Shown one piece after another: positions 1 to 48,125 of a stretch of 48,125 nucleotides of DNA. Each line of letters begins with the position of its first letter. Position 1 is the first letter of the stretch. Origin of the DNA: Sulfuriferula multivorans (GTDB taxonomy: Bacteria > Pseudomonadota > Gammaproteobacteria > Burkholderiales > Sulfuriferulaceae). The stretch lies in contig NZ_BGOW01000008.1 in assembly GCF_003851125.1 (NCBI RefSeq), positions 1-48,125 of the forward strand. Direction: 5' to 3'. Made by a program: the position numbers and the translations under genes. The notes beneath the pieces are model-generated. The model was not told the origin of the DNA. It did no database searches and saw nothing but the letters and a program-made list of their open reading frames with translations.

Positions 1-67
1 CGCTACGTTAAAAACGCTTCCTCATTCCTGGCCGCAGTCCGCATACGCTGCTTGGTGCTTTGGCTCG

Positions 68-577
68 CTATCTCGTGACGACACTATCTAGGGTCAGGTT
101 TTCTGTATTTGCAATGAATTCGATTAGTTGATCGTTTTGAGATTTCCCTCGAACTCGATCAAACTGTTTGGCAGTTTCTGTTTCTTTGTGAGTATTGACT
201 AAATTTTTCAACCTTCGCTTGCGGTCGTCCAGGTAATAATCTTTGCGGCTATCAGTTCTCAGGACAGCGGACAGCAATGGATTCTTCAAGCGTTTGGAAG
301 GTTTTGTGGCTGTTGTTATTGTCCTTTTTGAAAGCAGCGCGCCAATAATAAACACCATGAACTTCGTTAATGAAGCGCTGTAAGCAATGTGCCGTGGGCG
401 AAGCTCAAGGTAGCTAAGCAATTTTTCAGCGGCAAGCGGATCGCCCTCTTTGGCGCGCTCAAGCAATGCTTCAAGACGCGGTTCATGCTGCCGGTAGTAA
501 GCGCTCGTCTGCCGGTCATCAATAACGGTGAATCCGGCAGCCTCGACTATTCGCAATGCATCTTCAATCTCATTCAT
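68..577 (-). CDS. Hypothetical protein of the integrated island
   Basis: Unrecognised protein of 169 residues. The reading frame is open further upstream to 664, but I chose the ATG at 577 because a strong GAGGGGG ribosome-binding site lies 6 bases before it and the longer N-terminus has no such signal. The N-terminal third is acidic and helical (MNEIEDALRIVEAAGF). A hydrophobic stretch around residues 70-80 (FMVFIIGALL) could be one membrane segment, and the C-terminal half is basic. It belongs to a run of minus-strand island genes ending at the integrase. No function can be assigned. Confidence 0.55.
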   Translation of the reverse strand: MNEIEDALRIVEAAGFTVIDDRQTSAYYRQHEPRLEALLERAKEGDPLAAEKLLSYLELRPRHIAYSASLTKFMVFIIGALLSKRTITTATKPSKRLKNPLLSAVLRTDSRKDYYLDDRKRRLKNLVNTHKETETAKQFDRVRGKSQNDQLIEFIANTENLTLDSVVTR

Positions 578-673
578 GCGCACCCCCTCGAAGTGCCCTT
601 CATAGGGTGCCACCCCAAGCGGTGAAGGATTCCGCTTTTCGCCTGGCCGGGCTAGGGGTGGCAAGGGGTCGGA

Positions 674-979
674 CTATTCGCCCTCGTTTCTCGCACGTTG
701 TGCCAGTTCATCAGTTAATAAGCTCGCCACTCCAAGAGCAAACAATGGGTCTTGATATGCCACTCCAGTGCTGTCCACAATGCAGGATCGGCCCTTAAGC
801 ATACCGCCATATACAAGACCTATAAGCTCGCCTCGCTTTGCTTCCTGTAACAAATATTCCAGCGCGTCTATTGTGTCTTGAGATTCACGATCTTTAACCA
901 ATTTCAGACTATGAACGTTATCAGTGGGCCGATCTTTGGAAATTTGGAGCGGCGAAGATCTGTATTTTGAAGCGGCCAT
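674..979 (-). CDS. Small hypothetical protein, mobile-element type
   Basis: Protein of 101 residues. The central part (IDALEYLLQEAKRGELIGLVYGG, then a short strand pattern ending VDSTGVAYQDP) resembles small unnamed proteins often carried by prophages and islands in Betaproteobacteria; this is a remembered resemblance, not a search result. The C-terminus is a helix (ALGVASLLTDELAQRA). The ATG lies about 100 bases downstream of the next minus-strand gene upstream of it. No catalytic motif is visible. Confidence 0.55.
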   Translation of the reverse strand: MAASKYRSSPLQISKDRPTDNVHSLKLVKDRESQDTIDALEYLLQEAKRGELIGLVYGGMLKGRSCIVDSTGVAYQDPLFALGVASLLTDELAQRARNEGE

Positions 980-1029
980 GTTGTCTCTCCCATGTTTAAT
1001 CCAATACCCGCCTAGCGAGCTCTATTCCA

Positions 1030-1476
1030 TCAGGTTGCCGAATTTATCATCTGCATGATGGGCGCTTTTTGGATGGAATATATAAACCCATTTTCGCCTT
1101 TGAAAATATCGAATTCAGTGGAAGTTTCTCCGGAAATTACCTGTCCGTCATCTTTTGTAAAGGCAAAATGAATTGATGCACCGCAGGTCAGATGATCCGC
1201 TTCTGCATTCCTGCTAGAGACGTAGAAATCTGACAGATTAACTTTTGAATGCTCGGCGATTCTCTTTTTGCTCGCATCATTAAAAGAGGCTCCCATTTCT
1301 TTTTTTACCAGGTCGTCGATGTATTCATTGGCGATATTTGTGACGAGAGAACTCGTAGTTTGTTTGGTATCTGGTGACCAGCAGTTTTCCAGCTTTTGAC
1401 CCGTTGGATTGGGGGTCGAACACCCAATAAGCGCGGAAGATAAGACCAGAGCAAAACCATGTCCTAAATGATTCAT
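1030..1476 (-). CDS. Putative lipoprotein, function unknown
   Basis: Protein of 148 residues with a short signal sequence and a lipobox at the start (ALVLSSALIGC, lipidated Cys at residue 19), so it should be anchored in a membrane facing the periplasm. The mature part is polar and begins STPNPTGQKLENCW. It contains helices and beta strands and a second Cys in HLTCGASIHF. It resembles small island-borne lipoproteins without a known role. An ATG with an AAGGGGA-like ribosome-binding site (minus strand) supports the start. Confidence 0.6.
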   Translation of the reverse strand: MNHLGHGFALVLSSALIGCSTPNPTGQKLENCWSPDTKQTTSSLVTNIANEYIDDLVKKEMGASFNDASKKRIAEHSKVNLSDFYVSSRNAEADHLTCGASIHFAFTKDDGQVISGETSTEFDIFKGENGFIYSIQKAPIMQMINSAT

Positions 1477-1566
1477 TTTTATTCCCCTTGTAATTTGTAA
1501 AACGCTCAGCAGATGATGCTGTTGTGGTTACGCTGTGGCCTTTGATCTAGGCGCTGGAGGATCCGT

Positions 1567-2259
1567 TCACTTATTGCTGGTGGCAATGGCTGCTTTAGCG
1601 GACATCAGCGTTGCCCCAAGGAAGGCGGCAAACTCCGGGTCAGCCTCGCGCCTTTCTTCTGTAGCTTGCTGGTTAATTTTGGCTATAGCTGCGCTGCGCT
1701 TGGCGCTGTCAAAGTTGATCGTTCCGGATTGAATCGCACCTAAAATTTGTCCCGCTGCAATATCGAAGGCGGCGAGAAAATCGGGAGCAAGAGAATAGCC
1801 ACTCTCCTTGCCAGAGGTGGCGGCGTGGCGTATTGCTTCCAGAAACCACTCGGCACACTCTAAAATCGAGGTCCGATACTCATCGGAATTTGCAGATAAT
1901 TTGGCTAGTTCTTTGGCCTCGTTCTCGCGTATCTTCTTGAGGTTGTTTGCAATCATCTTATTCTCAGCCTCAGCGGGAGAAAATGCCTTCTGAATTACGT
2001 ATCGGTCTTTACCTCTGCGACGGATTGAGATGTGTTCGAACTTTAAATCTTGATTTCCTGCCAATAGACGCCCTTTTCCATCCTCAAAAACAATAGTAGC
2101 GGAATATTTATTGCTCGTCGGCTTCCCGGGCAGCCATTCTGATTGCACCAAGCCGGACGCTACTAAGTCAGCCTCGGTTCCTGTAAATATTCTCCCCCAG
2201 CAATACTCCATTACTTCCAAACCGTCGTATGGTTTCGCTGTATCATTCCGATTAGCCAT
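1567..2259 (-). CDS. Hypothetical protein of the integrated island
   Basis: Unrecognised soluble protein of 230 residues. The first 90 residues look like a small beta-rich domain (YSATIVFEDGKGRLLAG, FEHISIRRRGKDRYVIQ). After a charged coiled-coil-like helix (NKMIANNLKKIRENEAKELAKL) comes an alanine-rich helical C-terminal half. There is no signal peptide or membrane segment. It sits between the lipoprotein gene and the HigBA pair on the same strand. No function is proposed. Confidence 0.55.
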   Translation of the reverse strand: MANRNDTAKPYDGLEVMEYCWGRIFTGTEADLVASGLVQSEWLPGKPTSNKYSATIVFEDGKGRLLAGNQDLKFEHISIRRRGKDRYVIQKAFSPAEAENKMIANNLKKIRENEAKELAKLSANSDEYRTSILECAEWFLEAIRHAATSGKESGYSLAPDFLAAFDIAAGQILGAIQSGTINFDSAKRSAAIAKINQQATEERREADPEFAAFLGATLMSAKAAIATSNK

Positions 2260-2338
2260 GATGTAAAGCTCCTGTTTACGTTGTGGTTAGGCTGGTTTGA
2301 TGGGTTCAGCATCTTGCCAGCCGCTTTGCCTGAAACCG

Positions 2339-2626
2339 TCAGGCGGCGATCCTTTCCAGCGGCTTGATTTTCGGGCCGGGCTGTTGCTCGGCTTGCCACA
2401 GGTCAAACTGCGTTTGCATGCCAAGCCATACATCGGGGGAAGTGCCAAGCCATGCCGCAAGGCGCAAGGCCATACCCGCCGTTACTCCGGCCTTGCCGTT
2501 CAGCACCTTGGATAGCGTGACGCGGGAAACCTGCAATTCCTTTGCTGCCCTCGTGACTGTCATGCCTTCCGGCAACCATTCCCGCAACACTTCGCCGGGG
2601 TGCGCCGGGTTGTGCATTCTGCTCAT
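2339..2626 (-). CDS. higA: HigA-family antitoxin, XRE helix-turn-helix
   Basis: Antitoxin of 95 residues of the HigA/VapI type. The opening MHNPAHPGEVLREWL is a family hallmark. It is followed by the helix-turn-helix around residues 25-60 (VTRAAKELQVSRVTLSKVLNG) and the usual AGMALRLAAWLGTSPDVWL segment. Such proteins bind and inhibit the HigB RNase and repress their own promoter. An AGGAG ribosome-binding site precedes the ATG, 11 bases after the higB stop, so the two genes form the normal toxin-first operon. The antitoxin is intact although the toxin frame is broken. Confidence 0.9.
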   Translation of the reverse strand: MSRMHNPAHPGEVLREWLPEGMTVTRAAKELQVSRVTLSKVLNGKAGVTAGMALRLAAWLGTSPDVWLGMQTQFDLWQAEQQPGPKIKPLERIAA

Positions 2627-2637
2627 GTTGTGTTCTC

Positions 2638-2915
2638 CTAGTGGTAATCCAGATAATCAACCAGCTCGGCATTTTCGCCATCAAAGGCGAAGGTCATGCG
2701 CCAGTTTCCATTTACCGTCACGGAATAATGCCCGGCAAGGTTGCCTGTCAGGGCGTGCAGCTTCCAGCCTGGCGGTTCATATCATCCGGGCGCTTTGCGC
2801 TGTCCAATGTGGTCAGCAATACGCGCAGCTTTCCGGCATGGCGCGGCTGTATGCCTGCCTTGCTCCCTGTTCGGAAGAAGGCATCCAGCCCCTTGTGACG
2901 AAACGCCTTTATCAT
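2638..2915 (-). pseudogene. higB: higB toxin, frameshifted
   Basis: Reading from the ATG at 2915, the first 47 residues match the HigB/RelE-type toxin (MIKAFRHKGLDAFFRTGSK, then HAGKLRVLLTTLDSAKRPDDM). The frame then runs into a stop after a few odd residues. Shifting the frame near 2771-2778 recovers the rest of the family (PGWKLHALTGNLAGHYSV, NGNWRMTFAFDGENAELVDYLDYH) with a stop at 2638. The span is 278 bases, one short of the 279 needed for the normal 92-residue toxin, so a single base is missing. It is either a real inactivating mutation or a base-call error. Confidence 0.85.
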
Positions 2916-2975
2916 GGTTTTATTGTATGCTGTTAATTAACACTTATCAACCAAAAGGAATATAACGGGCGCACT

Positions 2976-4271
2976 TCATTGCTTCACTACACGCAAACCC
3001 GCTTGCACTGGTACAAACTCAATTCCCGCCTGCTCCAATATCCAGACTTCTATTTTGTCGTGCCACATCCGCAACAGATCCAGCGGGCGGCGGATGTAAT
3101 GCTTCTCGGCGAGGGCGCTAGGCTTATGCCCCATGATTTGCGCTGCGATTCCTGTAGGCGTTTCTACCCACTCGCACAGTGTGCCGAATGACCGGCGCAA
3201 GCCATGCAGCGATATGTGGGGAAGGCCAGCAACTTGTAATGCTCTTTGATGCGCTGCTCTCGGCTCGGCAATGTAGCCAGTGGCGGCGGTCGGGCTGCTA
3301 AATACCCACTTATTCCGGCGCGGCAGGCTGGACAACAAGTGCGCCATGTAGGGCGTCAAGGGGATAATGCGCAGCCCTTCAACCTTGTCGCGAATGGTCA
3401 TGCTGCGCCATTGAAAATCCACGTCTGTCCACTTCAACCGGGCCAGCTCTTCACGGCGGGCACCCGTCAGCAGCAGTCCCTGCAGGTATGCGGATTGCAC
3501 CGGGTTTACTTGCTGGCGGACAGCGGCGAACCAAAGCGGCAATTGCTCGCGCTGCAAACAATCATCCTTGACGGTTTTGGTAGGCATGGCATCGCGCACT
3601 TTACTGCTTTGCACAGCACCGGCCGGAACCAGTCCGGCAAGGTCTTTCTCGGCCTCCAGCCAATTCAAACAGCCGCGCAGCAGCCGGAACGACAAAGCCG
3701 CGTAGGTTGGGCGCGTTTGGGCTTCCTTGTCGAGCCAGGCGGCGATTGTCTCGCCTGAGAGGTCGGACAGCTTCACATCGAGCAACGAAGCAAGCGGGCC
3801 TGGCTCGGTCAGTCCATTGCCGCGCTTTTTCACCTCGCCACCACGCTGCGCAACTTTTAAATGATCTTTAGTATGGCGTGCGCTCCATTTGGGGCGGCGG
3901 GCTTTGATATAGTCCGGCCAAACATCGGACAGGGTAACTTGTTGGCGCTTGGCTTCGGCAAGCTTGGCAGCGGCAGCTGCGGCGCGCTCCACTTTCTGTT
4001 GGCGTGGATCTATGCCTTGATCGGTCAAACTCTTGAGCCGGGTTGCCTCGGCCTGTGCCTTGCCTACAGGCCAAGTGCGCACATCGCCTATGGTCAGTCG
4101 GAGGGTTTTGTTGTTCAAAGAGGTTTCGAAGATGAATGACTTGGCACCACCAACGGTAACGCGCAATCCTAAGCCGGGCGTTTTGCCGTCCCAATAAATG
4201 CTTTGCATCTTGCCTGGTGCGCACTGCAACTTCGCTATCAGACCGGCTGTGAAGTTTTCCCGCTTCGCCAT
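2976..4271 (-). CDS. Tyrosine recombinase (P4-type integrase)
   Basis: Site-specific integrase of 431 residues, normal length for prophage/island integrases of the P4 type. Residues 1-100 form the DUF4102 arm-binding domain (WDGKTPGLGLRVTVGGAKSF), about 115-215 the core-binding domain, and 245-400 the catalytic domain. The full catalytic set is visible: R272 (GARREEL), H356 and R359 (HGLRR), H382 (MGHKPS) and nucleophile Y392 (EKHYIRRP). It should be active. The start lies 195 bases from a tRNA-Phe 3'-end repeat, the expected attachment site for this family. Confidence 0.95.
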   Translation of the reverse strand: MAKRENFTAGLIAKLQCAPGKMQSIYWDGKTPGLGLRVTVGGAKSFIFETSLNNKTLRLTIGDVRTWPVGKAQAEATRLKSLTDQGIDPRQQKVERAAAAAAKLAEAKRQQVTLSDVWPDYIKARRPKWSARHTKDHLKVAQRGGEVKKRGNGLTEPGPLASLLDVKLSDLSGETIAAWLDKEAQTRPTYAALSFRLLRGCLNWLEAEKDLAGLVPAGAVQSSKVRDAMPTKTVKDDCLQREQLPLWFAAVRQQVNPVQSAYLQGLLLTGARREELARLKWTDVDFQWRSMTIRDKVEGLRIIPLTPYMAHLLSSLPRRNKWVFSSPTAATGYIAEPRAAHQRALQVAGLPHISLHGLRRSFGTLCEWVETPTGIAAQIMGHKPSALAEKHYIRRPLDLLRMWHDKIEVWILEQAGIEFVPVQAGLRVVKQ

Positions 4272-4291
4272 AATCCGTACCTCCAGAATTG

Positions 4292-4326
4292 CCTACACAG
4301 AGTTCCGTGTAGGGGCTGTGTAGGGG
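4292..4326. promoter_or_regulatory. Inverted/direct repeat cluster upstream of the integrase
   Basis: CTACAC at 4293-4298 pairs with GTGTAG at 4307-4312, and GTGTAGGGG occurs twice in direct orientation (4307-4315 and 4318-4326, 11 bases apart). They lie 20-55 bases upstream of the integrase start. Such clusters are typical of arm-type integrase or excisionase binding sites, which would also let the integrase repress itself. The repeats are seen; the role is inferred. Confidence 0.45.
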
Positions 4327-4458
4327 AATTATATCAACAAAGAGGAATGAAATGGAATAGTTAAATTGAGGTAAAACGAGATAACCTACTATTTTTTAAC
4401 GTTTTGTGTGATTTATCGGAATATCCATCAACACCAATAAACGCCATATCCTACTGAT

Positions 4459-4504
<46 letters not shown>

Positions 4505-4681
4505 ATTGCTGCGGCTTGATTCTAACTAAGCCGCCTCTCACTCAGTAACACCGTGACAGAAACGTGACAACTCGATCACGTTTTCCTTCGTAACAGACTC
4601 AATTCTCGATGCAGCCACCGCCGGGTATTCATCTGTGTAATTACTTGGTCAATCAGCAGCTTACGAAGCGCCGTGGCAGTT

Positions 4682-4882
4682 CTATGCTGGCGCCGCTTTC
4701 GTCCTCTTCATCACACCATATCGGTCATTTAGTTCCTTAGCGCCACCTAACAAACGAATCTCGAGGTCTCGACTTTTAGCCAACCGCTGAAGGTTGAGGT
4801 AGATGCCCTCTACAAGATCACCTATACGTGTAAGCCCAATCGCAGTAGCACACTCCAGTGACGTACGCTTGTAATCCCCGTC
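4682..4882 (-). other. In-frame continuation of the gap gene beyond its TGA
   Basis: Directly after the TGA at 4883-4885 the same frame stays open for 66 more codons to a TAG at 4682. The translation looks like real protein: DGDYKRTSLECATAIGLTRI, then GDLVEGIYLNLQRLAKSRD, LEIRLLGGAKELNDRYG and a basic tail. Its amphipathic helices are unlike a random translation. The simplest reading is that the upstream gene once continued here and now carries a nonsense mutation. A sequencing error or stop-codon readthrough are the alternatives. Confidence 0.5.
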
Positions 4883-5335
4883 TCATGGTTTCTTTGCGGG
4901 CAGCACAAGCGGCGCATCAGTATCGACACGCAGATGAAAGTAATGAGTAAGTTCAGGTTTAGTGGGATGGACGTTGTACAGAGAGAAGTCATGTGCAAAC
5001 CCACACCTTAGGGAATAAAGAGCAGAAATCTCTTGTCTTGTAAGCCCCCCAAACGTCTCAAGGGCATGAATGAACGGTGTGATCTTGCCTAGAGACTCTT
5101 GTGCCAATCCCTTCCTGGTGAGACATGTCCCAATTAGGTCGAGCAATGAGAGGTACCCGAGTGCACCCACCCATGAATCATGCTCATTATTGGGAAGCCT
5201 CTCACCCGTCACAAGATTTCGATTGGTTGCGGATCGACAATCCACAAGCCCCTTGTACAGCGAGGAAAAAAACTGGACTTCTTCGCCTCCAGTGGGAGCG
5301 GATAGAAAGTAAGTTATTGCGGCTGATTCATCCAT
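4883..5335 (-). CDS. HEPN-like hypothetical protein between two tRNA-Phe repeats
   Basis: Unrecognised mostly helical protein of 150 residues from the ATG at 5335, which has an AGGG ribosome-binding site. The frame is open up to 5515, but its first residues there (MVARGRIELPTRGF) are only the antisense of the tRNA-Phe repeat, so that start is rejected. LRCGFAHDF (R110, H115) fits the R-x4-6-H signature of HEPN RNase/toxin domains; this is a motif-level match only. It is the only gene between the two attachment repeats. The frame continues past the stop (see 4682-4882), so the product may be truncated. Confidence 0.5.
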   Translation of the reverse strand: MDESAAITYFLSAPTGGEEVQFFSSLYKGLVDCRSATNRNLVTGERLPNNEHDSWVGALGYLSLLDLIGTCLTRKGLAQESLGKITPFIHALETFGGLTRQEISALYSLRCGFAHDFSLYNVHPTKPELTHYFHLRVDTDAPLVLPAKKP

Positions 5336-5477
5336 TGAATGCCCTAGCGATAGTACTGTTGAGGAACGCCTTGCCAAAAAACCATAGCGTGACAGATCGG
5401 ATATTACCTCAGCGGCAGTGGGCGAGCGATTGCGTGCAATATATGAACAAAAACAATAAGTTATTACAATATAAAAA

Positions 5478-5516
5478 CCGCGTGTCGGCAGTTCGATTCT
5501 GCCCCTGGCCACCAAG
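5478..5516 (+). repeat. tRNA-Phe 3'-half, attachment-site copy 2
   Basis: Second perfect 39-base copy of the tRNA-Phe 3' end, in the same orientation as the one at 4466-4504 and 1012 bases away. The upstream bases do not continue into a tRNA. This is the likely outer boundary of the island, after which the chromosomal gene cluster begins. Positions 5517-5748 hold no gene or clear signal that I can see. Confidence 0.85.
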
Positions 5517-5748
5517 CAACACGCTAAAAAATAATAGCAACCGCAAGTGTCGCGTACATTCCTATCTTTTTTGTCAGAATTTCCGGCAAAACATCAACAA
5601 GCATCCCGCCTGCAAATCGCAACTCATGATTTTATTGCATCCCTGACATGGTCACTGTTATTGGTACATCGTCACGCCGCGAAATCTGATATTCCGAACA
5701 ACATAGGCCTGGGCGTCACGTCTGTAAGATGGACCGCATCATCAGCAA

Positions 5749-6501
5749 CTAGGCAATGGTACGGAACAGGAAAACCGCACCCACTATGATGCAGAGTATG
5801 CCAACGAATTTTTTAAGGATGTGGGTATCCACGATGTGAGCAATATGGGCACCGAGAAATACGCCGCCTATTTCAAAGACAATAATGAGACCGGCTGCTC
5901 CAAAATCGATGGACCCGTAACGCAAGTTGCCCAACGTGCCGGATGCAGCCCCCACAATCTGAATGACCTGGCTTACGCCGATTGCCGTGAGCGGAGAAAA
6001 GCCGGACAAGACCATCAGCGGTACGGATAGCACCGGGCCGCCCACGCCCGTCAGCCCGGAACCGAATCCGGCCACAGCGCCAATGCCCACCAATAGCAGG
6101 CGCTGTCTGTGCGGATGGCTTCCCCATGCGGCCTGCATTTCTGCACGACCGGCGCGCAGCGTATAAATACCCGCGAGGATGATAATCACGGCCAGAATCA
6201 AAGCCAGTGAGGGTGCGTTCAGTCTTGAATTTGCCCACGCGCCCAAAAAACCCGCCACTGCCGCCCCAGCACAAACCGGTTGCGCCAATTTCCAATCGAT
6301 GCTTCCCTGCCGATGAAAAAAGAGCGTGCCAGCTATCCCCGCAAAAATAAACGTGAATAACGAAGTCGCCATGCTCTGGTGGATCGCCATGCCGGTAAGC
6401 ATGGTTAATACTGAAGGAAGCAGTATCCCGCCGACACCCACCGATCCGACCAGTATTCCCACGCCAACCACCGCGAGCAATAGTGCAATGCCCCCTAACA
6501 T
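5749..6501 (-). CDS. TauE/SafE-family anion exporter
   Basis: Membrane protein of 250 residues with about eight hydrophobic segments and the two glycine-rich half repeats of the TauE/SafE family (GVGILVGSVGVGGILLPSVL near the N-terminus, GFGSGLTGVGGPVLSVPLMV near residue 150). Characterised relatives move sulfite, sulfoacetate or other small organic anions. It is the last gene of the minus-strand cluster, 37 bases after the DUF971 gene. The neighbouring sulfonate-type importer and AprA-like enzyme make export of sulfite or a related sulfur anion the best guess. The substrate is inferred from context. Confidence 0.88.
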   Translation of the reverse strand: MLGGIALLLAVVGVGILVGSVGVGGILLPSVLTMLTGMAIHQSMATSLFTFIFAGIAGTLFFHRQGSIDWKLAQPVCAGAAVAGFLGAWANSRLNAPSLALILAVIIILAGIYTLRAGRAEMQAAWGSHPHRQRLLLVGIGAVAGFGSGLTGVGGPVLSVPLMVLSGFSPLTAIGVSQVIQIVGAASGTLGNLRYGSIDFGAAGLIIVFEIGGVFLGAHIAHIVDTHILKKFVGILCIIVGAVFLFRTIA

Positions 6502-6538
6502 GCGCGCCCCTCAAACCCGGATATTGCAATAGGGAACG

Positions 6539-6838
6539 TCACGCCTCGCACTCAAGCTGTCTCAAATAGCTCCATGGAAAAATCCCGCGATCATGTCCGT
6601 CATCAAAGCCGATCTGCATCGCATACGACCCCACCGGCACAATCGAAAGGATGCGGATATCTTCCGGGCAGGGAATGTCTTCGTGCCTGGCGGTTAGTTG
6701 CCGGCAGGTGGTACAGCGACAGGCGCGCCGCAATGCAGCGTCTTTAAACCGGCTCACCAGCCCGTCACTCCAGTTGATCTCCAGTTCGCGTGATGCGGCA
6801 AGCTGTCGTATCTCGATCGGTATTGGTTCATTTGACAC
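6539..6838 (-). CDS. DUF971-domain protein
   Basis: Single-domain protein of 99 residues matching DUF971, the small domain also found at the N-terminus of gamma-butyrobetaine hydroxylase: IEIRQLAASRELEINWSDG, then ALRRACRCTTCRQL with three closely spaced Cys, and the ending VGSYAMQIGFDDGHDRGIFPW. Stand-alone members often sit near iron-sulfur cluster genes. Only 2 bases separate it from the large flavoprotein upstream, so the two are surely cotranscribed. A role in maturing that iron-sulfur flavoprotein is plausible but unproven. Confidence 0.85.
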   Translation of the reverse strand: MSNEPIPIEIRQLAASRELEINWSDGLVSRFKDAALRRACRCTTCRQLTARHEDIPCPEDIRILSIVPVGSYAMQIGFDDGHDRGIFPWSYLRQLECEA

Positions 6839-6840
6839 GA

Positions 6841-9800
6841 TTATTCCCTTTGCTCCATGCGCTGTTGCGCCGCCTCTTCAGCAACAGGAACGCGCGCGCA
6901 TTCGTGCGCATTGCGATTTTTCTCGTCCAGAAGATAACTCAACCATAAATTGCTCACTTTCTCCTGCACGCTGTTTTGCCCCTGGCGTGCCTTGAGATTC
7001 ACGAAATCCACCGCGAACAAAGGTTGATGTTGATTGAAGCACGAAAACACGATGCCTGCCGGCAACTTCGTCTCCGGGTCATGGTGCTGGCACAGGCACT
7101 GGGCGCAAACTTCCTTCATCATGCATTGCATCGGGCTATTCACTGCCACCAGCGCTTTGAGCTGCGGTTTCAGTAAATGCCGCAAGGTGGTGCGCAAGGC
7201 GCCGGACATGCGTTCCATCGTAGCCGGGTTGTCGGACAGCAGCAGTGTGTCCGTGTGCCCCAGCCAGTTTGAATAGCTACCCTCGGTTTCCAGGCAGGCG
7301 CTGATGTAGTCGTCGACGCCATGCGTAAAGCAGCTGTCCTGCGAGCGTTTGCAATGGAGCGCCGGACCTTCGTCGAGTATCCATATCGCCTGGTCGGACA
7401 GGATTTCCATAACCGCCTGAACCGCTTGCGCCTGTTGCCCATTACGAAAATGCCCGATAAAGATGATCTGATTGCCCGCAGCATGCCACGCGGTGCTGCC
7501 ATCAATGGTGCTGGTCACGGCAGAATGCCCACCCATGACCGTGACCGTTTGATTCTCAGGCATGGGCAGGCCGGTACCGGTCGGTCCCATCAGTATCACC
7601 GGCTCTCCTGGCGTTAGCTGGGCTGCTATTCGGCTGGAGGCCCCGACTTCGTTCACCAGCAGCTTTATTTCTCCGCTCTGTTTATCCACGTCGATGCCGT
7701 CGATGGCCATGCCTTCCATTTGCAGCACGGTTCCCTGCAAATTTTCGGCCCGCGCATGGAAGTTTTGCAGCCGGTAAATCTGGCCCGGCTGCCAGTTCTG
7801 AGCAGCCTGGCGCGCCCGTACCGTAACGCTCATCACATTGCCGCCCAAACGCTCCACCTGGGTGACCACCGGGCAAAGCCAGCTGTCCAGATTTTCCACA
7901 AAACCTTGCCAGGCAGCTTGGGTGGCCGCATCAACCGGCGCCTGCAGGCGCTGCGCGAACAGCGTTGTGATCTCGCGTGCGCCCTGTTTTCCGGAAGCCA
8001 TGGCCTTCACGACGCTACCCTGAAACTGCGGGTGATTATCGCCATAGATGCTGATTCGGTGTTCACCCTTTTGATACGAAGTCAGGAAGCCGATATCCGC
8101 ACTCTTGCAGTTCCCTGTTGACGCCGCTCTGCGCAAGCTTGTCTCGCCTGTTAGCTGTTTATGCGTCGCGAAATATTTGCCGTCCATCTCGAACTCGCCT
8201 GGGTGCTCGCGGTTGTAAACCGTGTTGGGGCTGCTGCCTGCGGCAACGAATACCGAGCGCGCGGGAAGCTCGATCTGTTCTCCGCTGTCGACCCAAGCGC
8301 CCTGCGGATCCTCAACCAAGCGGCGAAACATCATGCCCTGAACATGGCCCGCTTCATCCAGCACCGCTTCTGCCGGATCCAGCCCTTGCGCATAAAAAAT
8401 CCCTTCTTGCAAAGCCTTTTCAATTTCTTCATGATTGTGCAGATAAGCAGGCGATTCGTTCATCCCGCGCCGGTAAACTACAGTTACGCCACCCCATGCC
8501 TGCAACAGCGGCGCAAAATTCGGCGTTTCGTTGGCTACGGTTGCACGTCGCCGTTCCGCGCGAATCAGCCTGCCATGAGCCAGATATTCTTCAAAAATTT
8601 CCTGCTCTACTTTATTTAAAGTGGCGCCCCAGCGGCTCGCCAAAGTTAGCTTTTCAAAGCGCTCCAGCATCTTCTCGACTTGTAGTACGTAGTAAGCCTG
8701 GACTTCGGTTGCCGTATCGATGGCGCTGAGTCCACCGCCTACAACAAGTGCCGGCAACCGCACCTGCAGATTGGCCAGGCTGTCTTTTTTCGAGGCGCCG
8801 GTGAGTTGCAGCGCCATCAGGAAATCACTGGCCTGACGAATGCCATGCGCCAGGTTGTTCTTGATCTGGATCACCGTAGGCTTGCCGGCACCGGTCGCCA
8901 GTGCAATATGCTCAAAGCCCAGTGTCCAGGCATCGTCTATGGTCATGGTGCCACCGAAACGCACGCCGCCGTAAACCCGGAAATGCCGATTGCGCGCCAG
9001 GGTCAGGTACACCAGCTTGAGGAAGTTCTTGTCCCAGCGCACCGTAATGCCGTACTCGGCCACACCACCGAATCCGCTCATCACGCGTTCATCCAGAGGT
9101 TCATTCAGGTCGCTTACGTGTTCGATGGGAGCGGGAACCTGCCCGCCAGCCCCGGTCCAGGTTTCATCGAGCGGCTCGATTTTCAAACCGTCGATCGCCA
9201 CCACGCCGAATCCGGATTGCAACAGATGATGCGACAAATTGAAGCCGGCCGGCCCCGCGCCGACGCAGAGAATTCGCGTGCCGTGGTGAGGTAGCGCATA
9301 GGGGCGGTCTCGATTGAGCGGGTTCCAGCGCGTCAGCAAATAATAGATTTCGAATCCCCATGGCCAGTTCAGGACGTCGGTCAGGATGCGCGTTTCGATC
9401 TGCGGAATATCGACCGGGTCCTGCTTCTGGTAGATGCAGCCTTTCATGCAGTCGTTGCAGATGCGGTTGCCGGTGGCAGGCACCAGGGGATTGTCGATCA
9501 TGATCACCGCCAGCGCAGCCAGCGTATAGGCGTCCAGCTTCAGCGTATGCGCTTCCGATATGCGCTCTTCGAGCGGGCAACCGGTGAGTTCCACACCCAG
9601 CGAATTAGTGCGGAATCCGCCATTTTCCTTGTCCGGAAATCCCCTGGAGCAAAAGTCGCCTTCATGATCATGGCAGTAAACGCAGTAATGCACATGGTCC
9701 ATCGTTTCGCGCAAATTGAAGCGCGGGTCTGTCAACCCGAAACCGTCACGGCGCCGCTGCCGTTCTGGCAGTCCGCCGACCCGCCCGGCCGCATCGTTCT

Positions 9801-10401
9801 CCACAGGCGCCGTCGGCACTAGTTTCATGTATTCGATTTTTTGCGGTAGTTTGAAGCTGACCCATCCGGCCACGTTCGCCTTGCCTTCCGGGGTGTTGTA
9901 GGCGGCATAAGCCCATTCTTCCAGCAGACTCAGGGTATCGTCGGCACCGGACTCCGCAGCCGATACCCACAGTCTGGCAACGGCCAGTTCCCGATCGGTT
10001 GTGTCCTGTGTATCCAGCTTCTGTTCCAGCAGGTCATCCAGCATTTCAAATGAGCGGGTCACGGCGCGCTTGCGGCGTACGCGCGGTTTGATGAATTTTT
10101 CCTTGAACACGTGAACGGGCTCATCAAGCAGCTGTTGTCGTCTCAAGCCATTGCGTGCTGCCTCAACGCCGAAAGCGTCCACCAGAAAATCTTCCAGACA
10201 CCGGCCTGCATCGATGAGCAATCCTGACTCTGCTACGGCACTGGTCTCAGCTCCGTTTCTATATGCCAGAAATTGCGCTGCCAACTGGCTGTCGCGTTGC
10301 GTCATGAAGCCCAAAAACAATTCATCCAGTACAGGCAGGCGCTCCGCTTCGTAGATGTCTGCGTACTTGAATCCGGGCAACTTCAATTCGAATGATTTCA
10401 T
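6841..10401 (-). CDS. Fused Nfn-like iron-sulfur flavoprotein (GltD-like + PyrK-like)
   Basis: Large cytoplasmic oxidoreductase of 1186 residues. Residues 1-230 are helical and unassigned. Cys clusters follow at 240-251 (CVYC, then C251) and 315-322 (CNDCMKGC), as in the iron-sulfur domain of GltD/NfnB-type enzymes. An FAD Rossmann motif GAGPAG is at 381-386 and a second nucleotide motif GGGLSA at 555-560. From about 840 a ferredoxin-reductase/PyrK-like domain appears, ending in C1093, C1099, C1102 and C1121, a 2Fe-2S pattern like PyrK/NfnA. GltD-like plus PyrK-like is the subunit plan of NADH-dependent ferredoxin:NADP oxidoreductase, here apparently in one chain. It could pass electrons between NAD(P)H and the cluster's ferredoxins. 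Its own intergenic region (10402-10542) suggests a separate promoter. Confidence 0.8.
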   Translation of the reverse strand: MKSFELKLPGFKYADIYEAERLPVLDELFLGFMTQRDSQLAAQFLAYRNGAETSAVAESGLLIDAGRCLEDFLVDAFGVEAARNGLRRQQLLDEPVHVFKEKFIKPRVRRKRAVTRSFEMLDDLLEQKLDTQDTTDRELAVARLWVSAAESGADDTLSLLEEWAYAAYNTPEGKANVAGWVSFKLPQKIEYMKLVPTAPVENDAAGRVGGLPERQRRRDGFGLTDPRFNLRETMDHVHYCVYCHDHEGDFCSRGFPDKENGGFRTNSLGVELTGCPLEERISEAHTLKLDAYTLAALAVIMIDNPLVPATGNRICNDCMKGCIYQKQDPVDIPQIETRILTDVLNWPWGFEIYYLLTRWNPLNRDRPYALPHHGTRILCVGAGPAGFNLSHHLLQSGFGVVAIDGLKIEPLDETWTGAGGQVPAPIEHVSDLNEPLDERVMSGFGGVAEYGITVRWDKNFLKLVYLTLARNRHFRVYGGVRFGGTMTIDDAWTLGFEHIALATGAGKPTVIQIKNNLAHGIRQASDFLMALQLTGASKKDSLANLQVRLPALVVGGGLSAIDTATEVQAYYVLQVEKMLERFEKLTLASRWGATLNKVEQEIFEEYLAHGRLIRAERRRATVANETPNFAPLLQAWGGVTVVYRRGMNESPAYLHNHEEIEKALQEGIFYAQGLDPAEAVLDEAGHVQGMMFRRLVEDPQGAWVDSGEQIELPARSVFVAAGSSPNTVYNREHPGEFEMDGKYFATHKQLTGETSLRRAASTGNCKSADIGFLTSYQKGEHRISIYGDNHPQFQGSVVKAMASGKQGAREITTLFAQRLQAPVDAATQAAWQGFVENLDSWLCPVVTQVERLGGNVMSVTVRARQAAQNWQPGQIYRLQNFHARAENLQGTVLQMEGMAIDGIDVDKQSGEIKLLVNEVGASSRIAAQLTPGEPVILMGPTGTGLPMPENQTVTVMGGHSAVTSTIDGSTAWHAAGNQIIFIGHFRNGQQAQAVQAVMEILSDQAIWILDEGPALHCKRSQDSCFTHGVDDYISACLETEGSYSNWLGHTDTLLLSDNPATMERMSGALRTTLRHLLKPQLKALVAVNSPMQCMMKEVCAQCLCQHHDPETKLPAGIVFSCFNQHQPLFAVDFVNLKARQGQNSVQEKVSNLWLSYLLDEKNRNAHECARVPVAEEAAQQRMEQRE

Positions 10402-10487
10402 CTCTGCTCTTTCTTAAAACAATTTCCATTCATTCAGGAATGCATCTGAATCGCCTGCATTTTTGTTAACCTCATAATCACGATAAG

Positions 10488-10503
10488 ACATGTAATTACA
10501 AGT
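10488..10503. promoter_or_regulatory. Palindrome upstream of the Nfn-like gene
   Basis: A perfect 10-base palindrome TGTAATTACA (10491-10500) extends imperfectly to 16 bases (AC-x-TGTAATTACA-x-GT). It lies 87 bases upstream of the 1186-residue flavoprotein start, in the only sizeable gap between the ABC genes and that gene. It could be a regulator site. It is not the same sequence as the palindrome in front of the gntR gene. Confidence 0.3.
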
Positions 10504-10542
10504 TGTTCTACAGCAAGCCAGACCCTATCGCCTGGCTCCCGG

Positions 10543-11397
10543 TTAAATCAGTTCAGCCACGCCTTGCGGACCTACTTCCATACCGAACCCGCCCATTCCT
10601 TCTTTGAGATCGCCGCCCATGGCCTTGAAGCTTTCTCCGCGGATAAGCTCATGCAGCTGCCGTTTCAGCTGGAGAAATTCATTTGACGTCGTCATTTCCG
10701 CGACACGCGGCCGCGGCAGCGGTACTTCGATTTCCGCCTTGATGCGACCGGGTCTCGCGGTCATCACGTAGACCTTGTCGGAGAGGAAAATGGATTCGTC
10801 GATGTCGTGCGTGATGAACAGCACGGAGAGCCGGAAGCGTTGCCACATGTTGGTCAGGATTTGCTGCATCACGACGCGCGTCTGTGCATCCAACGCACCG
10901 AAAGGCTCGTCCATCAGCAGTACCTGTGGGCTGGTTGCCAGCGCGCGGACGATGCCGACGCGCTGCTTCATCCCCCCCGACAACTGATCCGGATAATGAT
11001 TTTCGAACGCGAGCAATCCGGCCAGGCCGAGCAGGGTTCGGGCCGCTGTTTCCCGTTCACTTCTTTGGCGACCTTGCATTTTCAGACCGAACTCCACGTT
11101 CTTGCGTACCGTCATCCAGGGAAACAGCGAGTATTGCTGGAATACCATGCCACGCTCGGCGCCGGGCCCGCGCACATCCACTCCATCGACCAGTACGCTG
11201 CCTCCCGTACGTTTGACGAAACCCGCCACGACATTCAGCAGCGTTGATTTTCCGCAGCCGGATGGGCCGAGTATGGAGACAAATTCACCCGGTTTCACAT
11301 CAATGCTGACCTCATTGACGGCATCGACCACATTTGCACCCGAACCGAAGCGAACGTCCAGATTCCTGATTTCCACGTTGCCTTTATCTGCCATCAT
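10543..11397 (-). CDS. ABC transporter ATPase, SsuB/TauB/NrtD type
   Basis: ATP-binding subunit of 284 residues that powers import across the inner membrane. It shows Walker A GPSGCGKST, Q-loop FQQYSLFPW, signature LSGGMKQRVGIVRAL, Walker B VLLMDEPFGALD and the switch His in FITHDIDES, all typical of the nitrate/sulfonate/taurine subfamily. The C-terminus is about 25 residues longer than usual and glycine-rich. The ATG overlaps the stop of the permease gene by 4 bases. The substrate is not determined by this subunit. Confidence 0.93.
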   Translation of the reverse strand: MMADKGNVEIRNLDVRFGSGANVVDAVNEVSIDVKPGEFVSILGPSGCGKSTLLNVVAGFVKRTGGSVLVDGVDVRGPGAERGMVFQQYSLFPWMTVRKNVEFGLKMQGRQRSERETAARTLLGLAGLLAFENHYPDQLSGGMKQRVGIVRALATSPQVLLMDEPFGALDAQTRVVMQQILTNMWQRFRLSVLFITHDIDESIFLSDKVYVMTARPGRIKAEIEVPLPRPRVAEMTTSNEFLQLKRQLHELIRGESFKAMGGDLKEGMGGFGMEVGPQGVAELI

Positions 11398-12347
11398 GCC
11401 TTGCTCCCTCCGTTCTGGTTAGCCCAGGGCATGCTCAAACGCCCGATCCAGCGTATTGCCGTGCTGCAGGCCAGGCCCAGGAATCCAATGACGATCATGC
11501 CGATGACGATGTCGGAATACTGGATCAGGGAATAAGCTTCCCAAGTGAAATAACCGATCCCGTATTGACCGGAAATCATTTCTGCGGCGATTAATGAAAC
11601 CCAGGCCACACCCATGCCTACCGACAAGCCGTTGAAGATTTGCGGCAGCGCGGCCGGCAAGATGACCTGCCGCAACAATGCGGGCTCTTTCGCGCCAAGA
11701 CTGCGTGCGGCGCGAATCAGCACCGGATCGACACTCGTCACGCCGTGCACCGTGCTCAGCAGGATCGGAAAAAACGACCCGAGAAAAGTGATGAAGACGA
11801 TGCTGCCCTCGTTGGTCGGCCACAACATGATGGCGATGGGTACCCAGGCAATGGCAGGAATCGGCCGGAGTATTTCAAGAATCGGGGACATGAGTTGCCG
11901 GGCCAACCTATAGCGGCCGATGACGAGCCCCAAAGCAACGCCGAAAACCACAGCGATGCCAAACCCCAGCAGGATTCTACGCAAACTGATCAGCATGTTT
12001 TGGTAGAAGCTGTCGTTTTTGCTCAGGTCCACCATCTCCTTGAAGACATCCAGCGGTGCCGGGATATTGGTAAACCGGACATAGAAGTCGACCCGATATT
12101 TCACGGCCAGGTACCAGGCACCGATGAACAGTGCGATGGAGATCAGTGCAAGCACCGCGGAGCCGATATTGCGTCCGACACTGTCTGCCAGATTTCTCCA
12201 GACTGCATGGCCGGGAGAGGTCTGGCCAACCGTTTGTTCGGCGATCACTTTGCGCTGGTCATTAGCTGGCGTTGCCGCCCTCTCCGGCGCACTTGCCGCA
12301 TCGTTTGTCTCTTCGTGATAGTTAATCAGCTCTGCGGTTCGCATCAT
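11394..12347 (-). CDS. ABC transporter permease, SsuC/TauC type
   Basis: Inner-membrane permease of 317 residues with about six membrane segments and a hydrophilic N-terminal tail of some 60 residues. The coupling loop (SVDPVLIRAARSLGAKEPALLRQVILPAALPQI) is the classic EAA loop of the nitrate/sulfonate/taurine importers. It overlaps the binding-protein gene at its start and the ATPase gene at its end, so the three are translated together. The N-terminal tail is longer than in SsuC (usually about 260 residues in all). Confidence 0.92.
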   Translation of the reverse strand: MMRTAELINYHEETNDAASAPERAATPANDQRKVIAEQTVGQTSPGHAVWRNLADSVGRNIGSAVLALISIALFIGAWYLAVKYRVDFYVRFTNIPAPLDVFKEMVDLSKNDSFYQNMLISLRRILLGFGIAVVFGVALGLVIGRYRLARQLMSPILEILRPIPAIAWVPIAIMLWPTNEGSIVFITFLGSFFPILLSTVHGVTSVDPVLIRAARSLGAKEPALLRQVILPAALPQIFNGLSVGMGVAWVSLIAAEMISGQYGIGYFTWEAYSLIQYSDIVIGMIVIGFLGLACSTAIRWIGRLSMPWANQNGGSKA

Positions 12348-13810
12348 TACCTCCCCACGCTTGCGGCTGCAAGCGCTTCGGTATAATCCGCAACCTTGCC
12401 CCCATGCTTGGCTGCGTACGCAGCGGCATCATTTTTCAACAGGAACGGGACGATGGAAGGGTGTTTTGGCTGTTTGGCATCAAGGGCATAGAATGCCTTG
12501 TCAGCGAACAGCTTGATGCCGTACGTCTTGTCGAACAGGTAAACCACATCTATCTTCTTGCCTTCGGATGTGGCTTTCTTTACCGCAGCCAACGTACAGT
12601 CCGGCGAGCTATAGGCTGTAATGGCACCATTTTCTATCCACACCTCGCCGCCCGCCCTGGGGTCCTTGATCGTCTTCTTGCACAAGGGATCCATGCCGCC
12701 AATTTCATACCCGGCAAAACTCGCCTTCTGCTTGTCGTAATCCAGGCCTTTTTCCTTGAAAGCCTCGCGGATGTAGGACTCGTTAACCCAGGCATCGGCA
12801 TTGAATTGCTTTACCTTCCCCATGCGCTGCAGCACGCCGGTGTCGTATTTGATGGTCTCTATCCATTTCGGCTTGATGGTCGGGTCCAGCGTGTGGATAC
12901 CGCTTGGCCCCAGAAAAATATAGACGACCTCTTTTTCGATCTTGGTCCAGTCCTGAATTTTTTCTGCAGCCAATTTTGGGTTTTTGCGAACCCAGTCGTT
13001 CGCATCCAGCAGCGCTTTCAGATAGGCGACGACGACTTCCGGGTATTTGTCCGCAAAATCCTTGCGCACCACGATGCCGTGCATGGTCGGTACCTTGGTC
13101 TCGACGCCGTCGAAGATTTTGCGCGCAAAGCCGCGGTAGGGAAGCAGTTCAGCGAATGGCACGAAGTCCGCATGCGCATCGATCTTGCCCTCCTGCAAAT
13201 TGGTCGTACCGACTTCCGGGCTCTGATTCGACAGCTTCCAGAAATCATCCTTCCAGCCCCTGTCCTCCATCGCCTTCAACAGCATGCCATGGGCGGCGGA
13301 ACCGAACGGCACGGATATGCTCTTGCCCTTCAGGTCGGACAGTTGGTAGTAAGGCGAGTCCTTGCGCACGACGACGCCATTGCCTGCACCATCCTTGTTG
13401 TACGCAATAATCGCGACCAGTTCGCTCTTGGTGTCGTTACTGTTCTGGAAAGTGGCGCCATTCACCAGCAATGGATAGTCACCCATCATCCCGATCTGCA
13501 ACTTGTTCGCGATCATGCCGTTGGTGACTGGTGGACCGGATGTGAAGTTCTGCCAATCGATCTTGAAATGGATATCCTTGTACTTGCCGGTCTTCGGCAA
13601 GTATTTTTCCAGCAAGCCCAGCTTCTCCATGACTATTCCGGCAGTGACTGTATTGGTCGTGGTGTTCTGGATACCGATACCGAGAGTCACGTCTTCAGCA
13701 TGTGCCACCACCGTTAAAAATGCCGAGGACGCCAGTGCCGCAGCTGCGAGTAGCAGTTTAAATAATGATGCTTTTCTTCCGGTTGTATTACTTGTTAGCC
13801 GCGTAATCAC
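12347..13810 (-). CDS. Periplasmic binding protein fused to a NosL-like domain
   Basis: Exported protein of 487 residues starting at a GTG with a good AAGGGG ribosome-binding site. A long signal peptide ends near AHA at residues 36-38. Residues 40-365 are an SsuA/TauA/NrtA-type solute-binding domain (VTNGMIANKLQIGMMGDYP; SVPFGSAAHGML; DAHADFVPFAELLPYRG). Residues about 370-482 are extra: GGMDPLCKKT, DGK-like strand IENGAITAYSSPDC, VVYLFDKTYG and DAAAYAAKHGGKVADYTEAL. This order matches the NosL copper-binding family, with M373, C377 and C405 as possible metal ligands. The family's usual length is about 320-350, so the extension is real. Ligand unknown; sulfonate-like is a guess from the family. 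Confidence 0.85.
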   Translation of the reverse strand: MITRLTSNTTGRKASLFKLLLAAAALASSAFLTVVAHAEDVTLGIGIQNTTTNTVTAGIVMEKLGLLEKYLPKTGKYKDIHFKIDWQNFTSGPPVTNGMIANKLQIGMMGDYPLLVNGATFQNSNDTKSELVAIIAYNKDGAGNGVVVRKDSPYYQLSDLKGKSISVPFGSAAHGMLLKAMEDRGWKDDFWKLSNQSPEVGTTNLQEGKIDAHADFVPFAELLPYRGFARKIFDGVETKVPTMHGIVVRKDFADKYPEVVVAYLKALLDANDWVRKNPKLAAEKIQDWTKIEKEVVYIFLGPSGIHTLDPTIKPKWIETIKYDTGVLQRMGKVKQFNADAWVNESYIREAFKEKGLDYDKQKASFAGYEIGGMDPLCKKTIKDPRAGGEVWIENGAITAYSSPDCTLAAVKKATSEGKKIDVVYLFDKTYGIKLFADKAFYALDAKQPKHPSIVPFLLKNDAAAYAAKHGGKVADYTEALAAASVGR

Positions 13811-13960
13811 AATAAGTACCCCTTTTAAAATAAGTTACACCTGTATTTAAATAGGCAACTTTCATACCCAGCGAGTATTTTTTATAACAACCTGTTTTAT
13901 TGAATCTTTATCCTCTTGCCACTGTGTTCCATGCCCTTCAAGCGTGCGACCTGTTGTGGC

Positions 13961-13984
13961 GCGCACTGCATTCATGCGGTGCAC
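13961..13984. terminator. Hairpin after the seven-iron ferredoxin gene
   Basis: An imperfect hairpin (GCGCAC, mismatch, GCA, four-base loop, TGC, mismatch, GTGC) begins 4 bases beyond the minus-strand ferredoxin stop. There is no T-run, so it may be a weak terminator or an mRNA-stabilising stem. It lies between the enzyme half and the ABC-transporter half of the cluster. Positions 13811-13960 contain an AT-rich stretch suitable for a promoter of the ABC genes. Confidence 0.35.
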
Positions 13985-13987
13985 ATT

Positions 13988-14314
13988 TCAACCTGTTTGC
14001 AGATACTGAAATTTCTCCTGCACACCCATCCATTCATCCGCATCTGCAGGCGCATCCACACGGGCACTGATGACCGGCCACACTTGCGACAGCTCTTCAT
14101 TCAGGGCCACGTATTTTTCATACTCCGGCGGCAAATCTTCTTCAGCGAAAATTGCACCGGCAGGACATTCATCCACGCACAGCGAACAGTCGATGCACAC
14201 GGCTGCGTTGATCACCAGAAAATTGGGACCCTCATGGAAGCAATCCACCGGGCATACCTCAACACAATCGGTAAACTTGCAACGGATGCAGGGTTCGGCA
14301 ACGATATAGGTCAT
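13988..14314 (-). CDS. Seven-iron ferredoxin, FdxA type
   Basis: Ferredoxin of 108 residues. The Cys spacing is that of Azotobacter FdI/FdxA shifted by one residue: C9, C17 and C50 for a 3Fe-4S cluster, C21, C40, C43 and C46 for a 4Fe-4S cluster, with extra C12 and C25. The motif CPVDCFHEGPNFLVI is diagnostic, and the tail (PPEYEKYVALNEELSQVWPVI) is the usual FdxA C-terminal extension. It is a cytoplasmic one-electron carrier. Its place behind the AprA/B-like and HEAT genes suggests it serves that enzyme or links it to the Nfn-like flavoprotein. Confidence 0.93.
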   Translation of the reverse strand: MTYIVAEPCIRCKFTDCVEVCPVDCFHEGPNFLVINAAVCIDCSLCVDECPAGAIFAEEDLPPEYEKYVALNEELSQVWPVISARVDAPADADEWMGVQEKFQYLQTG

Positions 14315-14339
14315 AGTTTTTTCCTTTCAGCCTGCTTGA

Positions 14340-15302
14340 TCAGCGCGCTATCTGCGTCATGGCCAGCTTGGCCAGTTTGCGCACATCCGGATCGGGGTCT
14401 TCGAGCGCTTTTTCCAGTGCGGGCAATGCTGCGGGATCACCCACTTCACCCAGGGCGACCGCGGCTTCCTTGCGTAAATTGCTCACCGGGTGCACCAGTG
14501 CCTCGCACAGCGCGGGCAAAGCCGCACGACTCCTGAGCCTGCCGAGACTGCGTGCAGCCTTGATCCTGACTTGCCAGTAGCTGTCCTGCATTGCGGCAAT
14601 GAGTTGCGGCACCGCGTTTTCCGCGCGCAACTTGCCCAGTGTCATGACGGCTTCCTCGCGCACCTGCCAGGATTCATCATTCATGGCATCGGCCAAGGCA
14701 GGGAACACAACAGCCAATGCCGGAGCAAAGCCGAGTGCTCCCACCGCGATGCGCCTCACTTCTGAATCTGCATCCTGCGTGGCCACCTTGGACAATGATG
14801 CCAGCGCGCGCGGATCTTTGAGATAACCCAGCACGCCGACCGCCGCCTGTCGCACATCGGCATCGGCATCGGCAATGGCTGCCAGGGCGGGTTCCAAACT
14901 ACCTGCCACCTTGAGTTCTTTCAGCGCCCGGAAAATCGCTGCCTTGGCATATCCTGATGAGGCATCCAGCGCGTTCAGCAATACTCCGCCGAGACTTGCG
15001 TCTTTCAGTTCACCTAGCGATAGCGCTGCATTGGCGCCAACCTGCGGATCGCTATCCGTCAGCACGCCAATCAGCGCCGTCACCACTGCTTCGCTCTCGT
15101 AGCCTTCCAGAGCAGCCGCTGCCTCGGCCCGAACATTGGCATCGACGTCTTGTAGCGCTTCGATTAATAGCGGGACGATCAAGTCCTCGTCTTCGCTGTC
15201 GGCCAGATCCATCAGCGCAATGCGTCTGATTTCCGGATCGGCGTCGGTCATGCGCTGCATCAGCTGCGCTGATAGTCCATCTTGAATGCTGAGTGCGGTC
15301 AT
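14340..15302 (-). CDS. HEAT-repeat protein (PBS-lyase-like repeats)
   Basis: Protein of 320 residues made almost wholly of about ten HEAT repeats of roughly 31 residues, each with the pattern D-x-D-x-x-V-R-x-x-A-x-x-A-L-G (examples: DVDANVRAEAAAALEG, DSDPQVGANAALSLGE, DPDPDVRKLAKLAMTQ). No catalytic motif, signal peptide or membrane segment is seen. Such solenoids bind proteins, and related ones act as cofactor lyases or assembly factors. It lies between the two ferredoxin genes, 15 bases after the AprB-like gene, so a scaffold or maturation role for this redox enzyme is likely but inferred. Confidence 0.92.
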   Translation of the reverse strand: MTALSIQDGLSAQLMQRMTDADPEIRRIALMDLADSEDEDLIVPLLIEALQDVDANVRAEAAAALEGYESEAVVTALIGVLTDSDPQVGANAALSLGELKDASLGGVLLNALDASSGYAKAAIFRALKELKVAGSLEPALAAIADADADVRQAAVGVLGYLKDPRALASLSKVATQDADSEVRRIAVGALGFAPALAVVFPALADAMNDESWQVREEAVMTLGKLRAENAVPQLIAAMQDSYWQVRIKAARSLGRLRSRAALPALCEALVHPVSNLRKEAAVALGEVGDPAALPALEKALEDPDPDVRKLAKLAMTQIAR

Positions 15303-15317
15303 GATCTGGCTCCAGGC

Positions 15318-15551
15318 TTAACGCAACAAATAGGGAATATCGACATGCACGGCCCCGGTCGGACAATCTTTCTCGCAGGGCATGCAATACCAGCACTCGT
15401 CGAATTTCATGTAGGCCGTGCCTTTGGCAAGATCGATTGCCAGTATGTCGAGCGGGCATACGTCTACACATACGGTGCAGCCCTTGGCGGCAATACATTT
15501 TTCTTCATCTACCGTGACAGGCACGGTTACTCGGTTCAAGGCGTAAGTCAT
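15318..15551 (-). CDS. AprB-like 2x[4Fe-4S] ferredoxin
   Basis: Protein of 77 residues with two 4Fe-4S sites: C19, C25, C28, C32 and C53, C56, C59, C63. The long first spacing (C-x5-C-x2-C-x3-C) and the block DECWYCMPCEKDCPTGAVHV closely resemble the N-terminal half of AprB, the beta subunit of adenylylsulfate reductase. It lacks the long AprB tail that wraps around AprA. It starts 12 bases after the AprA-like flavoprotein gene. It is probably that protein's electron-transfer subunit. Confidence 0.88.
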   Translation of the reverse strand: MTYALNRVTVPVTVDEEKCIAAKGCTVCVDVCPLDILAIDLAKGTAYMKFDECWYCMPCEKDCPTGAVHVDIPYLLR

Positions 15552-15563
15552 GGCATCTCTCCT

Positions 15564-17294
15564 TTAGGCAGCCGCGGGTTCTTTGACGATGCGAAGTTTT
15601 TGATAAGCGGTTTTTTCTTCCTCGTCGAGGGCAACGATGTAGGGTTCGATCGGCCGCGTGAAACAACTCATGTTGCCGTTGGCATCTTTCTTTACCTGCA
15701 CATGCACGAACCAGTCGGCGTCGTTTTTCTCCGGATAATCCACTCGATAGTGGTACAGACCCCAGCGGCTTTCCTTGCGGTACAGCGATGCCTGTGCGGC
15801 CATCTCGGCGCAATCGCGGATGGCGTGTATCTCCATTGCGCGCATCAATTCGTGCGGATTCGTTGCACTCATCCGGGAAAGATCCTCTTCGATTTCTGCG
15901 AAGCGCTGCAGCCCGATTTCCATCTTGCGGGTGACTTTAGGTGGCTGCAGATAGTCATTGACCATGCGCCGTAATTTGTACTCGACCTGGCCGGGAGGAA
16001 GTCCGTCGACCACATCCAGCGGCCCCCATACGCGCTTGCGCTCTGCTTCAACCTGGGCGTTATCGACCGGCGGTAATGCGTGACTGGCACAATATTCCGC
16101 CGCACTTTCACCGGCCAGCTTGCCGTAAACGAACGCGCCTAGCATGTAGTTATGCGGCACGCAAGCCAGGTCACCGGCAGCGTACAAGCCCGGCACGGTG
16201 GTTTCAGCATGCTCGTTGACCCACACGCCTGAACCACTGTGGCCGCTACACAGACCGATCTCGGAGATATGCATTTCCACCATGCCGGTGCGATAGTCGA
16301 GACCGCGTCCTTCGTGAAAGCGTCCACGGCTCGGCCTTTCATTGGTATGCAGAATCTCTTCAATCGTGGAAATGGTTTCTTCGGCCAGATGATCCATCTT
16401 CAGGAACACCGGCCCGTTGCCGCCTTCGAGTTCCTTGTAGAACTCCATCATCATCTGGCCGCTCCAGTAATCGCACTCGATGAAACGGTCTCCGTTTGCG
16501 TTAGCGGTATAGCCACCGAATGGACCGGTGACATAAGCGCAGGAAGGGCCGTTGTAATCCTTGATCAAAGGATTGATCTGAAAGCACTCGATACCGGAAA
16601 GCTCGGCGCCAGCGTGATAAGCCAGGCTGTAGCCATCGCCCGCATTGGTGGGGTTTTCATAAGTACCGAACAGATAACCGGATGAGGGCATGCCCAGACG
16701 CCCGGCTGCGCCGGTTGCCAGAATGACGGTCTTCGAACGGATCACATAGAAATCGGCAGTACGGCTGTCGACTGCCATCGCGCCGGCAATCGCACCCCCC
16801 TCATCCAGCAGCAAGCGGGTTGCCATCAGCCGATTGGTGATTTCAACGCGCCGCTTTTTCAGTTGCCGATACAGCACTTTCTTCATGTTGTGTCCTTCCG
16901 GCATGGGCAAAACATAAGTACCGATGTGATGGACTTTCTTGACCGCATAATCGCCGGTCTCGTCCTTTTCAAATTTCACCCCCCAGCTATCCAGTTCCTG
17001 AATCATGTCAAAGCTGCTGGTGGCATATTTCATTACCGTCTTCTGGTTGACGATACCGTCATTAGCGACGGTGATTTCCTTCACATACTGCTCGGGCGTG
17101 GCATGACCGGGGATGACTGCGTTGTTGAGTCCGTCCATTCCCATGGAGATGGCGCCGCTACGTTTGACGTTGGCTTTTTCCATCACCAGCACGCGAAGCG
17201 CAGGGTTCTTTTCCTTGGCCTTGGCGGCGGCCATCGGCCCGGCTGTTCCACCGCCGATCACCAGTACATCCACTTCCATTTCGATGGTATTCAT
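15564..17294 (-). CDS. AprA-like FAD flavoprotein
   Basis: Soluble flavoprotein of 576 residues in the fumarate reductase/succinate dehydrogenase/AprA superfamily. The FAD motif GGGTAGP is at 14-20, RSGAISMGMDGLNN (45-58) matches the AprA-style segment, and the second FAD motif YAAGDLACVPH is near 371-381. SGHSGSGVWV (H352) aligns with the AprA active-site region GSHSGCCGAWV. There is no His for covalent FAD as in FrdA/SdhA, and no heme or membrane subunit nearby; its partner is the small AprB-like ferredoxin. It is shorter than AprA (about 620-660). It may act on a sulfur oxyanion or sulfonate, but the reaction is unknown. Confidence 0.85.
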   Translation of the reverse strand: MNTIEMEVDVLVIGGGTAGPMAAAKAKEKNPALRVLVMEKANVKRSGAISMGMDGLNNAVIPGHATPEQYVKEITVANDGIVNQKTVMKYATSSFDMIQELDSWGVKFEKDETGDYAVKKVHHIGTYVLPMPEGHNMKKVLYRQLKKRRVEITNRLMATRLLLDEGGAIAGAMAVDSRTADFYVIRSKTVILATGAAGRLGMPSSGYLFGTYENPTNAGDGYSLAYHAGAELSGIECFQINPLIKDYNGPSCAYVTGPFGGYTANANGDRFIECDYWSGQMMMEFYKELEGGNGPVFLKMDHLAEETISTIEEILHTNERPSRGRFHEGRGLDYRTGMVEMHISEIGLCSGHSGSGVWVNEHAETTVPGLYAAGDLACVPHNYMLGAFVYGKLAGESAAEYCASHALPPVDNAQVEAERKRVWGPLDVVDGLPPGQVEYKLRRMVNDYLQPPKVTRKMEIGLQRFAEIEEDLSRMSATNPHELMRAMEIHAIRDCAEMAAQASLYRKESRWGLYHYRVDYPEKNDADWFVHVQVKKDANGNMSCFTRPIEPYIVALDEEEKTAYQKLRIVKEPAAA

Positions 17295-17327
17295 TGAATG
17301 CTTCTCCTTGTTCTAAATGAATCGACG

Positions 17328-18080
17328 TTAAATGCGGCCGCGTTCGACGCGAAGCCGGTATTGGAAGGCATCGCCGCGGTAGTAGAGATATTCGAAATCA
17401 AGCGGCTGGTTGTCAGTGGTAAATGTCAGACGCTCAATGCGCAAAACCGGTGATCCTTCCTGCAAATGGATCAGCCTGCCCAAGGATTCGTCCGCCAGCA
17501 TGGCCTCGATCTGCAGTTCTGCCTGGCCCAATGAATAACCGTAGTCGTTTTCCAGAATCAGAAAGATGTCGCGGTGCGCGAGGTCTTCCTTGATCAGCCG
17601 TTCGCCGATTGATTTCGGCAGATAGGTCACGTCCAGCGAAATGGGGGCGCGGTTCAGGTAACGCACACGGCGGATCTCGGACACCATTTCGTTCTCGCCC
17701 AGGCCCAGTTTCAGCGCTACTGTTTTGTCGGCAGGAACGATCTTGAAACTGATCACCTGCGAGAAGGTTTCATAACCCATACTGGCCATTGCTTCACCAA
17801 ACCCTTGCAGCTTTCCGAGATTCTGGAATGCCTTGGGTTGCGATACATAGGTGCCCTTGCCATGTATTTTGAAAATCAGCCCTTCTTTCTGCAGGTCACC
17901 CAAGGCCTGCCGCACGGTAATTCGGCTTACCTCAAAAGAGCGCGTCAATTCGCTTTCCGACGGCATTTGCTCGTGGGCCTTGTAGGTCCCATCCAGGATG
18001 CGGTTCCTGAGTATTTCCTTGATCTGCGTATACAGCGGTACAGGCGACAGGGACAGTACGGTTTCTTTTTTCGGTTCCAT
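17328..18080 (-). CDS. GntR-family regulator, HutC/UTRA subfamily
   Basis: Transcription factor of 250 residues. The N-terminal winged helix-turn-helix (residues 13-82) has the family signature YKAHEQMPSESELTRSFEVSRITVRQAL, followed by GLIFKIHGKGTYVSQP. Residues 95-245 form a UTRA ligand-binding domain (YETFSQVISFKIVPADKTVA; VRYLNRAPISLDVTYLP). It is the first gene of the minus-strand cluster, 33 bases before the AprA-like gene, and probably responds to the imported compound. The palindrome at 18108-18121, just upstream of its own start, is a likely site for autoregulation. Confidence 0.93.
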   Translation of the reverse strand: MEPKKETVLSLSPVPLYTQIKEILRNRILDGTYKAHEQMPSESELTRSFEVSRITVRQALGDLQKEGLIFKIHGKGTYVSQPKAFQNLGKLQGFGEAMASMGYETFSQVISFKIVPADKTVALKLGLGENEMVSEIRRVRYLNRAPISLDVTYLPKSIGERLIKEDLAHRDIFLILENDYGYSLGQAELQIEAMLADESLGRLIHLQEGSPVLRIERLTFTTDNQPLDFEYLYYRGDAFQYRLRVERGRI

Positions 18081-18563
18081 TGATCAACCACTCCGTGCAT
18101 ATGTTTACTTGTTATGACAAGATGAGATAAAGCAAACCGCATGCCAACGTATTCCAGCTTATGCGATACCTGCCATCATATTGATATATATGAAGTTATA
18201 TCGCTCCGAAATTTATAACAGGGGGAATTTATCTGGCACTGGAATCGTGCTCACTGGTATAGAACGCACTGAATATGTGCCGACGCAAGCTCCAGTTATT
18301 ACCGAAACAGGGCAAATGCTCAGCCTGGCCGAATCTGCGGCCAGGCTATATATGCCGAAGGAAAATTCGATACGGAGGCCTGTTACTCGGGCTGGATAAA
18401 TATCCAAGGTTCAGTGAATCCATTTGCGGGATTCTGAAAATTGGACGGGAGAGTTACCCGGCGGACGTCAGGTACAGGGGGAAATCTTAAATCAGGGATT
18501 CAGCCCGATCTTTGGGACCAGGAAGGACCAAGGCACACAGCGCCGGACGGCTGGGCGCGAAAT
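18081..18563. other. Gene-free stretch with cluster promoter region
   Basis: This 483-base stretch holds no convincing gene. Its left end carries the gntR upstream region and palindrome. A 9-base-pair hairpin (AGCCTGGCC ... GGCCAGGCT) lies at 18325-18350 and may end transcripts arriving from the GGDEF-EAL gene, though it lacks a T-run. The short open frames here have no ribosome-binding sites or recognisable products. Confidence 0.5.
18108..18121. promoter_or_regulatory. Candidate GntR/HutC operator
   Basis: CTTGTTATGACAAG has perfect 5-base arms (CTTGT/ACAAG) around TATG and contains the GT-x-A-T-x-AC-like core seen in HutC-type operators. It lies 28 bases upstream of the gntR start within an AT-rich promoter-like stretch. 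A half-match (TTGTTAT on the minus strand) occurs in the AT-rich gap before the binding-protein gene near 13890. The palindrome is seen; binding is inferred. Confidence 0.45.
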
Positions 18564-20756
18564 CTATCTTCCAGCAAACATCGCCAGTGGCGTTATATTC
18601 TCTATCAGCATCGTGGTGGCAGCCTGTGCGGTGAGCGGCTCGCTTAACAGGTACCCTTGTATTTCATCACACTCCATCCTGCGCAGAAAGGCGAGCTGGT
18701 TTTCTGTCTCCACACCTTCGGCTATCAGGTTCAGATGCAAACCCTTGGCCATGGCAATAATCGCGGTGACAATTGAAGTATCGCCATCGCGCTCAATATC
18801 CGCGATAAATGACTGGTCAATTTTGATGGTATGGATGGGAAATTTTTTCAGGTAATTGAGCGAGGAGTAACCGGTGCCAAAATCATCGATTGCAATCTTG
18901 ATGCCGCTGGCGCTGAGTTGTTTAAGCTTTTCAACGGTACGCTCTACGTCTTTCATGATCAGGTTTTCGGTAATTTCCACTTCCAGCATGCCCTGATCCA
19001 GGCCATGCTGGTGTAGCGCATTCAGAATGTGTTCGACAAAGTCAGGCTGCTCCATCTGCCTGGGAGAAATATTAATGGCCAGCCGCACTGGCGGCAGTTC
19101 CCGGGTTTTCCAGACTTTAAGCTGCTGACATGCGGTATCCAGCATCCATTTGCCAATTGCAGTAATCATGCCGGTTTCTTCTGCAAGCGGAATGAATTCC
19201 GCCGGCGAGATCAGGCCACGCACTGGATGTTGCCAGCGTATCAAACACTCAAACCCGACGATGTGTCCGCGCTTAAGGTCAACCTGCGGCTGATAGTACG
19301 CAACCAGCTGGTTGCGTTCCAGGGCATGGCGCAAGTCGTTCTCCAGTGACAAGCGATTGGAGAGCGGCACATTCATGCCCATATGGAATAACTGGCAGTT
19401 GTCGCGGCCACAGGTTTTGGCATGATAAAGCGCGATGTCGGCATGCTTGATGAGACTGTCACCCGTTTCGCCGTCAGCGGGATAAAGCGATACACCGATG
19501 CTTACTGTTGCGAACAATTCCCGATGGTCGATATGGAACGGCTTGCTCAACGCAACAGTCACCTTTTCCGCAATGCTTCCTACCACTTCGATACCACTGA
19601 TTTGTGGCAACAACAGACAGAATTCATCCCCGCCCATGCGCGCGAGCGTATCGCCTTCTCGCAAACATCCGTGCAGGCGTGCGGTCACCGCAAGCAGCAA
19701 TTCGTCGCCAACAACATGGCCCAGCGTATCATTGACCACTTTGAAATGATCCATGTCCAGACACATCACCGCGAACATCTCGCTACTGCGGCGCGCCTGG
19801 GCAATGGCAAGATTGAGGCGATCCTTGAATAGCACGCGATTAGGGAGGCCAGTCAGCAGATCGTGGTACGCTTGATAGTGAATCGTTTCTTCGGCTTTTT
19901 TACGCTCGCTGATATCCTTCGCCACACCGTAGGTGCCCAGGTAGCGCGATGCAAATTTGTTGTCTGGCTGCTCGTACATGCCAATCGCGTTGAGTTCCAC
20001 CACCAGAATCCGGCCTTCAGCCCCATTGGAGCGTGAGCATTCCTTGCATTTCAAGCGCAGCTCAACATAGCGTGAGGCACGTTTTCCAGTGCGGCGTTCA
20101 TTAAACACATACTGCGCCTGATTAAAATCGTCGTCGAAGACCACGGCAGTGTAATGCTGACCAAGCAACTCGTCGTGCTTGTAGCCCAGCAGAGATTCGA
20201 CACGGTCATTGACGAAGGTAAAACGACCTTCACAATCCAGGGTATAGATAAAATCCGGTGAGCTATTGACCAGGAATCGATGCCATTTTTCCGACTGTTC
20301 CATCTGCTGCAGCACGGATCGGTTTTCCAGTTCCAGCCGGCGGCGCTGGATGACATTTCCAACACGCTTGAGCATTTCATCGGGCTGGTATGGCTTGCGC
20401 AAGAAGTCCTGGGCTCCTCCGCGCAGCGCGTTGATCACCGAATCCACCGAGTCGTCGCCACTCACCACAATCACCGGCGTATCCAGACCCCGCTTGGCGA
20501 TGAAATCCAGTACCTCGGTGCCATGAATATCAGGCATGAACAGGTCCAGCAGAATCGCGTCAAAATGCTGACGTGCTATCTGCACCAGCGCATCGCGACC
20601 GTTGCGCGCCGCACTGGCTTCATATCCGTTTTGCAGCAAAATATCGCGCAGACTGTCGCGTAACAATGGCTCATCATCCACCACGAGGATGCGCGGCACA
20701 CTGAATACCTCGTGCACCTGGCCGTCAATAATGCGCTTCTTTAATTCTGCCAGCAT
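18564..20756 (-). CDS. Response regulator with PAS, GGDEF and EAL domains
   Basis: Cyclic-di-GMP signalling protein of 730 residues. A receiver domain at about 22-140 has VVDDEP, phospho-acceptor Asp in ILLDLFMPD and Lys in FLRKPY. A PAS domain follows at about 160-290, then a GGDEF domain with intact ARMGGDEF and an RxxD inhibitory site (REGD) five residues before it, then an EAL domain with ECL in place of EAL but the metal/catalytic motif DDFGTGYSSLNYL kept. Both synthesis and breakdown of c-di-GMP are possible. It lies 18 bases after the sensor kinase gene, which is the likely phosphodonor. Confidence 0.95.
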   Translation of the reverse strand: MLAELKKRIIDGQVHEVFSVPRILVVDDEPLLRDSLRDILLQNGYEASAARNGRDALVQIARQHFDAILLDLFMPDIHGTEVLDFIAKRGLDTPVIVVSGDDSVDSVINALRGGAQDFLRKPYQPDEMLKRVGNVIQRRRLELENRSVLQQMEQSEKWHRFLVNSSPDFIYTLDCEGRFTFVNDRVESLLGYKHDELLGQHYTAVVFDDDFNQAQYVFNERRTGKRASRYVELRLKCKECSRSNGAEGRILVVELNAIGMYEQPDNKFASRYLGTYGVAKDISERKKAEETIHYQAYHDLLTGLPNRVLFKDRLNLAIAQARRSSEMFAVMCLDMDHFKVVNDTLGHVVGDELLLAVTARLHGCLREGDTLARMGGDEFCLLLPQISGIEVVGSIAEKVTVALSKPFHIDHRELFATVSIGVSLYPADGETGDSLIKHADIALYHAKTCGRDNCQLFHMGMNVPLSNRLSLENDLRHALERNQLVAYYQPQVDLKRGHIVGFECLIRWQHPVRGLISPAEFIPLAEETGMITAIGKWMLDTACQQLKVWKTRELPPVRLAINISPRQMEQPDFVEHILNALHQHGLDQGMLEVEITENLIMKDVERTVEKLKQLSASGIKIAIDDFGTGYSSLNYLKKFPIHTIKIDQSFIADIERDGDTSIVTAIIAMAKGLHLNLIAEGVETENQLAFLRRMECDEIQGYLLSEPLTAQAATTMLIENITPLAMFAGR

Positions 20757-20774
20757 GAGTATCCTCGCTAAAGA

Positions 20775-22928
20775 CTAATGGCGCTTGCCGTTGGCCGGAA
20801 GACGCACAATGAATGCGGTTCCGACGGGTTGTGCCTCACACTCGATTACACCGCCAAGACCCTTCACCAAACCGTGAACGATGGATAACCCAAGACCTGC
20901 GTGATCTCCATCCTTGGTAGTAGCCAGCGGACGGAATAATTGGGTGCGGATTGCTTCCGGGATACCGGGACCGCTGTCTTCAATACGCAGTTCAACCCAC
21001 ATGTCCGGGCCTTGTTGCAACCGGCTTGTCGCAAGGCGCAACTTGCCGCCTTCGGACATTGCCTCTGCCGCATTTTTAATCAAATTGTGCAGTATCTGCT
21101 TGATTTGACCGGCATCGCTAAGCAACTCCGGGAGATCGGCCGCAAGCAAGGTTTCCACCTGTACCCGCCCTGGGGTAAGCAATGTGGGTTTGAGCAAGCC
21201 CACCACTTCGAGCACCAACCGGTTTATATCCACCGCTGCGGCTACTGCCTTGTTGCCGTTTGTCTGCCCGCCCAGCAATCCTTTAAGCAGGCTACCGACG
21301 CGATCAATTTCGTCAGTAATGATTTTCAGGTCACCATGCGCCGGGTCATCCTGGGGGAGCTTGGCTCCCAAAATACGCAGATAATTTTTGACAATATTGA
21401 GCGGATTATTGACCTCATGCATTATTTTTCGTGCCTGCTCGTTACGCGGTGCCGATGCGGCCTTGACAGCCTGTTTTTGGCGTAGCGCCCGCGCAGCCTG
21501 CCGTATAAAGCGCGTCAGCAGAGGCAAACGTTCGTCCAGCAAGGCAACATCTGCCTGATCTATTCCGCATACCACTAATCCCATTGGCACGCCTGTATCC
21601 AGAAGCGGCAAACACAACATGCCACTTTTCCCGGTCAAGCCTATTACTTGCTCATCCAGCACCGTCAATGCCGTTGTATCAGGCTGCAGACTGTGTGCAG
21701 GCTGGCCCTGGCGCAGAGTCAGTGCCAGCATGCTGTATGGATCATCGGGCGGGATAAGTATTTGACTGGCCAAGCCTTCGGCAGCCTCACCCACACCCCG
21801 CAACATGCCATCCCGCCCTTGCGGCAGAAACAGCATCACATCCTTCAATCCAAATGCCGCCTGCAGACTGTGGTTAAGCGCACCGCGCCAAGCCGCATTG
21901 TCAACCGCAGCAAACATGCCGTTTTTCAGTGTATCGAACATCACCATATCACGTACGCGTTCTGCCAATTTCTCGCGAACTCGCTGGTCAGCCACTTCCT
22001 GTGCCGACGGACTTACTCGGCCAGGATCAGCCCGGTGGCGCCGGCGCTCGCCTTCTTCTGTGCGAGTGGCGGTATCTGCCAATTCCGCCACCGGCTCGGA
22101 ATTCAAGCCGAGGCTATGTTCTGCCTCATGCAAACGCTCATGGGCAAGCTGGGCAACTGCCTGTGCATCGGCAGGTGACAGATTCAACAAGCTCAACATT
22201 TGCGCATCATGCGGTTTGTTCTCGTCCAGTTCGGTGAGGTGCTGAGCTACACTCACAATCCGCAACAACGGGTGCGCGTTGGTGAGTCGGGTTGCCGTCT
22301 CATGGTGATAACGTATCGCGTCCGCAAGGAACGAACGCATGCCCCAGCTACGTGCAATGGCGCCGCCCACCTCTGCATGGTTAACACCCAGCAAGCGAGA
22401 CTCGCGTGCCATAAGCACACCCTCATCCTGCGAGTTGGCCTGTACATTGATATAATCGGCCGGATAGCCTGCCCATAGTGCATTTCGCCCAATATCGTGC
22501 AATAGACCTGCCAGATAAGCTTCCTCGCTATCCGCATAAGCTGTTTTGACCGCCAGCGCTTGTGCCATTTGCGCAGTGAGTACCGCATGCCGCCATAGCT
22601 GCCTGATTTTATACCAATCCGCGGCCGATCTGACGGTAGCGCCGATCAACGCCGAATTCAAGGCAATTCCCCGTACTTCTTCAACTCCCAGCGTCTGCAA
22701 TGCAGATAGCAGCAAACCCTGTCGTGTCGACACCATGGAAATACGCGAGCTGGCGGAAGCAATCACCTTCGCGCTCAATACCGCATCTTGCCGTAACAAC
22801 GCGGCAAGATCCCCTATGGTCACATCCTCCTGATCGCAAACTGCCAGTAGCTTTAGCAATAGATGCGGGAGCGATGGGAGCGCAGTTATGTCTATTTTTT
22901 CGAGCATTTTATGCAGACCAGCTCCCAT
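20775..22928 (-). CDS. HDOD-GAF histidine kinase
   Basis: Signalling protein of up to 717 residues. Residues about 8-220 are an HDOD domain (LPSLPHLLLKLLAV; YLAGLLHDIGRNALWAGYP). A GAF-like sensor region follows at about 320-490, and then a histidine kinase core with H-box HEVNNPLNIVKNYLRIL, N-box QILHNLIKNAAEAM, G1 EDSGPGIP and G2 GLGLSIVHGLVKGLGG. No membrane segment is visible, so it should sense an internal signal. The start is uncertain: the ATG at 22907 (MLEKID) is as plausible as the one given. It pairs with the adjacent REC-PAS-GGDEF-EAL protein. Confidence 0.92.
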   Translation of the reverse strand: MGAGLHKMLEKIDITALPSLPHLLLKLLAVCDQEDVTIGDLAALLRQDAVLSAKVIASASSRISMVSTRQGLLLSALQTLGVEEVRGIALNSALIGATVRSAADWYKIRQLWRHAVLTAQMAQALAVKTAYADSEEAYLAGLLHDIGRNALWAGYPADYINVQANSQDEGVLMARESRLLGVNHAEVGGAIARSWGMRSFLADAIRYHHETATRLTNAHPLLRIVSVAQHLTELDENKPHDAQMLSLLNLSPADAQAVAQLAHERLHEAEHSLGLNSEPVAELADTATRTEEGERRRHRADPGRVSPSAQEVADQRVREKLAERVRDMVMFDTLKNGMFAAVDNAAWRGALNHSLQAAFGLKDVMLFLPQGRDGMLRGVGEAAEGLASQILIPPDDPYSMLALTLRQGQPAHSLQPDTTALTVLDEQVIGLTGKSGMLCLPLLDTGVPMGLVVCGIDQADVALLDERLPLLTRFIRQAARALRQKQAVKAASAPRNEQARKIMHEVNNPLNIVKNYLRILGAKLPQDDPAHGDLKIITDEIDRVGSLLKGLLGGQTNGNKAVAAAVDINRLVLEVVGLLKPTLLTPGRVQVETLLAADLPELLSDAGQIKQILHNLIKNAAEAMSEGGKLRLATSRLQQGPDMWVELRIEDSGPGIPEAIRTQLFRPLATTKDGDHAGLGLSIVHGLVKGLGGVIECEAQPVGTAFIVRLPANGKRH

Positions 22929-23081
22929 GTCGTTCTTTATAATTTGAAATCATCATTTGTGTCAACGAAAATCAGGACTTTCTGGATACCCCGCCCGATA
23001 GTTAAAATAAATCTAAAGTTATTGCGTCAAGTGCCGCTTTTTTTGATACATTCCATTCCACGCGCCCCACTCCAATACATC

Positions 23082-24074
23082 ATGAATGCCAAGCTATTTA
23101 CTCTTCTGGTCGCTTCCCTCACTACTATATCGGTCGCGCATGCCGATCCCCGTAGCACTCGTACTCACCACTCCAACAGCGCGGAAAACAATATCGAGGC
23201 CGTATCCAGCCTGCAACTGAATGAACCACAACTCAATTCCCTATCCGTATTGGTACTGAATCAGGATAACGGACAAGCTTTATATCAAAAAAATATTGAT
23301 ACCCAGACCCCGATTGCTTCAATTACCAAGCTGATGACCGCCATGGTCATACTGGACGCGCATCAGCCCATGGACGAAGACATCACCATCAGTCCGCTAG
23401 ATGTGGACTATTTACGTCACAGCAGTTCACGTCTGGCTGTCGGCACCACACTCAGCCGCGGAGAGCTTCTCCATCTCGCTCTGATTGCTTCTGAAAACCG
23501 CGCAGCTTATGCACTGGCGCGAAATTATCCGGGCGGACTCCGGCTTTTTATCAATGCCATGAACAACAAAGCACGCGCGCTCAACATGCAACACACTACA
23601 TTTGAAGATCCTACGGGCTTATCCAGCAATAACCGTTCCACAGCTGAGGATTTGGCAAAAATGGTGGAAGCGGCCACTCATTACCCGCAAATACGCGACA
23701 TCACGACCACAGGCAGCTATGAAATCACTCGACCAGCGTTGGTACGCGTAGGGCACAGGCACAAAAAAGAATGGCGACATATCGTAAAACGTGTCGAATT
23801 TCATAACACCAACCGCTTGGTACGCAATGAAAACTGGAGTATCGGACTGTCCAAGACTGGCTTTATCAATGAAGCGGGGCATTGCCTGGTGATGCAGGCA
23901 AAAATCGCCCGAAAAGAAGTTATTATTGTTTTGCTGGATGGCGGGAAATATGCGCGGGTTGCCGACGCTGAGCGCATTAAAGCCTGGCTGGAGCACCTGG
24001 CACCCACTACGGTCGCGCTCAAACTCGACGGCAGGTTCCAGCGGCACTCATCTAGTGCTTACGCGAAAAACTGA
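23082..24074 (+). CDS. pbpG: D-Ala-D-Ala endopeptidase, PBP7/PbpG type
   Basis: Periplasmic serine peptidase of 330 residues that cuts D-Ala cross-links in peptidoglycan. I chose the ATG at 23082 because it begins a clean signal peptide (MNAKLFTLLVASLTTISVAHA, cleavage about residue 21); the frame is open to 22863 but that N-terminus is not protein-like. The penicillin-binding motifs are present: S80-I-T-K83, S137-E-N139 and K258-T-G260. It is divergent from the sensor kinase gene, and its end overlaps the end of the opposite-strand gene by 23 bases. Confidence 0.93.
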   Translation: MNAKLFTLLVASLTTISVAHADPRSTRTHHSNSAENNIEAVSSLQLNEPQLNSLSVLVLNQDNGQALYQKNIDTQTPIASITKLMTAMVILDAHQPMDEDITISPLDVDYLRHSSSRLAVGTTLSRGELLHLALIASENRAAYALARNYPGGLRLFINAMNNKARALNMQHTTFEDPTGLSSNNRSTAEDLAKMVEAATHYPQIRDITTTGSYEITRPALVRVGHRHKKEWRHIVKRVEFHNTNRLVRNENWSIGLSKTGFINEAGHCLVMQAKIARKEVIIVLLDGGKYARVADAERIKAWLEHLAPTTVALKLDGRFQRHSSSAYAKN

Positions 24075-24462
24075 GAATTTTTGCCGGGGGGGAGCCGGTT
24101 ACCCGACGTTCGGATAACAGTACCAAAGCCTTGTAAAATTCCGCGATCAGCCGCTGCATAGTGAGTGCGGCGCGTTCGTCGTAGTACACCAGGTCGAACG
24201 ACACGGGATCTTCCAATGCAGTCCGGCTACCGGGATGAAAAGATTGCCAGGCCAACTCAATCAAACCGGGTCGTTCCCGATCCACAAAAATGAATTCTGC
24301 TGCATCGAGCACGGCCATATATTGCATGGTACGAATCGGCACAAATACACACCCAGTCTGACTTTGCACCAGCAACGTATGCGCGAGATTGTAAATGGCC
24401 GCAGGCAGGGTTCGCGTGGAACGCAACACCTCACTGTCAGGCCGATAAAAAGTTTCCTGCAA
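24052..24462 (-). CDS. Conserved-looking hypothetical protein
   Basis: Unrecognised soluble protein of 136 residues that starts at TTG (MQETFYRP), preceded by a GGGGGCGAG sequence that could serve as a ribosome-binding site. The central part reads like a compact alpha/beta domain (GCVFVPIRTMQYMAVLDAAEFIFVD; FDLVYYDERAALTMQRLIAEFY). The gene converges on the endopeptidase gene with overlapping stops. The next internal Met would remove about a third of the protein, which supports the TTG start. No function is proposed. Confidence 0.6.
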   Translation of the reverse strand: MQETFYRPDSEVLRSTRTLPAAIYNLAHTLLVQSQTGCVFVPIRTMQYMAVLDAAEFIFVDRERPGLIELAWQSFHPGSRTALEDPVSFDLVYYDERAALTMQRLIAEFYKALVLLSERRVTGSPPAKILSFSRKH

Positions 24463-24572
24463 AACTCGCCCCCAAGCGTTCCCATGGTTGGCCTACAACG
24501 GACGCCATCAGTCTATCGGATTTGTGCGGATTATGTCTGCTGCCTGTTTCCCTTGGAAAGCCTGGATACTGC

Positions 24573-25337
24573 CTAGCCTAGGTAGCCCATGGCCCTGGAA
24601 ATTTCGTCCGCGATTCCTTTTACCCTTCCCGACCATTTGTAGTTGATCCGATCTGCGGGTGCAGAAATAGACAACCCGGCTACCAACTTTCCTGAAGAGT
24701 CGCAAATTCCGGCTCCGATACAGCAAACCCCTTTTTCAGCCTCTTCTTTATCAATAGCGAATCCGGCACGCCGGGCCTTTTCAACTTCCTCCCGAAGTCT
24801 GTCTAGCGTGGTAATCGTATCCTTGGTAAAAGCCGGCATGCCGCTACGCAGTGCATACTCCTCGCAGCTTTGCTGGCCATCCTGGGCAAGAAATATTTTG
24901 CCGACCGCAGTAATATGCAGTGGCGCGCGCGTCCCGACCACCTGCACGACGCGCATCATTGACTTGGCCGCAGTCACTCGTTCGACATAGACGATTTCGT
25001 CGCCTTGACGCAATGTCAGATTCACCGTCTCGTCCAGTTCGTCACGCAGTTTTTGCATGAAAGGCAACGCCACCTGACGCACATTGATACGTGCCTTGAC
25101 CAGATTTCCCAGCTCAAGCAACTTGATACCGAGTTGGTAGCTACCTGGTTCAACCCGCTCTACCAGGCCTTTTTCCACCATTACACCCAAGATACGATGC
25201 GCGCTTGAAGGATGCAGGCTGGTCTGTGCTGCCAATTGTTTAAGGCCCAGGGGTTCGACATGGTCAGCCAATACATTTAATAATTTCATCATGCGGTCAA
25301 TGACTTGAATCGATGATTTGGGTTCATCCTTACTCAA
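24573..25337 (-). CDS. IclR-family transcriptional regulator
   Basis: Regulator of 254 residues. I chose the TTG at 25337 because GGGAGGGGAAGG lies just before it and the resulting MSKDEPKSSIQVIDRMMKLL is the usual family start; the frame extends upstream to 25403. The winged helix-turn-helix is at about 12-75 (GLKQLAAQTSLHPSSAHRILGVM) and the effector domain follows, ending with GAGICDSSGKLVAGLSISAP. It is divergent from lutABC and probably controls it, perhaps with other hydroxy-acid genes downstream. The effector is unknown. Confidence 0.93.
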   Translation of the reverse strand: MSKDEPKSSIQVIDRMMKLLNVLADHVEPLGLKQLAAQTSLHPSSAHRILGVMVEKGLVERVEPGSYQLGIKLLELGNLVKARINVRQVALPFMQKLRDELDETVNLTLRQGDEIVYVERVTAAKSMMRVVQVVGTRAPLHITAVGKIFLAQDGQQSCEEYALRSGMPAFTKDTITTLDRLREEVEKARRAGFAIDKEEAEKGVCCIGAGICDSSGKLVAGLSISAPADRINYKWSGRVKGIADEISRAMGYLG

Positions 25338-25511
25338 TTGCCTTCCCCTCCCGATCTTGATTATTGTTGCAGTGCAGTTGCAGCATATGAAACATAGGAT
25401 CATTATGCAAAATATTTTCCCGGCAGCATAGCAGCACCAGCCTGCTTATGCCGTGATGGAGTGGCCTGACAGGTATTTGACTTGACTGCTATTGATCCAG
25501 GAGATGAAGTA
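25338..25511. promoter_or_regulatory. Divergent iclR-lutA control region
   Basis: This 174-base gap must hold both promoters. A short palindrome TATGAAACATA lies at 25386-25396 within the AT-rich part and is the best visible operator candidate. No terminator or riboswitch-like fold is apparent. Confidence 0.35.
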
Positions 25512-26246
25512 ATGCGTGTGGGTTTATTTGTAACCTGCCTGGTTGATGCGATGCGCCCTCGCATTGGTTTTGCCAGCCTCAGATTGCTGGAAGCTGCCGG
25601 GTGCCAGGTCGTCGTACCAGAAAATCAAACCTGTTGCGGCCAGCCCGGCTACAACTCCGGCGACCGGGAAACCGCCAAAACGCTGGCGCTAAAATTGCTC
25701 GATGAATTCGAGACCTGCGACTATGTTGTGGCGCCTTCCGGCTCCTGCGCAGGCATGATCCGGGTGCATTACCCCGACTTGTTTCGCGATGACCCGACCG
25801 TCCTGAACAGAATTTCCCTGCTCGCCCAGCGCACCTACGAGCTGGCCGATTTTCTGGTGAATGTGGTCAAGTTCGATGCAGCCCCCGGCCACTTTGCAGG
25901 CACGCTCACTTATCACGATTCATGTTCCGGGCTGCGGGAATTGGGCATACGGGACCAGCCTCGCGCCTTGTTGGCAACAATGCCCGGCGTAACCGTAAAG
26001 GAAATGGCAGAAGCCACCACTTGCTGCGGTTTTGGCGGAGCATTTGCAGTTAAATTCGGGGAATTGTCCACGCGCATGGCGGACAACAAATGTCGCCACA
26101 TCGAAGCTGCCGGCGTTGACGCCATAGTCGCAGGCGATCTCGGCTGTCTGCTCAACATAGAGGGGCGCCTGCGCCGTCGCGGCAATCACACGACGCAGGT
26201 ACTGCATATCGCGGAAGTTCTGGCGGGTAATGAGGGGGACGATTGA
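25512..26246 (+). CDS. lutA: LutA, Fe-S subunit of lactate/hydroxy-acid oxidase
   Basis: CCG-domain protein of 244 residues. The ATG at 25512 has an AGGAG ribosome-binding site and begins the typical MRVGLFVTCLVDAMRP. The first CCG motif is NQTCCGQPGYNSGD near residue 45, and the second is HDSCSGLRELGI ... ATTCCGFGGAFAVKFGELS near 140-185. With LutB and LutC it makes the membrane-peripheral system that oxidises L-lactate to pyruvate in characterised bacteria. Its stop overlaps the lutB start by one base. Confidence 0.93.
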   Translation: MRVGLFVTCLVDAMRPRIGFASLRLLEAAGCQVVVPENQTCCGQPGYNSGDRETAKTLALKLLDEFETCDYVVAPSGSCAGMIRVHYPDLFRDDPTVLNRISLLAQRTYELADFLVNVVKFDAAPGHFAGTLTYHDSCSGLRELGIRDQPRALLATMPGVTVKEMAEATTCCGFGGAFAVKFGELSTRMADNKCRHIEAAGVDAIVAGDLGCLLNIEGRLRRRGNHTTQVLHIAEVLAGNEGDD

Positions 26247-27652
26247 TGCAAGTGTCTTCCATCCATTTCAAACGCTCGGTCACAGAAAAACTCAACGACG
26301 AAAAATTGCAGAATGCCCTGTCGCGCCTGCAAACCCGCTTTGTTGAGGGGCGTGCAGCTGTCATCGGCGAAATTGCCGATTTCGAGGAGACCCGCACCGC
26401 AGCGGCCGCAATCCGCGACCGCGTACTGAAGAATCTGGATCAGTGGCTGCTCCATTTCGAACAACAGGCCATTGCCCGCGGCGCCCTTGTTCACTGGGCT
26501 GAAAGCGGTGCAGATGTCAATCGCATCGTTACGGAAATTGCCACCCTGCATAACGTTCGCAGGGTCGCTAAATCCAAATCGATGGTGACCGAAGAGTGCG
26601 GCTTGAATGAAGCACTGGAGCACGCGGGCGTCGAGGTGGTTGAGACCGACCTGGGTGAATATATTCTTCAACTCGCCCACGAAGCGCCCTCCCATATCGT
26701 TGCGCCTGTGGTGCACAAAAACAAGGAGGATATCGCCGACCTGTTCGCGGAGAAGCACCAGCTACCGCGCAAAACCGGCATTCCCGAGTTATGCCGCGAA
26801 GCCCGGGAAATTTTGCGTCCTGCGTTTCTTGCAGCTGACATGGGCATCTCGGGGGCCAATTTCCTGATCGCCGAAACCGGGTCGGCGCTGATAGTTACGA
26901 ATGAAGGCAATGGCCGCCTGGTCACAACACTGCCGCGGGTTCATGTCGCCATTACCGGAATCGAAAAGGTGGTGCCGACTCTGGAAGACGTTACCACCCT
27001 GCTGCGTCTGTTGCCGCGTTCCGCCACCGGCCAGTCCATCACCAACTATGTGTCGATGCTCACCGGCACAAAGGACGCTGCCGATCATGACGGTCCCGAA
27101 CATTTTCACATCATCCTGGTCGACAACGGCCGCAGCAGCTTGCTCGGCGGCGATATGCAAAGCATGCTGCGTTGCATTCGTTGTGGCGCGTGCATGAATC
27201 ATTGCCCGGTGTATCAGAACATCGGAGGCCATGCCTATGGCTGGGTATATCCCGGACCGATGGGCTCGATTTTGACGCCAACCTTTGTGGGTTTGGAGAA
27301 TGCGCCAGACCTGCCTAACGCTTCTACGCTGTGCGGCGCTTGCGGAGTGGTGTGTCCGGTAAAAATTCCATTGCCGGATCTATTGCGCCAGTTACGCGAA
27401 AAGCAGATGTCACTAGGCCTGAAATCGTGGCAGGAAAAACTGGCTTTGAAGCTATGGGGATGGATGGCTCGTCGTCCTGCGGTCTATGCCATGGTGATTA
27501 AAATCACCGTTCGTATTTTGCATTTCGCCGGCGGCAAGGAACGCATGTTGCATCACCTTCCCGGCGCATCCGGCTGGACTGCTGGCCGGGACATGCCTGC
27601 GCCGCAAGGAAAAACTTTCCGGGAACTTTATCGCCAAAGGAAACTCTCTTGA
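26246..27652 (+). CDS. lutB: LutB, Fe-S subunit of lactate/hydroxy-acid oxidase
   Basis: Iron-sulfur protein of 468 residues, full length for LutB. The N-terminal LUD domain carries AETGSALIVTNEGNGRLVTTL-type strands (about 210-240). The C-terminal ferredoxin part has RCIRCGACMNHCPVY and CGACGVVCPVKIPLPDLL, two 4Fe-4S sites. It starts at the ATG overlapping the lutA stop. Electrons from the hydroxy acid are thought to pass through it towards quinone. The local substrate might be lactate or another 2-hydroxy acid. Confidence 0.93.
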   Translation: MQVSSIHFKRSVTEKLNDEKLQNALSRLQTRFVEGRAAVIGEIADFEETRTAAAAIRDRVLKNLDQWLLHFEQQAIARGALVHWAESGADVNRIVTEIATLHNVRRVAKSKSMVTEECGLNEALEHAGVEVVETDLGEYILQLAHEAPSHIVAPVVHKNKEDIADLFAEKHQLPRKTGIPELCREAREILRPAFLAADMGISGANFLIAETGSALIVTNEGNGRLVTTLPRVHVAITGIEKVVPTLEDVTTLLRLLPRSATGQSITNYVSMLTGTKDAADHDGPEHFHIILVDNGRSSLLGGDMQSMLRCIRCGACMNHCPVYQNIGGHAYGWVYPGPMGSILTPTFVGLENAPDLPNASTLCGACGVVCPVKIPLPDLLRQLREKQMSLGLKSWQEKLALKLWGWMARRPAVYAMVIKITVRILHFAGGKERMLHHLPGASGWTAGRDMPAPQGKTFRELYRQRKLS

Positions 27653-28278
27653 GCGCGCGCGAGCGGATCCTGGCCCGGATTGGCACTGCAATCGGCAATC
27701 ATGACGCTGAAATCGATGCCTATCTCGTCGAGCATCCACGCGGGCCGGCACCCGCGCTACGAGATAATCTAATCACACATTTCAGGGAGCGTGCCTTACA
27801 GTTATCCAGCGATGTAATCGAGGTCGCTCACCCGGGTGAGATTCCCGCACAGGTAGCGCATTACCTGGCAGAGCGGGGACTACCGCCCCGCGGTGCATGT
27901 TGGCCGGTTGTCGGTAGCCTGCCTTGGGGTGAGGCCAATCTGGAGATTGCAGTGCGGGGTGCCAATAGCCAGGACATGGTGGGCATCACCGGCACATTTT
28001 GCGCGATTGCTGAAACCGGCACGCTGATGATGCTGTCCGGGCCGGAAACGCCACCCAGCAACAGCCTGTTGCCGGAAACCCATATTGCCATCCTGAATAC
28101 CCGGCGAATTGTGGCCTCGATGGAAGATGCCTGGGATCTGCTGCGTAAAGAACACAAAGCTCCACCGCGCGCGGTCAACTTCATTTCCGGGCCTTCGCGA
28201 ACGGCCGACATCGAACAGACCGTTACGCTGGGAGCGCATGGCCCCTATCGGGTATTGATTATTTTGGTGAATGCCTAG
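27649..28278 (+). CDS. lutC: LutC, LUD-domain subunit of lactate/hydroxy-acid oxidase
   Basis: LUD-domain protein of 209 residues. It starts at a TTG that overlaps the lutB stop, preceded by AAAGGA. Family features are MSARERILARIG, VGITGTFCAIAETGTLMMLSG (about 105-125) and the C-terminal ISGPSRTADIEQTVTLGAHGP. It completes lutABC. The following 235 bases hold the promoter region of the ABC transporter operon and no gene. Confidence 0.92.
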   Translation: MSARERILARIGTAIGNHDAEIDAYLVEHPRGPAPALRDNLITHFRERALQLSSDVIEVAHPGEIPAQVAHYLAERGLPPRGACWPVVGSLPWGEANLEIAVRGANSQDMVGITGTFCAIAETGTLMMLSGPETPPSNSLLPETHIAILNTRRIVASMEDAWDLLRKEHKAPPRAVNFISGPSRTADIEQTVTLGAHGPYRVLIILVNA

Positions 28279-28348
28279 AGCCTGAAATATTTGAGCATAG
28301 AACAACATTAGAATTGAATAATATTATCAATGGTTTGATTAATTTTGT

Positions 28349-28360
28349 ATTCACACGAAT
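28349..28360. promoter_or_regulatory. Candidate operator upstream of the Liv-type operon
   Basis: ATTC-ACAC-GAAT within TTTTGTATTCACACGAATTC resembles, with a shorter centre, the site ATTTC-ACGATAC-GAAAT at 39919-39935 in front of the thiamine-enzyme gene; both follow TTTGTAT or TTTTGTAT. It lies about 155 bases upstream of the binding-protein start. A shared IclR-type regulator is possible but unproven. Confidence 0.3.
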
Positions 28361-28513
28361 TCTTGAAATCGGGAAAATAATCAGCTAGAGTATCCCACAG
28401 TGCAGCAATGAATTTTATAATATGAAATTCCGTCGCCGCCTTTCAGCGGCATGGAACCTGCCGTCAATCCGCCACGCGGTTTGACATTACAACCACGACC
28501 CATGGAGCAGTAT

Positions 28514-29719
28514 ATGAAAAATAGCCTTAAGACATTGGTAGCAGCGCTTGCGCTGTGCGCCTCCTCCGCAACAATTGCTGCGGAACCAATCAAGATCGGC
28601 GTTTCCGGCCCCTTCACCGGCGGTTCCGCACCGATGGGCGTCAGCATGCGTGACGGTGTGAAATTGGCGGCAGCTGAAATTAATCGCAGCGGCGGCATCC
28701 TGGGTCGCCAGATCGAGTTGATTGAGCGTGATGATCAGGCGGATAACAGCCGCGGCATTCAAGTCACCCAGGAACTGATCAACCGGGAACATGTGGTTGC
28801 AGCACTGGGATTCATTAATACCGGCGTATCGCTGGCAGCACAGCGCTTCTATCAAGAAGCGAAGATCCCGGTCATCAACAACGTCGCTACCGGCTCCATC
28901 GTCACCAAACAGTTCCTGCCCCCGCAATATCCTGACAACTACGTATTCCGCACTTCTGCCAACGACACCATCCAGTCTGCAATGATCGTCAACGACGCGA
29001 TCGTAAAGCGCAAATTCACCAAGGTAGCCATCCTCGCTGACTCGACCAACTACGGTCAGCTGGGTCGCGAAGATCTGGAAAAAGCGCTGGCGGCGAAAGG
29101 CATCAAGCCGGTTGCAGAAGAAAAATTCAATATCAAGGATGTGGACATGACCGCCCAGTTGCTCAAGGCCAAAGCGGCCGGAGCCCAAGCGATCCTGACT
29201 TACGGCATCGGACCTGAGCTGGCGCAGATCGCCAACGGCATGGAAAAACTGGGATGGAAAGTACCGATGATCGGCAGCTGGACGCTGTCAATGGGCAACT
29301 TCATCGACAATGCCGGCAAGAACGGTGAAGGTGCACGCATGCCGCAAACCTTCATCCAGGAACCCAATACGCCGAAGCGCAAGGCATTTATTACCGCCTA
29401 TCAACAGGCTTATAAAGTCGATCGCATTCCTTCCCCGGTCTCCGCTGCTCAGGGCTACGACTCAATGTACCTTCTGGCGGCCGCCATCAAGCAGGCTGGC
29501 AGCACCGATGGCCCTAAAATCCGTCAAGCGCTGGAAAACTTGCGTACCCCGGTCGTTGGTGTAGTCACGACATACAACCACCCTTACACTCACGACAATC
29601 ATGAAGCTATCACCATGAATATGACCGTCATGGGTGAAGTCAAGGACGGGCGTGTGGTTTATGCTGACGAAGCTGATCTGGCAGGGCCGAAACAAGTCAA
29701 GCCTCATTCCAAAAAGTAA
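28514..29719 (+). CDS. Liv-type ABC transporter substrate-binding protein
   Basis: Exported binding protein of 401 residues with signal peptide MKNSLKTLVAALALCASSATIAA (mature start about residue 24). I chose the ATG at 28514 because the upstream codons MEPAVN... do not form a signal peptide. The fold of branched-chain amino acid/amide binding proteins is clear from EPIKIGVSGPFTGGSAPMGVSM and GGILGRQIELIERDDQADNS. The ligand could be an amino acid, amide or carboxylate; the neighbouring oxidases of hydroxy acids favour a carboxylate. It heads the operon with the permeases and ATPases. Confidence 0.92.
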   Translation: MKNSLKTLVAALALCASSATIAAEPIKIGVSGPFTGGSAPMGVSMRDGVKLAAAEINRSGGILGRQIELIERDDQADNSRGIQVTQELINREHVVAALGFINTGVSLAAQRFYQEAKIPVINNVATGSIVTKQFLPPQYPDNYVFRTSANDTIQSAMIVNDAIVKRKFTKVAILADSTNYGQLGREDLEKALAAKGIKPVAEEKFNIKDVDMTAQLLKAKAAGAQAILTYGIGPELAQIANGMEKLGWKVPMIGSWTLSMGNFIDNAGKNGEGARMPQTFIQEPNTPKRKAFITAYQQAYKVDRIPSPVSAAQGYDSMYLLAAAIKQAGSTDGPKIRQALENLRTPVVGVVTTYNHPYTHDNHEAITMNMTVMGEVKDGRVVYADEADLAGPKQVKPHSKK

Positions 29720-29749
29720 TCTGTGCACAGGTTAAACCAGTAGCAAATC

Positions 29750-29786
29750 ATGAGCCGGAAACGGGCCCCGTTCCCGGCTCATTTTA
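29750..29786 (+). terminator. Attenuator hairpin between binding protein and permease
   Basis: ATGAGCCGG (29750-29758) pairs with CCGGCTCAT (29774-29782), with further pairing of AACGGG-like bases inside, followed by TTTT. A strong hairpin with a short T-run directly after a binding-protein gene usually allows partial readthrough, giving more binding protein than permease. Confidence 0.65.
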
Positions 29787-29801
29787 GATGGAAAGCTCCC
29801 T

Positions 29802-30674
29802 ATGCAAATTTTCGCGCAACTGATTGTAAGCGGCATATCACTCGGCATGATTTACGCTGTGATTGCCTTTGGCTACCAACTGACATTTGCCACTTCGCGC
29901 ACCCTTAACTTCGGTCAAGGCGAGGCGCTGATGCTGGGCGCATTGGTCGGCCTGACCCTGGTTGGCCATATGAATTACTGGCTGATGATCCCGTTGGTAC
30001 TGATTTTCGGCGCACTGCAGGGAGTCGTGGTAGAACGCGTCGCCGTGCGGCCCGCACTCAAGAACAAATCCGAATTCGGCTGGATCATGGGCACGATTGC
30101 CCTGGCCACTATTTTCAAAAACGTGGCAGAAAACATCTGGGGTCGCGACGATCTCAAGTTTCCTTCCCCGCTCCCCGAATCCCCGCTCACTTTTCATGGC
30201 ATCCATGTGCTGCCTATGGAAATCGTCGTTGTGATTGGCGCCCTCGGCATGATGCTGGCCGTGGAAATATTCAATCGCAAATCCATCTATGGCAAGGCAG
30301 TCGTGGCGACTTCCAATGACCGCGACGCCGCCGGGCTGATGGGCATCAATACCCGCATGGTGATCACGTTCTCCTATGCCTTGAGTTCAATGACTGCCGC
30401 TTTCGCAGGCGTACTGATCGCCCCGTTGACACTTACTGGCGCCACCATGGGCGTGGTGCTTGGACTGAAAGCTTTCTCGGTCGCAATTATCGGCGGTCTC
30501 AATAGCGGCATGGGCGTGATCGTCGGCGGCCTGTTACTGGGTATCGCAGAAACCACCACCGGCTTCTATCTCTCCACGGGTTACAAGGACGTTCCTGGTC
30601 TGGTACTGCTACTGCTGGTGCTCGCAATCAAGCCCGCCGGTCTGTTCGGTAAAACCGTTATCAACAAGGTATAA
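29802..30674 (+). CDS. livH: Liv-type ABC permease (LivH)
   Basis: Inner-membrane permease of 290 residues with eight or so hydrophobic segments. Family signatures include LIVSGISLGMIYAVIAFGYQLTFATSRTLNFGQGEALMLGA at the start and NRDAAGLMGINTR-type coupling sequence (NDRDAAGLMGINTRMVI) near residue 170. It ends one base before the fused permease-ATPase gene and is the first of the two membrane components. Confidence 0.93.
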   Translation: MQIFAQLIVSGISLGMIYAVIAFGYQLTFATSRTLNFGQGEALMLGALVGLTLVGHMNYWLMIPLVLIFGALQGVVVERVAVRPALKNKSEFGWIMGTIALATIFKNVAENIWGRDDLKFPSPLPESPLTFHGIHVLPMEIVVVIGALGMMLAVEIFNRKSIYGKAVVATSNDRDAAGLMGINTRMVITFSYALSSMTAAFAGVLIAPLTLTGATMGVVLGLKAFSVAIIGGLNSGMGVIVGGLLLGIAETTTGFYLSTGYKDVPGLVLLLLVLAIKPAGLFGKTVINKV

Positions 30675-30675
30675 C

Positions 30676-32619
30676 ATGGGCGCCATCAAAAAAATCTCTC
30701 TCATTCTGGCAATCGCCGCGCTTGCGGTGTTGCCTTTGATCTGGACAAATCCTTATTACATCCACCTGATGGTGGTCATCGGTATCTATGCAATCCTGCT
30801 GCTTGGTCTCGACATCGTCGTAGGTTATGTGGGCGAAGTCTCGCTCGGCCATGCCGCGCTATTCGGGATTGGCTCCTACACTGCCGGCGTGCTTAACTTC
30901 CAGCTCGGCGTGCCATTTTTGCTCGCGGTACCGGCGAGTATCGTTGTGACCGCGTTGTTCGGCGCCATTCTGGCGCTACCGGCGCTACGTGTAACCGGCC
31001 CGTATCTGGCCATGGTGACGCTGGCATTTGGCACCATCGTGCAGATACTGATCAACGAGATGGATTTCCTCACCAACGGTCCGCTCGGGATTTCATTGCG
31101 CAAACCGGTCTTTTTCGGACATCAGGTTACCGGTTCCGACTATTACTACATTGTTCTGGTCGCGTTGCTGGCGACCATCGCGGTGGTCCACCGTATCGTC
31201 AAATCCTATCTTGGACGCGCTTTCGAAGCGCTGCGTGACAGTCCGGTGGCTTCCAACTGCATGGGAGTAAGCGTATATGCCTACAAGGTTTATGCCTTTG
31301 TGTTCAGTGCCGCCCTGGCGGGCTTGGCGGGGAGCCTGTTCACCTACTCGGAAGAATATATTTCACCCAATACCTACAGCTTCGAACTGACTATTCTGTT
31401 CCTGCTGGCGGTGATCATGGGAGGGCGCAAGACCCGTTCCGGCCCGATCCTGGGGGCCATCATTATCGTCTTGCTGCCCAATGTTTTGGGTGATATTGAT
31501 CTGTTCCGAAAAATTGCAGTGGCGATGGCGGCAGTGGCTGTGCTTTATTCGGTTTACACGGTGATCACCAAAAAGCGCACCCCCCAACAGGTGGCCATTC
31601 CCCTGTTATTTACGCTAGGTCTCGCCGCTTTCGGTTACTGGATCGACAATATTACCGACTACCGGCTGACCATTTTCGGCGCGATGATCCTGTTCGTGGT
31701 CTATTACCTGCCGGACGGCATCATGGGATTTCTGCGCAATATCGTGCAGAAATTTCGGCCGCAGTGGATACATCGGCATGAAATCATCACTGATCAGGGT
31801 GATTCCCGACATGTCTGGTCGGTGCCGGATCGTGCTGTCACCGCCAACGGCAATTTGCTGGAAGCGCGCAATATCGTGATGCAATTTGGCGGCTTGAAGG
31901 CCCTCAATGAAGTGCAGTTGAATATTGCCAAGGGCACTGTACACGGCCTGATCGGTCCGAACGGTTCAGGCAAAAGCACGATGATGAACGTGCTCACCGG
32001 CATCTACACACCGACTGCAGGCGAGATCGAATTCAACGGCAAGATCATTTCCGGCACTGCACCTGCTTCCATTGCCGGCGAGGGTATCGCGCGCACCTTC
32101 CAGAACGTGCAGCTATTCGGTGAAATGACCGCCATTGAAAACGTGCTGGTAGGGCTGCACCATACCTATCGCAGCAATACGTTTGACGTCATCTTCCATA
32201 CCCGGCGCTGCCTCAAGGAGAAACGCGAGGCGCGTCTGCGTGCCGCCAGTTTGCTGCAATTCGTAGGCCTTGCTGATCTGGCCAATGAGGAAGCACGCAA
32301 CCTGCCCTATGGCAAACAGCGCCTGCTGGAAATTGCGCGTGCGCTGGGTCTGAATCCGAGCCTGTTGCTGCTGGATGAGCCAGCCGCCGGTCTGACCGCG
32401 CCTGATATCAAGGAACTGGTCGGCATGATCCAGAAGATCCGCGACCATGGTATTACCGTCATTCTCATCGAACACCACATGGACGTGGTGATGGGTATTT
32501 CAGACACCGTCACGGTACTGGATTTCGGTCAGAAGATCGCCGAGGGCAAGCCTGCCGCAGTACAGTCCGACCCCAAGGTAATCGAAGCCTACCTTGGCGG
32601 CAACGCCGATGCAGCCTAA
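30676..32619 (+). CDS. Fused Liv-type permease and ATPase (LivM-LivG)
   Basis: Single chain of 647 residues joining two subunits that are usually separate. Residues 1-365 are LivM-like with about ten membrane segments (LLLGLDIVVGYVGEVSLGHAALFGIG; FEALRDSPVASNCMGVSVYAYK). After a linker of about 25 residues, 393-647 are a LivG-like ATPase with Walker A GPNGSGKST, signature LPYGKQRLLEIARAL, Walker B LLLLDEPAAGL and switch EHHMDVVM. No stop or frameshift separates the parts. Such fusions are known in a minority of Liv systems. Confidence 0.94.
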   Translation: MGAIKKISLILAIAALAVLPLIWTNPYYIHLMVVIGIYAILLLGLDIVVGYVGEVSLGHAALFGIGSYTAGVLNFQLGVPFLLAVPASIVVTALFGAILALPALRVTGPYLAMVTLAFGTIVQILINEMDFLTNGPLGISLRKPVFFGHQVTGSDYYYIVLVALLATIAVVHRIVKSYLGRAFEALRDSPVASNCMGVSVYAYKVYAFVFSAALAGLAGSLFTYSEEYISPNTYSFELTILFLLAVIMGGRKTRSGPILGAIIIVLLPNVLGDIDLFRKIAVAMAAVAVLYSVYTVITKKRTPQQVAIPLLFTLGLAAFGYWIDNITDYRLTIFGAMILFVVYYLPDGIMGFLRNIVQKFRPQWIHRHEIITDQGDSRHVWSVPDRAVTANGNLLEARNIVMQFGGLKALNEVQLNIAKGTVHGLIGPNGSGKSTMMNVLTGIYTPTAGEIEFNGKIISGTAPASIAGEGIARTFQNVQLFGEMTAIENVLVGLHHTYRSNTFDVIFHTRRCLKEKREARLRAASLLQFVGLADLANEEARNLPYGKQRLLEIARALGLNPSLLLLDEPAAGLTAPDIKELVGMIQKIRDHGITVILIEHHMDVVMGISDTVTVLDFGQKIAEGKPAAVQSDPKVIEAYLGGNADAA

Positions 32620-32631
32620 GAGGTTCAATAT

Positions 32632-33354
32632 ATGTTACAGGTAAAAAATTTACATGCCGCCTATGGCAAGGTAGAAGTGCTGCACGGTATTTCCATCGAG
32701 GTTCCGCAAGGTAAAGTCGTCACCCTGATCGGTTCCAACGGCGCCGGCAAAACAACGACCTTGCGCGCGGTATCCGGCATGATCAAGCCGGCCGGAGGAG
32801 AAATCCGGCTCAACGGCAAGGACATCACCGGCCTGGCTTCGCACAAGATTGCCCGGACCGGTCTGGCACACTCGCCGGAAGGCCGGCGCGTATTTGCCAC
32901 CTTGTCGGTCACTGACAATCTGACCCTGGGTGCCTTCCCGCGCCTGACCTTCGGACGCGAACGCGGCGATGTGCAGGGCGACCTGAATCGTATCTTCGAG
33001 TTGTTTCCACGCCTACAGGAACGCCGCAATCAACTGGCGGGAACATTGTCAGGTGGCGAACAGCAAATGCTGGCCATGGGACGCGCGCTGATGCTCAACC
33101 CCGAGGTATTGCTGCTGGATGAACCGTCAATGGGATTGGCTCCGTTGCTGGTGGAAGAAGTATTCCGCATTATCCGCGAGCTCAAAACGCGCGGCATCAC
33201 CATGCTGTTGGTCGAGCAGTTCGCCGCAGCCGCTCTGAATGTCGCGGATTACGGCTATGTCATGGAAAACGGACGGATTTCCTGCCACGGGCCGGCCGAA
33301 CAGCTGAAAAATGATCCTGCGGTAAAAGCAGCGTACCTTGGCGCGGCTCATTAA
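32632..33354 (+). CDS. livF: Liv-type ABC ATPase (LivF)
   Basis: Second ATPase of the transporter, 240 residues. Walker A GSNGAGKTT, signature LSGGEQQMLAMGRAL, Walker B VLLLDEPSMGLAPLL and the switch sequence LLVEQFAAAAL identify LivF. It follows the fused gene after 12 bases. The 163 bases after it contain an inverted repeat of ATTTAG/CTAAAT at 33473-33494, a possible control site of the MFS gene, but no further gene. Confidence 0.94.
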   Translation: MLQVKNLHAAYGKVEVLHGISIEVPQGKVVTLIGSNGAGKTTTLRAVSGMIKPAGGEIRLNGKDITGLASHKIARTGLAHSPEGRRVFATLSVTDNLTLGAFPRLTFGRERGDVQGDLNRIFELFPRLQERRNQLAGTLSGGEQQMLAMGRALMLNPEVLLLDEPSMGLAPLLVEEVFRIIRELKTRGITMLLVEQFAAAALNVADYGYVMENGRISCHGPAEQLKNDPAVKAAYLGAAH

Positions 33355-33472
33355 ACCGGGGCATCACCAGAACAACCACGGAGACAGTGGCAGGCTCGGA
33401 TAAACCCTATCCAGGGTGCAGAACATCCGGGCTGCCCTGATTCAACATCTGTCGTGATCTCCGTGATTAGAA

Positions 33473-33494
33473 ATTTAGTATCGTTTCGCTAAAT
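33473..33494. promoter_or_regulatory. Inverted repeat upstream of the MFS gene
   Basis: ATTTAG (33473-33478) and CTAAAT (33489-33494) form an inverted repeat around TATCGTTTCG, ending 23 bases before the MFS start codon. The string AATTT-x-GTATCGT here also occurs, on the other strand, in the palindrome at 39919-39935. It may be a site of the same regulator. Confidence 0.35.
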
Positions 33495-33517
33495 GATCTT
33501 GAACCGGCCCATCCATA

Positions 33518-34825
33518 ATGCCCACCCTCATACACGCCCGCATGCGCCGTTTGCGCTGGACCAGTTACACACTGGTGATCATCGGCTACATGCTGGCGTT
33601 CTTCCATCGCCTGGCGCCCGCCGCAATCGCCAATAACCTGCAGCAATCCTTCCACACCAGCGGCGCGGGGTTGGGCAGCCTGGCGGCGGCATATTTTTAT
33701 GCGCATACCGTGATGCAAATCCCGGTAGGTGTGATGGCCGACACCATGGGCGTGCGCAAAGTCGTTGCCTATGGCGCCCTGGTATCCGGCGTGGGTTCAG
33801 TGCTGTTTGGTGTAGCCGATACGCTGGCTCTCGCAACCCTGGGCCGCTTGCTGGTAGGTTGCGGTGTCGCCGCCATGTTCATTTCACTGATGAAGCTGAA
33901 TGCCGTGTGGTTTCATGACCGCCATTTCGGCACCATTGGCGGCATGTCGCTGCTGCTGGGCAACCTGGGCTCTGTGCTGGCCGCCACGCCGCTGGTCTGG
34001 GTCGTCACCCAGACCTCATGGCGCAATGTCTTTGTCGCGGTCGGCGTGTTCTCCCTGGTGCTGGCGGTGCTGGTGTGGTTTCTGGTGCGCAGCCATCCGG
34101 GCGAGGCGGGTCTGCCCACCATGCGCGAACTGGAGGGCAAGGAAGCCCACCCCCATCATCATGGGCACTGGTATGACGGCTTGCTCAAGGTCATGAAGAA
34201 CCGCGCCACCTGGCCCGGCTTCTGGCCCAACTTCGGTATCGGCGGCAGCCTGTTCGCATTTGCCGGACTGTGGGCCATCCCCTACCTGCATGATGTGTAT
34301 GGAATGGAGCGCACCACCGCCTCCAATCACACCATGTTGCTGTTGCTGTGTTTCGCGCTGGGCGCATTGGCATTGGGCACTTTGTCGGATCGGCTCGGCA
34401 AACGCCTGCCGGTGATCATCGGCGGTCTGTTAGTGTATGTGTTGTGCTGGCTGCCCATCGTATTCGACTGGCATTTGTCGCCCGGCCAAAACTACCTGCT
34501 GTTTGCCGTGATGGGGTTCAGCGCCGCCGGTTTCACGCTGTCCTGGGCCTGCGCGAAGGAAGTCAATCCGCCTGCCCTGTCCGGCATGGCGACCAGCGTC
34601 ATCAATACCGGCGCCTTTCTGGGTGCGGCGATACTGCAGCCGCTGGTGGGCTGGGTCATGGATCAGGGCTGGAACGGACAGATGCACGCCGGCGCCCGGG
34701 TTTATTCGCAACACAACTACCAGACCGGGCTGGGCATCATGCTGGCATTTTCCGTGGTCGGCCTGATCGGCGCACTGACTATCCGCGAAACCCACTGTCA
34801 ACACATCATCATAGCCAGATCGTGA
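33518..34825 (+). CDS. Major facilitator superfamily transporter
   Basis: Twelve-segment membrane carrier of 435 residues. Features are the N-terminal RWTSYTLVIIGYMLAFFHRLAPAAI-type segment, the MFS loop motif GVMADTMGVRKVV (motif A) near residue 75 and the central cytoplasmic His-rich loop HPHHHGHWYDG near residue 210. The family suggests uptake of an organic anion or sugar acid; the neighbours MmsA and GlcDEF fit a carboxylate. The substrate cannot be read from sequence. Confidence 0.9.
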   Translation: MPTLIHARMRRLRWTSYTLVIIGYMLAFFHRLAPAAIANNLQQSFHTSGAGLGSLAAAYFYAHTVMQIPVGVMADTMGVRKVVAYGALVSGVGSVLFGVADTLALATLGRLLVGCGVAAMFISLMKLNAVWFHDRHFGTIGGMSLLLGNLGSVLAATPLVWVVTQTSWRNVFVAVGVFSLVLAVLVWFLVRSHPGEAGLPTMRELEGKEAHPHHHGHWYDGLLKVMKNRATWPGFWPNFGIGGSLFAFAGLWAIPYLHDVYGMERTTASNHTMLLLLCFALGALALGTLSDRLGKRLPVIIGGLLVYVLCWLPIVFDWHLSPGQNYLLFAVMGFSAAGFTLSWACAKEVNPPALSGMATSVINTGAFLGAAILQPLVGWVMDQGWNGQMHAGARVYSQHNYQTGLGIMLAFSVVGLIGALTIRETHCQHIIIARS

Positions 34826-34868
34826 TGAACTCAATTCATTCGGCATCAATATAACCAGGAGAGCAATC

Positions 34869-36371
34869 ATGTCCAAACCAATTCTTCCCCTATGGATCAA
34901 TGGTCAGCGCACCGAAAGCCGCAGCAGCCGCCGGGCCGACGTGACCAACCCGGCTACCGGCGAGGTGATCAGGCAGGTGCCGCTGGCCTGTCGCGATGAT
35001 GTAACGAATGCGATTGAAGCCGCCAAGGCAGCCTTCCCGGCCTGGCGCGAAACCACGCCGCTGCGCCGCAGCCGCATCCTGAACAAATTTCGCGATCTGC
35101 TCGAAACGCATCGCGCCGAGCTGGCGCAACTCGCCAGTGAAGAGCACGGCAAGACGCTGGAAGATGCGGCCGGCTCGGTGCAGCGCGGCATCGAGGTAGT
35201 GGAATTCGCCGTCGGCGCGCCGCATCTGCTCAAGGGCGAGCACGCCGAGAATGTTGGCCGCGGCGTGGATTGCCATTCCATGCTGCAGCCGATCGGCGTG
35301 TGCGCCGGCATCACCCCGTTCAACTTCCCGGCGATGGTGCCGATGTGGATGTTCCCGCTCGCCATCGCCTGCGGCAATACCTTCGTGCTCAAGCCCTCTG
35401 AAAAAGTGCCTTCGTGCAGCCTGCGCATGGCGGAATTGTTCAAGGAAGCGGGGCTGCCCGACGGCGTGTTCAACGTGGTGCCCGGTGACAAGGAAGCGGT
35501 GGACACCCTGCTCAGTCATCCCGATGTGCGCACCATATCGTTTGTCGGCTCGACACCGGTAGCGAAATACATCTATGAAACTGCGGCGCATTACGGCAAG
35601 CGCGTGCAGGCCCTGGGTGGCGCTAAAAATCATGCCGTGGTATTGCCCGATGCTGCGCTGGATTTCACTGCAGACGCCATCATGGGCGCCGCCTACGGCT
35701 CCGCTGGCGAACGCTGCATGGCGATCTCCACAGTCGTGGCAGTAGGCAATATCGCTGAAGCATTGGTGGCCAGGCTCAAGGAAAAGGCCGAGAAACTGGT
35801 GGTCGGTCCGGGTGACCGCAAGGATGTGGACATGGGTCCGGTGATTTCGGCGCAGCACCGCGACAAAATAGTAGGCCTCATCGATAGCGGCGTGGCACAA
35901 GGCGCTACGTTGGTGACGGACGGGCGCGGCATCCGTGTGCCTGGATTCGAGAACGGCTACTTTGTCGGGCCGACCTTATTCGACCATGTTTCCACCGAAA
36001 TGGATATTTATCGCGAGGAAATCTTCGGACCGGTGCTGATCGTGTTGCGTGTCGCCAGCTACGATGAAGCCATCAAGCTGGTCAACAGCAATCCTTACGC
36101 CAACGGTACCGCCATTTTCACCAGCTCGGGTGCAGCGGCGCGACGTTTCCAGCACGAGATCGAAGTCGGCATGGTCGGCATCAATGTGCCGATTCCGGTG
36201 CCGATGGCATTCTTTTCCTTCGGCGGCTGGAAGTCCTCGCTGTTCGGCGATCTGCATATGCACGGCATGGAAGGCGTGTACTTCTATACCCGCACAAAGG
36301 CCATCACCAGCCGCTGGCCGGAACAGTCGGAGCACAGCGCCTCGACCCTGGTGATGCCGACGCTGGGTTAA
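34869..36371 (+). CDS. mmsA: CoA-acylating (methyl)malonate-semialdehyde dehydrogenase
   Basis: Aldehyde dehydrogenase of 500 residues that turns methylmalonate or malonate semialdehyde into propionyl- or acetyl-CoA with NAD. The catalytic Cys is C283 in GERCMAIS. GGAKNHAVVLPDA (251-263) has Asn where ordinary aldehyde dehydrogenases have the general-base Glu, a hallmark of this CoA-dependent class. ITPFNFPAMVPMWMFPLAIACGNTF is also typical. A GGAGAG ribosome-binding site precedes the start. No other valine-degradation gene is near, so its substrate here may be a semialdehyde from the hydroxy-acid pathway. Confidence 0.93.
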   Translation: MSKPILPLWINGQRTESRSSRRADVTNPATGEVIRQVPLACRDDVTNAIEAAKAAFPAWRETTPLRRSRILNKFRDLLETHRAELAQLASEEHGKTLEDAAGSVQRGIEVVEFAVGAPHLLKGEHAENVGRGVDCHSMLQPIGVCAGITPFNFPAMVPMWMFPLAIACGNTFVLKPSEKVPSCSLRMAELFKEAGLPDGVFNVVPGDKEAVDTLLSHPDVRTISFVGSTPVAKYIYETAAHYGKRVQALGGAKNHAVVLPDAALDFTADAIMGAAYGSAGERCMAISTVVAVGNIAEALVARLKEKAEKLVVGPGDRKDVDMGPVISAQHRDKIVGLIDSGVAQGATLVTDGRGIRVPGFENGYFVGPTLFDHVSTEMDIYREEIFGPVLIVLRVASYDEAIKLVNSNPYANGTAIFTSSGAAARRFQHEIEVGMVGINVPIPVPMAFFSFGGWKSSLFGDLHMHGMEGVYFYTRTKAITSRWPEQSEHSASTLVMPTLG

Positions 36372-36680
36372 GTACAGTACAGCTCCTTCTCCATTCCACT
36401 AACCAAATAACGGCTACTTGTCCACGAAAAGCACGAAATACACGAAATGGGGTAGGCAGGCATTTCGCCGTAAGGCGGAAGCTCGCAAAATGTTCAAATA
36501 AAGGTGAATGTGGGTACTGCATTATTTCGTGTATTTCGTGTTTTTCGTGGACCCATCGCTTTTTAGAATTACCGGTTTAAAGATAGCGCAGCAGCATGGA
36601 ATGCAGCGAATTGATGCCAGCCGGGTTTCGCCACTGCGCGCTCGTGCGCATGTTTATTCATACCGGAATGTTACGAAAAC
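36372..36680. other. Gene-free stretch with a long inverted repeat
   Basis: The gap after mmsA contains no convincing gene. It holds the inverted repeat described at 36420-36552 and a possible leader of the AEC carrier gene. No T-run terminator is visible right after mmsA. Confidence 0.5.
36420..36552. repeat. Inverted repeat of CACGAAA units
   Basis: GTCCACGAAAAGCACGAAATACACGAAAT at 36420-36448 is matched by its near-perfect reverse complement at 36524-36552 (one mismatch over 29 bases). The ends can pair into a long stem around about 75 bases. Each arm is itself built of repeated CACGAAA units. It looks like a small dispersed intergenic repeat rather than a terminator. Confidence 0.8.
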
Positions 36681-37640
36681 ATGGATCTGAATCATCTGGC
36701 CAAATTGATGATCGAGGTAATGCTCCCCATCGCCATCCTGGTTGGCGCAGGAGCAATTTGGCCAGGCTACTTCCAGGAAGTCCCCAGCAAGACCTTGCGC
36801 ATCCAGCTCAACCGGCTGGTACTCAACCTGTTTTTCCCGGCCATCCTGTTTTCCATCGCGGCGACCACACCGATTACGCCCGGGCTGTTGCTGGTACCGC
36901 TGCTGGGCGGGATCGGCTCGCTGCTGGCCGCCGTCGTGCTGTATCTCCTGCTTTATCACTCGCCGGTGGGACGCAATTTGCACAACGGCACGCGCGCTGC
37001 GCTGGTCGTGGGAGGCATGTTCGGCAATACCTTTTTCATCGGTATGCCGGTGCTGACTTTTCTGTATGGCCCGCAGGCAGCCCGCTATCCGGCTTTCCAT
37101 GACATGCTGATGACCATGCCGCTGGTATGGAGCCTGGGTGTGTGGATTTGTACCCGGCTCGGCCCGCCGGAAGCAAGCGTCGGACGCCAGCCCATCTGGC
37201 GCGTGATGCTGGGGATGCCGCCGATCTGGGCATTCATTATCGGCGCCACATTGCATGTCACCGGTCTGGCCTTCGAACCGCTGGTTCATGCTGCCCGGAT
37301 GATCGGCGAGGCCACCATTCCGATCATGATGTTCGTGCTCGGCCTGTCCATTCCATGGCGCAAACTAAGGCCAAACGGTGTGATTCTGACGACGGCTGCT
37401 GTCAAGCTGCTGCTGATGCCGCTGCTGGCATGGATCGCCGCGAAACTGCTGTTTGCGCCGGCGAATGAGCCGCAATATGCCGCAGTCATCGAGACGGCCA
37501 TGCCCACCATGCTGACTATATTGATTCTGACCGACCGCTTTCACCTGGATACTGAAGCGGGAGCGCTACTGGTAGGATGGAGTACGCTGCTGTTCTGGTT
37601 CACGTTGCCGTTCAGCCTATGGCTGGTCCATCAATTCTAA
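36681..37640 (+). CDS. AEC-family transporter
   Basis: Membrane protein of 319 residues with about ten hydrophobic segments, matching the auxin efflux carrier family: two five-helix halves, the motif NRLVLNLFFPAILFSIAA near residue 45, and the C-terminal ETAMPTMLTILILTDRFHLDTE. Bacterial members move malate, malonate and similar acids. It lies between the semialdehyde dehydrogenase and tartronate semialdehyde reductase genes, consistent with organic-acid transport. Confidence 0.9.
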   Translation: MDLNHLAKLMIEVMLPIAILVGAGAIWPGYFQEVPSKTLRIQLNRLVLNLFFPAILFSIAATTPITPGLLLVPLLGGIGSLLAAVVLYLLLYHSPVGRNLHNGTRAALVVGGMFGNTFFIGMPVLTFLYGPQAARYPAFHDMLMTMPLVWSLGVWICTRLGPPEASVGRQPIWRVMLGMPPIWAFIIGATLHVTGLAFEPLVHAARMIGEATIPIMMFVLGLSIPWRKLRPNGVILTTAAVKLLLMPLLAWIAAKLLFAPANEPQYAAVIETAMPTMLTILILTDRFHLDTEAGALLVGWSTLLFWFTLPFSLWLVHQF

Positions 37641-37667
37641 AAAGTATTTTTTTGGCATTGATCCGGA

Positions 37668-37958
37668 AAGGAAAAGTTTAAGCCACAGAGAACACAGAGG
37701 CCACAGAGAGAGCACGGCTTTTGAGGTGAATTTTCCTTGGTGGACGAGTCCCGGAAAGGCGCCCATAAGTTATTTCTACTCTGTGTTCTCTGTGCACTCC
37801 GTGGCCAAAATCGTTTAAGGAAAAGTTTAAGCCACAGAGAACACAGAGGCCACAGAGAGAGCACGGCTTTTGAGGTGAATTTTCCTTGATGGACGAATCC
37901 TAGAAAGCCACCGATAAGTTGTTTTTACTCTGTGTTCTCTGTGCTCTCCGTGGCCAAA
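37668..37958. repeat. Tandem pair of about 143-base hairpin repeats
   Basis: Two near-identical units begin at 37668 and 37817 (149 bases apart). Each opens with AAGGAAAAGTTTAAGCCACAG and closes with GTGGCCAAAAT. Within each unit CCACAGAGAACACAGAG is complementary to CTCTGTGTTCTCTGTG near its end, so each can fold into a long hairpin. The copies differ at scattered bases only. The whole 365-base gap 37641-38005 is filled by this repeat; no gene is seen. Confidence 0.9.
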
Positions 37959-38005
37959 ATTCTTTTTGAATTAAGTATTTTTGAAAACCTGATCGAGGAG
38001 ACACC

Positions 38006-38893
38006 ATGTCTATCAATACCGGTTTCATTGGCCCTGGCATCATGGGCTATCCGATGGCAATCAACCTGATCAAGGGCGGCCATTCACTGCACGCATTTGC
38101 ACGTCGCGCAGAAGCCCTGCAAAGGCTGACCGCGGCAGGCGCTACGGGCTGCGCTTCGCCAGCCGAAGTCGCGGCACATGCAGATATCATTTTCACCATC
38201 GTTTCGGATACACCGGACGTTGAAGCCGTGTTATTCGGCGAGCACGGCGTGGTGCATGGCGCCCGGCCTGGCTCCGTGGTGGTAGACATGAGCACCATTT
38301 CGCCTACCGCCACCAAGACGTTCGCAGCACGCCTGGCAACCCATGGCATCGAAATGCTGGACGCACCGGTTTCCGGCGGCGAAACCGGTGCGATCAACGC
38401 CACCCTGTCTATCATGGTGGGCGGCAAGCCTGAGGTATTCGAACGCGTCAAACCGCTGTTCGAATGCATGGGCAAGAACATCGTCCACGTCGGCGACAGC
38501 GGCGCCGGACAGGTCGCCAAGGCCTGCAACCAGATCGTGGTGGCGGTGACCATCGAGGCCGTGGCAGAAGCGCTGACCTTTGCGCGCCGCAACGGCGCCG
38601 ACCCGGCCAAGGTGCGCGCGGCGCTGATGGGCGGCTTTGCCGGCAGCAAGATCATGGAAGTGCACGGCCAGCGCATCCTGGACAACGATTTCAAGCCCGG
38701 TTTCAAGGTTGGCCTGCACCAGAAGGACATGCGCATCGTCATGGAGACTGCGCATCAGTTGGGCGTGGCTCTCCCCGCCGCCGCTCTGGTCACCCAACAC
38801 CTCAATGCCCTGATGGGCAGCGGCGATGCGGATCTGGATTCTGCTGCAGTGGTCAAAGTGCTGGAACGCATGTCCGGCAAAGGTAATGACTAG
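38006..38893 (+). CDS. garR: Tartronate semialdehyde reductase (GarR/GlxR type)
   Basis: Beta-hydroxyacid dehydrogenase of 295 residues, the usual length, reducing 2-hydroxy-3-oxopropanoate to D-glycerate with NAD(P)H. The nucleotide motif GFIGPGIMG is at 7-15, the substrate motif DAPVSGGETGA is near 120, and the catalytic Lys lies in GAGQVAKACNQ near 172. The segment GGFAGSKIMEVHG ... FKPGFKVGLHQKDM fits GarR/GlxR better than 3-hydroxyisobutyrate dehydrogenase. A GAGGAG ribosome-binding site precedes the ATG. Confidence 0.9.
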   Translation: MSINTGFIGPGIMGYPMAINLIKGGHSLHAFARRAEALQRLTAAGATGCASPAEVAAHADIIFTIVSDTPDVEAVLFGEHGVVHGARPGSVVVDMSTISPTATKTFAARLATHGIEMLDAPVSGGETGAINATLSIMVGGKPEVFERVKPLFECMGKNIVHVGDSGAGQVAKACNQIVVAVTIEAVAEALTFARRNGADPAKVRAALMGGFAGSKIMEVHGQRILDNDFKPGFKVGLHQKDMRIVMETAHQLGVALPAAALVTQHLNALMGSGDADLDSAAVVKVLERMSGKGND

Positions 38894-38903
38894 GGTTGCG
38901 GCA

Positions 38904-39851
38904 ATGGAAAAAATCGTCTTTCTGGATTCTGACAGCATCATTGCCGACATCCGGCGTCCGGCTTTTCCGCACCAGTGGGTGGACTATCCGGCTACAGCGC
39001 CAGATCAGGTCGTGCCGCGGCTTGCCGATGCCAGCATCGCGATCACCAACAAGGTCATGCTGCGCCGGGAAATACTGGAGCAATTGCCCGGCCTGAAGAT
39101 GGTCGCAGTGGCCGCCACCGGCACCGACAATGTGGACATCGCCTGTTGCCGCGAACGCAATATCGTGGCGTCCAACATCCGCAACTATTCGGTGCATACC
39201 GTCCCCGAACACGTCTTCATGCTGATGCTGGCGCTGCGCCGCAACATGCTGGCGTTTCGAGCCGACCTGCGCGACGGCGCATGGCAGCGCGCCGACCAGT
39301 TCTGCCTGTTCACCCACCCGGTGCGCGACCTGCACGGCAGCACTTTGGGATTGATCGGCCACGGTGCCATTGGTCAAGCGGTGCAGCGGCTCGCGCTGGC
39401 GTTCGGAATGAAAGTACTGATCGTGGAACATAAGGGTGCCACCACGATACGTCCGGGTTATACAGATTTCGACAGCGCACTTCAGGAAAGCGACGTCCTC
39501 TCCCTGCATTTGCCGCTCAACCCGAAAACCCGGCACTTGATCGGCGCCCGTGAATTCGGGCTGATGAAATCCAGTGCGCTGCTCATCAATACCGCACGCG
39601 GCGGTCTGGTGGATGAATCCGCGCTGCTCGATGCATTGCGGGCCGGGCAGATAGGCGGCGCAGGCTTCGACGTGCTGGACACCGAGCCGCCGCGGCAGGG
39701 CAATCCGTTGCTGGACCTGGATTTACCCAATTTCATCCTGACTCCGCATATTGCTTGGTCGAGCCGGGAAGCCATGCAGACCCTCGCCGACCAGCTCATC
39801 GACAACATCGAAGCTTTTTTCCACGGCACCCCGCAAAACCGCGTCGCCTGA
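38904..39851 (+). CDS. D-2-hydroxyacid dehydrogenase (hydroxypyruvate reductase-like)
   Basis: NAD-dependent dehydrogenase of 315 residues. The ATG at 38904 begins MEKIVFLDSDSI; the frame is open into the reductase gene but that part is a shadow. Motifs are GHGAIG (nucleotide binding), NTARGGLVDE (catalytic Arg), DTEPP (Glu) and TPHIAW (His). Family members interconvert hydroxypyruvate and D-glycerate or glyoxylate and glycolate. It lies 10 bases after the reductase gene and fits the same C2/C3 acid pathway. Confidence 0.9.
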   Translation: MEKIVFLDSDSIIADIRRPAFPHQWVDYPATAPDQVVPRLADASIAITNKVMLRREILEQLPGLKMVAVAATGTDNVDIACCRERNIVASNIRNYSVHTVPEHVFMLMLALRRNMLAFRADLRDGAWQRADQFCLFTHPVRDLHGSTLGLIGHGAIGQAVQRLALAFGMKVLIVEHKGATTIRPGYTDFDSALQESDVLSLHLPLNPKTRHLIGAREFGLMKSSALLINTARGGLVDESALLDALRAGQIGGAGFDVLDTEPPRQGNPLLDLDLPNFILTPHIAWSSREAMQTLADQLIDNIEAFFHGTPQNRVA

Positions 39852-39918
39852 CCAAGGTGTTTGAATAAATTGCAATTGTGCAGGGGGTTTGTTAGTATTT
39901 CTCATACAGCGAATTTGT

Positions 39919-39935
39919 ATTTCACGATACGAAAT
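39919..39935. promoter_or_regulatory. Candidate IclR-type operator before the thiamine enzyme
   Basis: ATTTC-ACGATAC-GAAAT has perfect 5-base arms and lies 60 bases upstream of the start codon at 39996 in the 144-base gap after the dehydrogenase gene. Similar, weaker sites occur at 28349-28360 and, by a shared core, at 33473-33494. The palindrome is seen; the regulator, perhaps the IclR protein at 24573-25337, is inferred. Confidence 0.4.
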
Positions 39936-39995
39936 TTAAGACGGCAGATCCGCTCTGCTACCGCAACGGTTTTCTGAATTTTTCTGGAGACGAAA

Positions 39996-42218
39996 ATGAG
40001 CACGGAAAAGAAATTGATCGAACCCCAAACCATCCCAGCGTTTTGCCAGGGCATACAGTATTTCGCGGAATCCATGCCGGATTTCGCACAAATGGGCGAT
40101 ACGCCATGCCTGTCGGAAAATGTACCTGGCGTAAAAGACGCCAGTGCCAGCAAAGCCGCCTACCAGACCTTGCTGGTAGCCGACGGCTTGCGCTATCTCA
40201 CCCTGCAGGTGACCGGCGCCAAATCCTCGGGCCATCCCGGCGGCTTCGCCAGCAGCGCCGAGGCCTATGCTTCCATGGTGATGCTGGGTCATACCAATAT
40301 CGTGACTGAAGTCGGCCACCATGCGCCGGGCTTCTACAGCGCAATGTTCCTCGACACTTCGCTCGAGGAAATGGGCATCACCACGGTGCAGCAGATGCGT
40401 GACCGCTTCCGCGAAAGCCACGGGCTGCTGGGCCACCTGTCCGGCGCCATTCCCGGCCTGCTGGCGCCCGCCGGCCCATTGGGCCAGGGCCAGCACTTCG
40501 CCATGGCCGGCGCCCTGCTCCACCCCGGCAAACTGTTCCCTGTGACCATCGGCGACGGCGGCCTGGGCGAGCCGTACATCATGAGTGCCATGGTGCACTT
40601 CAATACCGCCTATCCCAAGGCCACCAACTTCCTGCCCATCCTGGTGTGGAACGGCTACTCCCAGGAACATCACAGCATGGTTTCGACCTGGGACAATGCG
40701 CGCATGACGGCCTACTGGAAGGCGCACGGCTTCAAGCACGTGTATCTGGTCGACGCCAAGGAATTCGACGACCAGAATCAGGACGGCGCCTATGTCGACA
40801 GCTCGCTGTTCGCGTGGGAAAAACGCGTGGCATTTGCCGGTGCAGTGCTGAAAGCCAGCGATGCCGCCGCACAACATGCGCTTAACGGCGAGTTGTCGGT
40901 GCTGATCCTCAAGCAACTGAAAGGCACCGGCGTGCATGCCACCGGTTCCAAGTCGCACAACCTCTACGCCCATCACACTCTGGAGAGCGCAGACGTCGTG
41001 TCCGGACTGCAACGCCGCGCGCTATCCACCGCAGCGTGGGAACTGGTACGCGAGAATTTCCGCCATGCCGGCGGCGGCCCGGCCGTGAAAACCGTAGTGA
41101 CGGAATTCGAGCTGGATCTGCCCGACCTCGGCGAACTGCCGCTGACCGAATTCGAACCCGGCAAGGAAAACAAAATACCGACCACCGCGTTTGGTGAAGT
41201 CGTCGGCGCAGTGGGCAAGCGCGATCCGCGCTTCATCGTCACCAATGCCGACGGCAACGAAGCCTCGGCCATGGCCAACATCAACAAGGCCTTGACCATC
41301 CGCCACCCGACGGTGGACGAACTGTACTTCCAGGGCCCGAACGGCCAGGTTTACGAGCCGCTCAACGAGGATGCCTGTGCCGGTCTGGCCGCTGCCGTGT
41401 CGCTGTTCGGCGGCAGATCGCTGTGGTGCTCGTATGAGTCCTTCGTCATCAACGGCCTGCCGATCTGGCAGACCGTGATCCAGGCGATGGCCGAACTGCG
41501 CCGCAAAACCCCCAGCACGGTGACGCTGTTCACCGCCGGCGCACTGGAGCAGGGACGCAATGGCTGGACCCATCAGCGCCCGGAGGTCGAGGCCTACTTC
41601 GCCGCCATGATGCGCAACGGCAATGTGTTTCCGCTGTTCCCGACTGACGCCAACTCGATTCAGGCGGCTTACGAATGGGCGCTGAAAACCCACAATAAAG
41701 GCATCGTGATCACCGCCTCGAAAACGCCGCTACCGGTACGCACCACGCTGGCACAAAGCCGCACTGCAATCGAGGAAGGCGCGATCACTTTGCTGGATCA
41801 GAATGGCAACGGCAAAGTCGTGTTCGCAGTCACCGGCGACATGGTGCTGCTGCCGGTATTCGAAGCAGCCGAAGCCCTGGCCAAGCAAGGCGTGGGCGTG
41901 CGCATCGTCTCGGTGGTCAACCCGCGTCGCCTGTATCGTCCTACCGACGTTTCCTGGAACACGGTGTCGCAGCCCGACGGCAAGTTCATGAGCGATGCGG
42001 ATTTCGATGCGCTGTTCCACGGCGATGCGCTGATCGCCGTCAGCGGCGGTCCCTCCGCGATGCTGGAGCCGGTACTGCTGAGAACGCGTGCGGCCCGTCG
42101 TGAAACCTTCTGCTGGCAGCGCGGCGAAACCACCGCGACCGCAGGTCAATTATTCGACCTCAACGGTATGAACGCCAAGGCGCTGGAACAGCGTGCGCAG
42201 GCCTTGCTTGGGAATTAA
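39996..42218 (+). CDS. Transketolase/phosphoketolase-like thiamine diphosphate enzyme
   Basis: Protein of 740 residues, between transketolase (about 670) and phosphoketolase (about 800) in length. The N-terminal half is transketolase-like: SGHPG at 78-82 and thiamine-site GDGGLGE (186-192) with N219. The second half is closer to phosphoketolase: probable catalytic E458 in LNEDACAGL, CSYESF at 478-483 and GRNGWTHQRPE at 520-530. The last 120 residues are a transketolase C-terminal-like domain. It should move a two-carbon ketol unit, but donor and acceptor are unknown. Its neighbours (tartronate semialdehyde reductase, four-carbon acid kinase, glycolate oxidase) suggest glyoxylate or hydroxypyruvate. 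A TGGAGA ribosome-binding site precedes the ATG. Confidence 0.85.
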   Translation: MSTEKKLIEPQTIPAFCQGIQYFAESMPDFAQMGDTPCLSENVPGVKDASASKAAYQTLLVADGLRYLTLQVTGAKSSGHPGGFASSAEAYASMVMLGHTNIVTEVGHHAPGFYSAMFLDTSLEEMGITTVQQMRDRFRESHGLLGHLSGAIPGLLAPAGPLGQGQHFAMAGALLHPGKLFPVTIGDGGLGEPYIMSAMVHFNTAYPKATNFLPILVWNGYSQEHHSMVSTWDNARMTAYWKAHGFKHVYLVDAKEFDDQNQDGAYVDSSLFAWEKRVAFAGAVLKASDAAAQHALNGELSVLILKQLKGTGVHATGSKSHNLYAHHTLESADVVSGLQRRALSTAAWELVRENFRHAGGGPAVKTVVTEFELDLPDLGELPLTEFEPGKENKIPTTAFGEVVGAVGKRDPRFIVTNADGNEASAMANINKALTIRHPTVDELYFQGPNGQVYEPLNEDACAGLAAAVSLFGGRSLWCSYESFVINGLPIWQTVIQAMAELRRKTPSTVTLFTAGALEQGRNGWTHQRPEVEAYFAAMMRNGNVFPLFPTDANSIQAAYEWALKTHNKGIVITASKTPLPVRTTLAQSRTAIEEGAITLLDQNGNGKVVFAVTGDMVLLPVFEAAEALAKQGVGVRIVSVVNPRRLYRPTDVSWNTVSQPDGKFMSDADFDALFHGDALIAVSGGPSAMLEPVLLRTRAARRETFCWQRGETTATAGQLFDLNGMNAKALEQRAQALLGN

Positions 42219-42254
42219 AAGCTGAAAAGGGTTTAATCCTAAAACCGCAATTCA

Positions 42255-42364
42255 AGCCACAGAGAGCACAGATGGATATAAGAGGTTGTCGTAAATATTG
42301 GCTCGCCTATCAGGCGAGCTGGAATATATGCGAAACCCGCCCCAACTCTGTGCTCTCAGTGGCT
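42255..42364. repeat. Third, shorter CCACAGAG hairpin repeat
   Basis: AGCCACAGAGAGCACAGA (42255-42272) is complementary to CTCTGTGCTCTCAGTGGCT (42346-42364) apart from one or two bases. The ends match the tandem units at 37668-37958, but the interior differs and contains its own hairpin GCTCGCC-TATCA-GGCGAGC (42301-42319). It sits between the thiamine enzyme and kinase genes. Confidence 0.8.
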
Positions 42365-42389
42365 AACTGTTTTTTTCAGGTTAATTACG

Positions 42390-43706
42390 ATGCAACCAAA
42401 AATCATTGTTCTGGACGACGACCCCACCGGCTCACAGACCGTGCATGGTTGTCTGCTGCTCACCCGCTGGGATGTAGCGACGCTCAAGCAGGGTCTGGCG
42501 GATGCTTCGCCGCTGATGTTTGTGCTCACCAACACCCGCGGGATGGGTGCCGCCGAGGCAGCGCAAATCACGCGCGAGGTATGCCACAACCTGAAGCTGG
42601 CAATGGCGGGATTTGATCGTCCGGCCCTGTTCATCAGCCGCTCCGACTCGACCCTGCGCGGTCACTATCCGGTGGAAACCGATGTGATGGCCGAAGAGCT
42701 CGGTCCGTTCGACGCGCATTTTCTGGTCCCCGCTTTTTTCGAAGGCGGGCGTTTCACTGTGGACAGCGTGCATTACCTGAAAGTGGACGGCAAGGCCGTG
42801 CCGGTGCACGAAACCGAATTCGCGCGCGATTCCGTGTTCGGCTACCGTCACAGTTTTCTACCCGACTATGTCGAAGAAAAAACCCAGGGCAGGATCAAAG
42901 CCGACGAAGTGGTGCGCTTCACCCTGGACAATATTCGCGCCGGCACGCTGGACCGATTGATGGCGCTGCAAGGGAATGCTTGCTGCGTGGTGGATGCGGA
43001 AAACCAGACCGACCTCAACCGCTTCGCCGACGACCTCGAACAGGCCGCCAGCCGGGGCAAGCGCTTCCTGTTCCGCAGCGCCGCCAGTCTGCTCACCGCG
43101 CTGGCCAAACTGCCGCCGCAACCGGTACCCGCCGAGGACATGCGGCGCTACGTCAAGGATGGCCGTCCCGGCGTGGTGGTGGTCGGTTCGCATGTCAAGA
43201 AAACCACCGAGCAACTTGCCGTGTTGCTGCAGCAAAAAGGCGTCGTTGCCGTGGAAGTCGATGTCAGCCGGATGCCGGAACAGAGCCAGGCATTGCTCCA
43301 GAAAGTGCTGGCGCAAGTTGCTCGTGCTCACCAAAGTGGCCTGACGCCGGTGATCTTCACCAGCCGGGTCGAACGCCAGTTTCCCGACCAGGCAACGCGC
43401 CTGGCGTTCGGCGAACACGTTTCCGGTTTCCTGATGGACGTAGTGCACGGTCTGCCCGCCACCATCGGTTTCATCATCAGCAAGGGCGGCATCACTTCCA
43501 ACGACATGCTGAGCAAGGGATTGGCATTGCCCACTGCGCGACTGGTGGGACAGATACTGGCCGGTTGCAGCGTGGTATTGACGCCCGCCGACCACCCGTT
43601 CCCCGAGATTCCGGTAGTGATCTTCCCCGGCAATGTGGGCGATGCCAACGCGCTGACGCAAGCCTGGCAACGCCTGGTCGCGCCAAAACCAGGTGGCAGT
43701 GAATAA
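42390..43706 (+). CDS. Four-carbon acid sugar kinase family (DUF1537)
   Basis: Kinase of 438 residues. The N-terminal signature IIVLDDDPTGSQTVHGCLLL and the later SRSDSTLRGHYPVETDVM are diagnostic for DUF1537. The C-terminal nucleotide-binding domain shows GSHVKKTTEQL and FIISKGGITSNDMLSKGL. Characterised members phosphorylate D-erythronate, D- or L-threonate, or 3-oxo-tetronate. The usual partners (PdxA2-type dehydrogenase, OtnC aldolase, OtnI isomerase) are absent from the window. Placement between the thiamine enzyme and glcDEF suggests a substrate made by that enzyme. Confidence 0.9.
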   Translation: MQPKIIVLDDDPTGSQTVHGCLLLTRWDVATLKQGLADASPLMFVLTNTRGMGAAEAAQITREVCHNLKLAMAGFDRPALFISRSDSTLRGHYPVETDVMAEELGPFDAHFLVPAFFEGGRFTVDSVHYLKVDGKAVPVHETEFARDSVFGYRHSFLPDYVEEKTQGRIKADEVVRFTLDNIRAGTLDRLMALQGNACCVVDAENQTDLNRFADDLEQAASRGKRFLFRSAASLLTALAKLPPQPVPAEDMRRYVKDGRPGVVVVGSHVKKTTEQLAVLLQQKGVVAVEVDVSRMPEQSQALLQKVLAQVARAHQSGLTPVIFTSRVERQFPDQATRLAFGEHVSGFLMDVVHGLPATIGFIISKGGITSNDMLSKGLALPTARLVGQILAGCSVVLTPADHPFPEIPVVIFPGNVGDANALTQAWQRLVAPKPGGSE

Positions 43707-43846
43707 TCGAGGGCAGTAGAATTACCTTTCCCTTCGAATCAGCCTGAAAATCGCGATTTGATCCACCTCAGGGTATCGGGATGAAAATGAGTTTTGCGGT
43801 AATTTTGTCCCTGTCTTCAACCGGCCAATAGCGTTTTCACGTAACC

Positions 43847-45301
43847 ATGATCAGCGCTTCCCTTATCCGCGATTTACAAACCTTGCTTCCCGCCTCGGCG
43901 GTGCTGTCCGTGCGTGAAGACGTAGCACCCTATGCATCGGATGGCCTGTCCGCATTTCAATGCCAGCCGGGCGTGGTGGTGCTGCCCGACACCGAGACCC
44001 AGGTCATCGCCATTTTGCGGCTGTGCCATGCGGCCGGGGTGCCGGTCATTGCGCGCGGCGCTGGCACCGGCTTGTCCGGCGGTGCACTGCCGCGCGAGGA
44101 CGCCGTGCTGCTGGGGCTGGCCAAATTCAACAAAATCCTGCATCTGGACCCGCTGGCGCGCACCATGCGCGTGCAGCCCGGCGTGCGCAATCTCGCCATT
44201 TCCGAGGCCGCTGCCCCGCACGGGCTTTACTATGCGCCGGACCCGTCCTCGCAGATTGCCTGTTCCATCGGCGGCAACGTGGCGGAAAACTCCGGCGGCG
44301 TGCATTGCCTGAAATACGGCCTCACGGTGAACAACGTCATGCGCGTGCGCGCGGTGACCATCGACGGCGAGGTGCTGGAACTCGGCGGCGAAGCGCTGGA
44401 CAGCCCGGGCTACGACCTGCTGGCACTGATGCACGGTTCGGAAGGCATGCTCGCCGTGATCACCGAAGTCACCGTCAAACTGCTCGCCAAACCGGAACGC
44501 GCGCAAGTGGTGCTGGCGGCTTTTGACCGCATCGAAACGGCGGGTGCCGCGGTGAGCGCCATCATCGCCGGCGGCATCCTGCCGGCCGGCCTGGAGATGA
44601 TGGACAAACCCGCGATCGAGGCAGCGGAGGCTTTTGTCCACGCCGGTTACCCGCTCGACGCCGCCGCCATTCTGCTGGTGGAAGTGGACGGCACCAACGA
44701 GGAGGTGTCCGACGATGTGCTGCGCGTACACGACATCCTCGCCGTCAGCGGCGCCACCGAATTTCGTACCGCCAGCAACGAGGCCGAACGTCTCAAATTC
44801 TGGGCCGGGCGCAAAAACGCTTTCCCCGCCGTAGGGCGCCTGTCGCCGGACTATTACTGCATGGACGGCACCATTCCACGCCGCGCGCTGCCCACCGTGC
44901 TGCACGGCATCGCCCTGTTGTCCGCGCAATACGGACTGCGCGTCGCCAACGTGTTTCACGCCGGCGACGGCAACCTGCATCCGCTCATCCTCTACGATGC
45001 CAACACCCCCGGCGAACTGGAAAAAACCGAAGCCTTCGGCGCAAAAATCCTCGAGCTGTGCGTCGCCCATGGCGGCACCATTACCGGCGAACACGGTGTC
45101 GGCGTGGAAAAAATCGACCAGATGTGCGTCCAGTTCCGCCCGCTCGAATTGCAGGCTTTCCACGCCGTCAAGGCCGCGTTCGACCCGCAGGGATTATTGA
45201 ACCCGGGCAAGGCCGTACCCACCCTGCACCGCTGCGCCGAACTGGGCGCGATGCACGTGCATGGCGGGCAACTGCCGCATCCTGAATTACCGCGATTCTG
45301 A
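43847..45301 (+). CDS. glcD: Glycolate oxidase FAD subunit GlcD
   Basis: FAD-linked oxidase of 484 residues that oxidises glycolate (or D-lactate) to glyoxylate. The FAD-binding domain shows ARGAGTGLSGGALPRED (about 64-82) and CSIGGNVAENSGGVHCLKYG (about 141-160). The C-terminal domain ends with the family motif FHAGDGNLHPLI and GEHGVGVEKIDQM. The start ATG has only a weak ribosome-binding site. It heads glcDEF, with 9 bases to glcE. Confidence 0.95.
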   Translation: MISASLIRDLQTLLPASAVLSVREDVAPYASDGLSAFQCQPGVVVLPDTETQVIAILRLCHAAGVPVIARGAGTGLSGGALPREDAVLLGLAKFNKILHLDPLARTMRVQPGVRNLAISEAAAPHGLYYAPDPSSQIACSIGGNVAENSGGVHCLKYGLTVNNVMRVRAVTIDGEVLELGGEALDSPGYDLLALMHGSEGMLAVITEVTVKLLAKPERAQVVLAAFDRIETAGAAVSAIIAGGILPAGLEMMDKPAIEAAEAFVHAGYPLDAAAILLVEVDGTNEEVSDDVLRVHDILAVSGATEFRTASNEAERLKFWAGRKNAFPAVGRLSPDYYCMDGTIPRRALPTVLHGIALLSAQYGLRVANVFHAGDGNLHPLILYDANTPGELEKTEAFGAKILELCVAHGGTITGEHGVGVEKIDQMCVQFRPLELQAFHAVKAAFDPQGLLNPGKAVPTLHRCAELGAMHVHGGQLPHPELPRF

Positions 45302-45310
45302 CAGGCGCCC

Positions 45311-46357
45311 ATGCAAGCAATCATTGACCAGGTACACGCCGCCATCGCCGCACAAACGCCGCTGCAAATCCGCGCCGGCGGCAGCAAGGACTGGTACGGC
45401 AATGCGCCGACCGGCCAACTGCTCGATCTTTCCGCACACAGCGGCATCGTCGAATACGAGCCGGTGGAACTGGTGCTGACCGCAAAAGCCGGCACCCCGC
45501 TGGCCGAAATCGAAGCCGTGCTCGCCGCCAACGGGCAGATGCTGTCGTTCGAGCCGCCGCATTACGGCGCACACGCCACGCTGGGCGGCACCCTGGCGTG
45601 CGGCTTCGCCGGGCCGCGCCGCGCCTTTGCCGGCAGCGCGCGCGACGCGCTGCTCGGCGTGCAGTTGCTGGATGGCCGCGGCGACGTGCTCAACTTCGGC
45701 GGCAAAGTCATCAAGAACGTCGCCGGTTATGATGTATCGCGTCTGATGGCGGGCGCCATGGGTACGCTCGGTGTGATCCTGCAAGCCTCGTTCAAAGTGC
45801 TGCCCCGCCCCGCCCAGGAGGTCACCCTGCAATTCGAGCTCGATCAGGACAACGCCATCCTCCGCATGAATCAGCTCGCCGGCCTGCCGCTGCCCATTTC
45901 CGCCGCCGCCTGGGTCGGCGGCGTGATGATGCTGCGGCTGGAAGGGAGCGGCCCGGGCATTCATGCTGCGCAAGTGAAGCTGGGCGGTGAAGTGAACCCG
46001 CACGGCGCCGCTTTCTGGCTCGCCGCACGCGAGCAAACTGCCGCGCTGTTCGGCGGCGATATGCCGCTATGGCGCCTGTCGGTGCCCGCCACCACGCCGC
46101 CCATTGACCTGCCCGGCAAACAGGCCGTCACCTGGGGTGGGGCGCAGCGCTGGCTCAAGTCCGATGTCCCGGCCGGGCACATCCGCAGCGCTGCGGCCGA
46201 GGCAGGCGGTCATGCCACGCTGTTTCGCGCGGCGGACAAATCCGCCGGCGTATTCCAGCCGCTGCCCAAAGCCATGCTTGCGCTGCACCAGCGCCTGAAA
46301 CAACAATTCGACCCGCACGGCATACTCAATCGCGGGCGACTCTACGCGGAGTTCTGA
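45311..46357 (+). CDS. glcE: Glycolate oxidase subunit GlcE
   Basis: Second FAD-domain subunit, 348 residues. It carries IRAGGSKDWYGNAP (about 20-33), TLGGTLACGFAGPRRAF (about 94-110) and VIKNVAGYDVSRLMAGAMGTLGV (about 136-158), all typical of GlcE. The C-terminus ends HGILNRGRLYAEF. It is translated between glcD and glcF with 9- and 2-base gaps and is required for activity of the three-subunit enzyme in characterised bacteria. Confidence 0.95.
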   Translation: MQAIIDQVHAAIAAQTPLQIRAGGSKDWYGNAPTGQLLDLSAHSGIVEYEPVELVLTAKAGTPLAEIEAVLAANGQMLSFEPPHYGAHATLGGTLACGFAGPRRAFAGSARDALLGVQLLDGRGDVLNFGGKVIKNVAGYDVSRLMAGAMGTLGVILQASFKVLPRPAQEVTLQFELDQDNAILRMNQLAGLPLPISAAAWVGGVMMLRLEGSGPGIHAAQVKLGGEVNPHGAAFWLAAREQTAALFGGDMPLWRLSVPATTPPIDLPGKQAVTWGGAQRWLKSDVPAGHIRSAAAEAGGHATLFRAADKSAGVFQPLPKAMLALHQRLKQQFDPHGILNRGRLYAEF

Positions 46358-46359
46358 CC

Positions 46360-47583
46360 ATGCAAACCCAGCTTGCCGATTTCATCCGCGACACGCCCGA
46401 AGGGGTTGAAGCCGAACGCATCCTGCGCAGCTGCGTGCATTGCGGTTTTTGCCTGGCCACCTGCCCCACCTATCAAATCCTCGGCGACGAACTGGATTCG
46501 CCGCGTGGGCGCATCTACCTGATGAAGCAGTATCTGGAAAGCGGTGAGGTATCAGAAAAAACCCAGCTGCACCTGGATCGCTGTCTCACCTGCCGCAATT
46601 GCGAAACCACCTGCCCGTCCGGGGTGGAATACTCGAAACTGCTGGATATCGGTCGCAACCTGATCGAAAAACAGGTTGCGCGCAGCCCGCGGGCTGCCCT
46701 GCAACGCTACGCCCTGCGTCAGGTGCTGCCGCGCCCAACCCTGTTTTCCAGCCTGCTCGCGTTGGGACACGCGGCACGCCCCTTCTTGCCCGCCAGCCTG
46801 AAATCAAAACTACCCGAGAAACAGAATTCTTCATCTCGTCCGCAAGCGCGCCATGCACGCCACATGCTGGTTCTGGAAGGCTGCGTACAGCCCGCACTGG
46901 CGCCCAACATCAACGCGGCGGCGGCGCGGCTGCTGGATAAGATCGGCATTTCGCTGGTTGCGGCAGATAAAGCCGGCTGCTGCGGCGCGGTCAGCTACCA
47001 CCTCAACGCCCGGGACGAAGGACTGGATTACATGCGCCGCAACATCGACGCGTGGTGGCCGCATATCGAGGCGGGCGCAGAAGCCATCGTGATGACCGCC
47101 TCCGGCTGCGGCGTCACAGTCAAGGAATATGGGCATTACCTGCAACACGATCCGGCCTATGCTGCTAAAGCCGCGCAGGTTTCAGCCTTGACGCGCGACC
47201 TCAGCGAAGTCTTGCTGGCCGAAGCCGAGTTGCTCAAAAGCCGGTATGTGCCGCTGCCCAAGCCGCGCGCACGCGTCGCCTTCCATGCGCCGTGCACACT
47301 GCAGCACGGCCAGAAAATCACCGGCGTGGTGGAAGCTCTGCTCACCGTGGCCGGGTTTGAGGTGATATCGGTCAGCGAGTCAAACCTGTGCTGCGGCTCG
47401 GCGGGCACCTACTCGATCCTGCAGCCGGAAATTTCCACCCAGTTGCGCGAACGTAAACTCGGCCACCTGCAGGCGCGCCAGCCCGAAGTCATTGCGACAG
47501 CCAATATCGGCTGCCTGACGCATCTGCAATCCGGCACCGCCACGCCGGTTCGGCACTGGATAGAATTGCTGGACGAAACTTAA
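46360..47583 (+). CDS. glcF: Glycolate oxidase Fe-S subunit GlcF
   Basis: Iron-sulfur subunit of 407 residues that passes electrons from GlcDE towards the quinone pool. The N-terminus has two 4Fe-4S sites (CVHCGFCLATCPTY near 26-39 and CLTCRNCETTCPSGVEY near 75-91). The C-terminal part has two CCG motifs (CCGAVSYHLNA near 207 and CCGSAGTYSILQP near 345). Length and layout are normal. It is the last gene of the operon. Confidence 0.95.
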   Translation: MQTQLADFIRDTPEGVEAERILRSCVHCGFCLATCPTYQILGDELDSPRGRIYLMKQYLESGEVSEKTQLHLDRCLTCRNCETTCPSGVEYSKLLDIGRNLIEKQVARSPRAALQRYALRQVLPRPTLFSSLLALGHAARPFLPASLKSKLPEKQNSSSRPQARHARHMLVLEGCVQPALAPNINAAAARLLDKIGISLVAADKAGCCGAVSYHLNARDEGLDYMRRNIDAWWPHIEAGAEAIVMTASGCGVTVKEYGHYLQHDPAYAAKAAQVSALTRDLSEVLLAEAELLKSRYVPLPKPRARVAFHAPCTLQHGQKITGVVEALLTVAGFEVISVSESNLCCGSAGTYSILQPEISTQLRERKLGHLQARQPEVIATANIGCLTHLQSGTATPVRHWIELLDET

Positions 47584-47686
47584 ACTGCCAGGGAACAGTT
47601 CGAGGTCTTGAGTCAACAAAGGGCGTGAAGCGTGAAGAGTCCCCAGAAAGAAGAATTATGGTGTCTGACCCTCATGGGCAGAACAC

Positions 47687-47711
47687 CCTGTCCGGGCAAA
47701 GCCCGGACAGG
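47687..47711 (+). terminator. Strong hairpin downstream of glcF
   Basis: CCTGTCCGGGC and GCCCGGACAGG form a perfect 11-base-pair stem with an AAA loop, about 100 bases after the glcF stop. No T-run follows, so it may be a weak terminator or the first stem of the structured repeat to its right. Confidence 0.45.
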
Positions 47712-47777
47712 TCAAGACAATATGAACATGCGCAACGCGCGTGACCCCACGTTCTTTGAAATTCCCCTTCTGCGCCG

Positions 47778-47997
47778 CTTCGTCCGAGCCGGGCAGGCGG
47801 GAGATTCAGGCGAGCACTGTTCGAGCTCCGCAGCAGCTTGCGGTTTGTGCAAGCTGTCAGGGCGAGTTGCGCAGCCCCCGTCTGACCGGCTCGGACGAAG
47901 GTATCCCGAAGGGACGGCACAGTGGGGTGGCCTTCTTTTGGGTTACCTTTTCTTGGCCACACAAGAAAAGGTGACTAGCCGCCGGGCTACCCCCGGC
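47778..47997. repeat. Structured multi-hairpin intergenic repeat
   Basis: CTTCGTCCGAGCCGG (47778-47792) pairs perfectly with CCGGCTCGGACGAAG (47886-47900). Inside lies CAGCTTG/CAAGCTG (47835-47857). To the right are GTTACCTTTTCTTG/CAAGAAAAGGTGAC (47942-47975, one mismatch) and GCCGGG/CCCGGC (47981-47997). No gene fits the gap 47584-48095. It looks like a dispersed, highly folded repeat of the type common in Betaproteobacteria. Confidence 0.7.
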
Positions 47998-48095
47998 AAA
48001 GCATGTTCAGGCAATTTAATCCAAGACATGACCCAATACTGTTCGGTTAACTATCTTTATGCCACACTACGCTCATCGTCTTTCTGGAGCGAGCC

Positions 48096-48125
48096 ATGGC
48101 GCGAACCAAAGCGGTATTGGGAGCG
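48096..48125 (+). CDS. Start of a possible insertion-sequence transposase (cut by window edge)
   Basis: An ATG with a GGAG ribosome-binding site opens MARTKAVLGA, the only ten codons in the window. This opening resembles the start of IS4-type transposases as I remember them. ACTGTTCGGTTAAC at about 48040-48053 could belong to the left inverted repeat of such an element. With only ten residues the assignment is weak. Confidence 0.35.
   Translation, partial: MARTKAVLGA

Follow-up and report, generated by a model that had tools for sequence, protein, structure and literature searches.

An AprAB-like enzyme and a sulfonate-type importer form a recurrent bacterial gene set that may release sulfite reductively

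The window, a stretch of 48,125 nucleotides of contig NZ_BGOW01000008.1 from a Sulfuriferula-like genome, carries a set of eleven genes between positions 5749 and 18080, all on the - strand (Table 1). Neighboring genes of the set lie 2–177 bases apart, with overlaps at two junctions, and thus likely belong to one operon. Pfam and NCBIfam searches, together with reading of the open reading frames, placed every part type named in an earlier note at these coordinates; the initial listing of reading frames had a 90-aa minimum, and the smaller AprB-like ferredoxin (AprBL) was read separately. The "seven-iron ferredoxin" of that note fits the FdxA_Protbact model (cut-off 135 bits), and its "fused Nfn-like" protein indeed combines a GltD/NfnB-like part with a following PyrK/NfnA-like part (residues 847-1014), with conserved cysteines within 240-322 and 1093-1121.

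Table 1. Genes of the eleven-gene set, in order from the first gene to the last.
Feature	Position	Strand	Details
GntR/UTRA-type regulator	17328..18080	-	250 aa, first in set; Pfam UTRA 1.9e-37, GntR 7.5e-21
AprA-like flavoprotein (AprAL)	15564..17294	-	576 aa; passes NF006131/PRK08275, 1081.9 bits (cut-off 587)
AprB-like small ferredoxin (AprBL)	15318..15551	-	77 aa; two [4Fe-4S] motifs
HEAT-repeat protein	14340..15302	-	320 aa; Pfam HEAT_2 8.3e-75
FdxA-type ferredoxin	13988..14314	-	108 aa; NF045490 143.7 bits
Periplasmic binding protein (SBP)	12347..13810	-	TauA/SsuA fold + C-terminal NosL-like domain
ABC importer permease	11394..12347	-	Pfam BPD_transp_1 2e-23
ABC importer ATPase	10543..11397	-	Pfam ABC_tran 3.6e-33
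Fused Nfn-like flavoprotein	6841..10401	-	1186 aa; PRK06567 590.1 bits (below cut-off 1072)
DUF971 / GBBH-like N-terminal domain protein	6539..6838	-	99 aa; PF06155 7.1e-24
TauE/SafE-type exporter	5749..6501	-	last gene; PF01925 6.4e-36

The gene set is conserved in other genomes. At least 586 relatives were found. In the loci of the 80 best, whose carriers include Variovorax and Massilia, the AprB-like gene is present in 80, HEAT in 78, GntR in 77, the three importer genes (SBP, permease, and ATPase) in 76 each, DUF971 in 59, FdxA in 24, and the Nfn-like gene in 20. Presence here is a match of at least 45 bits anywhere in the fetched locus, which other ABC or GntR genes may also give, and a locus truncated at the end of its contig may seem to lack genes; the runs themselves are visible in the gene orders. 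The core of AprAL, AprBL, HEAT protein, and SsuABC-type importer, along with the regulator and DUF971, recurs in Proteobacteria and on plasmids of Pseudanabaena and Tsukamurella, and its genes travel together across phyla. The parts had been described as not usually found together, but their combination recurs across these relatives. FdxA and the Nfn-like protein are confined to a subset of loci. The DUF971 protein carries a C40-x-C42-x2-C45 motif kept in at least 85% of 66 sequences. The exporter is not supported as a general feature, being local and outside the conserved set: TauE of this locus has no relatives at E<=1e-4 among 102 loci searched, and TauE genes are annotated adjoining the set in two plasmids.

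The NCBI models covering the AprAL family (PRK08275/PRK13800) bear only the generic name fumarate reductase/succinate dehydrogenase subunit. The closest solved relative of AprAL, by sequence and by fold, is the PAPS reductase 8a8o; in the fold ranking of the predicted model, which is of moderate quality (pLDDT 70.3), AprA (1jnr) comes next. In a midpoint-rooted tree, the 29 AprAL rows form their own group (support 91/94, compared with 100/99 for the AprA group), sister to AprA plus PAPS reductase (join 95/90) and apart from the succinate dehydrogenase and fumarate reductase flavoproteins (Sdh/Frd), and AprAL falls in no characterized family. Two assignments were rejected: AprA, by a TIGR02061 score of 192.5 bits against a cut-off of 641.75, and a PAPS reductase of the MtPAPSR type, by an NF005331 score of 296.7 bits against a cut-off of 557 and by a position outside the PAPSR group in the tree.

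Several AprA active-site residues, with roles as given in an excerpt of PMC2211403, are altered in AprAL. Arg265, retained in 7/7 AprA and 2/2 PAPS reductases, is Leu243 in all 103 AprAL members, and Trp144, Gln145, Trp234 (now Tyr212), and Phe261 are replaced along with it; Asn57 and His352, the equivalent of AprA His398, are kept. The Sdh/Frd residues His242, Thr254, Glu255, Arg286, and Arg399 (E. coli SdhA numbering) are all missing in 29/29 mapped AprAL, with the Arg286 and Arg399 places falling in alignment gaps and other AprAL arginines (R320, R323) potentially substituting. We take Arg286, Arg399, and His242 to be catalytic and binding residues of Sdh/Frd. A different pocket is conserved in AprAL instead of either set. 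Because the active-site arginine and channel residues are lost and a true AprA (911 bits) is encoded at a separate place in the same genome, AprAL is not expected to be an ordinary APS reductase; homology supports its assignment to an AprAB-related electron-transfer enzyme of another kind. We therefore agree with the earlier note that ordinary APS reduction is unlikely. These grounds are better than the absence of sat, qmo, and dsr genes.

AprBL has AprB and the PAPS-reductase beta subunit among its PDB matches, and at least 97% of 103 sequences retain its eight cysteines and Trp54, which stands at the place of Trp-B48. It is 77 aa long, compared with about 155 aa for the AprB-like reading frame adjoining the AprA of the same genome, from which it also differs in first cysteine spacing; the AprB beta-sheet and tail segments are absent, and the chain stops shortly past the second cluster motif. 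In Tsukamurella, the HEAT protein is fused to AprAL in a single chain of 893 aa, and the HEAT protein is probably a complex partner of AprAL-AprBL.

TauA and SsuA are the nearest relatives of SBP, and among solved structures TauA matches it best in both sequence and fold; the SsuA_fam match (1.6e-37, 129.3 bits) is under the cut-off of 163.5. In addition to what the earlier note described, SBP ends in a NosL-like domain (Pfam NosL 1.2e-4, slightly below cut-off; PDB 7og7 1.9e-5 with the family profile). Residues Q48, G92, N144, S171, and H244 are invariant in 94/94 sequences. With ligand-contact roles taken from an excerpt of PMC6906117, a careful alignment keeps the TauA sulfonate-contact places Gln30 (Q48) and Gly61 (G92) in 94/94, while a quick alignment instead places Gln30 on G46. 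The amine contacts Glu106 and Asp205 are changed to N144 and H244 in 94/94; Thr132, which touches the amine too, is Thr in 65 of the 94 and Ala in 29, including the Sulfuriferula-like one. The permease scores best with the SaoP, NtrB, TauC, and SsuC models, each under cut-off, and the ATPase reaches 272.5 bits with SaoA (cut-off 360) and 250.4 with the taurine ATPase model (cut-off 357). The TauA/SsuA likeness and sulfonate-contact residues support the earlier proposal of a sulfonate-type importer adjoining the AprAB-like enzyme, with transport of the SsuABC/TauABC sulfonate type as the prediction.

The earlier view that ferredoxin and NAD(P)H feed the enzyme is likewise supported, at the level of "probably." FdxA, whose relatives have eight cysteines in 27/27, is the probable electron donor, and the Nfn-like protein may provide NAD(P)H:ferredoxin electron entry. 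The Methylobacterium set has FdxA and ferredoxin-NADP reductase, compared with FdxA and the Nfn-like protein in the Sulfuriferula-like genome; the electron genes vary among loci yet remain ferredoxin-linked.

Gene-neighbor evidence is only suggestive. Judged from product names, 6 of the 15 plasmid loci with annotation have clear sulfur genes no more than 12 kb away, 7 have none nearby, and 2 have doubtful ones; among five control stretches, all from plasmids scored clear, one has some sulfur genes. Around 59 genome-collection loci, none of the 25 commonest flanking families is a sulfur family with at least three members (TauD, 2/108 ORFs; rhodanese, 2/132), and SsuD has no clear association with the set (2/11 carriers vs. 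19/200 genomes).

Our preferred reading, which we hold to be about evenly poised, is that the system acquires sulfur by importing a sulfonate-type anion and releasing sulfite from it reductively, with electrons from ferredoxin. The SsuABC/TauABC-type importer would take up the anion, probably no amine such as taurine, and AprAL-AprBL would act on it in the cytoplasm, where the HEAT protein probably holds the enzyme. Electrons from ferredoxin, which in the Sulfuriferula-like genome would be FdxA reduced by the Nfn-like flavoprotein with NAD(P)H, would pass through the two [4Fe-4S] clusters and the tryptophan to FAD, and the reduced FAD would attack the substrate sulfur in the style of APS/PAPS reductases. 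The sulfite released would enter assimilation or, in the Sulfuriferula-like operon, be exported by TauE. Reductive sulfur chemistry is supported by the sister position of AprAL to AprA and PAPS reductase, both reductive sulfur enzymes, and the electron wiring appears kept, given the eight cysteines and Trp54 in AprBL and Asn57 and His352 in AprAL. What sequence contributes is homologies, linkage, the AprAL-HEAT fusion, cluster ligands, sulfonate-contact positions, and the loss of both the APS and succinate/fumarate residue sets; from these we infer the substrate class, reductive direction, sulfite product, and operon transcription. Counting against this reading, FdxA matches are missing in 56/80 loci and Nfn-like matches in 60/80, and binding proteins of the same fold as SBP also bind nitrate, bicarbonate, HMP precursors, and PQQ. 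A narrower version, in which a rebuilt AprA-type site cleaves the bond to SO3 of an organosulfonate in an oxygen-independent, ferredoxin-driven desulfonation, is offered tentatively. No AprA-type enzyme is known to us to attack a C-S bond, and to our knowledge an organosulfonate-acting member of the AprA superfamily would be the first.

The binding range of the SBP fold (nitrate, HMP precursors, PQQ) also leaves room for a non-sulfur substrate, an unlikely but serious contender, in which another small anion or a heterocycle is imported and AprAL, like other fumarate-reductase superfamily enzymes, reduces it at, for instance, a C=C or C=N bond. AprAL shares Q239, P242, H302, and R270 with the three Sdh/Frd rows and not with AprA, thiamine genes lie upstream of the set in Rhizobium acidisoli, and a related amidase (50-70% identity) is near the set in three loci. 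However, the five Sdh/Frd residues are gone (two arginine places in gaps), SBP is nearest TauA and SsuA with sulfonate contacts retained, and sulfur genes accompany part of the loci.

An oxidative enzyme, which would import a sulfur compound in a reduced or intermediate state and pass its electrons through ferredoxin and the Nfn-like protein to NAD(P)+, appears improbable. AprAB is thought to work in reverse in sulfur oxidizers, according to an excerpt of PMC2211403, the set described here comes from a Sulfuriferula-like host, and among the 20 loci with an Nfn-like match, five bear names of sulfur-oxidizer lineages (Sulfuriferula, Halothiobacillus, Thiobacillus, and two Hydrogenophilales). The remaining 15 belong to MAGs labeled broadly or otherwise. 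However, loci with no Nfn-like match include Massilia, Duganella, Variovorax, Herbaspirillum, and Methylophilus; true AprA lies elsewhere in the Sulfuriferula-like genome, and of the 11 carriers within the order, 7 have no AprA; and the ferredoxin link would suit a low-potential reductive step. A variant APS or PAPS reductase serving sulfate assimilation is very improbable: PAPS reductase and AprA are the nearest characterized relatives of AprAL, an Ilyobacter pair of the PAPS-reductase type sits between cysC and cysD, and no CysH-like match exceeds 61 bits (cut-off 154) in the Sulfuriferula-like genome or in one close relative, but Arg265 and the channel residues are replaced, 20/24 carriers have CysH above cut-off, no cysC, cysD, or cysN is annotated adjoining the set in 15 annotated loci (plasmid gene tables being incomplete), and an importer belongs to the set.

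Aerobic bacteria usually obtain sulfite from sulfonates with oxygenases such as SsuD and TauD or with one of a few lyases. The set occurs in soil, plant, and sulfur bacteria and on cyanobacterial and actinobacterial plasmids, and a widespread reductive route, if true, would lead to a different picture of sulfur supply from soil, rhizosphere, and sulfur-oxidizer genomes. It would also give a real function to a protein now called a fumarate reductase/succinate dehydrogenase subunit and add a further active-site type to the Apr/Sdh/Frd superfamily.

Like MtPAPSR of Methanothermococcus (8a8o), AprAL-AprBL combines an alpha flavoprotein with a small two-cluster ferredoxin and shares the His352 and Asn57 equivalents; unlike it, AprAL (30.0% identical over 536 columns) lacks the active-site arginine, forms a separate clade, and comes with an importer and a HEAT partner. 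Dissimilatory APS reductase AprBA shares the fold, two [4Fe-4S] motifs, Trp at the Trp-B48 place, and catalytic His, whereas AprAL lacks Arg265 and four more AprA residues and AprBL is shorter. With Sdh/Frd flavoproteins, AprAL has the superfamily fold and the His354 equivalent in common but not His45, presumably the covalent FAD site. The Nfn-like protein resembles Nfn in its GltD-like and PyrK-like parts with conserved cysteine sets, yet it is one fused chain far under the named cut-offs, and bifurcation is only putative. TauABC/SsuABC match the set in binding-protein fold, sulfonate contacts, and permease and ATPase type; SBP differs in its two changed amine contacts and extra NosL-like domain, and none of TauD, SsuD, and SsuE is among the eleven genes. 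Our literature search found no experimental study of such a module. The earlier description of the system as undescribed stands insofar as the NCBI family name is generic, but an excerpt of a 2025 paper (PMC12375680) already predicts organosulfonate uptake for a plasmid module of 'Fervidacidithiobacillus caldus'; such a locus is present on pTcM1. That excerpt offers the uptake prediction, and the present analysis makes the comparison at the level of the families.

Gene calls and domain searches in the window confirm the eleven same-strand genes described in the earlier note, which occupy the minus strand between 18080 and 5749 in a single run on what is the entire contig C8 of a 3.6-Mb genome. 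The gaps measure 33 bases between the GntR regulator and the AprA-like flavoprotein (AprAL), 12 between AprAL and the AprB-like small ferredoxin (AprBL), 15 between AprBL and the HEAT protein, 25 between HEAT and FdxA, 2 between the Nfn-like and DUF971 genes, and 37 between DUF971 and TauE. Wider gaps separate FdxA from the periplasmic binding protein (SBP; 177 bases) and the ATPase from the Nfn-like gene (141 bases), and the reading frames of SBP, permease and ATPase overlap. The closest relative fetched is a Sulfuriferula MAG, with 94% AprAL identity. Counting the genome of the window, the AprAL family is patchy, occurring in 21/398 genomes of the phylum, 5/18 of the family and, within the order, 11/200 above the cut-off (14 at E ≤ 1e-100). 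Together with this distribution, a phage-type integrase downstream of TauE suggests that the set is located in or next to an island. A scan of viral contigs for relatives confirmed none. A complete AprAL is present in two phage-collection records labelled Acinetobacter phage (H101, H102) and an AprA in a Klebsiella plasmid record of 21.8 kb (H108); all three probably reflect host or foreign DNA within the records.

Features near the gene set and in related loci
Feature	Location	Remarks
Phage-type integrase	window 2976-4271	same strand as the set; downstream of TauE
IclR regulator adjoining CCG- and LUD-domain genes (lactate-utilisation type)	window 24573-27652 and 28451-32619	branched-chain-type ABC importer genes after the CCG/LUD genes
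LysR-type regulator, Pseudanabaena	L106:9676-11676	adjoins AprAL; C-terminal sensor is an SBP homologue without the NosL-like tail
Amidase, Methylococcaceae MAG	L046:8552-9994	near the set
Amidase, Nostoc	L107:20026-21426	near the set
Amidase, Methylocystis	L110:15746-17116	near the set
PAPS-reductase-type pair, Ilyobacter (fusobacterium) plasmid	L123:5399-8878	between cysC and cysD

That these parts are rarely found together, as had been claimed, is contradicted by the recurrence of the core across the 80 top-scoring relatives, of at least 586, in the genome collection and across 15 annotated plasmid loci. Taken from the top of that ranking, the former sample leans to close kin; within it, counting a match anywhere in the locus, AprBL is matched in 80/80 loci, HEAT in 78, GntR in 77, SBP, permease and ATPase in 76 each, DUF971 in 59, FdxA in 24 and the Nfn-like protein in 20. 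Two gene orders dominate these 80 loci: GntR-AprAL-AprBL-HEAT-FdxA-SBP-permease-ATPase-Nfn-like(-DUF971), the window's kind, and GntR-AprAL-AprBL-SBP-permease-ATPase-HEAT-DUF971, found in Massilia, Duganella, Variovorax, Collimonas and Methylophilus. The plasmid loci, whose hosts are Alpha-, Beta- and Gammaproteobacteria, Acidithiobacillus, two cyanobacteria and Tsukamurella, all carry AprAL, AprBL and HEAT (15/15; one further locus without annotation is outside all counts of 15), with HEAT fused to AprAL in Tsukamurella. The importer trio lies nearby in 13/15, the exceptions being Mesorhizobium pMLa and Nostoc, and is split by an insertion element in Acidithiobacillus caldus. The two cyanobacterial loci have an Mrp/NBP35 protein after HEAT, and the regulator varies among loci between GntR, Crp/Fnr and LysR proteins.

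The first interpretation of this set, uptake and redox conversion of a sulfonate or similar anion, started from a real observation and is right in part. The best-supported mechanism, its chances about evenly poised, starts with a sulfonate-type anion that the importer would bring in; AprAL would attack it reductively, and sulfite would be the product. The main rival, a substrate that contains no sulfur, is unlikely. The SBP is TauA/SsuA-like by sequence and by fold (model pLDDT 83.4). Ligand contacts of TauA were taken from the available part of PMC6906117; the numbers Ser109, Asp84 and Asn55 given there disagree with the TauA sequence, and the six contacts used agree with it. In an alignment of 94/95 SBP rows, which omits a sequence interrupted by a stop, the sulfonate contacts Gln30 and Gly61 are kept as Q48 and G92, each in 94/94, with the placement of Gln30 shifting in one of two alignment modes. 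At the main-chain contact Gly79, 28 rows have Gly and 66 have Ala. Among the amine contacts, Glu106 is altered to N144 and Asp205 to H244, each in 94/94, and at Thr132 65 rows keep Thr and 29, the window's among them, have Ala. A C-terminal NosL-like domain is a hallmark of the set's SBPs; its two Cys occur in only 24/86 and 23/86 full-length SBPs, so these Cys form no general metal site of the kind considered for a copper role of the tail. The sensor of the Pseudanabaena LysR regulator matches the set's SBP family at 30-32% identity (161-201 bits; four of four tried), versus 21.5-22.9% (34-65 bits) for three of four other sulfonate-type SBPs and no match for the last. Since it is closest to the set's own SBPs, the imported ligand itself is suggested as the signal for the regulator.

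Neighbouring genes are only suggestive as a sulfur clue. Sorted by product name and by our own judgement, 6/15 annotated plasmid loci have clear sulfur genes no more than 12 kb away, 2/15 have doubtful ones and 7/15 have none; the clear types are sulfonate binding proteins, flavin monooxygenases, TauE, YeiH, metX/metY and YeeE/YedE. Of five control stretches, each from a different one of the six plasmids scored as clear, one contains sulfur genes. No sulfur family is enriched in the flanks of 59 of the 80 genome-collection loci, where ORFs were called mechanically, antisense ones included, and long ORFs (2/110 downstream, 12/144 upstream) were left out; a general association with SsuD was tested and none was seen. 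Amidase homologues share 50-70% identity in three loci (table) and 29-30% in two more.

Several features point to ferredoxin-linked electron flow fed by NAD(P)H, in a putatively reductive direction. AprBL has eight conserved Cys and a Trp54 at the place of Trp-B48, the electron-carrying Trp of AprB in the available text of PMC2211403. FdxA and the fused Nfn-like chain both have conserved Cys sets, and in Methylobacterium radiotolerans FdxA is found with a ferredoxin-NADP reductase instead of the Nfn-like protein. FdxA has no match in 56/80 loci (best 80 of at least 586).

AprAL is a member of the generically named NCBIfam family PRK08275 (1081.9 bits) and scores far under the cut-off of the aprA model. 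Among the 60 listed of 88 plasmid records, matches covering most of the query have either at least 58% or at most 28% identity. In a tree of 46 rows, rooted at midpoint and with a tool warning of long branches among outgroup rows, the 29 AprAL rows, picked by hand from 103 sequences (the window and 102 loci), form one group (support 91/94). It lies beside a group of AprA and PAPS reductase that includes one phage-collection record (100/100), the join having support 95/90, and the Sdh/Frd rows fall outside both. The predicted AprAL structure, a model of pLDDT 70.3 with low quality on the substrate side, has PAPS reductase 8a8o as its top fold match and AprA 1jnr in third place. Four genomes (G433, G474, G483, G548) that also contain AprA encode AprAL-like proteins at ~339-353 bits, under the family cut-off; these may form another sub-family, intermediate between AprA and AprAL.

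Mapped from the A. fulgidus residue list in the available part of PMC2211403, AprA Asn74 and His398 are kept in AprAL as Asn57 and His352, and Arg265, Trp234, Phe261 and Gly274 are replaced by Leu243, Tyr212, Gln239 and Cys252. The Trp144/Gln145 region reads YVLPMP, in an uncertain stretch of the alignment. Across 103 members, 28 of 29 pocket positions are invariant and Gln239 is present in 102; because these positions were selected for conservation in the 29 tree rows, within a family of high general conservation (a 34-row sample averages 82% column identity), this speaks for constraint rather than for individual residue roles. Cys237, Cys252 and Cys349 are invariant, and the alignment, rather than a dependable structural model, places them close to the mapped pocket.

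The genome of the window encodes a true AprA (911 bits, contig C17) with an adjoining AprB-like ORF, and AprA occurs in 4/11 carriers of the order and in 46/200 of its genomes overall. CysH is above the cut-off in 20/24 carriers tested; the four under it are the genome of the window at 43 bits, a close relative at 61 and two further carriers at 123-125. On these counts, the set does not substitute for sulfate reduction in most of the tested hosts. A role in ordinary APS or PAPS reduction was rejected because of the lost AprA residues, the separate tree group and CysH in 20/24 carriers, which backs the earlier view that ordinary APS reduction is unlikely. Fumarate or succinate chemistry was rejected because 29/29 AprAL rows lack His242, Thr254, Glu255, Arg286 and Arg399 (both Arg positions being alignment gaps), the functional residues of Sdh/Frd. 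AprAL therefore has neither known residue set. The PAPS-reductase-type pair of Ilyobacter is possibly a bacterial assimilatory pathway of methanogen type.

Among the records listed by literature searches, judged by title and abstract start and with subscription papers not covered, there was no experimental study of the AprAL family; PMC12375680 is the only paper found that mentions such a module. For the NifA-dependent operon for alkane sulfonates in Paraburkholderia phymatum (PMC8305402), an attractive lead, no tie to the set was found. Unlike the AprB-like ORF of the same genome, which has ~155 aa, AprBL has 77 aa and lacks its C-terminal part. The set is a new variant among Apr-type enzymes, and reductive desulfonation, if shown, would make the system categorically new.
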